DNA from: Betaproteobacteria bacterium
Lineage (GTDB): Bacteria > Pseudomonadota > Gammaproteobacteria > Burkholderiales > Casimicrobiaceae
NCBI GenBank assembly: GCA_029884335.1
Contig: JAOUIA010000020.1
Span: 1-57,362 of the forward strand
Direction of reading: 5' to 3'
Length of the DNA: 57,362 nucleotides
The stretch's first letter is position 1. Each line of letters opens with the position of its first letter. This document shows positions 1 through 57,362 of the stretch, one piece after another. The position numbers and the translations under genes are program-made. Below the pieces are notes generated by a model. It made no database searches. It saw only the letters and a list, made by a program, of their open reading frames with translations, and was not told where the DNA came from.

Positions 1-1
1 G

Positions 2-268
2 CGCCGGCTCGGGACTGCGATGCCGCAGGCGCGCGTCGTCGCCGGCACCGGGGACGCGGAGACGCGCTTCCGGCTCGAAGGCGTTGCGACGGGCGCCGGC
101 GCTGACATGGAGGTCACGCTGCAGGTGATCGACAACCGCGACGGCCGCGAAGTCGAGAGCGCGCGCGTGAGCGTCCCGCGCGCGAAGCTCGGCGAGGCGG
201 GCGTGCTGCTCGCGCCGGTGGCGCACCGGTTGCTCAACGCGGCCATGATGCGCGCAGCCGCGGACTGA
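2..268 (+). CDS. C-terminal end of an unrecognised protein (cut by window edge)
   Basis: The reading frame is open from the first bases and ends with TGA at 266-268, so the true start lies outside the window. An internal ATG at 20 exists, but nothing marks it as the start. The visible 89 residues have an alternating polar/hydrophobic pattern suggesting beta strands (VTLQVIDNRDGREVESARVSV), then a short amphipathic helix and a stop. I do not recognise a family. It runs in the same direction as the CoA-transferase gene that follows 26 bp later. Confidence 0.45.
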   Translation, partial: RRLGTAMPQARVVAGTGDAETRFRLEGVATGAGADMEVTLQVIDNRDGREVESARVSVPRAKLGEAGVLLAPVAHRLLNAAMMRAAAD

Positions 269-294
269 GACGCTGAAATAGAATCCGCGCTGGG

Positions 295-1551
295 ATGCTC
301 CGCCACCTCTCCTGCTCCAACGTGCCCGGCCCGCTCTCCCACCTCGCCGTCCTCGACCTCTCGCGCGTGCTCGCGGGGCCGTGGTGCACGCAGCACCTCG
401 CCGACCTCGGCGCGACGGTGTGGAAGATCGAGCGTCCCGGCAGCGGCGACGACACGCGCGCGTGGGGGCCGCCGTACCTCAAGGACGCGCACGGACGCGA
501 CACCAGCGAGGCCGCCTATTACCTCGCCTGCAACCGCGGCAAGCACTCCGTCGCCGTCGACTTCACGAAGCCCGAGGGGCAGGCCATCGTCCGCGAGCTG
601 GCGCTGCAGGCCGACGTCCTGGTGGAGAACTACAAGGTCGGCGGGCTCGCCAGGTTCGGGCTCGACCACGCGTCGCTCGCCGTACCCAACCCGCGGCTCG
701 TCTACTGCTCGATCACCGGCTTCGGGCAGGACGGTCCCAGTGCGGAGCGGGCGGGCTACGACTTCATCATCCAGGGCATGACCGGGTTCATGAGCGTCAC
801 CGGCGAGCGCGACGACTTGCCCGGTGGCGGCCCGCAGAAGGCGGGGGTGGCGATCACCGACCTCGTGACCGGTCTCTTCGCCGCCACCGGGATCCTCGCG
901 GCGCTCGCGGAGCGCGAGCGCACCGGTCGCGGCCGCCACGTCGACGCGTGCCTGTTCGACTCGGCGGTGGCGATGATGACGGTGATGAACCTGAACTACC
1001 TCGTGACCGGACGCGCGCCGGGCCGGCTGGGCAATGCTCACCCGAACATCGTGCCCTATCAGGTGTTCGCGTGTGCCGACGGCCACCTGATCCTCGCGGT
1101 GGGCAACGACGGCCAGTTCGCGAAGTTCTGCGAGGCGGCGGGCGTCGCGGCGTGGGCCGCCGATCCGCGCTTCGCGCGCAACGCGGACCGCGTGCGCCAC
1201 CGCGGCACGCTCGTGCCGATGGTGGCGGAGGTCGTGAGGACGAAGCGGCAGCGCGAGTGGCTGGAGCTGCTCGAGCCGCTCGGCGTGCCCTGCGGGCCGA
1301 TCAACCCGATCGACCGGGTCTTCGACGAACCCCAGCTCGCCGCGCGGGGGTTGAAGCTCGATCTGCCGCATCCGCTCGCGGGCAGCGTGCCGCAGGTGGG
1401 CTTTCCGCTGCTGCTCGACGGGCAGCGCTCCGACGCAGCGATGCCGCCGCCGCTACTCGGGCAGCACACGGCGCAGGTGCTGAAGGAGCGGCTCGGCTAC
1501 GACGACGCGCGGATCGCGGACCTCGTCAGTCGAGGCGTGGTGGCGGCCTGA
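295..1551 (+). CDS. CaiB/BaiF family (class III) CoA-transferase
   Basis: This cytoplasmic enzyme moves CoA from an acyl-CoA donor to a carboxylic acid acceptor; the substrate cannot be told from sequence. Seen: the N-terminal family signature LDLSRVLAGPWCTQHLADLGA, the segment ACNRGKHSVAVDF, VENYKVGGLARFGL, and GVAITDLVTG, whose Asp (about residue 189) matches the catalytic Asp that forms the aspartyl-CoA anhydride in formyl-CoA transferase. The length of 418 aa is normal. The ATG at 295 is used, but the GTG at 322 (giving VPGPLSHLAVLDLSRV) would also start right before the conserved domain, and neither has a strong ribosome site. The gene ends at a tail-to-tail junction that holds a long palindromic repeat. 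Confidence 0.9.
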   Translation: MLRHLSCSNVPGPLSHLAVLDLSRVLAGPWCTQHLADLGATVWKIERPGSGDDTRAWGPPYLKDAHGRDTSEAAYYLACNRGKHSVAVDFTKPEGQAIVRELALQADVLVENYKVGGLARFGLDHASLAVPNPRLVYCSITGFGQDGPSAERAGYDFIIQGMTGFMSVTGERDDLPGGGPQKAGVAITDLVTGLFAATGILAALAERERTGRGRHVDACLFDSAVAMMTVMNLNYLVTGRAPGRLGNAHPNIVPYQVFACADGHLILAVGNDGQFAKFCEAAGVAAWAADPRFARNADRVRHRGTLVPMVAEVVRTKRQREWLELLEPLGVPCGPINPIDRVFDEPQLAARGLKLDLPHPLAGSVPQVGFPLLLDGQRSDAAMPPPLLGQHTAQVLKERLGYDDARIADLVSRGVVAA

Positions 1552-1564
1552 GTGGAAAAAGATC

Positions 1565-1661
1565 GGGGACAGACCCCTGTTTCCCCAACTTTCGGGGATC
1601 GGAAGACCGGGGACGGACCCGCATTTCCCCTACGTTCAGCGAAATGGGGGCCTGTCCCCGG
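1565..1661. repeat. Palindromic GGGGACAGACCCC-type repeat at a convergent junction
   Basis: The junction between two tail-to-tail genes holds GGGGACAGACCCC at 1565-1577, then a long inverted repeat: left arm 1607-1626, right arm 1642-1661. Each arm is 20 nt with three mismatches, and the loop is 15 nt. The arms carry GGGGACGGACCC and its complement. Related sequences recur at 19439 and 29675. The layout is that of a REP-like dispersed element, and the RNA hairpin could end transcription from both sides. There is no T-run, so intrinsic termination is only a possibility. Confidence 0.6.
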
Positions 1662-1663
1662 TT

Positions 1664-2050
1664 TCAGTCGACCTCGACCTGCCCCGTCGCGCGCTGGCGC
1701 ACCTTCGACCACGACAGGCCGATGCCCAGCGCGATGCCGACCGCGACCAGCACGATCCAGACGAACGTCTGCGTCGCCCCGGCCTGCACCACGCCGAACT
1801 GCACCAGCATCCAGACGATCGTCGCCACCAGCGCGCCGACCAGCACCAGCCCCAGCGCCCCAAGCGAGACCCACGCGGTGCGCAGGCAGAACACCCAGCC
1901 GGCGAGCAGCAGCACCCCGCAGAACGCCTTGACCGCGTCGAACGCCGAGCGGTCGCGCAGCGCCCACTCGACGTACGACCACTTCGACGGGTTCCACGTC
2001 AGCAGCACCAGCGCGACCGCGAACGCGATCCGCGTGAGAATTGTCGCCAT
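1664..2050 (-). CDS. Small integral membrane protein, DUF6524-like
   Basis: A 128-residue protein with about four hydrophobic segments (roughly 8-20, 42-60, 62-86 and 92-113) and a charged C-terminal tail. The N-terminal stretch NPSKWSYVEW and the size resemble proteins annotated as DUF6524; the match is from memory. Its start lies 15 bp after the stop of the ABC binding-protein gene, so the two are probably co-transcribed. No catalytic motif is visible and the role is unknown. Its stop codon sits at the edge of the palindromic repeat in the 1552-1663 junction. Confidence 0.75.
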   Translation of the reverse strand: MATILTRIAFAVALVLLTWNPSKWSYVEWALRDRSAFDAVKAFCGVLLLAGWVFCLRTAWVSLGALGLVLVGALVATIVWMLVQFGVVQAGATQTFVWIVLVAVGIALGIGLSWSKVRQRATGQVEVD

Positions 2051-2065
2051 CTGTCGCCTTTCCGG

Positions 2066-3655
2066 CTACTTGATCTTGATCCAGACCGGCCAGACCTGGT
2101 TGTCGGCACGGTGCGGCACCTCGACGTTCGCCCGCGACGCCCAGGGAATCACCTGCCGGTGCAGCGGGATGTGGTGGATCTCGGCGTTGTGGATCTCGAG
2201 CGCGCGGCGGATCAGCGCGAGGCGCTTCTCGGCGTTCATCTCGACCTTCACCTCGGCGACGATGGCGTCGAACTTCGGGTTCGTGTAGCGGCCGTAGTTG
2301 AAGTCGCCGTCGCCCTTGCCGTTGTTGGTGGAGAGCACCGGCTGCAGCGTGAAGATCGCGTCGGTGGAGGCGCCACCCCAGCCCAGCATGTAGACGCTGG
2401 TGTCGAGCTTCTCGAGCTTCGGGAAGTACTGCGCCCGCGGCAGCGTGACGAGCTTCGTGTTGACGCCCACCTTCGACCACATCGCGGCGATGGCCTGGCA
2501 GATCTTCTCGTCGTTGACGTAGCGGTTGTTCGGGCAGTCCAGCGTCACCTCGAAGCCGTTCGGGTAGCCGGCCTCGGCGAGCAGCTTCTTCGCCGCGTTG
2601 GGGTCGAAGGGCAGCCGCTTCTCGATCTGCGCGTTCGCCTGCGCGGGCGAAGGCGTGATGCCGCCGCTGGGCTTCGACATGCCCCGCATCGTCGACTTGT
2701 GGATCGCGTCGATGTCGATCGCCTGGTAGAGCGCCTGGCGGACGCGCTTGTCCTTGAACGGATTCTTGCCCTTGACGGACGAGTAGAGCAGCTCGTCGCG
2801 CTGCTGGTCCATGCCGAGGAACACCATGCGCTGCTCGAAGCCGTCGATCACCTTGACGCCCGGCGTCTGCCCGAGCTTGGGCACGTCCTGCGGCGCCGGG
2901 TCGTTGATCAGGTCGACGTCGCCGGACACCAGCGCCGCGAGCCGCGTGGCGTCGTTGGCGATCGGCGTGTAGACGATCTCGGTGACGTTGCCGTCGAAGC
3001 GCTTGTCCTTCCAGCCCCACCAGTCGTTGTTGCGCACGAGCACCGTGCGCACGTCGGGCTGGCGCGTCTTCAGCATGAACGGGCCGGTGCCGTTGGCGTT
3101 GCGCGAGGTGAACAGCTCCTCCTTGTTCTTGTAGTCGAGCGGGTTCACCGCCTTGTTCTTCTCCGCCCACGACTTGCTCATGATCATGAGCGTGACCAGG
3201 TGCTCGAGCTCGATCGGGTTCGGGCCGTCGGTGACGAACTCGACGGTGAGGTCGTCGATCTTGCGCGGCTTGCCGGCGGCGCGCGAGTAGGCCTTGATCT
3301 GCGAGTTGTCGTGCGCCGCGCGGTTGATCGAGAACACGACGTCGTCGGCGGTGAACGGCGTGCCGTCGTGGAACTTGACGCCCGAGCGCAGCTTGAAGCG
3401 CCAGGTGGTCGGGTTGACCTGCTCCCACGAGGTCGCGAGCCCCGGCATGAGCTTGAGGTCCTTGTCGCGCATCACCAGCGTCTCGTAGATGAGCTGGTTG
3501 ATGTTGTTGGTCAGGTTCTCGTTCTGCGAGTAGGGGTCCATCGTCTGCGGGTCGCCGCGGCCGGCCCAGCGCAGCGTCTTGGCCTCGGCGAGGCCGGCGG
3601 CGAGCAGCGTGGCGGCGCAGGCGACGACGAGCGCGCGGGGGAGGAGGTTTCGCAT
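2066..3655 (-). CDS. Peptide/nickel-type ABC transporter substrate-binding protein (SBP family 5)
   Basis: Periplasmic solute-binding protein of the DppA/OppA type, 529 aa. An N-terminal signal peptide ends in AAGLAEA. The family 5 features follow: TLRWAGRGDPQTMDPY, then GLATSWEQVNPTTWRFKLRSG and KFHDGTPFTADDVVFS at about 90-110, and the C-terminal ATSTDA-type ligand-lobe region. No ABC permease or ATPase of the peptide family lies next to it, so it is an orphan binding protein here; its partners must be elsewhere. A small membrane protein gene follows at 15 bp. It is divergent from hrpA, and a possible minus-strand -10 (TATGCT, complement of 3704-3709) would give a leader of about 40 nt. Confidence 0.92.
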   Translation of the reverse strand: MRNLLPRALVVACAATLLAAGLAEAKTLRWAGRGDPQTMDPYSQNENLTNNINQLIYETLVMRDKDLKLMPGLATSWEQVNPTTWRFKLRSGVKFHDGTPFTADDVVFSINRAAHDNSQIKAYSRAAGKPRKIDDLTVEFVTDGPNPIELEHLVTLMIMSKSWAEKNKAVNPLDYKNKEELFTSRNANGTGPFMLKTRQPDVRTVLVRNNDWWGWKDKRFDGNVTEIVYTPIANDATRLAALVSGDVDLINDPAPQDVPKLGQTPGVKVIDGFEQRMVFLGMDQQRDELLYSSVKGKNPFKDKRVRQALYQAIDIDAIHKSTMRGMSKPSGGITPSPAQANAQIEKRLPFDPNAAKKLLAEAGYPNGFEVTLDCPNNRYVNDEKICQAIAAMWSKVGVNTKLVTLPRAQYFPKLEKLDTSVYMLGWGGASTDAIFTLQPVLSTNNGKGDGDFNYGRYTNPKFDAIVAEVKVEMNAEKRLALIRRALEIHNAEIHHIPLHRQVIPWASRANVEVPHRADNQVWPVWIKIK

Positions 3656-3769
3656 CGCAGTGCTCCTGGCGTGGCGCGGGGAAGCCCCCGCAATGGCGCG
3701 AGAGCATACTCCATCGGCCGCGTAGAATCACCGGCCGTGAACGGGCGCCCACGGCGCGACTCGCCGGCC

Positions 3770-6700
3770 ATGCCTTCCCCCGCCGACACCCTGCGCGCGC
3801 GCCTCTCCCGCACGCTGTACGCCGACGAGCGACGGATCGCGGGCCGGATCGCGCGCCTGCGCGAGGCGAAGGCGGGCGACGCGGCGTGGGGAAAGCTCGC
3901 CGCCGAGGTCGACGCCGCGGTCGCCCGCTTCGAGGCGCGTGCGGCGCGCCGGCCGGCGCTGAACTATCCGCCGGAACTGCCGGTGGCGCAGCGCGCCGAC
4001 GAGATCGCCGCCGCCATCGGCGCGCACCCCGTGGTGATCGTCTGCGGCGAGACGGGCTCGGGCAAGACGACGCAGCTGCCCAAGATCTGCCTGCAGGCGG
4101 GCAGGGGAGCGCGCGGGCTGATCGGGCACACGCAGCCGCGGCGGATCGCCGCCCGCGCGGTCGCCGCGCGCATCGCGCAGGAGCTCGGCTCGCCGCTCGG
4201 CGATGCGGTCGGCTTCAAGGTCCGCTTCACCGACCAGACGCGGCCCGACGCGTTCGTCAAGCTGATGACCGACGGCATCCTGCTCGCGGAAACGCAAGGC
4301 GACCGCCTGCTCGCCGCCTACGACACGATCGTCGTCGACGAGGCGCACGAGCGCAGCCTCAACGTGGATTTCCTGCTCGGTTACCTCAAGCACCTGCTGC
4401 GGCGGCGGCCGGACCTGAGGGTGGTGATCACCTCGGCGACGCTCGACGCGGGGCGCTTCGCGGCGCACTTCGGCGAGCCGGGCCGGCCCGCGCCCGTCAT
4501 CGAGGTGTCCGGACGCACGTATCCGGTCGAGGTCCGCTACCGCGCGCTCGGCGCCGCCGCCGACGTGGCCGGCGAGGACGCCGACGACGAGGAAGCGATG
4601 GAGGACGCGATCGCCGCCGCGGCCGAGGACCTGTGGCGCGAGGGGCCCGGCGACATCCTCGCCTTCCTGCCCGGCGAGCGCGAAATCCGCGAGACCGGCG
4701 ACCTGCTCCGGCGCGGCCTCGCGCGCCGGCCGTATGCCGGCGACGTCGAGATCCTGCCGCTCTACGCGCGGCTCTCGGTCGCCGAGCAGCAGCGCGTGTT
4801 CGCGCCCTCGCGCGGGCGCCGCATCGTGCTCGCCACCAACGTCGCCGAGACCTCGCTCACCGTGCCGGGCATCCGCTACGTGATCGACACCGGGCTCGCG
4901 CGCGTCAAGCGCTACAACGTGCGCAACAAGACCACGGTGCTGGCCATCGAGAAGGTCGCGCAGTCGGCGGCGAACCAGCGCGCGGGACGCTGCGGCCGCG
5001 TGCAGGACGGCGTCTGCGTGCGCCTCTACGCGGAAGCGGACTACGCTGCGCGGCCGGCCTACGCCGACCCGGAGATCCTGCGCAGCTCGCTCGCCGCGGT
5101 GATCCTGCGCATGACGGCGCTGGAGCTGGGCGCGGTCGACGCGTTCCCGTTCCTCGACCCGCCGTCGCCGCGGGCCATCGCCGACGGCTTCCAGCTGCTC
5201 TCCGAGCTGGGCGCGGTCGACGACGCGCGCAAGCTCACGCCCGCGGGCCGCGAGCTCGCGCGCCTGCCGCTCGACCCGCGCATCGGGCGCATCGTCCTGG
5301 CGGCGCGCGACGCCGGGTGCCTTCCCGAGGCGCTGGTCATCGCGGCCGCGCTGGCGGTGCCCGACCCGCGCGAGCGGCCGCTCGACAAGCAGCAGGCCGC
5401 CGACCAGGCGCACCTGCGGTTCCGCGACGAGCGCTCCGACTTCCTGTCGCTCGTCGCGCTGTGGGAGTTCTTCGACGAGCTCCTCGCGCGGAGGCTGTCG
5501 CACCGGCAGCTCGTCGACGCCTGCCGGACGCAGTTCGTCAACCAGCTGCGCATGCGCGAGTGGCGCGACGTGCACCGCCAGCTCGCCGACCAGCTGGCTG
5601 AAGCGGGGTGGAAGTGGGCCCCGGAGCTGCCGAGGAAGTACGACGACGCGCGCTACGCGACGCTGCACAAGGCGCTGCTCGCCGGTCTTGTGACCAACGT
5701 CGGCGCCCGCGCAAGCGACGGCGACGGCTACGACGGGACGCGCGGCCTGCGCTTTCACCTCCACCCCGGCTCGGGATTGGCGAAGAAGGCGCCGCGCTGG
5801 GTGCTGGCCGCCGAGCTGGTGGAGACGACGCGGCTCTTCGCACGCGTGGCGGCGCGCGTGGAGCCGGAGTGGATCGAGGAGGTGGCGGGGGAGCGCGCGA
5901 CGCGCGAGTACTTCGAGCCACATTGGGATGCGCAGCGCGGCGAGGTGGTGGCGAGCGAGCGCGTGCAGCTCTACGGACTCACGCTGGTGCCGCGCCGGCA
6001 GCGCTCGTTCGGATCGATCGATCCCGTGCTGGCGCGCGAGGTGTTCATCCGCGAGGCGCTGGTGCCCGGGGCACTGGCGACGAAGGGCGCGTTCCTCGCG
6101 CACAACGCGAAGCTGGTGGGCGAGATCGCGAAGCTCGAGCACAAGGCGCGCCGGCAGGACGTGCTGGTCGACCCCGAGGCGATGGCCGCGTTCTACGCGG
6201 AGCGGCTGCCCGCCGGCGTGCACTCGCTGGCCGCGTTCGAGCGCTGGCGCGAGGCGGCGGAGAAGGCGGATCCGCGCGTCCTCCACTTCACGCGCGAGGC
6301 GCTGATGCGCCACGCGGCCGCAGCCGTCACCGAGGAGCTCTTCCCCGACGCGCTCGAGATGGCAGGCACGCGCCTGCCGCTCAAGTACCGCTTCGCGCCG
6401 GGGCACCCGCTCGACGGGCTCACGCTGACCGTCCCGCTGGCGCTGCTCAACCAGCTCGACGAGGCGCGGCTCGCCTGGCTCGTGCCGGGCATGATCCGCG
6501 AAAAGGTCGCGTGGTACTTGAAGGCGCTGCCCAAGGCGCTGCGCAACCGCCTCGTGCCGGTCCCCGAGCGCGTCACGGCCTTCCTCGAGGCGACGCCGGC
6601 CGGCCGCGAGCCGCTGCCGCAGGCGATCCGCGGCTGGCTGAAGGCCGCGCTGGGCGAGGCGCCGCCGGCCGACGCGTGGGACGGCCTCGAGCTGCCGGCG

Positions 6701-7696
6701 CACCTCGCCGTCCTCGTCCGGGTGATCGACGCCGCGGACAAGGAGCTCGGCTCCGGCCGGGACCTCGCCGCGCTGCGCGCGCAGCTCGGGGAAGCGGCAC
6801 AGATGACGTTCGCAGCGGGCGGCGCCGCGTTCGAGCGCAAGGGACTGCGCGCGTGGGACCTGGGCGACCTGCCCGAACGGCTGACGATCGCGCGTGGCGG
6901 CCGGCGCGTCACCGGATACCCGGCGCTGGTCGACGAAGGCGACAGCGTCGCGCTCGCGCTCCTCGACACCGTGGAAGCCGCCGAGGCGTCGACACGGGCC
7001 GGCGTGGTGCGCCTTGTCGGGTTCGCGCTCAAGGACGCGATGGCCCGTTACGAGAAGGGACCGCCCGGCTTCGCGCAGATGGCCGTTGCGCTGCGGGCGG
7101 TCGTGCCGCCGGACCGCCTGCTCGCCGACGTGCTCGGCGCCGTGCGTGACCGGGCGTTCGTCGGCGAAGACCCGCTGCCGCGATCGGCCAAGGCGTTCGC
7201 CGAGCAGGTGAAGCGGGGAAGGACGCGCCTTCCGGCAGTGGCCGAGGGGGCGTTTCGCCTGCTCGCGGAGATCGCGGCCGAGCACCTGGCCCTGAGCCAG
7301 CGGCTCGCCGCGCTGCCGGCCGCGCACGCGCGGCTTGCCGCCGACCTGAAGGCGCAGCGCGACGCCCTGGTGCACCCGGGCTTCTTCGGCGAGACCCCGT
7401 GGGCCTCGCTGCAGCATCTGCCGCGGTACCTCAAGGCGCTGGGCCGCAGGCTGGCGAAGTACCTGGAGCACCCCCACAGCGACGAACGACACGCGAGGCA
7501 GATCGCCGACCTGTGGCGACGCTACCAGGAGCGACTGGAGCGCAACCGGGCCGCGGGAAGGGTCGAGCCGGGTCTTGTACAGTACCGATGGCTGCTCGAG
7601 GAGCTCAAGGTGTCGCTCTTCGCGCAGGAACTGCGGACGCCGTTCCCGATTTCCTACAAGCGGCTCGACAAGGCGTGGGCCGAGTTGGGGCGATGA
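3770..7696 (+). CDS. hrpA: ATP-dependent RNA helicase HrpA (DEAH box)
   Basis: Large DEAH-box helicase, 1308 aa from the ATG at 3770, close to the E. coli HrpA length of about 1300. Seen: Walker A GETGSGKTTQ at about 92-101, the DEAH box (VDEAHERSLN) at about 188, SATLD, the helicase C domain with NVAETSLTVPG and QRAGRCGR, then HA2/ratchet and OB-fold regions and the long DUF3418-type C-terminal domain typical of HrpA. HrpA is linked to rescue of stalled ribosomes in E. coli. The frame stays open far upstream over the opposite-strand gene, but the conserved protein starts here. A GTG at 3737 is a less likely alternative. A possible -10 TAGAAT lies at 3723-3728. Confidence 0.96.
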   Translation: MPSPADTLRARLSRTLYADERRIAGRIARLREAKAGDAAWGKLAAEVDAAVARFEARAARRPALNYPPELPVAQRADEIAAAIGAHPVVIVCGETGSGKTTQLPKICLQAGRGARGLIGHTQPRRIAARAVAARIAQELGSPLGDAVGFKVRFTDQTRPDAFVKLMTDGILLAETQGDRLLAAYDTIVVDEAHERSLNVDFLLGYLKHLLRRRPDLRVVITSATLDAGRFAAHFGEPGRPAPVIEVSGRTYPVEVRYRALGAAADVAGEDADDEEAMEDAIAAAAEDLWREGPGDILAFLPGEREIRETGDLLRRGLARRPYAGDVEILPLYARLSVAEQQRVFAPSRGRRIVLATNVAETSLTVPGIRYVIDTGLARVKRYNVRNKTTVLAIEKVAQSAANQRAGRCGRVQDGVCVRLYAEADYAARPAYADPEILRSSLAAVILRMTALELGAVDAFPFLDPPSPRAIADGFQLLSELGAVDDARKLTPAGRELARLPLDPRIGRIVLAARDAGCLPEALVIAAALAVPDPRERPLDKQQAADQAHLRFRDERSDFLSLVALWEFFDELLARRLSHRQLVDACRTQFVNQLRMREWRDVHRQLADQLAEAGWKWAPELPRKYDDARYATLHKALLAGLVTNVGARASDGDGYDGTRGLRFHLHPGSGLAKKAPRWVLAAELVETTRLFARVAARVEPEWIEEVAGERATREYFEPHWDAQRGEVVASERVQLYGLTLVPRRQRSFGSIDPVLAREVFIREALVPGALATKGAFLAHNAKLVGEIAKLEHKARRQDVLVDPEAMAAFYAERLPAGVHSLAAFERWREAAEKADPRVLHFTREALMRHAAAAVTEELFPDALEMAGTRLPLKYRFAPGHPLDGLTLTVPLALLNQLDEARLAWLVPGMIREKVAWYLKALPKALRNRLVPVPERVTAFLEATPAGREPLPQAIRGWLKAALGEAPPADAWDGLELPAHLAVLVRVIDAADKELGSGRDLAALRAQLGEAAQMTFAAGGAAFERKGLRAWDLGDLPERLTIARGGRRVTGYPALVDEGDSVALALLDTVEAAEASTRAGVVRLVGFALKDAMARYEKGPPGFAQMAVALRAVVPPDRLLADVLGAVRDRAFVGEDPLPRSAKAFAEQVKRGRTRLPAVAEGAFRLLAEIAAEHLALSQRLAALPAAHARLAADLKAQRDALVHPGFFGETPWASLQHLPRYLKALGRRLAKYLEHPHSDERHARQIADLWRRYQERLERNRAAGRVEPGLVQYRWLLEELKVSLFAQELRTPFPISYKRLDKAWAELGR

Positions 7697-7850
7697 GACA
7701 AGCAGACTGGCGGCGCGGGGCCGGACATGGCGGCCCGGACGGCTGCGTGCTACAGTAACTTCGCGGGATAGCGTGCCAACTTCTTGAAGGATCGACCCAT
7801 CCGGTAGGGCACCCGGGCGCGCGAGCGGCCGGCAGGGAAATGGCGGGCAC

Positions 7851-10307
7851 TTGAAGCCGACGACGGAAGCTGCTGCACGGCACACGCCTCCCCGCGAGGC
7901 GTCGAAGATCCTTGGCGATTGCAGGGACATCGCCACGGGACGCCTGCGCGCTGCCTTTGCCGGGATCCTCAACAAGGTCGGCGACGTGCTGATGGACCGC
8001 GCCATGCGCACCGACGTGCGCGAGGAGCAGCAGATGTTCCTCGACGCGCGCGCGGTGCTCAAGGCGCAGCACGACTCGCTGCTGGGCGAGTTCGAGAAAC
8101 GCCTCAAGCGGCGCATCGACGACGGATTCGCCGGTCGCGGCGACGTGGACAAGCCCGACTTCGGCCAGGCCAAGTCCGACGAGCTCACGCTCGTCGAGAC
8201 GTCCACGATGGACGAGTCGGTGATCCGCGGGAACCTGAAGCGGGTCGTCGAGAACGCCTGCTACGAGGAGCTGCAGCTGCTCAACCGCGGCGTGGGGCAC
8301 CTGCTCGGCCGCCCCGACCTCGAGACCGATGGCAACCCGATGGCGCCGGCGATCGTCGTCGACTCGTTCGCCGATGCGCTCAAGGAGGTCAAGACCGAGA
8401 CTCGCATCAAGTTCCAGGTGCTGAAGGAGCTGAACCAGGCGCCGCTCGGCGACCTCGCCTCGATCTACGCGGATCTCAACAAGCACCTCGCCTCGCTCAA
8501 CGTCGTGCCCGCGGCCATGCGCGCGCTGAATGTCGGCGGGCATGCCCATCGCGCCGAGCCGCGCAAGGCGCAGGCCCCTGCCACGCCGCCGGCGCCCACG
8601 GAAGTCGACGTGATGGCGCTGTTCCAGCGCATGTTCGCGGGCGGCGCGATGATGCGCGCGGCGGCGCAGCCTCCGCAGGGGTACGCGCCACAGGGGTACG
8701 CGCCACAGGGCTCCGCGGCGCAGGGTCCCGGCTACGGCGGTCCGGCCCTGCCGATGCCGGACTACGCGCCGCCGCCGGCGGGCATGGGCCAGGGCTTCGA
8801 GGCCGCGCCGGGCGGCGACATGGACTTCCCGCAGATCCAGGCGCCCGCCGGCGCAGCGTCCGCCACGCGGACGTTCGTGCCGATGCCGCCCACGCCCTCC
8901 GGCTACGTCCCCGGCGCGCCGATCATCTCGACCGCCGACCTGCACGAGGGCCTGACGCGCCTGCAGGCGGGCCAGACGAACTTCGACGTCGGCGGCGCGC
9001 AGGTCGCGTTCTCCGGCATCCCCGCAGGCCTGCACAACGTCCTGCGCGACCTGCAGGGCTCCCCGCTCGGCCACAAGGCGAACCAGCTCGAGTCGATGAC
9101 GATCGAGATGGTCGCGATGCTGTTCGACTTCATCTTCGAGACGAAGGACCTGCCGGACGGCATCAAGGCGCTGCTCGCGCGGCTGCAGATCCCCGTGCTG
9201 AAGGCCGCCATGCTCGACGGCGCTTTCTTCGCGAAGAAGACGCACCCGGCGCGCCTGCTGGTCAACGAACTGGCCCAGGCCGGGCTGGGCTGGTCGCCGG
9301 TGATGGGCTCCGACGACCCGCTCTACAAGGAGATCGAGCGCATCGTCCACGCCGTCCTCGAGAGTTTCAGCGAGGATCTGACGCTGTTCGAGGACCTGCG
9401 CACCGAGCTTACGGCGTTCCTCGCCGAGGAGGAGAAGGCCGCCGAGCAGAACATCGCGGCCAACGCCGAGGAGATCAACGTCCGCGACCGCCACGACGTT
9501 GCGGCCGCCGTCGCCCGCGCGGAGGTCGAGAAGCGCATCGAGGCGTATCCGGTGCCGGCCTTCCTCGCCGGCTTCCTGCGCCAGTACTGGGTGGGCGCGC
9601 TCGCCTCGGTCTACGTCGAAGGCGGCGAGGACAGCGAGGCCTGGGGCTCGGCGGTCACCACGCTGGAGGACCTCGTCTGGAGCGTCCAGCCCAAGCGCAG
9701 CACGGAGGACCGCAGGCACCTGATCGCGATGCTGCCGTCGCTGCTCAAGCGCCTGAACGCCGGCATGCAGAAGCAGCGCTGGACGCCCGAGGAGCGCGAG
9801 CCGTTCATGACGCACCTCGTCGAGGCGCACGCGGCGGCGGTGAAGCCGTCGCTCGCGCACGTCGAGTCGCCGACCGCGGCGGTCGCCGAGCAGGCGAAGG
9901 TGCAGGCGGAGGTCGCCAAGGCGGCGGGCGACGAGCGCGCGGCGGAAAAGGCGCAGGCGCTCGCCGAGGCGATGGCGCCCGCTCCGCCGCCCGAGCCGGA
10001 GCGCGAGGTGCTCGACGACGAGTTCCTCGAGATCGCGCGCAGCCTCGAGCGCGGCATGTGGGTCGAGTTCGAGGGCGAGGACGGGCAACTCGCGTTCGCG
10101 AAGCTGGCCTGGGTCAGCCCGCTGCGCGGCACCTACCTCTTCACCAACCGCCAGGGCCAGAAGGCGCTGTCGATCACCGCCGAGGAGCTCGCCGAGTACT
10201 TCCGCGAGGATCGCGCCCGCGTGGTCGAGGCCGAGCCGCTCATCGACCGCGCCTTCAGCAACATGATGCAGCAGATGGAAGGCAAGATGGAGGCGGAGGC
10301 GGCGTGA
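7851..10307 (+). CDS. DUF1631 family protein
   Basis: An 818-residue cytoplasmic protein of the DUF1631 family (sometimes mis-named thymidine phosphorylase). The N-terminal helical part (1-240) includes the family-like stretch LVETSTMDESVIRGNLKR. It is followed by a flexible Pro/Gln/Gly/Ala-rich linker at about 255-355, a second helical block, and a C-terminal segment (about 715-800) with GMWVEFEGEDGQLAFAKLAWVSP that looks like a small PilZ-type beta barrel. The only sensible start in frame is TTG at 7851, preceded by GGCAGGGAAA about 12 bp upstream. It is coupled by a GTGA overlap to the next gene. The molecular function is not established. Confidence 0.85.
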   Translation: MKPTTEAAARHTPPREASKILGDCRDIATGRLRAAFAGILNKVGDVLMDRAMRTDVREEQQMFLDARAVLKAQHDSLLGEFEKRLKRRIDDGFAGRGDVDKPDFGQAKSDELTLVETSTMDESVIRGNLKRVVENACYEELQLLNRGVGHLLGRPDLETDGNPMAPAIVVDSFADALKEVKTETRIKFQVLKELNQAPLGDLASIYADLNKHLASLNVVPAAMRALNVGGHAHRAEPRKAQAPATPPAPTEVDVMALFQRMFAGGAMMRAAAQPPQGYAPQGYAPQGSAAQGPGYGGPALPMPDYAPPPAGMGQGFEAAPGGDMDFPQIQAPAGAASATRTFVPMPPTPSGYVPGAPIISTADLHEGLTRLQAGQTNFDVGGAQVAFSGIPAGLHNVLRDLQGSPLGHKANQLESMTIEMVAMLFDFIFETKDLPDGIKALLARLQIPVLKAAMLDGAFFAKKTHPARLLVNELAQAGLGWSPVMGSDDPLYKEIERIVHAVLESFSEDLTLFEDLRTELTAFLAEEEKAAEQNIAANAEEINVRDRHDVAAAVARAEVEKRIEAYPVPAFLAGFLRQYWVGALASVYVEGGEDSEAWGSAVTTLEDLVWSVQPKRSTEDRRHLIAMLPSLLKRLNAGMQKQRWTPEEREPFMTHLVEAHAAAVKPSLAHVESPTAAVAEQAKVQAEVAKAAGDERAAEKAQALAEAMAPAPPPEPEREVLDDEFLEIARSLERGMWVEFEGEDGQLAFAKLAWVSPLRGTYLFTNRQGQKALSITAEELAEYFREDRARVVEAEPLIDRAFSNMMQQMEGKMEAEAA
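8676..8720 (+). repeat. 15-bp tandem repeat coding QGYAP
   Basis: Inside the linker of the DUF1631 protein the unit CAGGGGTACGCGCCA occurs twice exactly (8676-8690 and 8691-8705), followed by a diverged third copy. It codes QGYAP-QGYAP-QGSAA. Repeats of this kind can change copy number by slippage without breaking the frame. Confidence 0.8.
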
Positions 10308-11059
10308 CCGCCATCGGCGCCTACGTCATCGGCGACGAGATCCTCTCCGGCAAGCGCGCCGACAAGCACCTCGCCCACCTGATCGCGACGCTCGGCGCGC
10401 GCGGCCTCGGGCTCGATTACGCGCACTACGTCGGCGACGACCGCGGGCGGCTCACGGCGCTGCTGCGCGACTCCTTCCGGCGCGGCGACCTCGCGTTCAG
10501 CTTCGGCGGCATCGGCGCCACGCCGGACGACCACACGCGGCAGGCGGCCGCCGCCGCGCTCGACGTGCCGCTGGCGGAGCATCCCGAGGCGGTCGCGGGC
10601 ATCGTGGCGCGCTTCGGCGACGCGGCGTATCCGCACCGCGTGCTGATGGCGCACTTCCCGCAGGGCGCCACGATCATCCCCAACCCCGTCAACGGCGTGG
10701 CGGCGTTCTCGATCCGCGACCACCACTTCCTGCCCGGCTTTCCGCAGATGGCGTGGCCGATGCTCGACTGGGTGCTCGCGACGCGCTACCCCGACCTCGT
10801 GCGCGAGCCGCCGGTGGAGCGCATGGTCGTGGTCTGGGACGCCGGCGAGAGCCAGCTGTTGCCGCTGATGACCGAGAACGTCGCGCGCTTCCCGCGCGTG
10901 AAGCTGTTCAGCCTGCCTTCGTTCTCGGGCGACGGCGGGCGGCGCCGCCTGGAACTCGGCGTGCGCGGCGCGGCGGCCGACGCCGACGAGGCGTTCGCGC
11001 ACCTGCGCGCAGGCGTTGCCGCCTCGGGCTTCCCGTTCGAGGAAGGAGGGCAGGCGTGA
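10304..11059 (+). CDS. Molybdopterin-binding (MoCF/CinA N-terminal-like) domain protein
   Basis: A 251-residue protein with the MoCF_biosynth fold seen in CinA, MoaB and eukaryotic FAD synthase N-termini. Seen: AYVIGDEILSGKRADKH at the N-terminus, the GDD and SFGGIGATPDDHTRQA loop (the usual GGxGxTxDD pattern) and FPQGATIIPNPVNGVAAF. There is no CinA amidase domain, so it is a stand-alone version. The GTG start overlaps the stop of the DUF1631 gene (GTGA), and its own stop overlaps the next start in the same way, so the three genes are translated in series. Such proteins are often called competence/damage-inducible protein A, but a role in competence should not be assumed. Confidence 0.88.
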   Translation: MTAIGAYVIGDEILSGKRADKHLAHLIATLGARGLGLDYAHYVGDDRGRLTALLRDSFRRGDLAFSFGGIGATPDDHTRQAAAAALDVPLAEHPEAVAGIVARFGDAAYPHRVLMAHFPQGATIIPNPVNGVAAFSIRDHHFLPGFPQMAWPMLDWVLATRYPDLVREPPVERMVVVWDAGESQLLPLMTENVARFPRVKLFSLPSFSGDGGRRRLELGVRGAAADADEAFAHLRAGVAASGFPFEEGGQA

Positions 11060-11535
11060 CGCGGGGTCCGGGCGCGGACGCGCAGGGGCTGCGCTTCGAC
11101 GCGGCCGTCGTCGGCGAGGCGTTCACCAGCACGCTGACGGTCACCGAGACGCACCTCGTGCTCGGCGCGGGGCTGATCGGCGACTTCAACCCGCACCACG
11201 TGAACGAGACCTACGCGCGCGGCTCGCGCTACGGCGGGCGCATCCTGCACGGCATGCTGACCTCCGCGATCATGGGCGCGTCGGTCGGCATGCGCTTCCA
11301 GGGCACCGCGATCGGCTACCTCGAGCACCACGCCCGTTTCCTCGCCCCCGTGTATCCCGGCGACACGCTCGCCACGACGTGGAAGATCGTCGAGACGCAC
11401 GCCAAGCCGAAGCACGGCGGCGGCGTGGTCGTGCTGCACGCCGAGTGCCGCAACCAGGAGGGCACGGTGGTCGCGACCGGCGAGGCGAGGATCCTCGTCG
11501 GCAACGACCCGACCGGCAGGGGCTCAGCCGGCTGA
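11056..11535 (+). CDS. MaoC-like (R)-specific enoyl-CoA hydratase family protein
   Basis: A 159-residue single hot-dog-fold protein. The hydratase 2 motif is clear: DFNPHHVNETYA supplies the catalytic Asp and His, and GRILHGMLTSA follows. Family members hydrate trans-2-enoyl-CoA or related thioesters. The GTG start overlaps the upstream stop (GTGA). The last 12 bp overlap the 3' end of pyrD on the opposite strand. The physiological substrate is not determined by the context. Confidence 0.88.
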   Translation: MTRGPGADAQGLRFDAAVVGEAFTSTLTVTETHLVLGAGLIGDFNPHHVNETYARGSRYGGRILHGMLTSAIMGASVGMRFQGTAIGYLEHHARFLAPVYPGDTLATTWKIVETHAKPKHGGGVVVLHAECRNQEGTVVATGEARILVGNDPTGRGSAG

Positions 11536-12576
11536 CGCCGCTCCGGCGCGTCGCGCGCCGAAGCCGCGCGTCGCGCGGACGCACTCGGCGACCAGCGCGG
11601 GACCCCGGTAGACGAGCCCGGTGTAGAGCTGCACCAGCGTCGCGCCGGCCTCGAGCTTCTCGCGCGCGTCGGCGCCGCTCATCACGCCGCCTGCGCCGAT
11701 CACCGGCAGCGCGCCGTCGAGCGCGCGGGCGAGCCGGCGCACCACCGCGTTCGCCCGCTCGCGCAGCGGCGCGCCGGACAATCCGCCTGCCTCGCTGGCG
11801 TGCGGCAAGCCCTCGACGCCCTCGCGAGAGAGCGTCGTGTTGGTCGCGATCACCGCGTCGACGCGGTGGCGCACGCACAGCCGGGCGATGCCGTCGACGG
11901 CCACCGGCTGCAGGTCGGGAGCGATCTTGAGCGCCAGCGGCGTGTACTTGCCGTGGCGGTCGGCGAGCTTCGCCTGCTCGCCCTTCAGCGTGGCCATCAG
12001 CGCCGCGAGCGCATCCTCGTGCTGCAGGTCGCGCAGGCCCTTCGTGTTCGGCGAGCTGACGTTGACGGCGACGTAGCTCGCGTGCGCGCAGCAGCCGCGA
12101 AAGCCCGCGAGGTAGTCGTCGACGGCGCGGTCGTTGGGCGTGTCGAAGTTGCGGCCGATGTTGAGGCCGACGATGCCCTGCCAGCGCGCGCGGGCGCGGT
12201 TGGCGAGGAACGCCTCGAGCCCGCCGTTGTTGAACCCCATGCGGTTGACCAGCGCCTGCGCCGCGACGATGCGGAAGAGGCGCGGGCGCGGATTGCCCGG
12301 CTGCGGGCGGGGCGTGACAGTCCCGCACTCGATGTGGCCGAAGCCCAGCGCGGCGAGCCCGTCGATGTGCTCGGCGTCCTTGTCGAGGCCCGCGGCCAGT
12401 CCGATGCGGTTGGGGAACGTCAATCCCATCGCCTCGACCGGGTCGTCGGGAACAGCGGGGAACGCGAGCGACGCGAGGCCGATGCGCGCGGCGGCGTCGA
12501 GGCCGCCGAAGGAAACGCGGTGCGCGGTCTCGGGGTCGAGGCGGAAGAGCAGCGGGCGAACGAGCGGGTAGAGCAT
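11524..12576 (-). CDS. pyrD: Dihydroorotate dehydrogenase (quinone), class 2
   Basis: Oxidises dihydroorotate to orotate in pyrimidine synthesis, passing electrons to quinone at the inner membrane. Starting at the ATG at 12574-12576 gives 350 aa beginning MLYPLVRPLLFRLDPETAHR, the usual membrane-associating N-terminal helix of class 2 enzymes. Seen: the FMN-binding GLAAGLDKD, GFGHIECGTVTPRPQPGNP, NRMGFNNGG, NVSSPNTKGLRDLQ with the catalytic Ser of class 2 enzymes, the substrate-side KIAPDL, ATNTTLSREG, and the phosphate-binding IGAGGVMSGADA. An in-frame upstream start would only add an unconserved tail. It is divergent from mltB. Confidence 0.97.
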   Translation of the reverse strand: MLYPLVRPLLFRLDPETAHRVSFGGLDAAARIGLASLAFPAVPDDPVEAMGLTFPNRIGLAAGLDKDAEHIDGLAALGFGHIECGTVTPRPQPGNPRPRLFRIVAAQALVNRMGFNNGGLEAFLANRARARWQGIVGLNIGRNFDTPNDRAVDDYLAGFRGCCAHASYVAVNVSSPNTKGLRDLQHEDALAALMATLKGEQAKLADRHGKYTPLALKIAPDLQPVAVDGIARLCVRHRVDAVIATNTTLSREGVEGLPHASEAGGLSGAPLRERANAVVRRLARALDGALPVIGAGGVMSGADAREKLEAGATLVQLYTGLVYRGPALVAECVRATRGFGARRAGAASAG

Positions 12577-12662
12577 CGGGTGCTGCTTGCTGCTCTCGTT
12601 GCGAAGGCGCGCGATGATACCATCGGCGCGAAGCCGCACGTCCTGGCGCCGTCCTCCCTCTC

Positions 12663-13697
12663 GTGCCCCATCGATTCGCCGCCGCGGCGCTCGCGGCCCT
12701 CATCGCGTTCGGCGCCGGTGCGGGCGTCGCGCAGCCGCGCAAGCCCGCGTCCGCCGAGACGCGTCCCGCGTATCCCGCGCGCGAGGACGCTCGCGCGTTC
12801 GTCGCCGAGATGGCCGCGGAGCACGGCTTCGCCGCGGCCGATGTCGAGCGCTGGCTGCGCGACGCGAAGTTCCAGCCGCGCGTGGTCGAGCTGATGAATC
12901 GCCCCGTGCTCGAGCCGCCGAAGTGGTACGAGTACGCGCCGCCGTTCCTCTCCGCCGAGCGCGTCGAGGCGGGGCTCGCGTTCTGGTCGGCGAATGCCGC
13001 GGCGCTCGAGCGCGCGCAGCGGACGACCGGCGTGCCCGCCGAGGTGATCGTGGCGATCATCGGCGTGGAGACCTACTACGGGCGCATCACCGGCAGCCAC
13101 CGCGTGATCGATGTGCTCGCCACGCTGGCCTTCGACTACCCGCGGCGCGCCGCGTTCTTCCGCGGCGAGCTCAAGGAGTTCCTGCTGCTCGCCCGCGAGC
13201 AGCGCATCTCGCCGCTCGCGCCGCGCGGCTCGTTCGCCGGCGCGATGGGCCTGCCGCAGTTCATGCCGGGAAGCTACCGGCGCTTCGCGGTCGACTTCGA
13301 CGGGTCCGGCTCGGTCGACCTGTGGCGCAGCGCCGAGGACGCGATCGGCAGCGTGGCCAACTTCCTCGTCCGCCACGACTGGAAGCCGGGCCAGCCGGTG
13401 CTCGCGAAGGCCTACGTCGACGCCGCGCAGCGCGACGCCGTGCTGCGGCGGCTCGACGGCGGCCTCTCGGAGCGGCGCGCGCTCGGGGCGTGGAACCTCG
13501 ACGGGGTCACCACGCAGCCGCTGCCCGTCGACGTCCAGCCGGACCCGATCGGGGTGCTTCTGCTCGAGGAGTCGGCGACGGCGTCGAGCACCTGGCTCGC
13601 GTTCCACAACTTCTACGTGATCACGCGCTACAACCGCAGCCGCCTGTACGCCGCCTCGGTCTGGCAGCTGGCGCAGGCGCTGCGCGCGAAGCGCTGA
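12663..13697 (+). CDS. mltB: Lytic murein transglycosylase B
   Basis: Cleaves the glycan strand of peptidoglycan to a 1,6-anhydro end. The GTG start gives 344 aa with a hydrophobic N-terminal export signal (AAAALAALIAFGAGAGVA); I see no lipobox Cys, so it may be soluble periplasmic. The family core is present: FQPRVVELMNRP, VIVAIIGVETYYG with the catalytic Glu at about residue 138, the GSFAGAMGLPQFMPGSYRRFAVDFDG block, and DLWRSAEDAIGSVANFL. The gene abuts pgi on the opposite strand with no gap. Confidence 0.94.
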   Translation: MPHRFAAAALAALIAFGAGAGVAQPRKPASAETRPAYPAREDARAFVAEMAAEHGFAAADVERWLRDAKFQPRVVELMNRPVLEPPKWYEYAPPFLSAERVEAGLAFWSANAAALERAQRTTGVPAEVIVAIIGVETYYGRITGSHRVIDVLATLAFDYPRRAAFFRGELKEFLLLAREQRISPLAPRGSFAGAMGLPQFMPGSYRRFAVDFDGSGSVDLWRSAEDAIGSVANFLVRHDWKPGQPVLAKAYVDAAQRDAVLRRLDGGLSERRALGAWNLDGVTTQPLPVDVQPDPIGVLLLEESATASSTWLAFHNFYVITRYNRSRLYAASVWQLAQALRAKR

Positions 13698-15320
13698 TCA
13701 GCCGGACGCGAGACGGCGCGCGTGCGCGGCCAGCGCCGCGGTCGAAGCGTCGGTGCCCTCAGGCAGCGGCGCGCCTTCGACCAGGGTCGCGGCGATCGGC
13801 TTCGCCAGCGTCTTGCCCAGCTCGACGCCCCACTGATCGAACGGGTTGGTGCCGGCGAGCGCGGCCTCCACGCAGGTGCGGTGCTCCCAGAGCGCGACGA
13901 GCGCGCCGAGGTTCCACGCGTCGACGACGGGCAGCATCAGCGTCGACGACGGCCGGTCGCCCGGGCACGCGCGCGCGGCGACGGCGGCGGCGAGCGCCTC
14001 GCCGGCGAGCCCGCTGCCTGCCAGCTCCGCCTCCACCGCCTTCGGCTGCCTTCCTGCGAGCAGCGCCTGCGCCTGCGCGAGCGCGTTGGCGACGAGCTGC
14101 CGCTGGCGCTCGCCGTCGCCGTGCGGCGAGCGCACGGGAACCACGAACTCCACGCTCGCGCGCTGCGTGCCCTGGTGCAGCCACTGGAAGAACGAGTGCT
14201 GCGCGTCGGTGCCGGCGGCGCCCCACAGGCCGATCGCGGTCGGGCCGTCGCACGGCGAGCCGTCGCGCGTGACGCGCTTGCCGTTGCTCTCCAGCACGAG
14301 CTGCTGGAGAAACGCGGGGAAGAGATCGAGCGCCTGCGCGTAGGGGACGACCAGCCTCTGGCGGACGCCCATCCAGCGCGCGTTCCACCACGCGAGCGCG
14401 CCGAGCACGACGGCGACGTTGCGCTCCGGCGGCGCGCCGCGCACGTGCGCATCCATCGCCGCGGCGCCGGCGCACAGCGCGTCGAATGCCGCCGGGCCGA
14501 GCGCGACGGCGATCGGCAGCCCGGCGGCGCTCCACAGCGAGTAGCGGCCGCCGACCCAGTCCCACATCGGCAGCACCTGCGCGGACGCGATGCCGAACGC
14601 CTGCGCCGCCGCGGCGTTCGCGGTCACGCCGACGAAGTGCGCCGCGAGGTCCTGCCTGCCGAGCTGCGCGGACAGCCACCGCTGCGCCTCGCGCGCGTTG
14701 GCAAGCGTCTCCAGCGTGGTGAACGTCTTCGAAGTCACGACGAACAGCGTCGACGCCGCGTCGGCGCCGCGCAGCGCTCGCGCCAGCGCCGCCGGATCGA
14801 CATTGGCGACGAAGTCGACGGCGACCCCCGCGGCGTCGCTTCCGCCGAGCGCCGCCACGGCCATCCGCGGCCCGAGGTCCGAGCCGCCGATGCCGAGGTT
14901 GATCACGCGCCGGATCGTCTGCCCTGTCGCGCCGGTCCACCGCCCGCTGCGCAGCCGGTCGGCGATTTCCGCCACGCGTCGCCGCGTGTCGCGGATCGCC
15001 GGCAGTACGTCCTGCCCGTCCACGCGCAACGGCGTTTCGTCCTGCTGGCGCAGCGCCGTGTGCAGCGCCGGACGGCCTTCGGAGAGGTTGACGCGCTCGC
15101 CGGCGAACTGCGCCTCGATCCAGCGCGGCACGCCTGCCGCGACGGCGTGCGCGACGAGCGCCGCGAGCGCGGCGTCGTCGATGCGCTCCTTGCTGTAGTC
15201 GACGCGCCAGTCGCCCCAGTCGATCGCGAGGCGCCGGGCACGATCCGGATCCGCGCGGAAGAGCCGTCGCAGGCTCGCGTCCGCCAGCCTGCCCGCATGC
15301 GCGTTGAGTTCTTCGATCAT
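13698..15320 (-). CDS. pgi: Glucose-6-phosphate isomerase
   Basis: Interconverts glucose-6-phosphate and fructose-6-phosphate in glycolysis and gluconeogenesis. At 540 aa it is the normal size for the large bacterial PGI. Seen: INLGIGGSDLGPRMA, the sugar-phosphate loop VTSKTFTTLETLANA, the second PGI signature GGRYSLWSAAGLPIA, and the C-terminal NPFDQWGVELGKTLAK with the conserved Gln and Lys. It starts with ATG at 15318-15320, divergent from ppc, and meets mltB tail to tail. Confidence 0.97.
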   Translation of the reverse strand: MIEELNAHAGRLADASLRRLFRADPDRARRLAIDWGDWRVDYSKERIDDAALAALVAHAVAAGVPRWIEAQFAGERVNLSEGRPALHTALRQQDETPLRVDGQDVLPAIRDTRRRVAEIADRLRSGRWTGATGQTIRRVINLGIGGSDLGPRMAVAALGGSDAAGVAVDFVANVDPAALARALRGADAASTLFVVTSKTFTTLETLANAREAQRWLSAQLGRQDLAAHFVGVTANAAAAQAFGIASAQVLPMWDWVGGRYSLWSAAGLPIAVALGPAAFDALCAGAAAMDAHVRGAPPERNVAVVLGALAWWNARWMGVRQRLVVPYAQALDLFPAFLQQLVLESNGKRVTRDGSPCDGPTAIGLWGAAGTDAQHSFFQWLHQGTQRASVEFVVPVRSPHGDGERQRQLVANALAQAQALLAGRQPKAVEAELAGSGLAGEALAAAVAARACPGDRPSSTLMLPVVDAWNLGALVALWEHRTCVEAALAGTNPFDQWGVELGKTLAKPIAATLVEGAPLPEGTDASTAALAAHARRLASG

Positions 15321-15363
15321 CGCCAGTGATGCTTCCGGCCCGGCCGTTGCGGTTCGCTGCCCC

Positions 15364-15369
15364 TATACT
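15364..15369 (+). promoter_or_regulatory. Candidate -10 element of ppc
   Basis: TATACT lies 28 bp before the GTG at 15398. No good -35 is visible at 16-18 bp. If used, transcription would begin near 15376, downstream of the in-frame ATG at 15326. This favours the GTG at 15398 as the ppc start. Confidence 0.35.
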
Positions 15370-15397
15370 CGACGGCATTGTAAACGGGACCGCTGCC

Positions 15398-18169
15398 GTG
15401 ACGACCCAGGACGCCGACAAGGACCTCCCGCTGAAGGAAGACACGCGCCTGCTCGGCCGCGTCCTCGGCGACGTCCTGCGCGCGCAGGCGGGCGAGGACG
15501 GCTACGAGCGCATCGAGGCGATCCGCCGCACGTCGATCCGCTTCCACCGGGCGCAGGGTGCGGAGGCCGACGCCGTGCGCGCGGAGCTCGCCGCGCTGCT
15601 CGACGGGCTGCCGATCGGCGCAACGCTCGACGTGGTGCGAGCGTTCAGCTACTTCTCGCACCTCGCGAACATCGCCGAGGACGTGCACCAGAACCGGCGC
15701 CGCCGCGCGCACGCCCGTGCGGGCTCGCCGCCGCAGCGGGGCGGCCTCGCGCACGCGTTCACGTCGTTGCGCGAGCGCGGCGTGAGCGACGCTGCCATGC
15801 TCGACTGGCTGCGCCGCGCCGTCGTCAGCCCGGTGCTGACCGCGCACCCGACCGAGGTGCAGCGCAAGAGCATCCTCGACGCCGAGCGCGAGATCGCGCA
15901 GCTCCTCGCACATCGCGACCGCACCGACATGACGCCCGGCGAGGCGCGCGAGTGGGAGGCGGCGTTGCGGCGGCAGGTGCTCACGCTTTGGCAGACGGCG
16001 ATGCTGCGCCTCTCCCGCCTGCGCGTGATCGACGAGGTCGACAATGCGCTGGCGTTCTATCGCGCGACGTTTCTCGCCGAGGTGCCGCGGCTGTACGCGG
16101 AAGTCGCCGCGTCGCTGGGCGGGGCGGCGGGGCCGCTCGACCCGCACGAGGTGCCGCCGTTCCTGCGCATGGGCAGCTGGATCGGTGGCGACCGCGACGG
16201 CAATCCGTACGTCACCGCGGACGCGCTGCGCTACGCGTTGCGCGCGCAGGCGACGCTGGCGTTCACGCACTACCTCGACGAGGTGCACCGGCTGGGGGCG
16301 GAGCTGTCGCTGTCCTCGCGGCTCGTCCGGCCGACCGATGCGCTGATGGCGCTGGCGGCGGTGGCGCACGACGCCAATCCGCACCGCCAGGACGAGCCCT
16401 ACCGGCAGGCGCTGATCGGCGTCTACGCGCGCGTCGCGGCGACCGCGCGCGAGCTCGCGGGCCTGCAGGCCGTGCGCGCGCCGCACGCCGAGCTGCCGGC
16501 GTACGACTCGCCCGAGGCGTTCGAGAAGGAGCTCGCGGTCATCGCGGACTCGCTTGCCGGCCACGGCGCGTCCGCGCTCGCGACGCAGCGCCTGACGCCG
16601 CTGCGCTTCGCCGTGCGCGCGTTCGGCTTCCACCTTGCGGCGCTCGACTTGCGCCAGAACGCCGACGTGCACGAGGAGGTGGTCGCCGGGCTGCTGCGCG
16701 CCGCCGGCGCGCACGCCGACTATCGCTCGCTTTCGGAGCCGGCCCGCGTCGAGCTGCTGACGCGGGAGCTCGCGAGCCCGCGGCTGCTGCGTAGCCCGTT
16801 CGTCGACTGCGGCGAGCGGGTGCGCGCCGAACTGGCGATCCTCGACGCGGCCGCCGAGGCGCACCGCGCCTTCGGGGCGGCGGCGATCCCGCACTACGTG
16901 ATCTCCAAGTGCGAGTCGGTGTCCGACCTGCTGGAGGTCGGCCTGCTGCTCAAGGAGGCGGGCCTGGCGCGCGGCGACGCGCTGGCGCTGGACATCGTGC
17001 CGCTGTTCGAGACGATCGGCGATCTCGCCCGCGCGGGCGAGGTGCTCGGAGATGCGCTGGCGGTGCCGCTGTATCGCGCGTGGGTGGACGCGCGCGGTGC
17101 CCGACAGGAAGTGATGCTCGGCTATTCGGACAGCAACAAGGACGGCGGCTATCTCGCCTCGACGTGGTCGCTGTACCGCGCCGAGCTCGACCTCGTCGCG
17201 GTGTCGCGCCGCTCCGGCGTGGGCCTGCGGCTGTTCCACGGCCGCGGCGGGACCGTCGGGCGGGGCGGGGGGCCGAGCTTCGACGCGGTCCTCGCGCAGC
17301 CGCCCGGCTGCGCCGAGCACGGGCTGCGCGTCACCGAGCAGGGCGAGATCATCGCGAGCAAGTACGCCGACCGCGAGCTCGGGCGGCGCAACCTCGAGAC
17401 GCTGGTCGCCGCGGCGCTCGAGGCGGCGCTCACCGACGCCGAGGCGCTCGGCGAGCGGGCGCAGGGCTACTTCGCGGCGATGGACGAGCTTGCCGGCATG
17501 TCGCTCGACGCGTACCGATCGCTCGTGTACCGCACCGAAGGCTTCGTGACGTATTTCCGCGCGTCGACGCCCATCGCGGAGATCGCCGAGCTCAACATCG
17601 GCAGCCGGCCGGCGTCGCGCACCGCGTCCACGCGCATCGAGGACCTGCGCGCGATCCCCTGGGTGTTCAGCTGGGGCCAGTGCCGGCTGATGCTGCCGGG
17701 GTGGTACGGGTTCGGCAGCGCGGTCGAGACGTGGCTCGCGCGGCATCCGGGCGGCGAGCAATCGGGCATGGCGCTGCTGCGCGACATGCACGCACGCTGG
17801 CCGTTCTTCGCCAGCGCGCTCGCCAACATGGCGATGGTGCTAGCCAAGACCGACGTCGCCGTCGCCTCGCGCTACGCCGAGCTGGTGCCCGACGGCGCGC
17901 TGCGCCGCGAGGTGTTCGGCCGCCTCGCCGCCGAGCACGGGCGCAGCGTGCGCCTGCTGCTCGCGATCACCGGGCAGGACGGCCTGCTGGCCGACAACCC
18001 GACGCTGGCGCGCAGCATCCGCAACCGCTTTCCCTACCTCGACCCGCTCAACCACCTGCAGGTCGCGCTGCTGCGCCGCTACCGGGCCGGGGAGACGGAC
18101 GAGCGCAGCAAGCGCGCCATCCATCTCACCATCAACGGGCTCGCGGCGGGGCTGCGCAACAGCGGCTGA
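15398..18169 (+). CDS. ppc: Phosphoenolpyruvate carboxylase
   Basis: Carboxylates PEP to oxaloacetate to refill the TCA cycle. From the GTG at 15398 it is 923 aa (E. coli 883). Seen: LTAHPTEVQRKS with the catalytic His, GSWIGGDRDGNP, FHLAALDLRQN, the second active-site block GYSDSNKDGGYLAS, FHGRGGTVGRGGGP with the catalytic Arg and mobile loop, and the C-terminal LRNSG tail that matches the family's conserved end. An ATG at 15326 in frame would add 24 unconserved residues and lies upstream of a candidate -10. Confidence 0.97.
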   Translation: MTTQDADKDLPLKEDTRLLGRVLGDVLRAQAGEDGYERIEAIRRTSIRFHRAQGAEADAVRAELAALLDGLPIGATLDVVRAFSYFSHLANIAEDVHQNRRRRAHARAGSPPQRGGLAHAFTSLRERGVSDAAMLDWLRRAVVSPVLTAHPTEVQRKSILDAEREIAQLLAHRDRTDMTPGEAREWEAALRRQVLTLWQTAMLRLSRLRVIDEVDNALAFYRATFLAEVPRLYAEVAASLGGAAGPLDPHEVPPFLRMGSWIGGDRDGNPYVTADALRYALRAQATLAFTHYLDEVHRLGAELSLSSRLVRPTDALMALAAVAHDANPHRQDEPYRQALIGVYARVAATARELAGLQAVRAPHAELPAYDSPEAFEKELAVIADSLAGHGASALATQRLTPLRFAVRAFGFHLAALDLRQNADVHEEVVAGLLRAAGAHADYRSLSEPARVELLTRELASPRLLRSPFVDCGERVRAELAILDAAAEAHRAFGAAAIPHYVISKCESVSDLLEVGLLLKEAGLARGDALALDIVPLFETIGDLARAGEVLGDALAVPLYRAWVDARGARQEVMLGYSDSNKDGGYLASTWSLYRAELDLVAVSRRSGVGLRLFHGRGGTVGRGGGPSFDAVLAQPPGCAEHGLRVTEQGEIIASKYADRELGRRNLETLVAAALEAALTDAEALGERAQGYFAAMDELAGMSLDAYRSLVYRTEGFVTYFRASTPIAEIAELNIGSRPASRTASTRIEDLRAIPWVFSWGQCRLMLPGWYGFGSAVETWLARHPGGEQSGMALLRDMHARWPFFASALANMAMVLAKTDVAVASRYAELVPDGALRREVFGRLAAEHGRSVRLLLAITGQDGLLADNPTLARSIRNRFPYLDPLNHLQVALLRRYRAGETDERSKRAIHLTINGLAAGLRNSG

Positions 18170-18322
18170 CGGTGGAGTCGTCCGTCGCGTCGCGGGACGC
18201 GGTTCCCGCCGAAAGTGACCGGTCCGAGCCCGTGGCACGGGCGGCGTCGCCGCCTTCAGGCAGGGAAGCACCGCGTCGAAGCAGCCTTCGGACTTGACGT
18301 GCCTCAATGATCCTGCGGCCGC

Positions 18323-18374
18323 AATGCGAACGATTCGCATTTGCATTGACTTCGGCCGTGGCGGCCGCTAGAGT
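18323..18374 (+). promoter_or_regulatory. Fur-box-like operator over a sigma-70 promoter
   Basis: AATGCGAACGATTCGCATT (18323-18341) is a 19-bp palindrome (AATGCGAA-CGA-TTCGCATT) shaped like the Fur box AATGANAATNATTNTCATT. Directly after it comes TTGACT (18346-18351), a 17-bp spacer and TAGAGT (18369-18374), a good -35/-10 pair. The operator ends 4 bp before the -35 hexamer, well placed to block RNA polymerase. It lies 31 bp before the start of an iron-binding protein gene, which fits iron repression by Fur. Confidence 0.75.
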
Positions 18375-18404
18375 CGTGGCTCCGCCTCCTGTACCGGCCA
18401 AGCC

Positions 18405-19433
18405 ATGACATCCCCGTTCCGCCCCCTGCTCGCGGCGATTGCGCTCGCCTGCGCCCCGTTTCCCGCGTCCGCCCAGGACAACGTCCTCAACCTCTACCCG
18501 GCCCGCCACTACCAGACCGACGAGGCGCTCTACGCCGACTTCACGAAGGCAACGGGCATCCGCATCAACCGCATCGAGGCGAGCGACGACCAGCTCCTCG
18601 AACGGCTGAAGAGCGAGGGCGCGAACAGCCCCGCCGACGTGCTGCTGATCGTCGACGCGGCGCGTCTCGCCCAGGCGAAGGAACTCGGCCTGTTCCAGCC
18701 GGTGCGCTCGAAGCTGCTCGACGAGCGGGTCCCTGCGCAGTTCCGCGACCCCGACGGCGCGTGGTTCGCCTATTCGACCCGCGCTCGCGTGATCGTCTAC
18801 GCCAAGGGGGTCGTGAGCCCCGCCGACGTCGCGACTTACGGCGCGCTGGCCGACCCGAAGCTCAAGGGCAAGGTCTGCACGCGCTCGGGCAGCCATCCCT
18901 ACAACCTGTCGCTGGTCGCCGCCACGATCGCGCACGAGGGCGAGGCGAAGGCGGAGGCGTGGGCGAAGGGCGTGGTGGCGAACCTCGCGCGCAAGCCGCA
19001 GGGCGGCGACACCGACCAGATCAAGGCGGTGGCCGCGGGCGAGTGCGCCGTGGCCATCACGAACACCTACTACTACGCGCGCCTGCTGCGCTCGCAGAAG
19101 CCCGACGAGCGCGAGCTGGTCGCGAAGACCGGCGTCGCGTGGCCGAGCCTCGCCGGGCACGGCACGCACCTCAACGTCTCCGGCGGCGCGGTGCTGAAGT
19201 ACGCGCCGCACCGCGAGAACGCGGTCCGCTTCCTCGAGTACCTCGCGAGCGACTCGGCGCAGCGCTACTTCGCCGACGGCAACAACGAGTGGCCGGTCGT
19301 GCGGACGGCCAAGGTGAGCAACCCGGCGCTCGACGCAATGGGCGCGTTCGCCGCCGATCCGCTGCCCATCGCGGCGCTGGGCCGTCACGCCGCGACCGCG
19401 CAGAAGGTCGTCGACCGCGCCGGTTGGCGCTAG
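18405..19433 (+). CDS. fbpA: Fe(3+) ABC transporter periplasmic binding protein (FbpA/FutA type)
   Basis: Captures ferric iron in the periplasm for an inner-membrane ABC importer. It is 342 aa with a signal peptide ending ACAPFPASAQD. The mature start VLNLYPARHYQTDEALYADFTKATGI is typical of FbpA/FutA proteins, and the iron-ligand Tyr pair is visible in NTYYYARLL at about residues 223-226. The usual C-terminal lobe (FLEYLASDSAQRYFADGNNEWPV) is present. A Fur-like box and promoter precede it. The permease gene lies just downstream on the other strand, and an FbpC-type ATPase lies about 16 kb away, so the system is not in one operon. Confidence 0.93.
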   Translation: MTSPFRPLLAAIALACAPFPASAQDNVLNLYPARHYQTDEALYADFTKATGIRINRIEASDDQLLERLKSEGANSPADVLLIVDAARLAQAKELGLFQPVRSKLLDERVPAQFRDPDGAWFAYSTRARVIVYAKGVVSPADVATYGALADPKLKGKVCTRSGSHPYNLSLVAATIAHEGEAKAEAWAKGVVANLARKPQGGDTDQIKAVAAGECAVAITNTYYYARLLRSQKPDERELVAKTGVAWPSLAGHGTHLNVSGGAVLKYAPHRENAVRFLEYLASDSAQRYFADGNNEWPVVRTAKVSNPALDAMGAFAADPLPIAALGRHAATAQKVVDRAGWR

Positions 19434-19438
19434 TCGAT

Positions 19439-19493
19439 CGGGGTCAGACCCGGACTTCGCCGTCGCCTCGGGCGAAATGCGGGCCTGACCCCG
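19439..19493. repeat. Palindromic GGGGTCAGACCC repeat overlapping the end of the permease gene
   Basis: Arms at 19439-19461 and 19471-19493 (23 nt each, three mismatches) around a 9-nt loop form a long dyad with GGGGTCAGACCC at the outside. It belongs to the same family as the repeat at 1565. The junction is again tail to tail. The stop codon of the permease (complement of 19444-19446) lies inside the left arm, so its last residues are encoded by the repeat. Confidence 0.65.
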
Positions 19494-21138
19494 GTTTCGC
19501 CGACTTCGCGCCTGCGCGCAGCGACGCACGGGCGAGGAAGACGATCGGCGCGAGCCCGACGACGACGATCGCGAGCGACGGCAGCGCCGCCTCGGCGAGG
19601 CGCTCGTCGCGCGCGAACTGGTAGGCCTGCGTGGCCAGCGTGTCGAAGTTGAAGGGCCGCATCAGCAGCGTGGCCGGCAGCTCCTTCATCACGTCGACGA
19701 ACACCAGCAGCGCGGCGGCGGAGCCGCTGCGCGCGAGCAGCGGCGCGTGCACGCGCAGCAGCGTCCCGGCGCTCGTCTCGCCCAGGCTGCGCGCGGCGGC
19801 GTCCATGGCGGGGGTGATGCGCGCGAAGCCGGGCTCGATCCCGTTCCACGCCACCGCGAAGTAGCGCACGAGGTACGCGTAGACCAGCGCGAACACCGTG
19901 CCGGTGAGCAGCAGCCCCGGGCTTTCTCCCGTCCAGGCGCGCCAGGCCTCCGCGAGCGTGCGGTCGAGCGCGCCGACCGGCAGCAGCACGCCGACTGCGA
20001 GCACCGTGCCCGGCACCGCGTAGCCGAGCGCGAGCAGCCGGCTCGCCGCCCGCGTGGCCGGGCCGGGAGCGAGCCGTCCCGCGTAGGCGACGAGGATCGC
20101 CAGCGCGACGCAGAGCACGGCGGCAATCGCCGCCACCCGCACGCTGTTCCACGCCCACGCGGCGAAGCGCGAGAGGTCGAGCGCCTCGGGGTCGGCAGCG
20201 ATCAACCGCAGCAACAGCAGCAGCGGGACGACGAACCCGACGGCGACGGGAATTGCGCACCCGATCGTGGCGGCGATGGCACGCCAGCCCGAGAGCCGCG
20301 GCCGCGCGTCCGTCGTCGTGCGACCGCGCGGGCTCGACGCGGTGCGCGAAGCGCGGCGCGAGACGCGCTCCAGGGCCAGCGCCAGCAGGACGAAGCCGAG
20401 CAGGGCGCCGGCGAGCTGCGCGGCGGCGGCGTGGTCGCCGAGCGAGAACCACGCGCGGTAGATGCCGGTGGTGAACGTGTCGACGGCGAAGTACGCGACG
20501 GTGCCGTAGTCAGCGAGCGTCTCCATGAGCGCGAGCGCGATGCCGCCGGCGATCGCGGGTCGCGCGAGCGGCAGCTCGACTCGCAGGAAGGCCTGCCTGC
20601 GGCTCAGGCCCAGCGTGCGCGCGGCTTCGACCAGCGCCGGCGAGCGCTCGACGAACGCCGTGCGCGCGAGCAGGTAGACGTACGGGTACAGCGTGAATAC
20701 GAACATGACCGCGGCGCCGCCGACCGTGCGCACGTCGGGAAACCAGTAGTCGCCGCGCGACCAGCCGAAGGTTCCGCGCAGTGCCGTCTGCACCGGTCCC
20801 GCGTACTGCAGGAAGTCGGTGTACGCGTACGCCATCACGTACGCCGGCATCGCGAGCGGCAGCAGCAGCGCCCACTCGAACGCGCGGCTGCCGGGGAAGC
20901 GGCGCTGCGCGACCAGCCAGCCCGCGGCGGTGCCGCCGATGCCGGCGCCCAGCCCCACTGCCATGACGAGGAACGCCGTGTTCGCGGCGTAGTCCGGCAG
21001 GACGGTTGAGGCGAGGTGCGACCACGTGCCGCCGGCGCCCGGCGCGACGCCGCGCGCGATGACCGCGGCGATGGGCAGCGCGGCGATGGCCGCGAGCGCG
21101 ACCGCCGCTGCCGTCAGCGCGCCGACGCGCGTGCGCAC
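19444..21138 (-). CDS. fbpB: Ferric iron ABC transporter permease, two fused permease domains (FbpB type)
   Basis: Inner-membrane channel of an iron importer. It is 564 aa with about 12 hydrophobic segments arranged as two BPD_transp_1 domains in tandem. Each carries the ATPase-contact loop: LARTAFVERSPALVEAARTLGLSRRQAFLRVELPLARPAIAGG (about 160-205) and ARITPAMDAAARSLGETSAGTLLRVHAPLL (about 440-470). This fused layout is standard for FbpB/ThiP. The final ~18 residues (beginning AKPGSGPHFARG) are encoded by a palindromic repeat and are not family sequence. It converges with the binding-protein gene and diverges from surE. Confidence 0.92.
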   Translation of the reverse strand: MRTRVGALTAAAVALAAIAALPIAAVIARGVAPGAGGTWSHLASTVLPDYAANTAFLVMAVGLGAGIGGTAAGWLVAQRRFPGSRAFEWALLLPLAMPAYVMAYAYTDFLQYAGPVQTALRGTFGWSRGDYWFPDVRTVGGAAVMFVFTLYPYVYLLARTAFVERSPALVEAARTLGLSRRQAFLRVELPLARPAIAGGIALALMETLADYGTVAYFAVDTFTTGIYRAWFSLGDHAAAAQLAGALLGFVLLALALERVSRRASRTASSPRGRTTTDARPRLSGWRAIAATIGCAIPVAVGFVVPLLLLLRLIAADPEALDLSRFAAWAWNSVRVAAIAAVLCVALAILVAYAGRLAPGPATRAASRLLALGYAVPGTVLAVGVLLPVGALDRTLAEAWRAWTGESPGLLLTGTVFALVYAYLVRYFAVAWNGIEPGFARITPAMDAAARSLGETSAGTLLRVHAPLLARSGSAAALLVFVDVMKELPATLLMRPFNFDTLATQAYQFARDERLAEAALPSLAIVVVGLAPIVFLARASLRAGAKSAKPGSGPHFARGDGEVRV

Positions 21139-21192
21139 GTGAGGCGGCGCCGATGCAGCGCCGGGCGGTGCGGTGGAGTAGCCCGCATGCGG

Positions 21193-21245
21193 CGATTATA
21201 GGCGTGCCGCGACCCTCGGCGGCGCCGTGTCGAGGGCTATAATCG
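21193..21245. promoter_or_regulatory. Mirror-image divergent promoter pair between fbpB and surE
   Basis: CGATTATAG (21193-21201) and CTATAATCG (21237-21245) are exact inverted copies. Each contains a perfect TATAAT -10: minus strand over 21195-21200, plus strand 21238-21243. An inner dyad CCCTCG (21213-21218) / CGAGGG (21231-21236) lies between them. Each -10 is 57-58 bp from its gene's start codon (fbpB at 21138, surE at 21301). No good -35 hexamers are visible at 16-18 bp. Confidence 0.6.
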
Positions 21246-21300
21246 GCGCGACGCTCGCGCGGTGCGCAGCACGGCGCGCCGCCGGCGAGTGCGAGTCCCG

Positions 21301-22041
21301 ATGCGCATCCTCATCTCCAACGACGACGGCTACTTCGCCCCGGGCATCGAGCACCTCGCCGCAGCGTTGGCGAAGCGCTTCGAGGTGACCGTGGTGGCGC
21401 CGGAGCGCGACCGCAGCGGCGCGTCGAACTCGCTGACGCTCGACCGTCCGCTGATGGTGCGCAAGGCGCCCAACGGCTTCATGTTCGTCAACGGCACGCC
21501 CACCGACTGCGTGCACCTCGCGGTGACCGGACTGCTCGACTGGCTGCCCGACGTCGTGGTGTCGGGCATCAACCTCGGCGCCAACATGGGCGACGACACG
21601 ATCTACTCGGGCACCGTCGCGGCGGCCACCGAGGGCTACCTGCTCGGGATTCCGGCGATCGCGGTCTCGCTCACCTCGAAGCACGGCCGCCACTTCGAGA
21701 CCGCGGCGGCGGTCGCGCTCGACCTCCTCGAGCGCCACGCGCGCGCCCCGGCAGGTCGCTGGCTGCTCAACGTCAACGTGCCCGACGTGGCCCGCGCGCA
21801 GTTGCGCGGCACGCGCATCACGCGGCTGGGCCGGCGCCACAAGGCCGAGGACGTGATTCCGACGAAGAACCCGCGCGGCGAGACGGTCTATTGGGTCGGC
21901 CCGGCCGGCCCGGCGGCCGACGCGGGCGAGGGCACGGATTTCCACGCCACCGAGCAGGGCTACGTGTCGGTCACGCCGCTGCAGATCGACCTCACGCACC
22001 ACGAGCAGCTGCCCGAGGTCTCGTCGTGGCTCTCGCGTTGA
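21301..22041 (+). CDS. surE: 5'/3'-nucleotidase SurE
   Basis: Dephosphorylates nucleoside monophosphates and short polyphosphate, and is tied to stationary-phase survival. The ATG at 21301 gives 246 aa starting [16 protein letters not shown], with the metal-binding Asp pair (NDDG), the Ser loop [10 protein letters not shown], and [22 protein letters not shown]. It is the first gene of a surE-pcm-nlpD run, 25 bp before pcm. An in-frame GTG at 21262 would add unconserved residues. Confidence 0.96.
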
Positions 22042-22066
22042 GGCGTGCGACGGCCGGGGAAGCGCG

Positions 22067-22735
22067 GTGAGCCATCCGCTGGATGGCATGGGCATGACGT
22101 CGACGCGCACGCGCGTGCGCATGATCGAGCGCCTGCGCGAGCAGGGCATCCGCGACGAGGTGGTGCTCGCCGCGATGAACGCGGTGCCGCGGCACATCTT
22201 CGTCGACGAGGCGCTGGCGATCCGCGCCTACGAGGACACGCCGCTGCCGATCGGCAGCGGGCAGACGATCTCGCAGCCCTGGGTCGTCGCGCGGATGAGC
22301 GAGCTGGCGCGCAACGGCCGCGAGCTCGACGGCGTCCTCGAGATCGGAACCGGCTGCGGCTACCAGACGGCGGTGCTCGCGCAGCTCGCGAAGACCGTCT
22401 ACACGGTGGAGCGCATCGGCGCGCTGGTGGCGAAGGCGCGGCGCAACCTGCAGCGCCTCAAGGTGGCCAACGTGCGCCTCAAGCACGGCGACGGCAGCGC
22501 CGACCTCGGCGAGGATCTCGCCGTCGACGCGATCGTCGTCACGGCGGCGGCCACGCACGTTCCGCAGTCGCTGCTCAAGTACCTCAAGCCCGGCGGGCGC
22601 ATGATCCTGCCGCTGGCGAGCCCGACCGAGAGCGGCGTGCAGCGGCTCACCGTCATCGAACCGACGACTAAAGGGCTCAAGGAGCAGACGCTCGATGCGG
22701 TAAGATTCGTGCCGCTGCTCCCCGGTCGCGTGTGA
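22067..22735 (+). CDS. pcm: Protein-L-isoaspartate O-methyltransferase
   Basis: Repairs isoaspartyl residues in aged proteins using AdoMet. It is 222 aa from the GTG at 22067. Seen: MNAVPRHIFVDEALAIRAYEDTPLPIGSGQTISQPWVVARM, the AdoMet loop VLEIGTGCGYQTAVLA, the KTVYTVERIGALVAKARRNL helix and DAIVVTAAATHVPQSLLKYLKPGGRMILPL. An ATG at 22088 is an alternative start that would lose only a few unconserved residues. It lies between surE and nlpD as in many proteobacteria. Confidence 0.95.
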   Translation: MSHPLDGMGMTSTRTRVRMIERLREQGIRDEVVLAAMNAVPRHIFVDEALAIRAYEDTPLPIGSGQTISQPWVVARMSELARNGRELDGVLEIGTGCGYQTAVLAQLAKTVYTVERIGALVAKARRNLQRLKVANVRLKHGDGSADLGEDLAVDAIVVTAAATHVPQSLLKYLKPGGRMILPLASPTESGVQRLTVIEPTTKGLKEQTLDAVRFVPLLPGRV

Positions 22736-22763
22736 CGTCGTGGCGGGCGAGCGGCTCGCCAGC

Positions 22764-23843
22764 ATGAACGACTTGCGCATCGCCACCACGGTTCTCCGGC
22801 GCGGCACGCTGATCGCGTGCGCGCTCGCGCTGGCCGCCTGCGCCACTCGCCAGGCCGCGCCGGTGGAGGATCGGCGCCCACCCGCCGCGCGCGCGCCGGC
22901 GCCCGCGACGGCGCAGGCCGCCCCGGGACCTGCCGCCCCGCGCGCGACCGAGCCCGAGCGCGCCGCGGCGTACACGGTGAAGCGCGGCGACACGCTCGCC
23001 GGGATCGCGCTCGAGCACGGCCTCGACTACCGCGAGCTCGCGGTGTGGAACGCGATCGAGAATCCCAACCGCATCTTCGTCGGCCAGGTGCTGCGGCTCG
23101 CGCCCCCCGGCGAGCCGGGGTCGCCTGGCGCCGGAACGACCGATCCTGCGACGGGTGTGGTGACCGCCCCGTTGCGCGCGGCGCCCGCGGTCGTCGAGTC
23201 GCGACCGGGTGCCGCGCCGGCACCCGCGCCGGCTTCCGGCGCCACGCGCAACACCGAGTCGCTCAAGGTTTCGCCGAAGGCGGTGAAGGAGCCGTATTCC
23301 GAGGCGCTCGCGCGCGAGATGGCGAAGGCCGGCGAAGCGCCGCCACCCGCGCGCGCGGTGCAGCCTGCGCCGCCGCCCGCGGCCCCGATCGCGAGTGCTG
23401 CCGCATCCGTGCCGCCGCCCGCGCCGCCTGCCCCTGCCGTCGCTCCCCCCTCGGCGATCGCCGCCGACGACGAGAGCCTCGATTGGATCTGGCCGGCGAA
23501 AGGGAAGATCGTCACCGGCTTCTCCGACAACGCGAACCTCAAGGGCATCGACATCGCCGGCACGGCCGGGCAGCCGGTGGTCGCGAGCGCCGCCGGGCGC
23601 GTCGTGTACGCCGGCACCGGCCTGCGCGGCTACGGCAAGCTCGTCATCGTCAAGCACAACGACAAGTTCCTCACCGCCTACGCGCACAACCGCGAGATCC
23701 TCGTCAAGGAAGGCCAGCAGGTCGCGCGCGGCCAGAAGATCGCCGAGATGGGCAACACCGACGCCGACCAGGTCAAGCTGCACTTCGAGATCCGCCGGCT
23801 CGGCAAGCCGATGGATCCGCTGAAGTACCTCCCGCCGGCGTGA
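22764..23843 (+). CDS. nlpD: NlpD-type lipoprotein with LysM and degenerate M23 (LytM) domain
   Basis: Envelope lipoprotein that in E. coli activates the amidase AmiC at the division site. From the ATG at 22764 (359 aa) the signal ends in a lipobox LALAAC. A LysM domain (YTVKRGDTLAGIALEHGLDYRELAVWN to VGQVLRL, about 70-115) is followed by a Pro/Ala-rich linker and a C-terminal LytM domain from about 255 (KGIDIAGTAGQPVVASAAG to HFEIRRLGKPMDPLKYLP). The first zinc-ligand His of active M23 peptidases is replaced: the segment reads LKGIDIAG, as in E. coli NlpD. It is therefore probably an activator, not a hydrolase. The usual neighbour rpoS does not follow; the opposite-strand transglutaminase gene does. 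Confidence 0.93.
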   Translation: MNDLRIATTVLRRGTLIACALALAACATRQAAPVEDRRPPAARAPAPATAQAAPGPAAPRATEPERAAAYTVKRGDTLAGIALEHGLDYRELAVWNAIENPNRIFVGQVLRLAPPGEPGSPGAGTTDPATGVVTAPLRAAPAVVESRPGAAPAPAPASGATRNTESLKVSPKAVKEPYSEALAREMAKAGEAPPPARAVQPAPPPAAPIASAAASVPPPAPPAPAVAPPSAIAADDESLDWIWPAKGKIVTGFSDNANLKGIDIAGTAGQPVVASAAGRVVYAGTGLRGYGKLVIVKHNDKFLTAYAHNREILVKEGQQVARGQKIAEMGNTDADQVKLHFEIRRLGKPMDPLKYLPPA

Positions 23844-23846
23844 GGC

Positions 23847-25901
23847 CTACGCGCCGCCGCGCAGCGCGACCGGCGCCGGCAGCACTTCCACTGCGCGTTT
23901 GAGCGTCGCGAGCAGCGCTTCGCGCTCGCGCGCCGGCACGCTGGCGTAGCGCAGCCGCGCGTAGGCCTCGCCGATGGCGCCGAAGGCGATCGCGTAGTCG
24001 GGCCAGCGGCGGCTCGCGCGCGTGGTGTAGGCGAGCGGGCCTTCGTGCGCCTCGCGCGGCAGGCCGGCGCGCGCGAGCCTCGCGCAGACCTCGGACCACA
24101 GCACCGCGCTTCGCTCGCGGCGCCCGCGCCGCCACGCCAGCCAGCCGAGCACCACGCCCATCCACGCGGCGCCGGCGATGGCGATGGCGCCGACCGCCTG
24201 GCCCGGCAGCGCAGGGTCGAGGCGGAGCCAACGCCATACGTCGCGCTGGCGGGTGGCGTCGAAGCCGACGACGTTGCGCCGCCACGCGTGGTTCAGCGCG
24301 TCGAAGAGGAGCTGCGCGTCCTTGAGGAAGCCCGCGTCGAGCCGCGCGAACAGCGGCAACTCGAGCGCGTCGGGTAGCGCACCCGAGATGCCGGACTCGA
24401 TGCGCAGCGGCGACACCGCGCCGGTGGGATCGAAGCGCCGCCACTGCCCGTCGACGATCGCCTCGACCCACGCGTGCGCATCCGACTGGCGCACGATCAG
24501 GTAGTTGCCGCGGCGGTTGAACTCGCCGCCCTGGTAGCCGGTCACCACGCGTGCCGGGATGCCGGCCGCGCGCAGCAGTACCGCGAACGCGCTCGCATAG
24601 TGCTCGCAGAAGCCGCGCCGCGACTCGAACAGGAAGCCGTCGACCGGGTCGCGCGCGTGGATCGTTCCCGGCGCGAGCGTGTAGGTGAAAGGATTGTCGC
24701 GGAAGTGCGCGAGCACGGCCTCGACGTACGCGGCGTCGTCGGCGTGGCGCTCGCGCAGTTGCGCCGCCAGCGCGCGCGTGCGCGGGTTCGCCTCCGGCGG
24801 CAGGCGCAGGTTCTCCATCGCGTCGCGCGGCAATGCGGGATGACTGTCGGCGAGCTGCGAGCGCTGGCGGTAGCGCAGCACCTGCCCGACGGGCCGGCGG
24901 GCCACCAGCTGGCGGTCGCGCGAGACGACGACGTCCCCCGGGGACGTGTCGGTCGACATCTCCGGCAGCGCGGAGGGCAGCTCGAGGGCGAACAGCCACG
25001 GCCGATCGTTGGGCTCGAGGGTGATCGTGTACTCGACGCTGCGCACGCCCGCGGTGGGCAGGCCCCCGTCGGGCCGCACGAACGAAGCCGACCACGTGCG
25101 GCCGTCGAAGCGCGACATCACAGGGCCCCGCCAGTAGCGCTGCGCCGGCGGCGGCGGCGCGCCGGCGAAGTCTGCGCGCAACGCAACCGAGTCCTCCTGC
25201 GTCAGCTCGGCGATCATGCCCGGCGACATCGTGTCGGAGAGACCGGTGGTCGCGCGCGCGCCCTGCGGCACGCCCCACAGGGGGCCGGCGATGCGCGGGA
25301 ACAGGACGAACAGCAGCAGTGCGATCGGCAGGCCCTGCAGCATCATCGCGCCGGCCTGCGCGACGGCACGCCGCGGTGCGGCGGCCGCCACCGCGAGAGG
25401 CGTCCGTGCGGCCAGCGCGGCAAGCGTCGCGCCGAGCAGCAGCAACGCCGGCAGCGCCGCGGCGGCGGCCAGGGGCGACTGCCCGAACAGGAACGGCGTG
25501 ATGGCCAGGAACGCGGCGAGGCACACCAGCAGCGTGCCGTCACGCACGGTGCGCGACTCGAGGAACTTGACGCCGACCAGCACGTACAGGAACGCGACCG
25601 ACGGATCGCGACCGAGCAGGTAGCCGTAGCTCGCGCGCAACAGTGCGGCGATGGCGACGGCGAAGATCACGAGCGCCCACGACGGTATGCGCGCGACGGA
25701 CGCCCCCGGCCGCGCGCGGTCGCGGGAGGCAAGCCACAGCCGCAGCGCGACGAGCGCGCAGCCGAGCACAGCGATCCAGATCGGCACGTGCAGCGCCTGC
25801 GGCAGCTGCGCGGCGAGGATCGCCGCGCCGAGCCACCCGCTCTGCGTCGACGTGAGCGGGGCGGCGGGCGGGCCCTTGCGGCGCAGGCGAGGCAACTTCA
25901 T
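23847..25901 (-). CDS. TgpA-type transmembrane transglutaminase-like protein (DUF3488 + transglutaminase)
   Basis: Inner-membrane protein of 684 aa. Hydrophobic helices fill residues ~20-200 (DUF3488 part). A periplasmic transglutaminase-like domain (about 390-480) carries the triad: Cys in [14 protein letters not shown], His in DAHAWVEA, Asp in RFDPTGAV. A further helix at about 555 and a cytoplasmic DUF4129-like tail follow. Its ATG overlaps the stop of the DUF58 gene (ATGA), making it the third gene of a moxR-DUF58-tgpA operon. In Pseudomonas TgpA is essential, but its substrate is not firmly known. Confidence 0.92.
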
Positions 25902-26884
25902 GGCAGGCCGTGCAAGGCGAGCGCGGTCAGCGCTTCGCGCCGGTGCTCGCGGCCCATGCCGGCCGCCACGCGCCGCTGCGGCAGCACGACCGCGCAGGGG
26001 CGCGCGGCGCGCTCGCAGGCCAGCACCCAGGCGCACAGCCGCTCGAGCCTCCGCTCGGCGTCGAGCGAGGCGGGCAGCGCGGCGAAGTCGAGCACGACCT
26101 CGCCGGCGTCGCCGCCGCCGCCCTCGAACGCCTTCGTGTACCAGCCCGCGCCGCGCGCGACCGACTTCCACGCCACGCGCTGCAGCGGGTCGCCGTGCTG
26201 GTAGCCGCGCAACCCGGCGAGGTCGCCGTCGTCGTGGCGCAGCGAGCCTGGCGCGTCGGATACGCCCTGCGGCGCCGGGAGGGGCGGCGCGCCGGCCTCC
26301 GGCGCCGGGTACGCGAGTCCTTCGGCGGGAAAGTGCACGTAGGCCCATCCGCGCCACAGCCCGAGCGGAAAGTCCGACGAGAGCGTCACGCGGCCGAGCG
26401 CGACGCGTCCGCGGCGCGGCGCGGCGACCTCGACGACGGCCTGGGCATTCGCGTCGCCGGCGACGTCCAGAGGAGCGGGAGTCCCGTCGCGTGTCTCGAC
26501 CACGATGCCGCAGCGCTCGCGTCCGTCGCCGTCGAGGTGCAACGTGAACGGGATGCTGCCGCCGGCGAACGTCTCGCCCGCGGCGCCGGGGCGCACGCGC
26601 AGGCCGGCGAGGTTGCGGAACGTGTGCAGGAGCGCGGCGGCGCACAGTCCCGCGAGCGCGAACGCGACGAGAAAGCCGAGCGCGAGGCCGTAGTTGAGCG
26701 AGGTGACGATCATCGTCGCGATCGTCGCGATGAACGCGAGGCCGCGGCGCGTGGGCAGGATGTAGATCCGCGAGTGGCGCAGCACGACCTCGCCGCGGTC
26801 GGCGGGCGCGCTGCGGAAGACGCGCTCGCGCCAGCGCGCGATGGGCCCCCCTGTCGCGGGCAGGCCTTGCGAAACGACCGCCAT
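25898..26884 (-). CDS. DUF58 domain protein
   Basis: A 328-residue protein with two N-terminal membrane helices (about 50-95, [25 protein letters not shown]) and a DUF58 region with the diagnostic [20 protein letters not shown] (about 235-255). Such proteins accompany MoxR ATPases and resemble von Willebrand A-type adaptors. The start at 26884 follows the moxR stop by 11 bp, and the stop overlaps the transglutaminase start. The role is probably to link the MoxR ATPase to an envelope target; this is inference from the conserved gene order. Confidence 0.9.
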
Positions 26885-26895
26885 CGCCGGCGGAA

Positions 26896-27846
26896 TCAGG
26901 GCAGCGGGACCGCGCGGACCAGCGCCTGCGCCTGCAACGCGCCGGCCCGCGCGCCGCCGGCGAGCCGGTGGCCTGCGACGGCCGGGAACACCGCCTGCAC
27001 GTCCTCGGGCAGCACCATCGGCCGCGCGGCGACGAGCGCGTGCGCGCGCGCGGCAGCGAGCAGCATCAGGCCGGCACGAGGCGACAGCCCGCGGCGCGCG
27101 CCGGCGTCGGCGCCGCCCGCGCCGCGACTGGCCGCGAGGAGCGCCTGCACGTAGTCGAGCAGCGCGGGCGCGACGTGGACGCTGCCCGCCTCGCGCTGCC
27201 ACTCGGCGAGCGTGGGCGGGTCGGCGAGCGCGGGCATCTCCGCGATCTTCGCGCGCCGGTCGCCTCCGGAGAGCAGCTCGCGCTCGGCGCCGGGATCGGG
27301 ATAGCCGATCTCGATGGCCATGAGGAAGCGGTCGAGCTGCGACTCGGGCAGCGGGTACGCGCCGATCTGCTCGGTGGGATTCTGCGTGGCGATGACGAAG
27401 AACGGCTCGGGCAGCTTGCGCGTCTGGCCGTCGAGCGACACCTGGCGCTCTTCCATCGCCTCGAGCAGCGCGCTCTGCGTCTTCGGCGGCGCGCGGTTGA
27501 TCTCGTCGGCGAGCACGACCGAGTTGAACACCGGGCCGGGGTGGAAGCGGAACGCCTGCGCGCGCTCGTCGAACACCGACACGCCGAGCACGTCGGCGGG
27601 CAGCAGGTCGCTGGTGAACTGGATGCGCGAGTAGCGCAGGCCGAGGGTTGCCGCCAGCGCGTGGGCGAGCGTCGACTTGCCCACACCGGGGATGTCCTCG
27701 ATCAGCAGGTGGCCGCGGGCGAGGAGGCACGCGAGCGCCAGCTTGAGCGGCGCTTCCTTCCCCACGACGATGGCGGCGAGCTGCTGGTGGACGGCAGCGA
27801 GCTTCGCGGCGGTGGGGACGTTCTGGGAGGCGGGGCGGAGGGTCAT
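26896..27846 (-). CDS. MoxR family AAA+ ATPase
   Basis: A 316-residue AAA+ ATPase thought to act as a chaperone for maturation of metal-dependent or envelope complexes. Seen: Walker [12 protein letters not shown] at about 51-61, the MoxR signature [15 protein letters not shown], Walker [28 protein letters not shown], sensor 1 [26 protein letters not shown], and the C-terminal lid with SPRAGLMLL. It is first in the operon with DUF58 and the transglutaminase. The start is ATG at 27844-27846, with the HDAC-family gene divergent from it. Confidence 0.95.
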
Positions 27847-28052
27847 CGCGCGAGAGCGTTTCCTTGCAGGCCGAATGTAGCGGCCGGTGGGCGGCTCGTC
27901 AGCACCGGCGGGCGCGGGTTACACTCCGTCCGGCGGCTGCCGGGGCGCTGCGGGGTTTCGGAAGGCCGGGTTTCCCGGCGGCGCCGAGGCTTCCGGGCGA
28001 TCGGGGGCAGGCGCTCGCAGGCTCCCTTCACCCGCAGACCGCGCCTCCGGCC

Positions 28053-28976
28053 GTGCCCACCGCCTACATCTCGCACCCGTCGTTCCTGCTGCACGACATG
28101 GGGCCGTACCATCCGGAGTGCCCGGGCCGGCTGGCGGCCATCGGCGACCGGCTGATCGCCTCCGGGATCGACGCCTACCTGCTCCACTACACCGCGCCCG
28201 CCGCCACGCGCGAGCAGCTCGCGAGGGTGCACGGCGACGCGTACATCGACGAGATCGAGGCGGCCTCGCCCGACCACGGCCTGCACTTCGTCGATCCGGA
28301 CACGGCGCTGTGCCCGCACTCGCTCACCGCGGCGAGGCACGCGGCGGGCGCGGCCGTGATGGCCGTCGACCTCGTGCTCTCCGGCGAGTGCACGTCGGCG
28401 TTCTGCGCCGTGCGGCCGCCCGGGCACCACGCCGAGCGGCGCCGCGCGATGGGCTTCTGCCTCTTCAACAACGTCGCGGTCGGCGCGGCGCACGCGCTGG
28501 AGGCGCACGGCCTCGAGCGCGTGGCGATCGTCGACTTCGACGTGCACCACGGCAACGGCACCGAGGACATCTTCGCCGGCGACGCCCGCGTGCTGATGGC
28601 GTCGACGTTCCAGCACCCGCTGTATCCGTATTCCGGCACGAAGCCGCTGGGCCCGAACATGATCAACGTGCCGCTGTCGCCCGGCAGCGGCAGCGAGGCG
28701 TTCCGCCGCGCGGTGACCGAGCAGTGGCTGCCGGCGCTCGACGCGCACCGGCCGCAGCTCCTGTTCATCAGCGCGGGCTTCGACGCGCACCGCGAGGACC
28801 CGCTCGCGGAGCTGAAGCTCGTCGACGAGGACTACGCGTGGGTGACCCGCGAGCTGGCCGGCGTGGCCGCCCGCCACTGCCAGGGACGCGTGGTCTCCAC
28901 CCTCGAAGGCGGCTACTCGCTCTCGGCGCTGGGCCGCTCGGCCGCGGAGCACGTGCGGGTGTTCGTCGGGGCGTGA
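28053..28976 (+). CDS. Histone deacetylase family (class II HDAC-like / acetylpolyamine amidohydrolase) protein
   Basis: Zinc hydrolase of 307 aa that probably removes acyl groups from amines. All active-site parts are present: HDMGPYHPECPGRLAAI, the His pair in RPPGHHAERRRAMGFC, zinc ligands in IVDFDVHHGNGTEDIF, SAGFDAHREDPLAEL, and the catalytic Tyr in STLEGGYSL. The GTG at 28053 (VPTAYISHPSFLLHD) fits the family start. Further in-frame sequence upstream is Arg/Gly-rich and not conserved. The stop overlaps the start of the Rieske gene. The substrate is unknown; bacterial members act on acetylated polyamines or related amides. Confidence 0.9.
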   Translation: MPTAYISHPSFLLHDMGPYHPECPGRLAAIGDRLIASGIDAYLLHYTAPAATREQLARVHGDAYIDEIEAASPDHGLHFVDPDTALCPHSLTAARHAAGAAVMAVDLVLSGECTSAFCAVRPPGHHAERRRAMGFCLFNNVAVGAAHALEAHGLERVAIVDFDVHHGNGTEDIFAGDARVLMASTFQHPLYPYSGTKPLGPNMINVPLSPGSGSEAFRRAVTEQWLPALDAHRPQLLFISAGFDAHREDPLAELKLVDEDYAWVTRELAGVAARHCQGRVVSTLEGGYSLSALGRSAAEHVRVFVGA

Positions 28977-29674
28977 AGCGCCGCGAGTTCCTCGGTTCCT
29001 GCGCCGCGCTCGGCGGCGCGGCGGCGCTCTCCGCGATGGAGGAGGCGTGGGCGCAGGCGTCGCCGAAGCGCTACGAGCGCGCGCGGCTCGTCGACGCGCG
29101 CGGGCGGCCGCTGCGCGCGCGCGAGCTCGCGGCGGAGACGAACTTCGTCTTCCACTATCCCTACGTCTCGACGCCGTGCTTCCTGCTCAAGCTGCGCCGC
29201 CCGGTGGTCGCCCCGTCCACGCTCAAGCGCGAGGACGGCGCCGCGTACGCGTGGACCGGCGGCGTCGGGAAGGAGCGGGACGTCGTCGCGTTCTCGGCGA
29301 TCTGCGCGCACCGGCTCGCCTACCCGACGCGCGAGGTCTCGTTCATCCGCTACCAGAAGGACCGCTCGTCGACGTCGTCCGGCGCGGTGATCCACTGCTG
29401 CGCCGACCACAGTGTCTACGATCCGGCACAGGGCGCCCGCGTGGTGTCGGGCCCGGCGCCGCAGCCGCTCGCCGCGGTGCTGCTCGAGCACGACGCGGCG
29501 ACCGACGAGCTCGCCGCCGTGGGCACCGTCGGCCCCGAGCAGTTCGAGGCGTTCTTCGAGAAGTACGCGGTCAAGCTCGGCTTCGAGTACCAGGGCAAGG
29601 CGCGGCAGCCCGTCGGCGAGCGCAGCGAGGTTCGCGAACTTGCCGCCTACTGCCGGCAGACCATCCAGTGCTAG
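28973..29674 (+). CDS. Tat-exported Rieske [2Fe-2S] protein
   Basis: A 233-residue protein starting at a GTG that overlaps the upstream stop (GTGA). The N-terminus VKRREFLGSCAALGGAAALSA is a twin-arginine signal (RREFLG), so the folded protein is exported to the periplasm or anchored on that side. Rieske ligands: C-x-H in ICAHRLAYP and C-x-x-H in CCADHSVYDP. The stretch between the two motifs is about 29 residues, longer than the 15-17 usual in bc1-type Rieske proteins, and the extra disulfide Cys of the first bc1 box is absent. The electron partner is unknown; no cytochrome gene is near. Translation is coupled to the HDAC-family gene. Confidence 0.85.
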   Translation: MKRREFLGSCAALGGAAALSAMEEAWAQASPKRYERARLVDARGRPLRARELAAETNFVFHYPYVSTPCFLLKLRRPVVAPSTLKREDGAAYAWTGGVGKERDVVAFSAICAHRLAYPTREVSFIRYQKDRSSTSSGAVIHCCADHSVYDPAQGARVVSGPAPQPLAAVLLEHDAATDELAAVGTVGPEQFEAFFEKYAVKLGFEYQGKARQPVGERSEVRELAAYCRQTIQC

Positions 29675-29801
29675 CCGGAAAGTAGGGTCAGACTCGACTT
29701 TCCGGAGAGCAACCGGAAAGCAGGGCCAGGCTCGACTATCCGTTGCAAATCCGCGCCTCGCGACCGGCAGTGCGGGGAAAGTCGAGCCCGACCCTCATTT
29801 C
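29675..29801. repeat. Compound palindromic repeat (AGGGTCAGACTCGACTTTCC family)
   Basis: The 138-bp convergent gap is filled by repeat units. CCGGAAAGT (29675-29683) and ACTTTCCGG (29697-29705) form a hairpin around AGGGTCAGACTCG. A second, diverged unit follows at 29712-29742 (CCGGAAAGCAGGGCCAGGCTC). An inverted copy lies at 29778-29801 and pairs with 29679-29702 over 24 nt with about four mismatches. The core is related to the elements at 1565 and 19439. It looks like a REP cluster and could act as a bidirectional transcript end. Confidence 0.7.
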
Positions 29802-29812
29802 GGACCCTCATT

Positions 29813-30181
29813 TCAGGGCAGCAGCAGCGCGGCAACGACGCGCCGCCCCTCGGCAGCGACGATGTTGTAGGTGCGCGCAGCGGCTCCCGTGTCCATGACC
29901 TCGACGCCGACGCGAGCGCCGGTGAGGGGGGCGTAGAGGCGGGGATGTGGGAAGCGCAATCGCGCGCCGGTGCCGAGCAGCACGATTTCGGGGTTCAGCG
30001 CAGCGATGGCCTCGAATTCGGCAGCGGTGAGCCCCTCGAAGCCGCCGGCGGCCCACGGCGTGACGATGGCATCGGGCGCGAGCAGGAAACTCGCGCGATG
30101 CTCCGCCTCGTTCACGCGAACCCAGCCCGGGCCGGTTGCCGTGACGCGATGGCCCTCGCCGATCGAGAGGTGGAACTTCAT
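29813..30181 (-). CDS. Mth938 / NDUFAF3-like domain protein
   Basis: A 122-residue protein of the Mth938 fold (formerly DUF498). Seen: the central LNPEIVLLGTGARLRFPHP and the C-terminal VEVMDTGAAARTYNIVAAEGRRVVAALLLP, the signature of the family that includes the mitochondrial complex I assembly factor NDUFAF3. Most members have Cys in the TGAACRTYN position; here it is Ala. The ATG at 30179-30181 (MKFHLSIGEGHRV) fits the family. Longer in-frame extensions are unconserved. It is divergent from the aminotransferase gene; its precise role in bacteria is unknown. Confidence 0.88.
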   Translation of the reverse strand: MKFHLSIGEGHRVTATGPGWVRVNEAEHRASFLLAPDAIVTPWAAGGFEGLTAAEFEAIAALNPEIVLLGTGARLRFPHPRLYAPLTGARVGVEVMDTGAAARTYNIVAAEGRRVVAALLLP

Positions 30182-30241
30182 CGACGCACGCCAAGTCGCA
30201 TCGGGAAAGCGACAGGCGGTTCGCCCAAGCCGATTGTTGCG

Positions 30242-30271
30242 TTGCAGCAAGTCATGGTTTTCGCATAGGAT
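30242..30271 (+). promoter_or_regulatory. Candidate promoter of the aminotransferase-hom-thrC run
   Basis: TTGCAG (30242-30247), an 18-bp spacer and TAGGAT (30266-30271) lie about 80 bp before the ATG at 30354. Transcription from near 30278 excludes longer in-frame protein starts upstream of it. Confidence 0.4.
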
Positions 30272-30353
30272 TCTACCTTTGCCCGCCGCGGCCGACGCTC
30301 CGGCTGCCGGGGTTGCCGGGCCGGCTCCCGCGCCTGCGCCCGAAAGCGCCGAC

Positions 30354-31586
30354 ATGTCCTCGCCTTCCCCCGTTCGCAAGTCCACCAAGCTCGCCAACGT
30401 CTGCTACGACATCCGCGGGCCGGTGCTCGCCCGCGCCAGGGTGATGGAGGAGGAGGGGCACCGGATCATCAAGCTCAACATCGGCAACCTCGCGCCGTTC
30501 GGCTTCGACACGCCCGACGAGGTCCGCCACGACGTGATCGTGAACCTGCCGCAGGCCTCGGGGTACTCCGACTCGCTCGGGCTGTTCGCCGCGCGCAAGG
30601 CGATCATGCAGTACACGCAGCAGAAGGGCATCGCCGGGGTCGAGCTCGACGACGTCTTCGTGGGCAACGGCGTCTCCGAGCTGATCGTGATGTCGATGCA
30701 GGGCCTGCTCGAGGACGGCGACGAGATCCTCGTGCCGGCGCCCGACTACCCGCTGTGGACCGCCGCCGTGAGCCTCGCCGGCGGCCGCGCCGTGCACTAC
30801 CTGTGCGACGAGGGCGCCGGGTGGCTGCCGGACCTCGTCGACATCCGCAGCAAGATCACGCCGCGCACGCGCGGCATCGTGCTGATCAACCCGAACAACC
30901 CGACCGGCGCGCTGTACCCCACCGACCTGCTGCGCGAGATCGTCGGCATCGCGCGGCAGCACCAGCTGATCGTGTTCGCCGACGAGATCTACGACAAGAC
31001 GCTCTACGACGGCAACACGCACACGTCGGTCGCCTCGCTCGCCGACGACCTGCTGTTCGTGACGTTCAACGGCCTGTCGAAGAACTACCGCGCCTGCGGC
31101 TACCGCAGCGGCTGGATGGTGCTCTCCGGGGCGAAGCGCAACGCGCGCGACTACATCGAGGGGCTGAACATCCTCGCCTCGATGCGCCTGTGCGCCAACG
31201 TGCCCGGGCAGTTCGCGATCCAGACCGCGCTCGGCGGCTACCAGAGCATCGACGACCTCGTGGCCCCGACCGGCCGCCTCGCGCGCCAGCGCGACCTCGC
31301 CTACGGCCTGATCACCGCGATCCCCGGCGTGACCTGCGTCAAGCCGAAGGCTGCGCTCTACCTCTTTCCGCGCCTCGACCCGAAGATGTACCCGATCGAG
31401 GATGACCAGCAGTTCGTGCTCGACCTGCTCGAGACCGAGAAGGTGCTCGTCGTGCAGGGCAGCGGCTTCAACTGGCCGCACACCGACCACTTCCGCATCG
31501 TCTTCCTGCCCAACAGCGACGACCTGACGGAGGCCATCGCGCGCATTGCGCGCTTCCTCGACGCGTACCGGCGGCGGCGGGGCTGA
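30354..31586 (+). CDS. alaC: PLP-dependent aminotransferase, alanine aminotransferase type (AlaA/AlaC)
   Basis: Class I/II aminotransferase of 410 aa that most likely makes alanine from pyruvate and glutamate. Seen: RGPVLARARVMEEEGHRIIKLNIGNLAPFGF, the substrate loop SGYSDSLGLFAARKAI, VLINPNNPTGALYP, FADEIYDKTLYDG, and the PLP-lysine motif FNGLSKNYRACGYRSGWM. The sequence pattern is that of AlaA-like enzymes placed before hom and thrC in many betaproteobacteria. The ATG at 30354 is chosen because the in-frame part upstream is Ala/Pro-rich and partly precedes the candidate promoter. hom starts 61 bp downstream. Confidence 0.92.
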   Translation: MSSPSPVRKSTKLANVCYDIRGPVLARARVMEEEGHRIIKLNIGNLAPFGFDTPDEVRHDVIVNLPQASGYSDSLGLFAARKAIMQYTQQKGIAGVELDDVFVGNGVSELIVMSMQGLLEDGDEILVPAPDYPLWTAAVSLAGGRAVHYLCDEGAGWLPDLVDIRSKITPRTRGIVLINPNNPTGALYPTDLLREIVGIARQHQLIVFADEIYDKTLYDGNTHTSVASLADDLLFVTFNGLSKNYRACGYRSGWMVLSGAKRNARDYIEGLNILASMRLCANVPGQFAIQTALGGYQSIDDLVAPTGRLARQRDLAYGLITAIPGVTCVKPKAALYLFPRLDPKMYPIEDDQQFVLDLLETEKVLVVQGSGFNWPHTDHFRIVFLPNSDDLTEAIARIARFLDAYRRRRG

Positions 31587-31616
31587 TCACGATGCCGCGC
31601 GTCCCCTCACCCCTGA

Positions 31617-31639
31617 TCCCTCTCCCGGGGAGAGAGGGA
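31617..31639. repeat. Hairpin TCCCTCTC/GAGAGGGA between alaC and hom
   Basis: An 8-bp perfect stem (31617-31624 with 31632-31639) and a 7-nt loop, flanked by CCCCTCACCCCTGA. This resembles the dispersed CCCTCACCC...CCCTCTCCC...GGGAGAGGG repeat found between genes in many proteobacteria. It ends 8 bp before the hom start, so in the mRNA it would lie over the ribosome-binding region. Confidence 0.6.
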
Positions 31640-31647
31640 AAGCGAGC

Positions 31648-32960
<1,313 letters not shown>

Positions 32961-32964
<4 letters not shown>

Positions 32965-34379
32965 GGTATGTTTCCACGCGCGGCGCCTGGGCCGCGAACC
33001 CGCAGCCGTTTCGCGCCATCCTGCTCGAGGGTCTCGCGCTCGACGGCGGCCTCGCGGTGCCGGAATCGTATCCCCGCTTCTCCGCGGCGGAGCTCGACGC
33101 GATGCGCGGGCTCGACTACCGCGGCCTCGCGCTGGCGGTGCTGTCGCGCTTCTTCGACGACATCCCGGCCGTGGACCTCAAGCGGCTGATCGACGCCACG
33201 TACACGAAGGCGGCGTTCGGCAGCGACGAGATCGTGCCGCTGTCGACGCTCGCGCCGGGGCTGCACCTGCTGCACGCGAGCAACGGCCCCACGCTCGCGT
33301 TCAAGGACATCGCGCTGCAGTTGCTCGGGCGCCTGTTCGAGCACGTGCTCGGCCAGACGCAGAGCACGCTCAACATCCTCGGCGCGACCTCGGGCGACAC
33401 GGGGTCGTCGGCCGAGCACGCGTTGCTGGGCCGGCGCGGCGTGCGCGTGTTCATGCTCTCGCCGCACGGGCGCATGAGCCCGTTCCAGCAGGCGCAGATG
33501 TACTCGCTGCTCGACCCGGCGATCCACAATCTCGCGATCGAGGGCTCGTTCGACGACTGCCAGGACATCGTCAAGGCGGTGTCGGGCGACGCGGAGTTCA
33601 AGCGCCGCTACCGCATCGGCGCGGTCAACTCGATCAACTGGGCGCGCGTGGCGGCGCAGGTGGTCTACTACTTCAAGGGCTGCTTTGCTGCCACCTCGCA
33701 CGCCGGCGAGGCGGTGCAGTTCGCGGTGCCGTCGGGCAACTTCGGCAACATCCTCGCCGCGCACGTCGCGCGAGCGATGGGGCTGCCGATCGCGCGGCTG
33801 GTGCTGGCCACGAACGAGAACGACGTGCTCGACGAATTCTTCCGCACCGGCCGCTACCGTCCGCGCTCGACCGCGGAGACCAGGGCGACGTCGTCGCCGT
33901 CGATGGACATCAGCAAGGCGTCGAACTTCGAGCGCTTCGTCTTCGACGTGGTCGGCCGCGACGCGCGGGCGTTCAGGTCGCTGTGGGACTCGCTCGCGCG
34001 CGACGGCGAGATCGACTTCGCGGCGACGCCGTGGTGGCCGAAGGTGCAGCAGGCGGGCATCGTCTCCGGGCGCAGCACACACGCCGAGCGCGTGGCGACG
34101 ATCCGCGAGCTGCACGAGCGCTACGGCGTGGTCATCGACCCGCACACCGCCGACGGCGTGAAGGTCGGCCGGGAACAGGCCCTGCCCGGCGTGCCGCTGG
34201 TGTGCGTGGAAACGGCGCTGCCGGCCAAGTTCGCCGCGACGATCCGCGAGGCGATCGGGCGCGATCCCGAGCGCCCGGCGGCCTTCGTGGGGCTCGAGGA
34301 GCGGCCGCAGCGCTGCGAGGTGCTGCCGCCCGACGTCGAGCGCGTCAAGGCCTACGTCGCCGCGCACGCCGCGGCCTGA
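32961..34379 (+). CDS. thrC: Threonine synthase
   Basis: Converts O-phosphohomoserine to threonine. The GTG start at 32961 overlaps the hom stop (GTGA), so the two are translationally coupled. The 472-aa length fits the proteobacterial type. Seen: VSTRGAWAANPQPFRAILLEGLALDGGLAVPE at the N-terminus, the PLP-lysine motif NGPTLAFKDIALQLLG, ATSGDTGSSAEHALLG, and FAVPSGNFGNILAAHVARAMGLPI. The homoserine kinase gene is not in this cluster. Confidence 0.97.
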
Positions 34380-34385
34380 ACAGCG

Positions 34386-35732
34386 ATGGACGCCGCGCTG
34401 CGCGGCCTCGCCGCCAACCTCTTGGCAGGAGCGCGCACGGCACTCCTGCTGCCCGTCGCGCGCACCTCGTTTCGCATCGACGCCGCGCAGCTGCTGCTGC
34501 TGGCCGTCCTCTCGGCGCTGATCGACGTCGGCACCGACTGGCTGCGCCTCGGCCCCGACGTGTCGCTCGACGTGGCGGCGTTCGGCAGCGAGCTGACGGG
34601 CATCGCGCTGCTGGTGCTGATCGCGGCGCTGCTCGCGTGGGCGTTCGGCGAGGCGACGCTCGTCGTCGCGCTGCCGGTCGTCGTGCTGGCGGCGCTGCCG
34701 CTGACGCAACTGTGCGCGGTCCTCCCGCCCGCGCTGGAAGGGGATCCCGAGCGGCCGGCGTGGGTCGTCGAGGCGGTGCGCTGGGCGCTGCTCGCGTGGT
34801 ACGTCCTGGTGCTCGGGCGCAGCGCCTACGTCGCGCTCGAGCCGCACGCGAAGCGCTGGCTCAGGGCCGTCGCCGGATGCGCCCTCCTCGCGGCGCCGCT
34901 GCTCGTGCCTCCCGGAGCGCTGCCCGACGCCGCATGGTGGTCGGCGTCGGGACCCGCGTCCTTCGACCCGGCCAATCCCGCCGCGGAACCGGTGCTGTCG
35001 CTGCAGCGCGAGCTGCAGGACGACGCGCTCGCCGGCCTTAGCGACCACGCGCGCGGCGCGACGGACCTCTACTTCGTCGCGTTCGCCCCCGACAGCGGCG
35101 CCGGCGCCTGGCGCGAGCGCGTCGAGGCCGCCCGCGACGCGATGGACGAGCACTGGGGCACCGAGGGCCGGTCGCTCGTCTACGTGAACGACTTCGCCAG
35201 CCTGACCGAGGTGCCGATCGCCAGCGTGACGCACCTGCGCGAGGCGCTCGAGGAGATCGCCGCGGCAGGCGATCCCGAAGAGGACGTCGTGATGCTCTAC
35301 CTCGCCGGCCGCAGCAATGCGGACGGGTCGATGACCGTCGACCTGCCGCCGCTGGGCCTGGTGCAGCTCTCCGGCCCGGGGCTCGCGTCGTTGCTCGCAC
35401 AGGCGGGTATCCGCTGGAGCGTGATCGTCGTCGCGACCTGCGCGCCGCAGTCGTTCGTCGACGCGCTCGCCGACGCGGAGACGCTGGTGATGGCGGCCGG
35501 GGGCGGCTGCGACGCGAACGGCGAGCCGCCCGGGTTCCACGAGGCGCTCTTCGGCGGGGCGCTGACCGCGGCGACCACGCTGCCGTCGGCGTTCGCTTTG
35601 GCGACCCGCCGCCTGGCGGCGCAGGGTCACCCCCCGACGATGCACGTCGGCGAGGCGATCGCCGGCCAGCTCGAACGGCTGCGGCACACGGGCGGCGCCC
35701 GCGCGGCCCTCGGCGGCCGGGATCGCGGATGA
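34386..35732 (+). CDS. Membrane protein with C13 (legumain-like) peptidase domain lacking the catalytic His
   Basis: A 448-residue protein. Residues ~35-185 hold about four to five hydrophobic helices; a C-terminal domain from about 215 matches bacterial peptidase C13 proteins (DLYFVAFAPDSGAGAWRERVE, SLVYVND, VDLPPLGLVQLSGPGLASLLAQAGIRWSVIVVATCAPQSFVDAL). In active members the motif is LYLTSHGS and SACYSG. Here the first reads LYLAGRSN, placing Arg309 and Ser310 where the catalytic His-Gly should be. Cys352 is kept in ATCAPQ. It is therefore probably not a working protease. It starts 6 bp after thrC and is probably co-transcribed with it. Confidence 0.82.
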   Translation: MDAALRGLAANLLAGARTALLLPVARTSFRIDAAQLLLLAVLSALIDVGTDWLRLGPDVSLDVAAFGSELTGIALLVLIAALLAWAFGEATLVVALPVVVLAALPLTQLCAVLPPALEGDPERPAWVVEAVRWALLAWYVLVLGRSAYVALEPHAKRWLRAVAGCALLAAPLLVPPGALPDAAWWSASGPASFDPANPAAEPVLSLQRELQDDALAGLSDHARGATDLYFVAFAPDSGAGAWRERVEAARDAMDEHWGTEGRSLVYVNDFASLTEVPIASVTHLREALEEIAAAGDPEEDVVMLYLAGRSNADGSMTVDLPPLGLVQLSGPGLASLLAQAGIRWSVIVVATCAPQSFVDALADAETLVMAAGGGCDANGEPPGFHEALFGGALTAATTLPSAFALATRRLAAQGHPPTMHVGEAIAGQLERLRHTGGARAALGGRDRG

Positions 35733-35760
35733 CTGGCGGTCCCGGCTAAACTGCGACGCG

Positions 35761-36816
35761 ATGGCCGCCTCCGTCGACGTCCGCGACCTCACGCACGCCT
35801 ACGGCGCGACGCCGGTCGTGCGCGGGATGAGCTTCTCGCTCGCGCCGGGCGTGATCGGCTGCCTGCTCGGTCCGTCGGGCTGCGGCAAGACGACGGTGCT
35901 GCGCTGCCTCGCGGGCTTCGAGCCGGTGCAGGGCGGCTCGATCGCCATCGGCGGGCGCGTCGTGTCGAGCACCGACGTGCGCGTGGCGCCTGAGGCGCGC
36001 GGCGTGGGCATGGTGTTCCAGGACTACGCGCTGTTCCCGCACCTCACGGTCGCGCGCAACGTGGCGTTCGGCCTCCGCAGGGCCGCGCCCGACGAGGCCG
36101 GCAAGCGCGTCGACGCGATGCTCGAGCTCGTCGGGCTCTCGCAGGCGGCGCACGCGTACCCGCACGAGCTCTCGGGCGGCCAGCAGCAGCGCGTCGCGCT
36201 CGCGCGCGCGCTCGCGCCGCAGCCGGGCCTGCTGCTGCTCGACGAGCCGTTCTCCAACCTCGACGTCGACCTGCGCGCAAGGCTGTCGGTCGACGTGCGC
36301 GAGATCCTCAAGGCTTCGGGCACGACGGCGATCCTCGTCACGCACGACCAGCACGAGGCGTTCGCGCTGGCCGACGAGATCGGCGTGATGCACCGCGGCG
36401 CGATCGAGCAGTGGGACAGCGCCTACGACCTCTACCACCAGCCGCGCACGCGCTTCGTCGCCGACTTCGTCGGGCAGGGCGTGTTCCTGCGCGGCGTCGC
36501 GATCGGCCGCGGGCGTGTCGTGACCGAACTGGGCGAGCTCGCCACCGACAACCCGGCGTCGATGGAGGAGGGCGCGAGCGTGGACCTGCTGCTGCGTCCC
36601 GACGACATCGTGCACGACGACGCGAGCCCCTGGCAGGCCGAGGTGCTGGGCAAGGCGTTTCGCGGCGCGGACTTCGTCTACACGCTGGGGCTCGTCTCCG
36701 GGACGCGCGTGCTCTCCCTCGTGCCTTCGCACCACGACCACGCGATCGGCGAGCGCATCGGCATCCGGCTCGCCATCGACCACGTCGTGGCGTTCCCCGC
36801 GGCAGCCGCGGCGTAG
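35761..36816 (+). CDS. fbpC: ABC transporter ATPase, FbpC (ferric iron) type
   Basis: A 351-residue ATPase. Seen: Walker A GPSGCGKTT at about 38-46, Q-loop VFQDYALFPHLTV, signature LSGGQQQRVALARALAPQ, Walker B LLLLDEPFSNLD, and the H-loop His in ILVTHDQHEAFALAD. A C-terminal TOBE-like regulatory domain follows from about 245 (DLLLRPDDIVHDD). This build, with a short spacer and LFPHLTVARNVAFGL, is the FbpC/PotA group. With an FbpA and an FbpB in the same window it is the likely energy subunit of that iron importer, though it lies about 15 kb from them. It could serve another binding protein. It starts 28 bp after the C13-like gene. Confidence 0.88.
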   Translation: MAASVDVRDLTHAYGATPVVRGMSFSLAPGVIGCLLGPSGCGKTTVLRCLAGFEPVQGGSIAIGGRVVSSTDVRVAPEARGVGMVFQDYALFPHLTVARNVAFGLRRAAPDEAGKRVDAMLELVGLSQAAHAYPHELSGGQQQRVALARALAPQPGLLLLDEPFSNLDVDLRARLSVDVREILKASGTTAILVTHDQHEAFALADEIGVMHRGAIEQWDSAYDLYHQPRTRFVADFVGQGVFLRGVAIGRGRVVTELGELATDNPASMEEGASVDLLLRPDDIVHDDASPWQAEVLGKAFRGADFVYTLGLVSGTRVLSLVPSHHDHAIGERIGIRLAIDHVVAFPAAAAA

Positions 36817-36834
36817 AGGGCCGTCAAGCGCCGT

Positions 36835-36864
36835 TTGACCTGCAGCGGCGCGGCGGGCTATACT
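36835..36864 (+). promoter_or_regulatory. Promoter of the initiator tRNA gene
   Basis: TTGACC (36835-36840), an 18-bp spacer and TATACT (36859-36864). Transcription would start near 36871, about five bases before the mature tRNA. The -35 lies just after the stop of the ATPase gene. Confidence 0.75.
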
Positions 36865-36875
36865 TACAGTCCTGT

Positions 36876-36952
36876 CGCGGGGTGGAGCAGTCTGGCAGCT
36901 CGTCGGGCTCATAACCCGAAGGTCGAAGGTTCAAATCCTTCCCCCGCAACCA
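36876..36952 (+). tRNA. Initiator tRNA-fMet (CAT anticodon)
   Basis: A 77-nt tRNA with CCA encoded. The anticodon CAT is at 36910-36912 in the loop CTCATAA, closed by the three G-C pairs (GGG/CCC) that mark initiator tRNAs. The first acceptor position is C opposite A, the unpaired C1-A72 that allows formylation. The T arm carries GGTTCAAATCC. It has its own promoter and a strong terminator, so it is a single-gene unit. Confidence 0.98.
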
Positions 36953-36961
36953 ATCAAGCCG

Positions 36962-36990
36962 GCGGCCTGCAGCAATGCAGGCCGCTTTTT
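36962..36990 (+). terminator. Intrinsic terminator after tRNA-fMet
   Basis: A perfect 10-bp stem GCGGCCTGCA / TGCAGGCCGC with loop GCAA, followed by TTTTT (36986-36990). It lies 9 bp after the tRNA end. Confidence 0.92.
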
Positions 36991-37043
36991 CGTCCGCGCC
37001 CTCCGTGCACAACGGCGGATCGGCTGGCCGCCTCCGCCGCGAT

Positions 37044-38264
37044 TCACTTTTCGATGGCGAACGCGACCCCTGCGCGCTCCTGCAACCGACGCACGAGCGT
37101 CATGCCCATCGCCGCCCCCGGCGTCCACACGCCGCCGCGCGTCGTCCGCCGGTCGACGTCGCGCGTGAGGCACAGCGCGGCCTCGGCGATGATCTTGCTC
37201 GTCGAGCCGTAGCCGGGATCGCGGTCGCCGGTGACCGTCGCGCGCAGGCGCTTGCCCTGCGCGGTGTCGCCGATGAACTCGATCGCGTAGCGACCGCGCT
37301 CGCGCGTTTCGCGGTCCGGCCCCTCGCCGGGCTTGGGCAGCGCGAAGCGGCGCAGCAGCACGCGCGTCGGGCCGAAGCCCAGCAACGTTCCCAGCAGTCG
37401 ATCCACGCGCGCGAGCTTGCGCGCCCGGCTCGCACCGCGCTCCCCGTCGCCCGTGGCCACGCGCTCGTCGTAGACGAAGTCCTCGCCCCACGGGTGACCC
37501 AGCAGGGCGTTGGTGCGGTGCACGTTCTTCGTGTTGATCGTGGCCATCATGAACGGCGCGGTCCACGACTTCGCCGCCTCGTCGTACTCGGCGGTGCCGC
37601 TCCACGGCTGCCGCGGGCCGCGGAAGCCGGGTGTCAACGCGAACGGGTCGGCCATCGCGCGCGCCGCCTCGGGGTCGCGGCGCACCGCCGCCGCGGTAGC
37701 AAGCGCGCTCGCCACGGTGCCGCCTGAGAACGACCCCTTCATCGCGCGCACGCGGCCGCGCACGCGCGCAAGCGGCGCGCCGAAGCGCCGCCGCGCCTCC
37801 TCCTGCAGGAACAGCACGCCGAGGTCGAAGGGAATCGAGTCGAAGCCGCAGGAGAACACGATGCGCGCGCCGCTGGCGCGCGCGGGCGCATCCTGCGCGC
37901 GGATCATCTTTGCCATCCACGCCGGCTCGCCGCACAGGTCGACGTAGTCGGTGCCGCCCGCGGCGCAGGCGCGCACCAGCGGCTCGCCGTGTAGCTGGTA
38001 CGGCCCGACCGTGCTGATCACCACGCGTGCCTGCGCAGCCAGCGCTGCCAGTGCGGCGGTGTCCGAGGCGTCGGCGCGGATCAGCGGCAGCGACGAAGGC
38101 GCGCCGACCTGGTCGCGCACCTGGGCGAGCTTCGCGAGGTCGCGGCCGGACATCCCCCACGCCACGGGTCGGCCGGCAGCGCATGACGATTGCAGGTACT
38201 CCGCCACCAGCCGACCGGTGAAGCCGGTGGCGCCGAAGACGACGACTTCCAAACGCGTGTCCAT
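37044..38264 (-). CDS. Saccharopine dehydrogenase-like / trans-acting enoyl reductase family protein
   Basis: A 406-residue NAD(P)-binding protein. The Rossmann motif VVFGATGFTGRLVAEYL is at the N-terminus, then ARVVISTVGPYQLHGEPLVRACAAGGTDYVDLCGEPAWM and GARIVFSCGFDSIPFDLGVLFL, the signature of the group that includes the mycobacterial trans-acting enoyl reductase of phthiocerol/phenolglycolipid synthesis and human SCCPDH. No lysine-pathway gene is near. The ATG at 38262-38264 (MDTRLEVVVFGATG) is preferred over a GTG 15 bp upstream. It is divergent from an acyltransferase of wax ester type, which fits a lipid role. The reaction is not proven. Confidence 0.85.
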   Translation of the reverse strand: MDTRLEVVVFGATGFTGRLVAEYLQSSCAAGRPVAWGMSGRDLAKLAQVRDQVGAPSSLPLIRADASDTAALAALAAQARVVISTVGPYQLHGEPLVRACAAGGTDYVDLCGEPAWMAKMIRAQDAPARASGARIVFSCGFDSIPFDLGVLFLQEEARRRFGAPLARVRGRVRAMKGSFSGGTVASALATAAAVRRDPEAARAMADPFALTPGFRGPRQPWSGTAEYDEAAKSWTAPFMMATINTKNVHRTNALLGHPWGEDFVYDERVATGDGERGASRARKLARVDRLLGTLLGFGPTRVLLRRFALPKPGEGPDRETRERGRYAIEFIGDTAQGKRLRATVTGDRDPGYGSTSKIIAEAALCLTRDVDRRTTRGGVWTPGAAMGMTLVRRLQERAGVAFAIEK

Positions 38265-38353
38265 GCGGCATCTTGGCACGCGCTGCGCGCCGTTGCCACG
38301 ACGTCCGCGCGTCGCCTTGCGCCGCAGCCGGTTGTGGCATGATCGCCGACACC

Positions 38354-39907
38354 ATGCGCCAGCTCAGCCCGAACGAAGCGCGCTTCCTCGACACGGGAAG
38401 CGCCCACGCCGACTCGAACGTCAGCCTCATCCAGATCTACGACCCTTCGACGGCGCCCGGCGGCCGGTTCCGCTTCAAGAGGTTCCTCGCGCTCATCGAG
38501 AGCCGGCTGCACCGCTCGCCGATTTTCCGGCAGAGGCTGTGCAGCGTGCCTTTAGGGATTGACGAGCCGTACTGGGTCGAGGACGAGCGCTTCGACCTCG
38601 AGTACCACGTGCGCAACATCGCGCTGCCCAAGCCGGGCGACTGGCGGCAGTTCTGCATCCAGGCCTCGCGCATCCACGCGCGCCCGCTCGACCTCAACCG
38701 GCCGCTGTGGGAGATCTACGTCATCGAGGGACTCGACAGCCTGCTCGACCTGCCGAAGAACAGCTTCGCGCTGCTGACGAAGCTGCACCACGCGGCCATC
38801 GACGTCGAGCATGGCACCGAAATCATCACGCTGCTGCACGACGTCACGCCGCGGCCGCCCGTCCCCGTGCCGCCCGAGCCCTGGTTTCCGGAGTCGCCGC
38901 CGGGCCCGCTCGAGCTCGTCGTTCGCGGCGTGCTCAACACGGCCCGCTCGCCGCTCAAGCTCGCGCGGCCGATCCGGGACGTGCTGAGCCGCCTCGCCCC
39001 CGCGGCGCGGGACCTGACCGGCGAGATCCTGCGACTGCAGGACAGCGTGGCGATCACGCGCTTCAACTCCGTCGTGTCGCCGTACCGGGTGTTCGAGACC
39101 CGGCGCTTCCTGCTCGACGAGTTCCGCGAGATCCGCGATCTCGTGAAGGGCGCGAAGGTGAACGACGCGGTGCTCGCGGTGTGCGCGGGGGGGCTGCGCC
39201 GCTACCTCATGGCCAACGACGAGTTGCCCGACGCAGACCTGTCGACGCTGGTGCCGGTGTACGTGCGCGACGGGGCGGGCAGGCACGAAGTGGAGTGGGT
39301 GAAGGTGATGCTCGGCGTGGACGTCGCCGATCCCGTCAAGCGGCTGGCGAAGGTGAAGGCGCAGACCGCGGCCTCGGAGCCGATGTCGCGCGCGATCGGC
39401 GCCCACGAGCTCACCGACATCGCCACGCACGCGCCGGCGGCCACGCTCGCGCTCACCGGCAAGATGCTCGGCCGCGCGCTGCTCGGCGCGGGCGGGCGCA
39501 CGCCGGTCGCGAACTGCGCGATCGCGAACGTTCCCGGCCCTTCGGTTCCGCTCTACCTCGACGGCGCGCGGATGACGTACTTCTCCGCGATCATGCCGAT
39601 CGACGACGGCCTCGGCCTCGTCTTCGCGGTCACGAGCTACGACGGCAAGCTCATCGTGTCGCCCACGTCGTGCCGCGAGCAGATGCCCGACCCCGAGGTC
39701 TTCGCGCAATGCGTGCGCGATTCCTTCCAAGAGTATCTCGCGCTGGCTCGCTCGCGTCGGGCGCCTGCTGCCGGCGCCAGGAAGAGAACGGGGGCGTCGT
39801 CGTCAGCCGGTAGATCCGTCCGAGCAGCCCCGAAGGCGCGAACGGCCGCCACGCTCCCTCGGGCTGCGCGAGGCGGTCCGCGACGATCCAGAGCACGAGC
39901 GGGTTGA
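38354..39907 (+). CDS. Wax ester synthase / diacylglycerol acyltransferase (WS/DGAT) family protein, altered motif
   Basis: A 517-residue acyltransferase of the bifunctional WS/DGAT family, which esterifies acyl-CoA to long alcohols or diacylglycerol at the membrane. Seen: RQLSPNEARFLDTGS at the start, PLDLNRPLWEIYVIEG, the active-site stretch KLHHAAIDVEHG (His145-His146...Asp150), KVNDAVLAVCAGGLRRYL, and the C-terminal NVPGPSVPLYLDGARM. The canonical motif is HHxxxDG; here the Gly is Val151. The last ~85 residues overlap the opposite-strand hydrolase gene by 257 bp, and the last ~50 are Arg/Ala-rich and not family-like. The ATG at 38354 matches the family; one at 38339 would add five residues. 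Confidence 0.85.
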   Translation: MRQLSPNEARFLDTGSAHADSNVSLIQIYDPSTAPGGRFRFKRFLALIESRLHRSPIFRQRLCSVPLGIDEPYWVEDERFDLEYHVRNIALPKPGDWRQFCIQASRIHARPLDLNRPLWEIYVIEGLDSLLDLPKNSFALLTKLHHAAIDVEHGTEIITLLHDVTPRPPVPVPPEPWFPESPPGPLELVVRGVLNTARSPLKLARPIRDVLSRLAPAARDLTGEILRLQDSVAITRFNSVVSPYRVFETRRFLLDEFREIRDLVKGAKVNDAVLAVCAGGLRRYLMANDELPDADLSTLVPVYVRDGAGRHEVEWVKVMLGVDVADPVKRLAKVKAQTAASEPMSRAIGAHELTDIATHAPAATLALTGKMLGRALLGAGGRTPVANCAIANVPGPSVPLYLDGARMTYFSAIMPIDDGLGLVFAVTSYDGKLIVSPTSCREQMPDPEVFAQCVRDSFQEYLALARSRRAPAAGARKRTGASSSAGRSVRAAPKARTAATLPRAARGGPRRSRARAG

Positions 39908-40589
39908 ACCCCATGCCGAGGTGGCTGCCCGGCACGCGGATGTTCTCGTGGAAGGCCGGGTCGCCATCGACGGTCGCCTCCTGCGGCGGCACGACGCCGT
40001 CGGTCAGCGAGTAGAGGCAGGAGATCGGCACCGGCAGCACCTTCGGGCCCCGCATCCTGCGCGCGTGCAGGTCCGTGTGCTGCGCGCTGGCGCCCATCGG
40101 GTGCGCGACGAGGCGGTAGAGCGCCTTCACGAACGCGGGCGACTGGCTGCCCGCGGGATCGACCGAGATCGGGCTGCCGAGCGTGATCGCGCAGCGCACG
40201 CACTCGGGCGCCACGTGGGCGCCGTACATCGCGAACACGCCCCCCAGGCTCCAGCCGACCAGGCTCACCTTGCGCCCGCTCTTGTAGTGCATGTAGCGGA
40301 TCTTCTGCTCGAGCGCGTTCGCGTGGCGGCTGCGAAAGCCGACGTTGCGCCCGAAGCCCCAGGCCTGGACCTCGTAGCCGCGGCTCTGCAGGAAGAGCTT
40401 GAGCGCGACCATCGTCGCCTCGTCGGCCATGAAGCCGGGGAAGAGCAGCACCGGGTGGCCGTCGCCGCGCGGCGTGCGCGCGAGCAGCGGCAGGTGCCAC
40501 GGGAGCGTGGCCGCCTCGAGCAGCCCCCGGCCTTCGGTCAGCTGGTAGACCAGGTCGGGCTTGCCCACGTGGGGGTGACGGGTGGCCAT
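39651..40589 (-). CDS. Alpha/beta hydrolase (lipase/esterase-like)
   Basis: A 312-residue hydrolase without a signal peptide. Seen: HPVLLFPGFMADEATM (oxyanion region), the nucleophile elbow GWSLGG at about 124-129, the acid residue in SLTDGVVPPQEA, and the His in RVPGSHLGMGFNP. After the conserved last helix (FNPLVLWIVADRLA) the frame runs on for about 60 residues with an Arg-rich end, opposite the end of the WS/DGAT gene. It may cut the ester formed by its neighbour or a related lipid. A candidate minus-strand -10, TATACT (complement of 40630-40635), lies about 40 bp before the ATG. Confidence 0.85.
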   Translation of the reverse strand: MATRHPHVGKPDLVYQLTEGRGLLEAATLPWHLPLLARTPRGDGHPVLLFPGFMADEATMVALKLFLQSRGYEVQAWGFGRNVGFRSRHANALEQKIRYMHYKSGRKVSLVGWSLGGVFAMYGAHVAPECVRCAITLGSPISVDPAGSQSPAFVKALYRLVAHPMGASAQHTDLHARRMRGPKVLPVPISCLYSLTDGVVPPQEATVDGDPAFHENIRVPGSHLGMGFNPLVLWIVADRLAQPEGAWRPFAPSGLLGRIYRLTTTPPFSSWRRQQAPDASEPARDTLGRNRARIARRPRGRASARGTTWATR

Positions 40590-40781
40590 GAGCGTTCGCG
40601 CAAGTCGATGCAGACTTGTCGTGCGGACCAGTATATCGGCCCGTGCGAGCGTCGCCGGCGAGCCGGGCGTGTTTTCTCCCGGGCGCCGGCCTGCGTGCGC
40701 ACGGGGAGAGCCTTCCCCGGCCTTGCGAGCACGATTCGCGGCAACGCCGCCGGCCGGGACGGTCCCTCCCGGGCCGGTCGT

Positions 40782-40824
40782 GTAAGCCATCCGTAAGCCG
40801 GCCGGCCCGCGGCTGCCGCACAAT
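40782..40824 (+). promoter_or_regulatory. Predicted SARP-type operator/promoter of the regulator gene
   Basis: GTAAGCC (40782-40788), ATCC, GTAAGCC (40793-40799) form an exact heptamer direct repeat at 11-bp spacing. A weak third heptamer would be 40804-40810 (GGCCCGC). Eight bases later comes a -10-like CACAAT (40819-40824) inside GCCGCACAATGG. There is no -35. Heptamers at 11-bp period with the last one about 8 bp from the -10 are the known layout for SARP activators. A matching site precedes the operon start at 56460. Confidence 0.55.
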
Positions 40825-40856
40825 GGCGTTGCGATGCGGCACGCGAAAGGCGATCG

Positions 40857-43800
40857 ATGAGCGGCACGCCGGGTTCGGCGACGGCCCTTGCGAAGACGAC
40901 GCAGCCGGCCATGGGCGCGGCCGTCCCGCGCGAGGCGCTGTTCGCCCGCCTCGACCAGCCCGAGGGTCGCACCGCCATCTGGATCCACGGCGCGCCGGGC
41001 TCGGGCAAGACGACCCTCGCGGCGAGCTATCTCGCCTCGCGCGGCCACGTCCACCTCTGGTACCAGATCGACGCCGACGATGCCGATCCGGCGGCGTTCT
41101 TTCACCACCTCAGGCTCGCTGCGCGCCGGCTGGATGGCTTGCGCACGGCCGACCTGCCGTCGTTCACGCTGCAGCACGGCGGCGACGTCGCGGCATTCGC
41201 GCGGCGATACTTCCGCGCGCTGTACACGAAGTCGCGGCAGCCCTTCGCGCTCGTCCTCGACAACCTGCACGCCGTCCCGCCCACGAGCGTGCTGTACGAG
41301 GCGGTCCAGGCGGCGATGAACGAGGCAACGCGCGGCTGCTTCGTGGTCGTGACGAGCAGGTTCGAGGCGCCGGCCTGGCTCGCCCGGCTGCGCGCGGCGG
41401 GGCAGGTCGCCGTCGTCGGAGGTGCGGATCTGGCGCTGGGTCCGGAGGAGGTCGCCGCCGTTGCGCAGCTGCGCGGCCAGAGCGTCGCGGCCGAGGAGGC
41501 TGCCCGGCTCTACGAGCGGACGCGCGGCTGGGCGGCCGGGCTCGTCCTCCTGCTCGAGCACGCCAGGTTCACCGGAAAGGTGGCCGAAGTTCCCGGCGAC
41601 GCGCCCCCGCAGGTGGTCTTCGATTATCTCGCGGGCGAGACGTTCGACCGCTTCGAGCCCGCCACGCAGGCGTTCCTGCTGCGCGTCGCGTGCCTGCCGC
41701 GCATGACGGACGCCGTCGCGGAGCAGCTCTCGGGCGAGCGCACCGCCGCGCGCATGCTGATCAACCTCGCGGCGAACGACTACTTCGTGCGCGCGACGTC
41801 CGTCGAAGGCCGTCGCATGTACGAGATGCACCCGCTCCTGCGCGACTTCCTGCGCAGCCGCGCCACGCAGGCGCTGCCCGAGGCGACCGGGGCCGCGTGG
41901 CTGCGGCGCGCCGCCGCGCTGCTGCGCGAGTCGGGGCAGGTCGAGGACGCGGCCACGCTGCTCATCGAGTCGCGCGACTGGGCGCAGGTGGCCGACCTCG
42001 CGCGCGAGCGCGCCGAGACGCTGCTGGCGCAGGGCCGCGGCGAGTCGCTCGTCGCCTGGCTGGATGCGCTGCCCGAGGGCACGGTCGAGGCCGACCCGCG
42101 GCTCGCGCGCGTCGCCGCCGCGGCGCGCGCGCACGCGAGCCCGCGCGCGGCACGCCGCCTCTACGAGCACGCGTTCGAGGGTTTTCGTGCCGCGAACGAC
42201 GCGGCGGGGATGGCGCAGTGCTGCAGCGGAATCCTGCGCGCGATCCTCTTCGAGTTCGACGACTTGAGCCTCCTCGACCGCTGGCTGCGCACGTTCGAGG
42301 AGCTCGCGCGCGGCGCGGGTGCGGCCGGCGGCGGGGCGAACCTCGCGCTGGCCATGCCCTGGGCGCGCGGGCTGCTCGTTCGCGAGCCCGCGCATCCGGG
42401 CCTGCACGAGTGGCTTGCGCGCCTCGGCGTCGAACGCGCGGCGCGCACGCTGCCTGCCGCGGGCGGCGGGCGCGACGAACCCGCGCTCGTGCTCGCCGCG
42501 GCGGAGCTCGTGCGCGGCGACGTCGTCGCCTGCGGGACGCGGCTCGAGTCGCTGCGCAGCTCGACCGCGCGGCGCTCGGTCGCCGGCGTGCTCCCGCTCG
42601 CCATCGCGAGCGGCCTGGCGGAGCTGCTGGCCGGCCGCCACGCGGATGCGGAACGCGCTGCGGGGGAGGGCCTCGACGCCGCCGGTGCCGAAGGCATCCA
42701 CGCCTACGACGCGTGGCTGCGCGCCATCGTCGTCGCTGCCCGGCTGCAACGCGGCGACGCGGCCGGCGCGCGCGAGGCGCTGCGTCCGCTCGATGCCGCG
42801 GGTGCGCGGCTGCGCCGCGGCGATCGCGCCCTCGCGCACTACTTTCGCGGCTGGGCCGCGGCGCTCGAGCGCGACGAACTCGCGGCACACCACGAGGCGA
42901 AGGCGTCGCTCGCGGTTGCCGTGGAGGTCGGCGCGCCGTGGCTGGAAGCGCTCGCCCGTCTCGCCACGGCGCAGATGCAGACCGCGGTGGGCGATCGCCG
43001 CGGCGCGCAGGCCCAGATCCGCTCGGCGGATGCGATCGCGACGCATCTCGCCAGCCCGTGGCTCGCGGCCGGCGTGCGCCTCGCGGACGCGGGCGCCGCG
43101 CGCGCATCCGGCGATCGCGAAGCGGCGCGCGAATCCCTGGGCCGCGCGTTCGCGCTCTGCCGCGAGCACGGCTTCCTGCCGCCTCCCCAGTGGCACCCCG
43201 ACGCGGCCGCCGCGCTGTGCGAGGACGCGCTCGAAGCCGACATCGAGACGGGCTTCGTGAGGCGGTTCGTGCGCGACGCCCGCGTCTTCCCGGGCGTGCC
43301 GCCGCTGCGCGTGGCGCGCTGGCCGTGGCAGATCCGGATCAGGACGCTGGGCGGCTTCCAGCTCCTGCGCGACGAGGTGCCGATCGCGTTCACCGGCAAG
43401 GGACCCGGCCGCCCGATCGAACTTCTCAAGGTGCTCGTGGCGCTGGGCGGCCGCGACGTGCGCGCCGAGGCGCTGGCCGACGCGCTTTGGCCGCAGGCCG
43501 AGGCCGACTTCGCCCACCAGTCGTTCACCGCGACGCTGCACCGGCTGCGGCGCACGCTGCAGGCCGACGACGCGCTGGCGCTGAGCGACGCCCGCCTGTC
43601 GCTGGGGCCGACGCTGGTGTGGGTCGACACCTGGGCGCTCGAGCAGACCCTCGACGAGGGCGACGCCGCGTTGCGCGCCGCCGCTCCCGGCCAGGAAGGC
43701 AGCGTGCTGCGGCGCGCGCTCGACGAGGTACGCGAGCTCTACCGCGGCGCGTTCCTGCCCGACGAGACCGGGCATCCGGCGTTCGTCGCGCAACGCGAGC

Positions 43801-44081
43801 AGATTCGCTCGCGCATCCTGCGCCTGCTCGCGCGCGCGGCTCGCAGCTTCGAACAGGCGGGCGACCCGCAGGCGGCGACCGACGCGTACCTGCGCTTCAT
43901 CGAGGCCGACGAGGTCCACGAGGGGTTCTATCGCCCGCTGCTGCAGAGCCTGCAGCGCCGCGGCGAGGTGGCGGAGGCGAAGGCGCTCTACGAGCGGCTG
44001 CGCACGGTGCTCGCCGCGCACACGAAGGCGATGCCCTCCGCCGAGTCGCAGGCGATCTACGCGAGCCTCCGGACCCTCTAG
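40857..44081 (+). CDS. Large NTPase/SARP-type transcriptional activator (BTAD domain)
   Basis: A 1074-residue regulator. An NTPase domain lies at the N-terminus, with Walker A GAPGSGKTT at 45-53 and a Walker B-like FALVLDNLHAV at about 130-140. It resembles the STAND/MalT type, including the MHPLLRDFLR stretch typical of MalT-like proteins at about 322-331. A long helical repeat region (about 350-800) follows. From about 826 an OmpR-like winged helix (IRTLGGFQLLRDEVPIAFTGKGPGRPIELLKVLVALGG...ADALWPQAEADFAHQSFTATLHRLRR) leads into a bacterial transcriptional activation domain (LDEVRELYRGAFLPDE to the end). AfsR-like architecture, but with the DNA-binding part at the C-terminus. It probably controls itself and the operon on the minus strand downstream. 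Confidence 0.88.
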   Translation: MSGTPGSATALAKTTQPAMGAAVPREALFARLDQPEGRTAIWIHGAPGSGKTTLAASYLASRGHVHLWYQIDADDADPAAFFHHLRLAARRLDGLRTADLPSFTLQHGGDVAAFARRYFRALYTKSRQPFALVLDNLHAVPPTSVLYEAVQAAMNEATRGCFVVVTSRFEAPAWLARLRAAGQVAVVGGADLALGPEEVAAVAQLRGQSVAAEEAARLYERTRGWAAGLVLLLEHARFTGKVAEVPGDAPPQVVFDYLAGETFDRFEPATQAFLLRVACLPRMTDAVAEQLSGERTAARMLINLAANDYFVRATSVEGRRMYEMHPLLRDFLRSRATQALPEATGAAWLRRAAALLRESGQVEDAATLLIESRDWAQVADLARERAETLLAQGRGESLVAWLDALPEGTVEADPRLARVAAAARAHASPRAARRLYEHAFEGFRAANDAAGMAQCCSGILRAILFEFDDLSLLDRWLRTFEELARGAGAAGGGANLALAMPWARGLLVREPAHPGLHEWLARLGVERAARTLPAAGGGRDEPALVLAAAELVRGDVVACGTRLESLRSSTARRSVAGVLPLAIASGLAELLAGRHADAERAAGEGLDAAGAEGIHAYDAWLRAIVVAARLQRGDAAGAREALRPLDAAGARLRRGDRALAHYFRGWAAALERDELAAHHEAKASLAVAVEVGAPWLEALARLATAQMQTAVGDRRGAQAQIRSADAIATHLASPWLAAGVRLADAGAARASGDREAARESLGRAFALCREHGFLPPPQWHPDAAAALCEDALEADIETGFVRRFVRDARVFPGVPPLRVARWPWQIRIRTLGGFQLLRDEVPIAFTGKGPGRPIELLKVLVALGGRDVRAEALADALWPQAEADFAHQSFTATLHRLRRTLQADDALALSDARLSLGPTLVWVDTWALEQTLDEGDAALRAAAPGQEGSVLRRALDEVRELYRGAFLPDETGHPAFVAQREQIRSRILRLLARAARSFEQAGDPQAATDAYLRFIEADEVHEGFYRPLLQSLQRRGEVAEAKALYERLRTVLAAHTKAMPSAESQAIYASLRTL

Positions 44082-44129
44082 TACGACGACCTGCAACCAA
44101 CGCAACCTGCCGGCATCGGCACAACACAT

Positions 44130-44157
44130 CGTCGTCCCCGCCTTCGCGGGGACGACG
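44130..44157. repeat. Perfect palindrome CGTCGTCCCCGC-CTTC-GCGGGGACGACG
   Basis: A 12-bp perfect stem with a CTTC loop in the 125-bp convergent gap between the regulator and a lipoprotein gene. The sequence matches the GTCNTCCCCGCGAAGGCGGGGA type of dispersed REP-like palindrome seen in many proteobacteria. It lacks a T-run but could stall polymerase or protect transcript ends from both sides. Confidence 0.8.
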
Positions 44158-44206
44158 GATGATCCAGGCTCGTGCCCGGGCGGAACAACGTCCTGACAGT
44201 CGACGC

Positions 44207-44806
44207 TTATCGACGCGAAGGCGCCGCGCCGCGCGAGCGCAGCTCGCGGTCGAGCGTCTCCCAGAGCTTGTCGATGCCGATGGCGACTGCGGTGGGCGGC
44301 GGGTACTCGCGCCGGGGCATGTCGGACTTCGGCGCGTCGACCTCGCGCATGCGCATGGCGAACGACACTTCGGTGCCGCCGGGCGTCTCGAGCACGTTCG
44401 CGTTGATGACGATGCTGAGCCCCTCCGGCTCGAACGTGAAGAGGTTGGCGAGCGCGCCCACGTGCCGCGCGAGCAGCGCCCGGGCCTTCGGGAGATCGGC
44501 GGCCGCGGCGCGCTCCCACTCCGCCGGCGACAGCGGTCGCGGCGCCGGCGAGTCCGCGGTGATGAGCCCGAGCCCCGGCGACTCCTGCCGCACCGTCATG
44601 CCCAGCTGGACCAGCGTCGCGCGCACCGCTTCGAAGACCACGGGGTGCGCGGCCGCGACGACGCGCGTGCCCCGCGTGCCCAGCACCGTCTCGTACTCGG
44701 CGCGAAACGCACGGTTGATCTCCTCGACGGCGTCGCGCCGCGTCTCCTGCGCGACGCAGCCGCCGAGCGCAAGCGCCACGACGAGCGCAACGCCCGCGCG
44801 ACGCAT
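44207..44806 (-). CDS. Lipoprotein of unknown function
   Basis: A 199-residue protein starting MRRAGVALVVALALGGC, a lipoprotein signal with lipobox LGGC. An ATG at 44830 in frame would put extra charged residues before the signal, so 44806 is chosen. The mature part is mixed alpha/beta (HPVVFEAVRATLVQLGMTVRQESPGLGLITADSP and LSIVINANVLETPGGTEVSFAMRMRE) and looks like a two-strand/helix domain as in NlpC-neighbour or BamC-type lipoproteins, but I do not recognise a named family. It lies 51 bp after the kinase gene and is probably in its transcript. Confidence 0.75.
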   Translation of the reverse strand: MRRAGVALVVALALGGCVAQETRRDAVEEINRAFRAEYETVLGTRGTRVVAAAHPVVFEAVRATLVQLGMTVRQESPGLGLITADSPAPRPLSPAEWERAAAADLPKARALLARHVGALANLFTFEPEGLSIVINANVLETPGGTEVSFAMRMREVDAPKSDMPRREYPPPTAVAIGIDKLWETLDRELRSRGAAPSRR

Positions 44807-44857
44807 GCATCCGGCCCCATCTCTCCCCATCGTCGCCTCCCCGGCGCCGTCCAGCCC

Positions 44858-46870
44858 TCAGCGCGCCTTGCCCTTCGCCACGCACGCGGCGATCGCGCGC
44901 TCGGCGTTGACCTGGTCGTAGGGCTGCAGCGACCCCAGCAACTGGTCGCGCGCCCGCTGCGCCTGCGTGGCGCCCAACTTAGCTGCGCAACCGTACCAGA
45001 CGAAGGCCATGTAGCGGTTGTCCTGCGCTGCGAAGTGGCCGCCGAGCCAATTCATGGCGTCGACGTTGCCCTGCAACGCCGCGCGCTCGAACCACCTGGC
45101 GGCTTCCTGGATGCTGCGCGCGGCGCCGCGGCCGGTCGCGTGCGCATCACCCAGGAGGTATTGCGCGCCCGGATCACCCTTCTCGGCGAGCGGGCGCGCC
45201 TTGCGAACCGCATCCTCGTGGCGGCCGGCGTCGTAGTCGCGCCGGGCCTCTGCAAGCGGGTCGGGCTCGGGTGCCTTCGGGACAGGTTTCGTCGGCGTCG
45301 CCGCCACCAGGGCGCCCTCGGGCTCGGGCTTCGGCGCAGATTGCGGGGGCGGGCTGGCAGGGGACGCGGTGGCGCCGGGCGCGGGGTCGGGCTTGACCGC
45401 CGCACTCGAAGGGGCGCCGGCGGGAACCGCCGCGGGGAGGGGGCGTTGCTCCGGCTTGGCGGCGGCGGCACCCTTGTCCTTCGGAGAAGGCTTGGCGGCA
45501 GGCGCCGCCACGGGAGCGGGCTTCGGCCGCGCTTCCTGCACCGGTGCTTCCTTGGGCGCCGGTTTCGGCGCCGATTCGACGGCGGGCGGTTCCTTGGCAG
45601 CCGGCTTGGGCGCTGCGTCGACGGCCGGCGGCTCCCTGACTGCGGGCAGCGGTTCGGCTTGACGCGCAGGCTGCTCCGTGGCCTGCGCAGTCACGCGATC
45701 CCTGTTCTTCAGCAGCTCCTGTCGCAGCGCCGAGATCTCGGCGGTGGCGTCCTTCCGCCAGCCGGCGAGCCAGTAGGCGCCGACGGCGATGACCGCGGCG
45801 AGGCCGCCGGCGAGCGCGATCACGGCGAGCGTGGACGGACGCCCGAACCACGCGCGTGCCTGCGCGGGCGGCGCAATGGCAGGAGGCGGCGCGGTTGCGA
45901 GGCGAGTGACGGCAGGCTCGACTCGCGTCGCCTCCGCGACGGGTCTCGCCGGGATCGCGTCGCGCGCGACCGGCGCGGGCCGTTCGCCCGCGAGCTCGCG
46001 CCGCCACTCCGCGATGGACTGCGGCCGGTCCCGCTCGGCAAACGCGAGCGCGTGGTCGATCGCGGCGAGGAACTGCGCCGAGTAGCGTCCCGCGCCGACG
46101 ATGCTCGCGGGCGTCATGCTCTCCTGCGTGCTGCCGAGCACGCCCTTGCTGCGCGCGACCGCATCCAGCGGCGCGCGGCCCGCGATCGCACGATAGCAGG
46201 TCGCGGCGAGCGCGTAGATGTCCGTCCACGGGCCCTGGTTGCCCGAGTCGCTGTAGTACTGCTCGAACGGAGCGTAGCCGGGCGCGACCAGGATCGTGAG
46301 CGTGTCGGAGCTGCCGGCGGCCTGGCGCGCCGAGCCGAAGTCGAGCAGGACCGGCTGGCCGTTGCCGCGGATGTAGATGTTGTCCGGCTTGATGTCGCGG
46401 TGGATGAAGCCCGCGGCGTGGATCAGCTCGAGGCCGTCGAGGATGGGCAGCACGACGCCGGTGAGTTCGGCTTCCGGCAGCGTGCCGCGGCGGTCGAGGA
46501 CGGCGGCGAGGCTCGCGCCCTCCTCGAAGCGCATCACCATGTACGCCGTGTTGTTGAATTCGAACACCGACAGCACGCGCACGATGTTCGGGTGCTCGAA
46601 GCGCGCCAGCGTGCGCGCCTCCTGCAGGAACCGCTCGAGCCCCCACCGGTAGCGCTCGCGCAGCGCGTCGGTGCGCGAGCGGATGGTGAAGTCCGCCGTG
46701 CGCGTGGCGAACTCGACGGGCAGGTACTCCTTGATCGCGACGCGCTGGTCGAGGTTCGAGTCGCGCGCGAGGTACGTGATGCCGAATCCACCCTGGCCGA
46801 GGACGCGCTCGATCACGTACCAGTGCAGGCGGGTCTGCGCGGGCAGGGCGTCCGGATAGGCAGGGTCCAT
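44858..46870 (-). CDS. Membrane-anchored Ser/Thr protein kinase with Sel1-like repeats
   Basis: A 670-residue PknB-like kinase. Seen: the glycine loop GQGGFG (25-30), Lys47 in VAIKEYLP, HRDIKPDN (157-164), DFGSAR (177-182), and APGYAPFEQY with PWTDIYALAATCY. All catalytic residues are present. A transmembrane helix lies at about 347-370. A long Pro/Ala/Lys-rich stretch follows, then Sel1-type repeats near the C-terminus (GDPGAQYLLGDAHATGRGA, NVDAMNWLGGHFAAQDN), which would be outside the cytoplasm. The ATG at 46870 starts the kinase domain. It lies 91 bp downstream of the lipid operon and may be read with it or from its own promoter. Confidence 0.92.
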   Translation of the reverse strand: MDPAYPDALPAQTRLHWYVIERVLGQGGFGITYLARDSNLDQRVAIKEYLPVEFATRTADFTIRSRTDALRERYRWGLERFLQEARTLARFEHPNIVRVLSVFEFNNTAYMVMRFEEGASLAAVLDRRGTLPEAELTGVVLPILDGLELIHAAGFIHRDIKPDNIYIRGNGQPVLLDFGSARQAAGSSDTLTILVAPGYAPFEQYYSDSGNQGPWTDIYALAATCYRAIAGRAPLDAVARSKGVLGSTQESMTPASIVGAGRYSAQFLAAIDHALAFAERDRPQSIAEWRRELAGERPAPVARDAIPARPVAEATRVEPAVTRLATAPPPAIAPPAQARAWFGRPSTLAVIALAGGLAAVIAVGAYWLAGWRKDATAEISALRQELLKNRDRVTAQATEQPARQAEPLPAVREPPAVDAAPKPAAKEPPAVESAPKPAPKEAPVQEARPKPAPVAAPAAKPSPKDKGAAAAKPEQRPLPAAVPAGAPSSAAVKPDPAPGATASPASPPPQSAPKPEPEGALVAATPTKPVPKAPEPDPLAEARRDYDAGRHEDAVRKARPLAEKGDPGAQYLLGDAHATGRGAARSIQEAARWFERAALQGNVDAMNWLGGHFAAQDNRYMAFVWYGCAAKLGATQAQRARDQLLGSLQPYDQVNAERAIAACVAKGKAR

Positions 46871-46961
46871 CGTGGGGGCGCTTCGCTCGGCGACCGGGCT
46901 CGTTGAAGCGTAGGGGAAGTGGGCGATGTCGGCAACAGGCGGGCGCCCGGCGGGCCCGCGA

Positions 46962-47963
46962 TCAGCGGCCGCCTGCGCCGGCGCTTTGCAGAGGCCTGCC
47001 GAACAGAGCGTAGCGCCGCAGCGTAGCACCACTGCGCGCGCTCCAGTTCGCCGAGGCGTTGCCGGCGCGCATCAGCGCGTGGACCGCCCGACTGAAGCCC
47101 GCCTCCCGCGCGACGGCCGTGGCTCGGGCGGCGAGCAGGTGCGCAACCCCGGCGTAGGCGCGCCCTGGCAGCGCGACCACGGTCTTGACGATCGCCGTGT
47201 CGACGCGCTCGCCTCGCCGGGCCTGCTCGAGGTCGGGCAGCGCGAGGAACAGCGCGACCGGCAGGCGCGAACGTTCGGCGACGAGCACGATCTCCGGCCG
47301 CAGCACCGGCAGGAGCGCGGCGAAGCGCTGCGCGAAAGCCCGCTCGCCGATCGGCGTGAAGTACGGCTGGCTGCGAAATCCCGCCATGACCAGAGCGTGC
47401 AGGCGCTGGAGCTCCTCGCCGAGCCGGCGCGGGTCGATGCTGCGCACGAGCACGCCCTCGCGGGCGAGCCGCGCGCCGACGCGACCGGAGCGCGTTTCCT
47501 CGACGCGGAGATCCTCCTGCAGGGCGGAGACGTAGTGCGCCACCGGCGCGAAGCCGCAGCGGGCGAACTGCCGCGGCCAGTCGTCGTCGTTGTCCGGCTC
47601 GAGGAAGAAGCGGGGCGCGGCGCCGCGAAGCGTCACGAAGCGGTACGCGTCCCACGTGCTGCCGTCCATCGGGCCGAGGGCAAATTCGCACCCGTGCCGC
47701 GCGAGCACAGCGCACGCGCGCGCGATCAGCATCTCGCCGCCGCGCGCGTCGGCGCAGCGGTAGCGTCCGATCAGCCCCGTGCGCTTGCCCTGGTGCAGCG
47801 GCGTCGCGCGCCACCACAGCGCGCAACTCGCGAGCGCCGTGCCGTCTTCCGCGAGAGCCCGGAGCGAAGCGTCGGCGGGCACCGTGTCGGCGCCACCCGC
47901 GACCTCGCACGCTTCGACGCGCAGGCGCGAACTGTTCGGAACTCGCTCGCCGTCCGCAGTCAT
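46962..47963 (-). CDS. GNAT-like acyltransferase-fold protein, last gene of the operon
   Basis: A 333-residue soluble protein. The pattern SCALWWRATPLHQGKRTGLIGRYRCADARGGEMLIARACAVLARHGCEFALGPMDGSTWDAYRFVT resembles the beta-strand/helix core of GNAT acyltransferases, and a second region (about 190-320) may be another GNAT half. I do not see a clear acyl-CoA loop (QxxGxG/A), so the assignment is to fold, not activity. Its ATG overlaps the stop of the kinase-like gene upstream (ATGA). Position in the operon suggests it acylates, or senses, a pathway intermediate. Confidence 0.65.
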   Translation of the reverse strand: MTADGERVPNSSRLRVEACEVAGGADTVPADASLRALAEDGTALASCALWWRATPLHQGKRTGLIGRYRCADARGGEMLIARACAVLARHGCEFALGPMDGSTWDAYRFVTLRGAAPRFFLEPDNDDDWPRQFARCGFAPVAHYVSALQEDLRVEETRSGRVGARLAREGVLVRSIDPRRLGEELQRLHALVMAGFRSQPYFTPIGERAFAQRFAALLPVLRPEIVLVAERSRLPVALFLALPDLEQARRGERVDTAIVKTVVALPGRAYAGVAHLLAARATAVAREAGFSRAVHALMRAGNASANWSARSGATLRRYALFGRPLQSAGAGGR

Positions 47964-48754
47964 GGCGCCTCACCGCCCGGCACGGCCGCGCGCACGGGCT
48001 GGAGCGCGGCGGCCAGCGCCGCTAGCGCGACCAGGGCGATCACGGAGACGAGCGCGATCGCTGCGCCGGCGCCACCGCTGCCTGCCGCGGCGAGCTCGGC
48101 CACGCCGCTCCCGTGGAGCGCCGCGCAGGTGCCCAGCGGCACCAGCAGGTTGTCGAGTCCGCGCGGGCCGATCGCCTCCATCGCGGTCGCCACGACGGCG
48201 ACGAACGCTGCCGTCGCAACGAGCTCCGCGGGAGGCGCCGGAACGACGAGCGACAGCGCCGCGGCGGTGCAGCACCAGGCGAACGCGCAGAACGCCGCGC
48301 TGCCTTCCAGCGTCTTGTCGCCGACGAGCGCCCGGCGACCGATCCGCGTTCCGACGAGCGCGGCGGCGGCGTCCGCGAACGCGAGGACCAGCATCGGGAT
48401 GCAGAACAGCAGCGCATCGCCTGCCGCCAGCACGAAGACCGCGCAGGTGCCGAGCGCGTAGTGGATCTCGCCCAGCGATTGTCGCTCGACCGCGTGCAGC
48501 GTGCGCCCGATCGCGAAGCGCCGCGGGCCCGCGAGGCGCAGCGCGACGAACGCCGGGATCGTTGCACCGGCCAGCAGCAGCACCGGCCACGGTTCCGCGA
48601 ACAGCCACGGGAACGTCAGCGCCGCGAGCCCCATGCCGACGTGCACGGACTTGCGTGCCAGCTCCGGGTGGCGGGCGCTCGTCCTGCTGAGGATGGCAAG
48701 CAGCGCGCCGAGCGTTGCGAGCACCAGCGCGATGCCGAGCCAGGGGTCGATCAT
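47960..48754 (-). CDS. Polyprenol/phytol kinase-like CTP-dependent membrane enzyme (VTE5/dolichol kinase family)
   Basis: A 264-residue protein with about seven hydrophobic helices. Seen: RKSVHVGMGLAALTFPWLF at about 32-50, LGEIHYALGTCAVFVLA, and the family core ADAAAALVGTRIGRRALVGDKTLEGSAAFCAFA (about 126-158), the signature shared by dolichol kinase, phytol kinase and phosphatidate cytidylyltransferases. In known members CTP is used to phosphorylate a prenyl alcohol or to activate a lipid phosphate. The start overlaps the upstream stop and the stop overlaps the next start (ATGA each). With a UbiA enzyme in the same operon, a prenyl alcohol or lipid is the likely substrate. Confidence 0.82.
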   Translation of the reverse strand: MIDPWLGIALVLATLGALLAILSRTSARHPELARKSVHVGMGLAALTFPWLFAEPWPVLLLAGATIPAFVALRLAGPRRFAIGRTLHAVERQSLGEIHYALGTCAVFVLAAGDALLFCIPMLVLAFADAAAALVGTRIGRRALVGDKTLEGSAAFCAFAWCCTAAALSLVVPAPPAELVATAAFVAVVATAMEAIGPRGLDNLLVPLGTCAALHGSGVAELAAAGSGGAGAAIALVSVIALVALAALAAALQPVRAAVPGGEAP

Positions 48755-49848
48755 GCGAGCACCTCCTCGACGACGAGGTCGCCGTAGAAGAACGCGCGGT
48801 CGCGGCGCAGCAGGTCGCGCGCGAGGTCGGCGAGCGGGCGCAGCCGCGCGCCCAGCGACGGCGGCCGGCGCCGCTGCGCGAACAGGTTCCAGTAGACGAG
48901 CCGGCCGCCGGGCGTGACGGCATCCGCGAGGCTGGCGAGCGTGCTCGCGTGCTCGGCGGGCGACTGGTACTCGAAGACGTCGCTCAGGTTGCAGCGCTGC
49001 AGCGAACCGGCTCTCGCGCGCGCGAGCCAGTCGTCGAGCGAGCAGCAGTGCCACTCGAGGCGGTCGAGGCGCCCGCGAATGACGTCGAAGCGCTCCGGGC
49101 GCAGCGCGTACGGCAGCGCCGTCAGGTGCCGGCCGCTGCAGATCCACTGCAGGTACGGGTTGTCGGCGGGGTCGAGCTCGGTGAGCGCGCGCTGCGTGCG
49201 CGCGAGCAGGCGCTCGGCCACCTCGCCGCGGACGTGCGCGAACGTGCTGCGGTCGCGGCCGAGCGAGCCCATCACCGCGCGGGAGAAGAAGACGCGGAAC
49301 GCGAGCCGCCAGCGCCACGTGTTCCACGCCTGCGCGTACAGGTGGTCCCTCGCCTCGCGCGGTCCGCCTTGCAGCATCGCGCGGACGACGCGCTGCGGGT
49401 GCACCGCAGGGAGGACGTGCTCGCGGAACAGCGCGAGATAGCGCTCGAAGCGCCCTGCGCTCCCGACACCGGCTGCAACTGCACCGGGGCGCGCATCCCA
49501 GAAGCCGCGCGCCGAGGCGGACAGCGCCGGGCGGCAGCGGCCGTAGAGCGCCGCACGCCGGGTGCTCGGCACGGAGCCCACGAGCTCGAGCAACTCGCCG
49601 TGCGCGAGGCAACGGTAGGCCGCGACGCGCAGCTCCAGGCAGGCGATCTGCGCGGGGCTGCGGTCGATTACCACCACGCGGCCCGGGTCGGCGGCGAGCA
49701 GCGCCAGCGCGTTGTCGCCCGCCGATCCGATCGCCAGGCAGGTGTCGCCGGGGCGCACGTCGAGCGCCGCCAGCAGCACGTCGGCGTCCTCCCAGCACTG
49801 CGCGTAGCGCAGCGCGTCCGCTTTGCCGCGAGGGTCGCCGCTAGCCAT
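48751..49848 (-). CDS. DUF3419 / BtaA-like S-adenosylmethionine 3-amino-3-carboxypropyl transferase
   Basis: A 365-residue protein. Seen: YAQCWEDADVLLAALDVRPGDTCLAIGSAGDNALALLA, an AdoMet-binding loop, then VIDRSPAQIACLELRVAAYR, the DNPYLQWICSGRH stretch, and LSDVFEYQSPAEHASTLASLADAVTPGGRLVYWNLFA. This is the DUF3419 family, whose studied member BtaA moves the aminocarboxypropyl group of AdoMet to diacylglycerol, making a homoserine-headed lipid. The partner methyltransferase BtaB is not in the window. The ATG at 49848 overlaps the end of the exporter gene by 8 bp. Confidence 0.85.
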   Translation of the reverse strand: MASGDPRGKADALRYAQCWEDADVLLAALDVRPGDTCLAIGSAGDNALALLAADPGRVVVIDRSPAQIACLELRVAAYRCLAHGELLELVGSVPSTRRAALYGRCRPALSASARGFWDARPGAVAAGVGSAGRFERYLALFREHVLPAVHPQRVVRAMLQGGPREARDHLYAQAWNTWRWRLAFRVFFSRAVMGSLGRDRSTFAHVRGEVAERLLARTQRALTELDPADNPYLQWICSGRHLTALPYALRPERFDVIRGRLDRLEWHCCSLDDWLARARAGSLQRCNLSDVFEYQSPAEHASTLASLADAVTPGGRLVYWNLFAQRRRPPSLGARLRPLADLARDLLRRDRAFFYGDLVVEEVLA

Positions 49849-51970
49849 GGCGACGAGCGCCGTCGGCGCTGTGCGGCACGCGGCCGGTCGTGCTCCGGCC
49901 AAGGGCCAGGACGAGCGCGGGCATCAGCACGAGGTCGGCCACCACGCCGGCGACGAGGCCGAGCGCGATCAGCAGCCCGAACCAGATCACCGACTTGATC
50001 TCTGCCAGCGCGAAGACCGCAAAGCCGGCGATGAGCACAATCGTGGTGACCACGATGGCGCGGCCCGCGGTGTCGAGCGTGGCCTGCACGGCCGCGGCGG
50101 GCGACCAGCGTTGCCCGAGCTCGTGGTGCAGGCGGTGCAGCACGTGCACGGTGTCGTCGACGACCAGCGCCAGGACGACCGAGGCGATGGTCACCGTAGC
50201 GACGTCGAGCCGGATGCCCGCGAAGCCCATGACGCCGAGGATCGCCAGCACCGGCAGGACGTTGGCCGGGACCGCGAACAGCGCCGCGCGCGCCGATCGG
50301 AACGCCACGCCGATGACGAGGAAGATCGTCGCGAATGCCAGCGCGAAACTGCGCACCTGCGAGCCGACGACGTGGTCGACCATCCGCACGTACAGCGGAA
50401 GGTAGCCCGCCGGCTCCGCGGTTGCCCCGGCAGGCAGGTCGGCGGCGCCGGATACGGCGGCGATGAGTCGCTCCGCCGAGCGGGCCGACTGCATGTTCAC
50501 GCCGAACGTGACGCGCAGCGCGCACGCGGCATCCTCGGCGGCGGCGCAGGCCTTCGTGGAGTGGCCCCAGCCCACACCGGGGAGGGCCTGCGCGTCGCGC
50601 TGCCACCGCGCGACGGCGTCGAGCAGCCCGGCGTCGGCCTCGCCGCGGGGCGCTCTCACCACGAACTCCAGCGGGACGTACGGCCCGACGCGAGCCTCGA
50701 CGAAGTCGGAGTCGCGCCGGACGGGGTGATCGGCGAAGAGGAAGTCGATCGTGTAGGTGTCCACTTCGAGCCGCGTCGCCCCGATGGCGAGCGCGCCGAC
50801 GAGCGCCGCGCCCGCAGCCAGCGTCCGCGCGGGCCGGCGCGTGCCTGCGGCCGCGAGCCAGGCGACCACGCGCGTCACGCCGCCCTCGCGCGCGCGTCCG
50901 ACTTCGGCGCGGGGCGACGCGAGCGCCCCCGCGCAGCCGACGAGCGTCAGGGCGAAGCACGCCGCGATGCCGAACGCGCCGAACACGCCGAGGTCGCGTA
51001 TCACGGGCAGCGGCGAGACGGCGAGCGAGGCCAGCCCCGACACCGTGGTGAGCGCGTTGAGCAGGCAGGGACGCAGCATGAACGCGAGCGAACGGACGAC
51101 GTGCGTCCGGCGATCGGCGCCCGGCGGCACGGCGCCGACGTGCAGCTGGACGTGCACGCACTCGGCCACGCCGATCACCAGGACCAGCGTCGGCATCACC
51201 GAGGTCACCATGTTGAGGCTGCGGCCGCAGGCGCCGTAGAGGCCCAGCGTCCACAGCGACGCCGTGGCGACGACGGCGAGCGCGACTCCCACCGGCACGA
51301 TGCTGCGATACAGCCGCCACAGGACCAGCGCTATCAGCGCCCACGCCGCGACGAACAGCACGGCGGCGTCGACGATGGCGAGGCGATTGAGCGCTGCGTA
51401 CACGACGCCGATGCCCGCCTTGCGCGTGGGCACGGCGAGTTGCGCGAGCGCGTCGTCGATGCGCGCGAGGACCGCGTCGCGCCGGCCGTCGATGTCGGCC
51501 AGCGGCTGCATGCGGATCACGAGCAGGGCGACGGTCCCGTCGCGGCTCGCCAGACGGTTGCGCACGACCGCGTCGTCGAGCACGCGCTCGCGCAGGACGT
51601 TTTCTGCCGCACCTGCGCTGTCGCTCCCTGCCGCCCCGAGGACGTCGGCGACCGAGAACGCGCCGTCCACGCCGTCGACGCCGCGCACGCGGTCGGCGGC
51701 CCTGCGGAGCAGCTCCACGCCCGGAGGCCGCAGCATGCCGCCCGCGTCCGAGAACGCGACGACGACGACCTCGTCGCTGCCGAACGTGCGCTGGAACGTG
51801 CGGTAGGCGACCAGCGCCGGGTCGTCGTCGACGAACCAGACCTCCAGCGAGTTGTCGACGCCGACCCGCGTCGCCTGCCAGGCCGCGAGCGCGGTGACGA
51901 TCGCGCACAGCGCGGCACACCACCGGCGGCGGTCGTAGATCCAGCCGACGATGCGCTCGGCGCGCGTCAT
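49841..51970 (-). CDS. RND/MMPL-family lipid exporter-like membrane protein
   Basis: A 709-residue inner-membrane protein with two repeats of one helix, a large periplasmic loop, and five helices, the MMPL/HpnN layout. Seen: WCAALCAIVTALAAWQATRVGVDNSLEVWFVDDDPALVAYRTFQRTFGSDEVVVVAF at the start, GVAECVHVQLHVG and VVDDTVHVLHRLHHELG, which hold the helix-4/10 motifs of MMPL exporters. Relatives move hydrophobic lipids such as hopanoids or mycobacterial wall lipids with the proton force. The start overlaps the upstream stop (ATGA). In this operon it is the probable exporter of the product. Confidence 0.9.
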   Translation of the reverse strand: MTRAERIVGWIYDRRRWCAALCAIVTALAAWQATRVGVDNSLEVWFVDDDPALVAYRTFQRTFGSDEVVVVAFSDAGGMLRPPGVELLRRAADRVRGVDGVDGAFSVADVLGAAGSDSAGAAENVLRERVLDDAVVRNRLASRDGTVALLVIRMQPLADIDGRRDAVLARIDDALAQLAVPTRKAGIGVVYAALNRLAIVDAAVLFVAAWALIALVLWRLYRSIVPVGVALAVVATASLWTLGLYGACGRSLNMVTSVMPTLVLVIGVAECVHVQLHVGAVPPGADRRTHVVRSLAFMLRPCLLNALTTVSGLASLAVSPLPVIRDLGVFGAFGIAACFALTLVGCAGALASPRAEVGRAREGGVTRVVAWLAAAGTRRPARTLAAGAALVGALAIGATRLEVDTYTIDFLFADHPVRRDSDFVEARVGPYVPLEFVVRAPRGEADAGLLDAVARWQRDAQALPGVGWGHSTKACAAAEDAACALRVTFGVNMQSARSAERLIAAVSGAADLPAGATAEPAGYLPLYVRMVDHVVGSQVRSFALAFATIFLVIGVAFRSARAALFAVPANVLPVLAILGVMGFAGIRLDVATVTIASVVLALVVDDTVHVLHRLHHELGQRWSPAAAVQATLDTAGRAIVVTTIVLIAGFAVFALAEIKSVIWFGLLIALGLVAGVVADLVLMPALVLALGRSTTGRVPHSADGARRHG

Positions 51971-54513
51971 GCCGGCACGGGGACCGCGGCGGGGCACGCT
52001 GCCGCAGTGAGGAGACGCACCGTGCCGGCCGACCCGTCGATTTCCACGAGGTCGCCGTCGCGCAGCCAGCGGCACGCGCCGGCCACTCCGATCACCGCGG
52101 GCAGGCGCAGTTCGCGCGCCACGATCGCGGCGTGCGACAGCAGATTCCCGCGCTCGACGACGAGCCCGGCCGCCGCGGCGAACAACACGACCCAGCCCGG
52201 GTCCGTCCGCTCGGCAACCAGGATCTCCCCCTCGCCCAGGCTGGCCTGCGAGGGCTGCGTGACCACCCGCACGCGGCCGCGGGCCACGCCGGGAGAGCAC
52301 CCGATGGCGCTGACGTCGCCGCCGGACCGCGGAGTTGCCGCCACGGTCTCGCGAACGCGGGCGAAGGCGAGCTGGGCGATGCCGTGCGACTCGAAGCGCC
52401 GCGGCGGCGGCTCCGCGCGCTCGTGGCGCGCGAACTCGGCCTTGCGCAGCGCGGCGAGCGCGGCGAGGTCGCTGCACGTCGCCGTGCCCTCGACGCTGCC
52501 CAGCACCTCGTCGAGTTCCAGCCAGAACACGTCGCGCGGCTGCGCGAGCATCCCGTGCTCGTGGAAGCGGTGGCCCAGCTCGACGACGACGCGACGGACG
52601 CGCGCGAACACTCGCGTGCGCTCGAAGCGCATGTTCTCGCGGTCCCGCAGCCGGGCCCGCGCGTGCCGGAGCACCCAGCCGAACGCGAGGCGCCGCAGCG
52701 GGTGGCCACGCAGCGCCTTCCGGACACGTCGCTCGGCGTCGCGGCGGGCGTCGCCGGCGGCCGGCACGGACGCTGCGCGCGCCGGATCCGCGGCGAGCCT
52801 GCCGATCGTGCGCAGCAGCGGCAGCGGATCGTCGTCGTACGCGATGCTCTCGAGCTTGAGCTCCTCCATGCAGCGGTCGCCGAAGCGCGCGATGTAGGCC
52901 TCGAGACGCTCCCGGAACTCAGGGTGTTCCGGCAGGGCGGCGCGCACGGCCGCGGGGTCGCCCTCCCGCAGCAGCGCGGCCAGCACCGGCGTGCCGGCGG
53001 CGAGACGTGCGAGTTCGCCGATGCGCTGCGCAGGCTCGACGCTGACCAGACCCGGCTCGCCGGCGACGAGGTCGTTGGCGAGTCCCGGCGCGTGCGGGTC
53101 GAGCCAGCGTCGCGCGAGGCGCGTCAGCAGGCCGTGGAAGATCATCGCGAAGAAGTCGTTGACGAGCGGCGCGTCCCAGTGCCGGAGCAGCCGGCGCTCG
53201 AGCTCGTGGAAGTGCGCGACCAGCTCGTCGGCGCGCCGATCGGCCAGCGGCGGCGAGGGCGGCGCCAGCGCGTCGTCGAGCCTCGCCATGAAGCGGCGGT
53301 TGCGCCGTTCGACCGTAGCGAAGTTGACGACGAACCGCGCGGCCTGGCGCGCGAGGGCGAGGCGGGTCGTGCGTGCCCGCGCGCTCGCGTGGATGCGCGC
53401 GAGCACCGGTGCCGCGGCGAGCTCGCGCACGCCGAGCATCTCGTCGAGGAAGCGCCGGTTGTGGGCGAACGCGGGCGTGAGCGCCAGCAGCTCGTACCAG
53501 GCGACGAGGTCGTAGTAGACGCGGCCGCGCACCAGCGTGACCATGCGCCGCAGCGCCGGCGAGTGGTCCTCGACCAGCGCCTCGCCGACGCCGCCGACGC
53601 GGCAGAGCTCGCGGTAGACGTGCTCGTAGGCGCGGCGGATGAACGAGTACGTGAGCGGTGTGGTCGTGCCGCCGTAGCTCTCGCCGATGTTGCTCGAGTC
53701 GAAGAGCGCTAGCGCGGCGTCCGGGTCCGCCCGGGCGGCGAGCGAGGTGATCGGCCGCGACTGCAGCAGCCACAGCTTCGCGCCCTCGTACGCCCACTCG
53801 ATGTCCTGCGGCGCGCCGAAGTGCCGGGCGCAGCGCCGTGCCAGGTCGGCGGCCGCGAGCGCCTGCGCGTCGGTGAGGCAGGGCAGCGGACCTTCGGTGG
53901 TGCGCGCGGTCACGCGTCCGGAGCGGTCGACGTGCCAGGTGTCGCCGTCGCGCTCGCCGGCGACCAGCGCGTTGGCCACGCCGGGCACTGCGGCGACGAC
54001 CGCGATGCCGCGGCGACCGCTCACGGGGTCGGCGCTGAACGCGACGCCTGCGGCATCCGCGTCGACCATCCGCTGCACGAGGACCGGGACGTTGGCGCCG
54101 GGCGCTCGTCCCAGGCCGTGGCGCTCGCGGTAGGCCCGCACGTGCGCCGCGTGCGCCGATCTCCACACGAGCGCGACGTGCGCTGCGACCGCGTCCGGCG
54201 CGACGAAAAGGAAGCTCGCGAGCTGGCCGGCGAACGAAGCCCGGCCGCCGTCCTCGTCCGCCGCGGACGAGCGAACTGCGACGCGCTCGCCGCGCGGGCA
54301 CAAGCGCCCCAGCGCGGCGGCGAGGGCGGCGTGCGGTCCCTCGTGCCAGGCGAAGCGGCCGCCCTGTGTCAGGGAAGCCGCAGCGGCAGGCGGCGTCACC
54401 GCGAACCAGGGCGGGACGGGCAGTCCGCCGCGCGCGGCGCTCGCCAGCGCGAGTCCCTTCGCGCCGAACTCGGCGATGCCGGCGTCGTCCGTGCAGTTGC
54501 GGATCCAGTCCAT
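51967..54513 (-). CDS. Rifampicin-phosphotransferase-like dikinase (ATP-grasp + His domain)
   Basis: An 848-residue enzyme. An N-terminal PPDK-type ATP-grasp domain (about 1-300: GAKGLALASAARGGLPVPPWFAVT, VAVRSSAADEDGGRASFAGQLASFL, VPVLVQRMVDADAAGVAFSADPVSG, DIEWAYEGAKLWLLQSRPI) is followed by a long helical middle domain (310-735) and a C-terminal swivelling domain with the phosphohistidine motif GNLLSHAAIVAREL (His794). There is no PEP-binding barrel, so it is built like rifampicin phosphotransferase (about 867 aa) and not like PEP synthase. Such enzymes phosphorylate a hydroxyl with the beta-phosphate of ATP. Start ATG at 54513; UbiA lies 8 bp upstream. Confidence 0.88.
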   Translation of the reverse strand: MDWIRNCTDDAGIAEFGAKGLALASAARGGLPVPPWFAVTPPAAAASLTQGGRFAWHEGPHAALAAALGRLCPRGERVAVRSSAADEDGGRASFAGQLASFLFVAPDAVAAHVALVWRSAHAAHVRAYRERHGLGRAPGANVPVLVQRMVDADAAGVAFSADPVSGRRGIAVVAAVPGVANALVAGERDGDTWHVDRSGRVTARTTEGPLPCLTDAQALAAADLARRCARHFGAPQDIEWAYEGAKLWLLQSRPITSLAARADPDAALALFDSSNIGESYGGTTTPLTYSFIRRAYEHVYRELCRVGGVGEALVEDHSPALRRMVTLVRGRVYYDLVAWYELLALTPAFAHNRRFLDEMLGVRELAAAPVLARIHASARARTTRLALARQAARFVVNFATVERRNRRFMARLDDALAPPSPPLADRRADELVAHFHELERRLLRHWDAPLVNDFFAMIFHGLLTRLARRWLDPHAPGLANDLVAGEPGLVSVEPAQRIGELARLAAGTPVLAALLREGDPAAVRAALPEHPEFRERLEAYIARFGDRCMEELKLESIAYDDDPLPLLRTIGRLAADPARAASVPAAGDARRDAERRVRKALRGHPLRRLAFGWVLRHARARLRDRENMRFERTRVFARVRRVVVELGHRFHEHGMLAQPRDVFWLELDEVLGSVEGTATCSDLAALAALRKAEFARHERAEPPPRRFESHGIAQLAFARVRETVAATPRSGGDVSAIGCSPGVARGRVRVVTQPSQASLGEGEILVAERTDPGWVVLFAAAAGLVVERGNLLSHAAIVARELRLPAVIGVAGACRWLRDGDLVEIDGSAGTVRLLTAAACPAAVPVPA

Positions 54514-54521
54514 GGCGTTTC

Positions 54522-55472
54522 CTAGGACGCGACGACCAGCCCGAGGGGGCCGAGTCCGGCGTAGAGCGCGAGCGTGGCGATGCCCGACAGCGTCTCGATC
54601 TGCCGCGCGCGTGCGCGCACCGGCCGGGACAGGTAACGAGTGCCGGAGAGCGCGGCGAGAATGGCGAGCGTCGCGGCCAGCGCGGCGAACGGGCCCGCCA
54701 GGCCGATGGCGCGAGCGGCGAGCCAGCCGGCCACCAGCGTCGCGGCACCTGCCGCGAGCCAGGCCACGATCGCGCCATCGCGGCCCCACGCGGCGGTGTA
54801 GGTCACGACGCCGCGTTCCTCGTCGACCGGCGCGCGGATCTTGCGCCCGATCTCGAGCAGCGTCGCCGCGCCGACCGCGCACGCCGCCCACCAGGCGAGC
54901 GCCGGATGCGCATCCGCACCCGCGGGCAGCCAGTCGAACGCGGTGAGATAGAACGCGATGCCGCCGGAGACGGGCACGTGCGATGCCAGGTAGGCCAGCG
55001 GGCGCGCCTTCAGCCAGTCGGCCGCGAAGAACTCCGCCGCCATCAGCCCGAGGTAGGCCCACACGCCGGCAAGCAGCCACGCGAGCCGCGCGTCGACGGA
55101 GAGCGCGAGCGCCAGTTGCGCGATCGCGGCCGACGCGCCGATCCAGCCGAGCTCGCCCAGCGTGACGAGGCCGCGCGGCACGGGCCGGTAGGGCCGGAAC
55201 GCGCGGTCGTCGTCCGCGTCCTTGAACTCGTCGAGCACGCGCATCTGCGCGAACAGCAGCAGCGCGCTGGCCGCCACGGCGAACGCGTTCCACGCCGCGG
55301 GCAGCGCGTCGGCGTCGCGCACCAGCGCCGAGAACGCGAGCGCGGAGCACGCGAGGACGCAGGCCAGCGTGCCCATGGCGGCGAGCGGGAAGCGCTCGCG
55401 CTGGTAGGTCCACCAGCGGCTGGCCGTGTCGGCTTCCAACGGGGGAACGGCGGCGGGTTCACGCGTGACCAT
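54522..55472 (-). CDS. UbiA-family prenyltransferase
   Basis: A 316-residue membrane protein with about eight or nine helices. UbiA enzymes join a prenyl diphosphate to an aromatic ring or a glycerol lipid. The first Asp motif reads RVLDEFKDADDDRAFRPYRPVPRGLV (Asp81, Asp85, Asp89) in place of the usual NDxxDxxxD. The second, less regular one is GRKIRAPVDEERGVVTYTAAWG at about 190. Thus the Mg-diphosphate site seems intact although the Asn is replaced by Leu. It overlaps the end of the diiron gene by 14 bp. The acceptor cannot be told from sequence. Confidence 0.88.
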   Translation of the reverse strand: MVTREPAAVPPLEADTASRWWTYQRERFPLAAMGTLACVLACSALAFSALVRDADALPAAWNAFAVAASALLLFAQMRVLDEFKDADDDRAFRPYRPVPRGLVTLGELGWIGASAAIAQLALALSVDARLAWLLAGVWAYLGLMAAEFFAADWLKARPLAYLASHVPVSGGIAFYLTAFDWLPAGADAHPALAWWAACAVGAATLLEIGRKIRAPVDEERGVVTYTAAWGRDGAIVAWLAAGAATLVAGWLAARAIGLAGPFAALAATLAILAALSGTRYLSRPVRARARQIETLSGIATLALYAGLGPLGLVVAS

Positions 55473-56460
55473 GGCATTCCTCCTGCGGGTCTTCGCACGG
55501 CAGCTCGTCGACCAGCGCGAGCGTGCGGCGGTGTTCCGGATACGCGGCGAGCAGCGCGAGCGTGCGCGGCAACGCCTCGCGGCCGAGGACGCGGCGGCGG
55601 AAGCCGGCGTCGTGACGCAGGCCGGGAAGCTCCGCGCGCAGCCGTGGCGCGACGGTGGCGCGCAGGTGCGGGAACTCCCGCTCCAGCACGGCCAGGATCG
55701 ACAGCGCGGTGCGCCGTGGCGACGCGTACGCCCTGACCACCTGCGCGAACATCAGGGCGCACAGCGAGCGCTTCCACGCCGGCTGCCCGTCGTAGGCGTG
55801 CGCGAGCAGGTGCTCGTCGAGCTGGACGTGCCGCGCCTCGTCGCGCAGGTGCAGCGCGTGCGCGCGCGCGTGCAGCGGATCGATCGCTTCCGGCGCACGG
55901 CGGCGAGCCCGCACGAACTCGCGCGACAGGAAGAGCGTGCGCTCCTCGATGAAGATGGTGAGCCAGATCCACATCAGCAGCCGTTCCGGGTGCGCGGCCA
56001 CGCCCGCCATCAGCCAACGCTCGGCGGGCGAGAGCACGAACAGCCGGGGTTGCGGCGCCGGGTACCACGCCGGCTCGGAGCGCTCGAGCAGGCGGCCGAA
56101 CATCGCCACGTGCTTGTCCTCCTCCTCGACGAAGCGCCACAGCGCGCGCCGGAGCTCGAAGGGCAGCTCGACGCGGCCGGTCAGCGCGCGCGCCAGGGCG
56201 CGGATCACCAGGCCCTCCGCCCAGACGAACTGCTCGGCGATCCCGAGCGCCTGCAGCTGGTTGCAGCGCCGTTGCTCCGCGGCGCCGAGCATCGCGTACG
56301 AGGGCAGGAACGCGAGCGGGCCGATGGCGTCGGGCATCCAGGGCAGCGCGCGGTCCGCACCCGCCGACCAGTCGACGTCCTCCAGCCGGAACGAGTGGTC
56401 GCGCGACTGGCGGTCGAGCCGCGCGAGCGCGGCGAGGGGGTTGGTGGATGCTGCGGCCAT
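55459..56460 (-). CDS. AurF-like diiron oxygenase, first gene of the operon
   Basis: A 333-residue helical ferritin-fold protein. The metal ligands line up with those of AurF (p-aminobenzoate N-oxygenase): Glu82 (WAEG), Glu114-x-x-His117 (EEDKH), Glu173 (EERT), and His204 with Glu208-x-x-His211 (HLRDEARH). The 4- and 3-residue spacing in the last group is the same as in AurF. The family oxidises amines to nitro or hydroxylamino groups, or hydroxylates carbon. The ATG at 56458-56460 is chosen: an in-frame start at 56517 would precede the predicted transcript start. A SARP-type operator lies just upstream. Confidence 0.85.
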   Translation of the reverse strand: MAAASTNPLAALARLDRQSRDHSFRLEDVDWSAGADRALPWMPDAIGPLAFLPSYAMLGAAEQRRCNQLQALGIAEQFVWAEGLVIRALARALTGRVELPFELRRALWRFVEEEDKHVAMFGRLLERSEPAWYPAPQPRLFVLSPAERWLMAGVAAHPERLLMWIWLTIFIEERTLFLSREFVRARRRAPEAIDPLHARAHALHLRDEARHVQLDEHLLAHAYDGQPAWKRSLCALMFAQVVRAYASPRRTALSILAVLEREFPHLRATVAPRLRAELPGLRHDAGFRRRVLGREALPRTLALLAAYPEHRRTLALVDELPCEDPQEECHGHA

Positions 56461-56515
56461 CGGCGAGCCTCTTGTCGGTCGTCGGGAGGAAGGGGACGGT
56501 CGGCGGTGCGAGGCC

Positions 56516-56570
56516 AATGTGCGGCAACGGGGGTTGCGGGCGGGCGACGGCTGGCTGACGGATGGCTTAC
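56516..56570 (-). promoter_or_regulatory. Predicted SARP-type operator/promoter of the lipid operon
   Basis: On the minus strand from 56570: GTAAGCC-ATCC-GTCAGCC-AGCC-GTCGCCC-GCCC-GCAACCC, four related heptamers at exactly 11-bp period (last one at 56537-56531). Nine bases later comes CACATT (56521-56516) as a -10-like element in GCCGCACATTGG. The first 13 bases (GTAAGCCATCCGT) and the -10 block are almost the same as in front of the regulator gene at 40782-40824. The ATG of the first operon gene is 56 bp from the -10. Confidence 0.6.
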
Positions 56571-56599
56571 GCCGCCGCCCGCGGGGCTGCCGGCGCCCG

Positions 56600-57362
56600 T
56601 CAGGGCCCCGTGACGATCGCCAGGGCCCGCTGCGCGATGAGCGCGTGCATCGCGGCGGTCGGGTGGATGCCGTCCCAGAACAGGTAGGTGTCCGGCTTCT
56701 TGCAGCGGAACGGCGGCTGGTTCGGCGTGACGCAGGCGTCGGTCGCGTTGGCGAACCCGTAGGTGCCGGGGTTGGCGATGACCTGGTCGAGCGTCGCGTG
56801 GAGGTCGAGCACGCGGATGTCGACGCCGAGCGCTGTGGAGAGCGCGCCCGCGGCCTGCGCGAGTCCGGCGTTGTACCCGCTCGCGAGGAAGCCCCCCAGC
56901 CAGGCGGCGCCCGGGACGACCGCGTCGAGCGCGCGCAGCGCAGGCGTCTTGCCGATGTCGGGCACGTTCGTCACCAGGAAGCGCCGCGCGCCCGTGCCGT
57001 AGAGCTGGACGATGCTGCCCGCGAAGCTGTCCAGCGCATTGCCGATGACCGGGGCGGGATTCCCGCCGCCGGCCGCCACGATGAGCGCGTCGCGCACGTC
57101 GTTGCTGCCGATCTCGATCACCACCAGCGTCTCCGCGGACGTGGTGCCGAAGTCGGAGACGTACATCGCGACCTGCTCCGGCAGGTTGAAGCGGCATGGG
57201 AAGGCGGGGGTCGCCCGCGCGCCGCTGGTCGCGTAATTGCTCGCCACCGCGCTCTCGCTGGCCAGCGCAGGACGCGCGTTGCCCGCGCGGCCGAGGCCGC
57301 GCGCCAGGCCTTCGACCCACGTCGCGCCGTTGGTGACGTGGTGGCCGCCGGTCGCGTAGGGG
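56600..57362 (-). CDS. SGNH/GDSL-family esterase (N-terminus outside the window)
   Basis: The frame is open to the right edge, so the start and block I (GDS) are not visible. The 253 visible codons begin with TGGHHVTNGATWVEGLARGLG, the segment that follows the GDS Ser in secreted GDSL lipases. The GSND block (VVIEIGSNDVRDAL), NVPDIGKTPALRAL and the catalytic Asp-x-x-His (FWDGIHPTAAMHAL) are also present. A pair of Cys (DACVTPNQPPFRCKKP) suggests a secreted, disulfide-bonded protein. Its stop lies 30 bp before the predicted operator of the next operon, so it is not clearly part of that operon. Confidence 0.88.
   Translation of the reverse strand, partial: PYATGGHHVTNGATWVEGLARGLGRAGNARPALASESAVASNYATSGARATPAFPCRFNLPEQVAMYVSDFGTTSAETLVVIEIGSNDVRDALIVAAGGGNPAPVIGNALDSFAGSIVQLYGTGARRFLVTNVPDIGKTPALRALDAVVPGAAWLGGFLASGYNAGLAQAAGALSTALGVDIRVLDLHATLDQVIANPGTYGFANATDACVTPNQPPFRCKKPDTYLFWDGIHPTAAMHALIAQRALAIVTGP

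Follow-up and report, generated by a model that had tools for sequence, protein, structure and literature searches.

A seven-gene operon as a candidate variant of a patchily distributed cluster that may make an exported amino-acid-headed lipid

The window analyzed in this study, i.e., the whole stretch of 57,362 nucleotides from a Betaproteobacteria bacterium of the Casimicrobiaceae (contig JAOUIA010000020.1), carries seven minus-strand genes at positions 46962 to 56460 (Table 1). All seven open frames were confirmed, and the junctions are, in transcription order, a 14-bp overlap, an 8-bp gap, an ATGA overlap (4 bp), an 8-bp overlap, and two further ATGA overlaps, in agreement with the sequence-only reading that had described overlapping genes with one 8-bp gap. 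The families named in that reading also held, five of them by Pfam (UbiA below its cut-off) and the kinase-like and GNAT-like proteins, for which neither Pfam nor NCBIfam gave a match in the window, by conserved residues and relatives. A point against the interpretation that we favor below is that the GC content of the operon shows no departure from the rest of the window, so that a recent transfer would be visible solely in its distribution.

Table 1. Genes of the operon, listed in transcription order
Gene product	Position	Strand	Basis
AurF-like diiron oxygenase (predicted)	55459-56460	minus	First gene; Pfam AurF 74.2 bits, cut-off 29.6
UbiA-superfamily transferase	54522-55472	minus	Pfam UbiA 29.6 bits, below 34.2 cut-off
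PPS, rifampin-phosphotransferase/PigC-like dikinase	51967-54513	minus	Pfam PPDK_N 147 bits, PEP-utilizers 81 bits
MMPL/RND (HAE3/HpnN-like) exporter	49841-51970	minus	Pfam MMPL 80 bits
DUF3419, short BtaA-like 3-amino-3-carboxypropyl transferase	48751-49848	minus	Pfam DUF3419 211.7 bits
Phytol/dolichol-kinase-like membrane protein, short form	47960-48754	minus	Conserved residues, remote relatives
GNAT-like acyltransferase	46962-47963	minus	Conserved residues; relative in locus L024 matches Pfam Acetyltransf_1

Five of the seven genes (UbiA, PPS, DUF3419, kinase-like, and GNAT-like) are members of a cluster with recurrent order in other genomes. Relatives occur in 17 phyla, as judged by record titles, with PPS adjoining DUF3419 in 16 of them, and the operon is beyond chance because the same gene order is found in distant phyla. 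In other genomes, the cluster usually includes two extra genes, one for a ligase of OleC/FadD type and one for an "HMG-CoA reductase" resembling FcrA. Among 51 loci in which the DUF3419 gene is flanked on both sides by 5 kb or more, PPS was present in 46, UbiA in 44, GNAT in 43, the ligase in 41, the kinase in 34, and FcrA in 32, all of these partners being present together in 28. Protein distances were correlated in 21 of 21 family pairs (r from 0.33 to 0.90, a value reached by no more than 5 of 999 permutations for any pair), but shared descent alone would also yield such correlations, which weighs against the interpretation that we favor below. A PPS-DUF3419 fusion in locus L141 was dropped as evidence, since that sequence also contains masked bases and a kinase gene spread over four frames.

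The cluster has a patchy spread, probably through horizontal transfer. Within the family, the DUF3419 gene was found in only 1 of 64 genomes, namely, the window's own, so that the expectation that related genomes keep the genes together failed among close relatives but was borne out in distant genomes. A kinase flanking the operon was matched at E 1e-60 in 2 of the 22 genomes of the genus, one of them again the window's own. Four cyanobacterial loci with full flanks (L026, L043, L045, and L090) have a DUF3419 gene without any partner, as do loci L014 and L060 with shorter flanks, which also speaks against the favored interpretation. Carrier isolates include Methylomonas sp. SURF-1, with the full set of seven usual genes, Calothrix (strain NIES-4105 having UbiA, PPS, DUF3419, GNAT, and the ligase), and Roseinatronobacter, to which the plasmid matches of the cluster were confined.

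The co-occurrence of all seven families, as initially put forward, stands for the five recurrent genes but not for the other two. The AurF-like gene, which occupies the place where FcrA usually sits, was found in 0 of 84 other loci when these were searched with a profile made from one sequence, and neither ubiA nor pps adjoined any of 29 other AurF-like loci over about 1.5 kb on each side; AurF was therefore rejected as a core cluster gene. Its product belongs to the AurF family according to Pfam and is predicted to act as an oxygenase; a PDB sequence search with this protein returned nothing meaningful. An RND exporter is present in 4 of the 84 other loci (L066, L034, L054, and L084), that of L066 being in the same place as in the window, between PPS and DUF3419. 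ABC transporters occur elsewhere: in L021, the ligase is immediately followed by a MacB-type pair, and the cluster of L046 contains an ABC ATPase. Altogether, we tentatively regard the operon as a variant of a patchy, probably transferred cluster that would build, at the inner membrane, an amino-acid-headed lipid for export.

The dikinase PPS consists of an ATP-grasp part and a C-terminal phosphohistidine domain, Pfam matching only PPDK_N and PEP-utilizers with no pyruvate-binding barrel, and K19, R81, E239, Q251, R253, and His794 are kept in 63 of 63 proteins. An unlikely alternative, although the one that survives best, is a small hydrophobic secondary metabolite for which PPS would condense two halves in the manner of PigC/RedH, one half carrying the aminocarboxypropyl group, with prenylation by UbiA, tailoring by AurF, P450, or 2OG enzymes, and export by the pump. 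PPS does match RedH (294 bits) and PigC (264 bits) over about 600 aa, but far below the respective cut-offs of 1350 and 1300; its best model is the "phosphoenolpyruvate synthase" PRK06241.2-2 (650 bits, cut-off 883), and its best solved relative is Rph. The patchy distribution and the exchanged tailoring genes are typical of such metabolite pathways. Moreover, some Verrucomicrobiota have, ahead of PPS and in place of FcrA, a gene (profiled in L033) whose product joins an aminotransferase to half of a reductase; this supply protein resembles acyl-ACP reductase and 4ppm, which we take as the prodigiosin-pathway protein PigE. On the other hand, no polyketide or NRPS module was seen among the recurrent gene groups (those present in at least four loci, proteins shorter than about 80 to 90 aa, including carriers of that size, being left uncalled). 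For the lipid that we favor, the same fusion, as judged from its sequence relatives, would supply a long-chain amine, which fits a long-chain nucleophile as the acceptor of the DUF3419 enzyme.

A further alternative, a mevalonate/polyprenol pathway in which the "HMG-CoA reductase" would make mevalonate while the kinases and UbiA would act on prenols, draws on the scores of this protein with Pfam HMG-CoA_red (391 bits in L037) and TIGR00533 (317 bits in L021, cut-off 441.8). In the 41 near-complete cluster reductases, however, the FcrA pocket residues are found throughout, with Ser684 replaced by Glu and Leu862 by Phe in 41 of 41; the four catalytic residues are likewise kept in 41, and the HMG-binding Lys, presumably residue 735, is kept in 0. 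This Lys, located by alignment with 6hr7 and printed as 795 in the available part of PMC11948995, is replaced by Met in 29 proteins, Val in 6, Phe in 2, Ile in 2, Thr in 1, and Ala in 1. The criteria for FcrA given in that part of the source are Ser684 to Glu, a bulky residue at Leu862, retained catalytic residues, and loss of the HMG-binding Lys to a generally small residue, with which the 29 Met residues do not sit well (PMC11948995). Together with the lack of such a gene in the window's assembly, these distinguishing substitutions weaken the mevalonate pathway, which we consider improbable. Given the FcrA pocket residues of its reductase, the usual cluster resembles a lipid pathway that runs through a fatty alcohol and not one that leads to mevalonate. 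For the window, this reading is carried over from relatives, since neither an FcrA nor a ligase ortholog was found in its assembly.

In the UbiA-type proteins, both acidic motifs of the superfamily (diphosphate-Mg) are present, D81, D85, D89, and E218 being kept in 59 of 59 and E82 in 58 of 59, even with the window's Pfam score below the cut-off. UbiA enzymes often prenylate aromatic acids, and the ligase is an AMP-binding enzyme, so that both could act on an aromatic acid to give a prenylated compound of quinone-like type that is redox-active or protects against light. We find this hardly probable: no gene for aromatic-ring biosynthesis was seen among the recurrent groups, the ligase is most similar to OleC and the fatty acid CoA ligases, and FcrA implies an alkyl chain.

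For the kinase-like family, E31, R34, K35, H38, D128, K147, and G151 are kept in 60 of 60 proteins and E150 in 59, and its profile finds cyanobacterial proteins of about 235 aa (E 1e-27 to 6e-37). We assume it to be of the phytol/dolichol kinase type, with the motif E..RK..H, D, K..EGS, E/DN. No Pfam or NCBIfam model covers it or these cyanobacterial proteins, the sole weak match being ABC2_membrane_5 (E 0.04, in L092), and a PDB sequence search gave nothing up to E 1. The GNAT-like protein is 29 to 46% identical to 31 relatives from other clusters; the L024 relative matches Acetyltransf_1 at E 3e-6, and the PDB matches are weak acetyltransferases at E 0.03 and worse.

The DUF3419 protein of the window is 50 to 61% identical to the 80 relatives retained from other genomes, and residues that we take to bind SAM are conserved among cluster-type proteins (G44, N46, and D62 in 85 of 85, S42 in 84 of 85); no solved relative was found up to E 1 in a PDB sequence search. 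A tree built by a quick method that carries a long-branch warning has one branch with a support of 98, with 85 cluster-type rows on one side and 24 BtaA-like rows known by sequence on the other, L114 being placed between both groups. Within the class sample, identity to the window's protein is 43 to 59% for the remaining cluster-type members and 24 to 36% for all further DUF3419 matches; most cluster-type proteins have 360 to 382 aa, those outside this type having open frames of 395 to 498 aa, with one of 375. The idea of an ordinary betaine-lipid (DGTS) pathway to which genes have been added, suggested by DUF3419 presumably being the BtaA family, is weakened by this separation in tree, identity, and length and is very improbable, no BtaB-type N-methyltransferase being seen among the gene groups recurring in at least four loci.

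We return to the exported lipid, whose 3-amino-3-carboxypropyl (homoserine-type) head and membrane pathway we infer from the gene families, as we do each reaction and the order of reactions. In the usual form, the OleC/FadD-like ligase would activate a fatty acid, and the FcrA-type enzyme would turn the acyl-CoA into a fatty alcohol. The kinase-like protein and/or PPS could then phosphorylate the chain or an added hydroxyl, and the UbiA-type enzyme could attach a diphosphate-borne group to the chain, most simply a prenyl. The DUF3419 enzyme would transfer 3-amino-3-carboxypropyl from SAM to give a homoserine-type ether (or amine) head, the free amine would be acylated by the GNAT protein, and in some lineages an RND or MacB-type ABC pump would export the product. 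In the window form, the genes for the first two steps are missing from the assembly; the AurF-like oxygenase may instead modify the chain or the amine, and the RND exporter has been incorporated in the operon. The genes fit the homoserine-headed exported lipid proposed by the sequence-only reading, to which the two extra genes of the usual cluster add the indication of a fatty chain; UbiA might also prenylate the product. UbiA normally requires an activated diphosphate, but no prenyl-diphosphate synthase was seen among the recurrent gene groups of the cluster loci, and our preferred explanation also leaves two possible phosphotransferases, kinase-like and PPS, unexplained.

A broader proposal, which we hold as possible but doubtful, is a new bacterial lipid class in about 17 phyla, transferred horizontally, whose long alkyl (or amine) chain would come from a fatty acyl reductase derived from HMG-CoA reductase, be linked by a UbiA-type enzyme, and carry a SAM-derived homoserine-type cap, a phosphohistidine dikinase being the essential partner of the head-group transferase. 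If our reading of the cluster is right, it would account at once for the separate DUF3419 group, for FcrA proteins outside wax-ester pathways, for Rph-like dikinases not acting on rifampin, and for a family of kinase-like membrane proteins that no Pfam model covers. There would then be a lipid or metabolite to seek in carriers such as the three isolates named above, and an "HMG-CoA reductase" annotation in clusters of this kind ought not to suggest a mevalonate pathway. Consistent with the initial view that no pathway with this gene set had been described, we found no description of the cluster or its product in the open-licence literature among the matches listed, nor any account of this set in the parts available of PMC13001223 and PMC12419801.

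Compared with known systems, the BtaA/BtaB (DGTS) pathway also uses a DUF3419-family enzyme, BtaA moving the aminocarboxypropyl group from SAM according to the available part of PMC10491745, but the cluster enzymes form a separate, shorter group in other gene surroundings without a BtaB-type partner among the recurrent genes. FcrA shares its pocket changes with the reductases of the relatives, the window having no FcrA; in the parts available, PMC11948995 connects FcrA with wax esters and perhaps with ether lipids, and the word "UbiA" is absent from its main text. For the UbiA profile, the nearest PDB entries are the archaeal digeranylgeranylglyceryl phosphate synthase (E 0.0017), which would form an ether bond, and chlorophyll synthase (E about 0.002); the archaeal match is very remote, the first motif of the cluster proteins being DExxDxxxD-like. 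The ebo cluster is likewise a widespread cluster with a UbiA-type gene, but the EboC model gives 20 bits for a cut-off of 250, and the remaining ebo genes presumably differ from those found here. Its metabolite is without assigned identity in the available part of PMC5133447. With regard to the HpnN/MmpL lipid exporters, the RND proteins of the cluster match HpnN and HAE3 models, all far below cut-off. Finally, Rph has the same architecture as PPS, with ATP-grasp first and the phosphohistidine domain last; the Lys, Arg, Glu, and His are kept, as is the Arg-Glu pair by which Rph phosphorylates its acceptor. The PPS profile aligns with Rph at positions 11 to 307 and 530 to 880, but the stretch between, part of the substrate-binding region, is unaligned, and the RIF_Ptrans_rph model gives 256 bits for a cut-off of 999. 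Because of this unaligned central stretch and of scores below the curated cut-offs, the acceptor of PPS should differ from those of Rph and PigC/RedH.

We read the cluster as a constant core of enzymes joined to variable supply, tailoring and export genes. The placing of the seven genes of the window's operon by the sequence-only reading was borne out, with open frames found at each position. In transcription order (AurF-like, UbiA, the Rph/PigC-like dikinase PPS, the MMPL exporter RND, the BtaA-like DUF3419 protein, kinase-like, GNAT-like), the junctions are a 14-bp overlap, an 8-bp gap, an ATGA overlap, an 8-bp overlap and two more ATGA overlaps. Pfam names five of the proteins (AurF; UbiA, under the cut-off; PPDK_N with PEP-utilizers; MMPL; DUF3419), and the last two had no Pfam or NCBIfam match in the window, which begins at base 1 of its contig in an assembly of 3.66 Mb, 120 contigs and 95.6% completeness. 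Among the flanking genes, the Sel1-repeat kinase has matches in 2 of 22 genus genomes at E 1e-60, the window's own included.

Coordinates of the operon, its neighbors and a fusion candidate
Feature	Position	Strand	Remark
Seven-gene operon	window 46962-56460	-	
GDSL-type lipase/acylhydrolase	window 56600-57247	-	just upstream of operon; frame open to window end
Serine/threonine kinase with Sel1 repeat	window 44858-46870	-	~90 bp past operon end
Large AAA/BTAD-domain transcriptional regulator	window 40857-44081	+	near operon; possible regulator of it
PPS-DUF3419 fusion	L141 (compared locus) 9121-12672	-	single frame, but noisy sequence (kinase gene in four frames); doubtful

Gene order was compared using profiles built from the loci and run against six-frame translations of 88 stretches, namely the window, L013, 80 loci and 6 genome regions, 3 of which duplicate other loci, so that 84 others remain. 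The genes usually run FcrA (a predicted fatty acyl-CoA reductase), UbiA, PPS, DUF3419, kinase, GNAT and an OleC/FadD-like ligase; in a second order, GNAT and ligase come first. At least 1 kb precedes DUF3419 in 72 of the 80 loci, 64 of them with a same-strand PPS and 49 with PPS directly before DUF3419 (no more than 300 nt from the profile match). No same-strand PPS precedes the gene in eight, namely L026, L034, L043, L045, L060, L073, L087 and L090; L034 has RND in the PPS position, followed by the contig end, and L073 carries PPS on the opposite strand. With at least 5 kb before DUF3419 (n = 60), PPS was found in 55 loci, UbiA in 53 and FcrA in 40. In the 51 loci flanked by 5 kb or more on each side, the counts were PPS 46, UbiA 44, GNAT 43, ligase 41, kinase 34, FcrA 32 and RND 2, all seven usual families occurring together in 28 loci and none in 4. 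Cyanobacterial L026, L043, L045 and L090, and L014 and L060 with shorter flanks, have a cluster-type DUF3419 gene and no partners nearby. Pairwise protein distances were correlated in 21/21 family pairs, which would be compatible with joint transfer and also with shared descent.

When the DUF3419 protein was searched against genome contigs, 193 relatives were confirmed, and the best 80 of these are 50 to 61% identical to the window protein. By record titles, which may be wrong since many relatives are metagenome assemblies, these 80 represent at least 17 phyla: Cyanobacteriota, Planctomycetota, Verrucomicrobiota, Lentisphaerota, Chloroflexota, Deinococcota, Acidobacteriota, Armatimonadota, Gemmatimonadota, Rhodothermota, Bacteroidota, Pseudomonadota, Thermodesulfobacteriota, Rokuibacteriota, Latescibacterota, Actinomycetota and Bacillota. 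PPS accompanies the gene in 16 of the 17; the Armatimonadota locus has kinase, GNAT and ligase only, its sequence ending ~1.2 kb upstream. The cluster also lies on a plasmid of Roseinatronobacter sp. S2. The window is alone among 64 family genomes in having the DUF3419 gene, and in an order sample of 150 the 11 matches besides its own (12 in all) are only 24 to 36% identical, which points to horizontal gain of the operon despite a GC content that does not stand out in the window. The window protein groups with L034, L016, L046, L051 and L039 (tree supports 80 to 83, none strong), and all five have the short kinase, as do L035, L040 and L041. A 375-aa DUF3419 protein in L114 sits on a very long branch between BtaA-like and cluster-type rows.

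The window version lacks two usual members: its assembly gave no PF00368 match for FcrA (the control was positive in 5/14 genomes) and no ligase ortholog, the best-scoring match being 29% identical (E 2e-18). AurF, the first gene, overlapping UbiA, was found in 0/84 other loci with a single-sequence profile, several loci being incomplete. AurF-like matches occur in 29/369 genomes of the class sample, the window's included, and neither ubiA nor pps lay within the ~1.5 kb examined on each side of 29 other AurF-like places. RND recurs in 4/84 other loci: between PPS and DUF3419 (L066), directly before DUF3419 at a contig end (L034), before FcrA (L054) and after the kinase (L084).

Elsewhere, some Verrucomicrobial loci (L033, L036, L047, L049) have an aminotransferase fused to a reductase half, which, profiled in L033 only, matches acyl-ACP reductase and the structure 4ppm; L047 and L049 have a second PPS, and a SnoaL-like protein adjoins DUF3419 in the Verrucomicrobial version (profiled in L029). 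A radical SAM protein occurs in some Cyanobacterial loci; in others a 2OG-Fe oxygenase accompanies an HpaI-like aldolase, this pair lying before DUF3419 in L072 and L088 (profiled in L072). Directly after the ligase stand a P450 in Brevibacillus L083 and a MacB-type ABC pair in L021, and L046 has an ABC ATPase within the cluster.

The "HMG-CoA reductase" of the relatives' clusters has FcrA-type residues. In 41/41 near-complete proteins the four catalytic residues are kept, Ser684 is replaced by Glu and Leu862 by Phe. The HMG-binding lysine, its column located through the 6hr7 alignment, is lost in all 41, since every one has another residue there (Met 29, Val 6, Phe 2, Ile 2, Thr 1, Ala 1). 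In excerpts of PMC11948995, FcrA residues at this position are generally small; the cluster proteins have likewise lost the lysine, but mostly to Met. PF00368 is present in 72/369 class-sample genomes and in 5 of the 6 besides the window's that have a cluster-type DUF3419 gene, each time within ~4 kb of it (Fisher's test, p = 0.004, counting the window as without PF00368; two of the six share a genus and are thus not fully independent).

The simplest pathway, in which every reaction is putative, would start from a long chain, fatty or otherwise, turned into a nucleophile as an alcohol or amine; this chain would be phosphorylated, joined by UbiA, capped with an aminocarboxypropyl group, N-acylated and exported. 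Among the matches listed, we found no description of the cluster or pathway in openly licensed literature. The acidic motifs of UbiA are conserved. The ligase comes closest to the OleC/fatty acid CoA ligase model PRK09274, under the cut-off. The kinase-like protein, a putative phytol/dolichol-type kinase, has a profile that matches ~235-aa cyanobacterial proteins, themselves without Pfam or NCBIfam model matches. DUF3419 keeps its motif, and BtaA is counted among aminocarboxypropyl transferases in an excerpt of the review PMC10491745.

The main rival to this pathway is that PPS performs a prodigiosin-like condensation. The best solved match of PPS is rifampin phosphotransferase (Rph; E 1e-108), its best NCBIfam model is the "phosphoenolpyruvate synthase" PRK06241.2-2 (score 650 bits, cut-off 883), and K19, R81, E239, Q251, R253 and His794 are invariant in 63/63 proteins. 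In Rph, according to excerpts of PMC4844700, an Arg-Glu pair holds the phosphohistidine in position; this pair aligns with R625-E626, invariant in 25 aligned PPS. Some of the substrate-binding region fails to align, and thus PPS should have a different acceptor.
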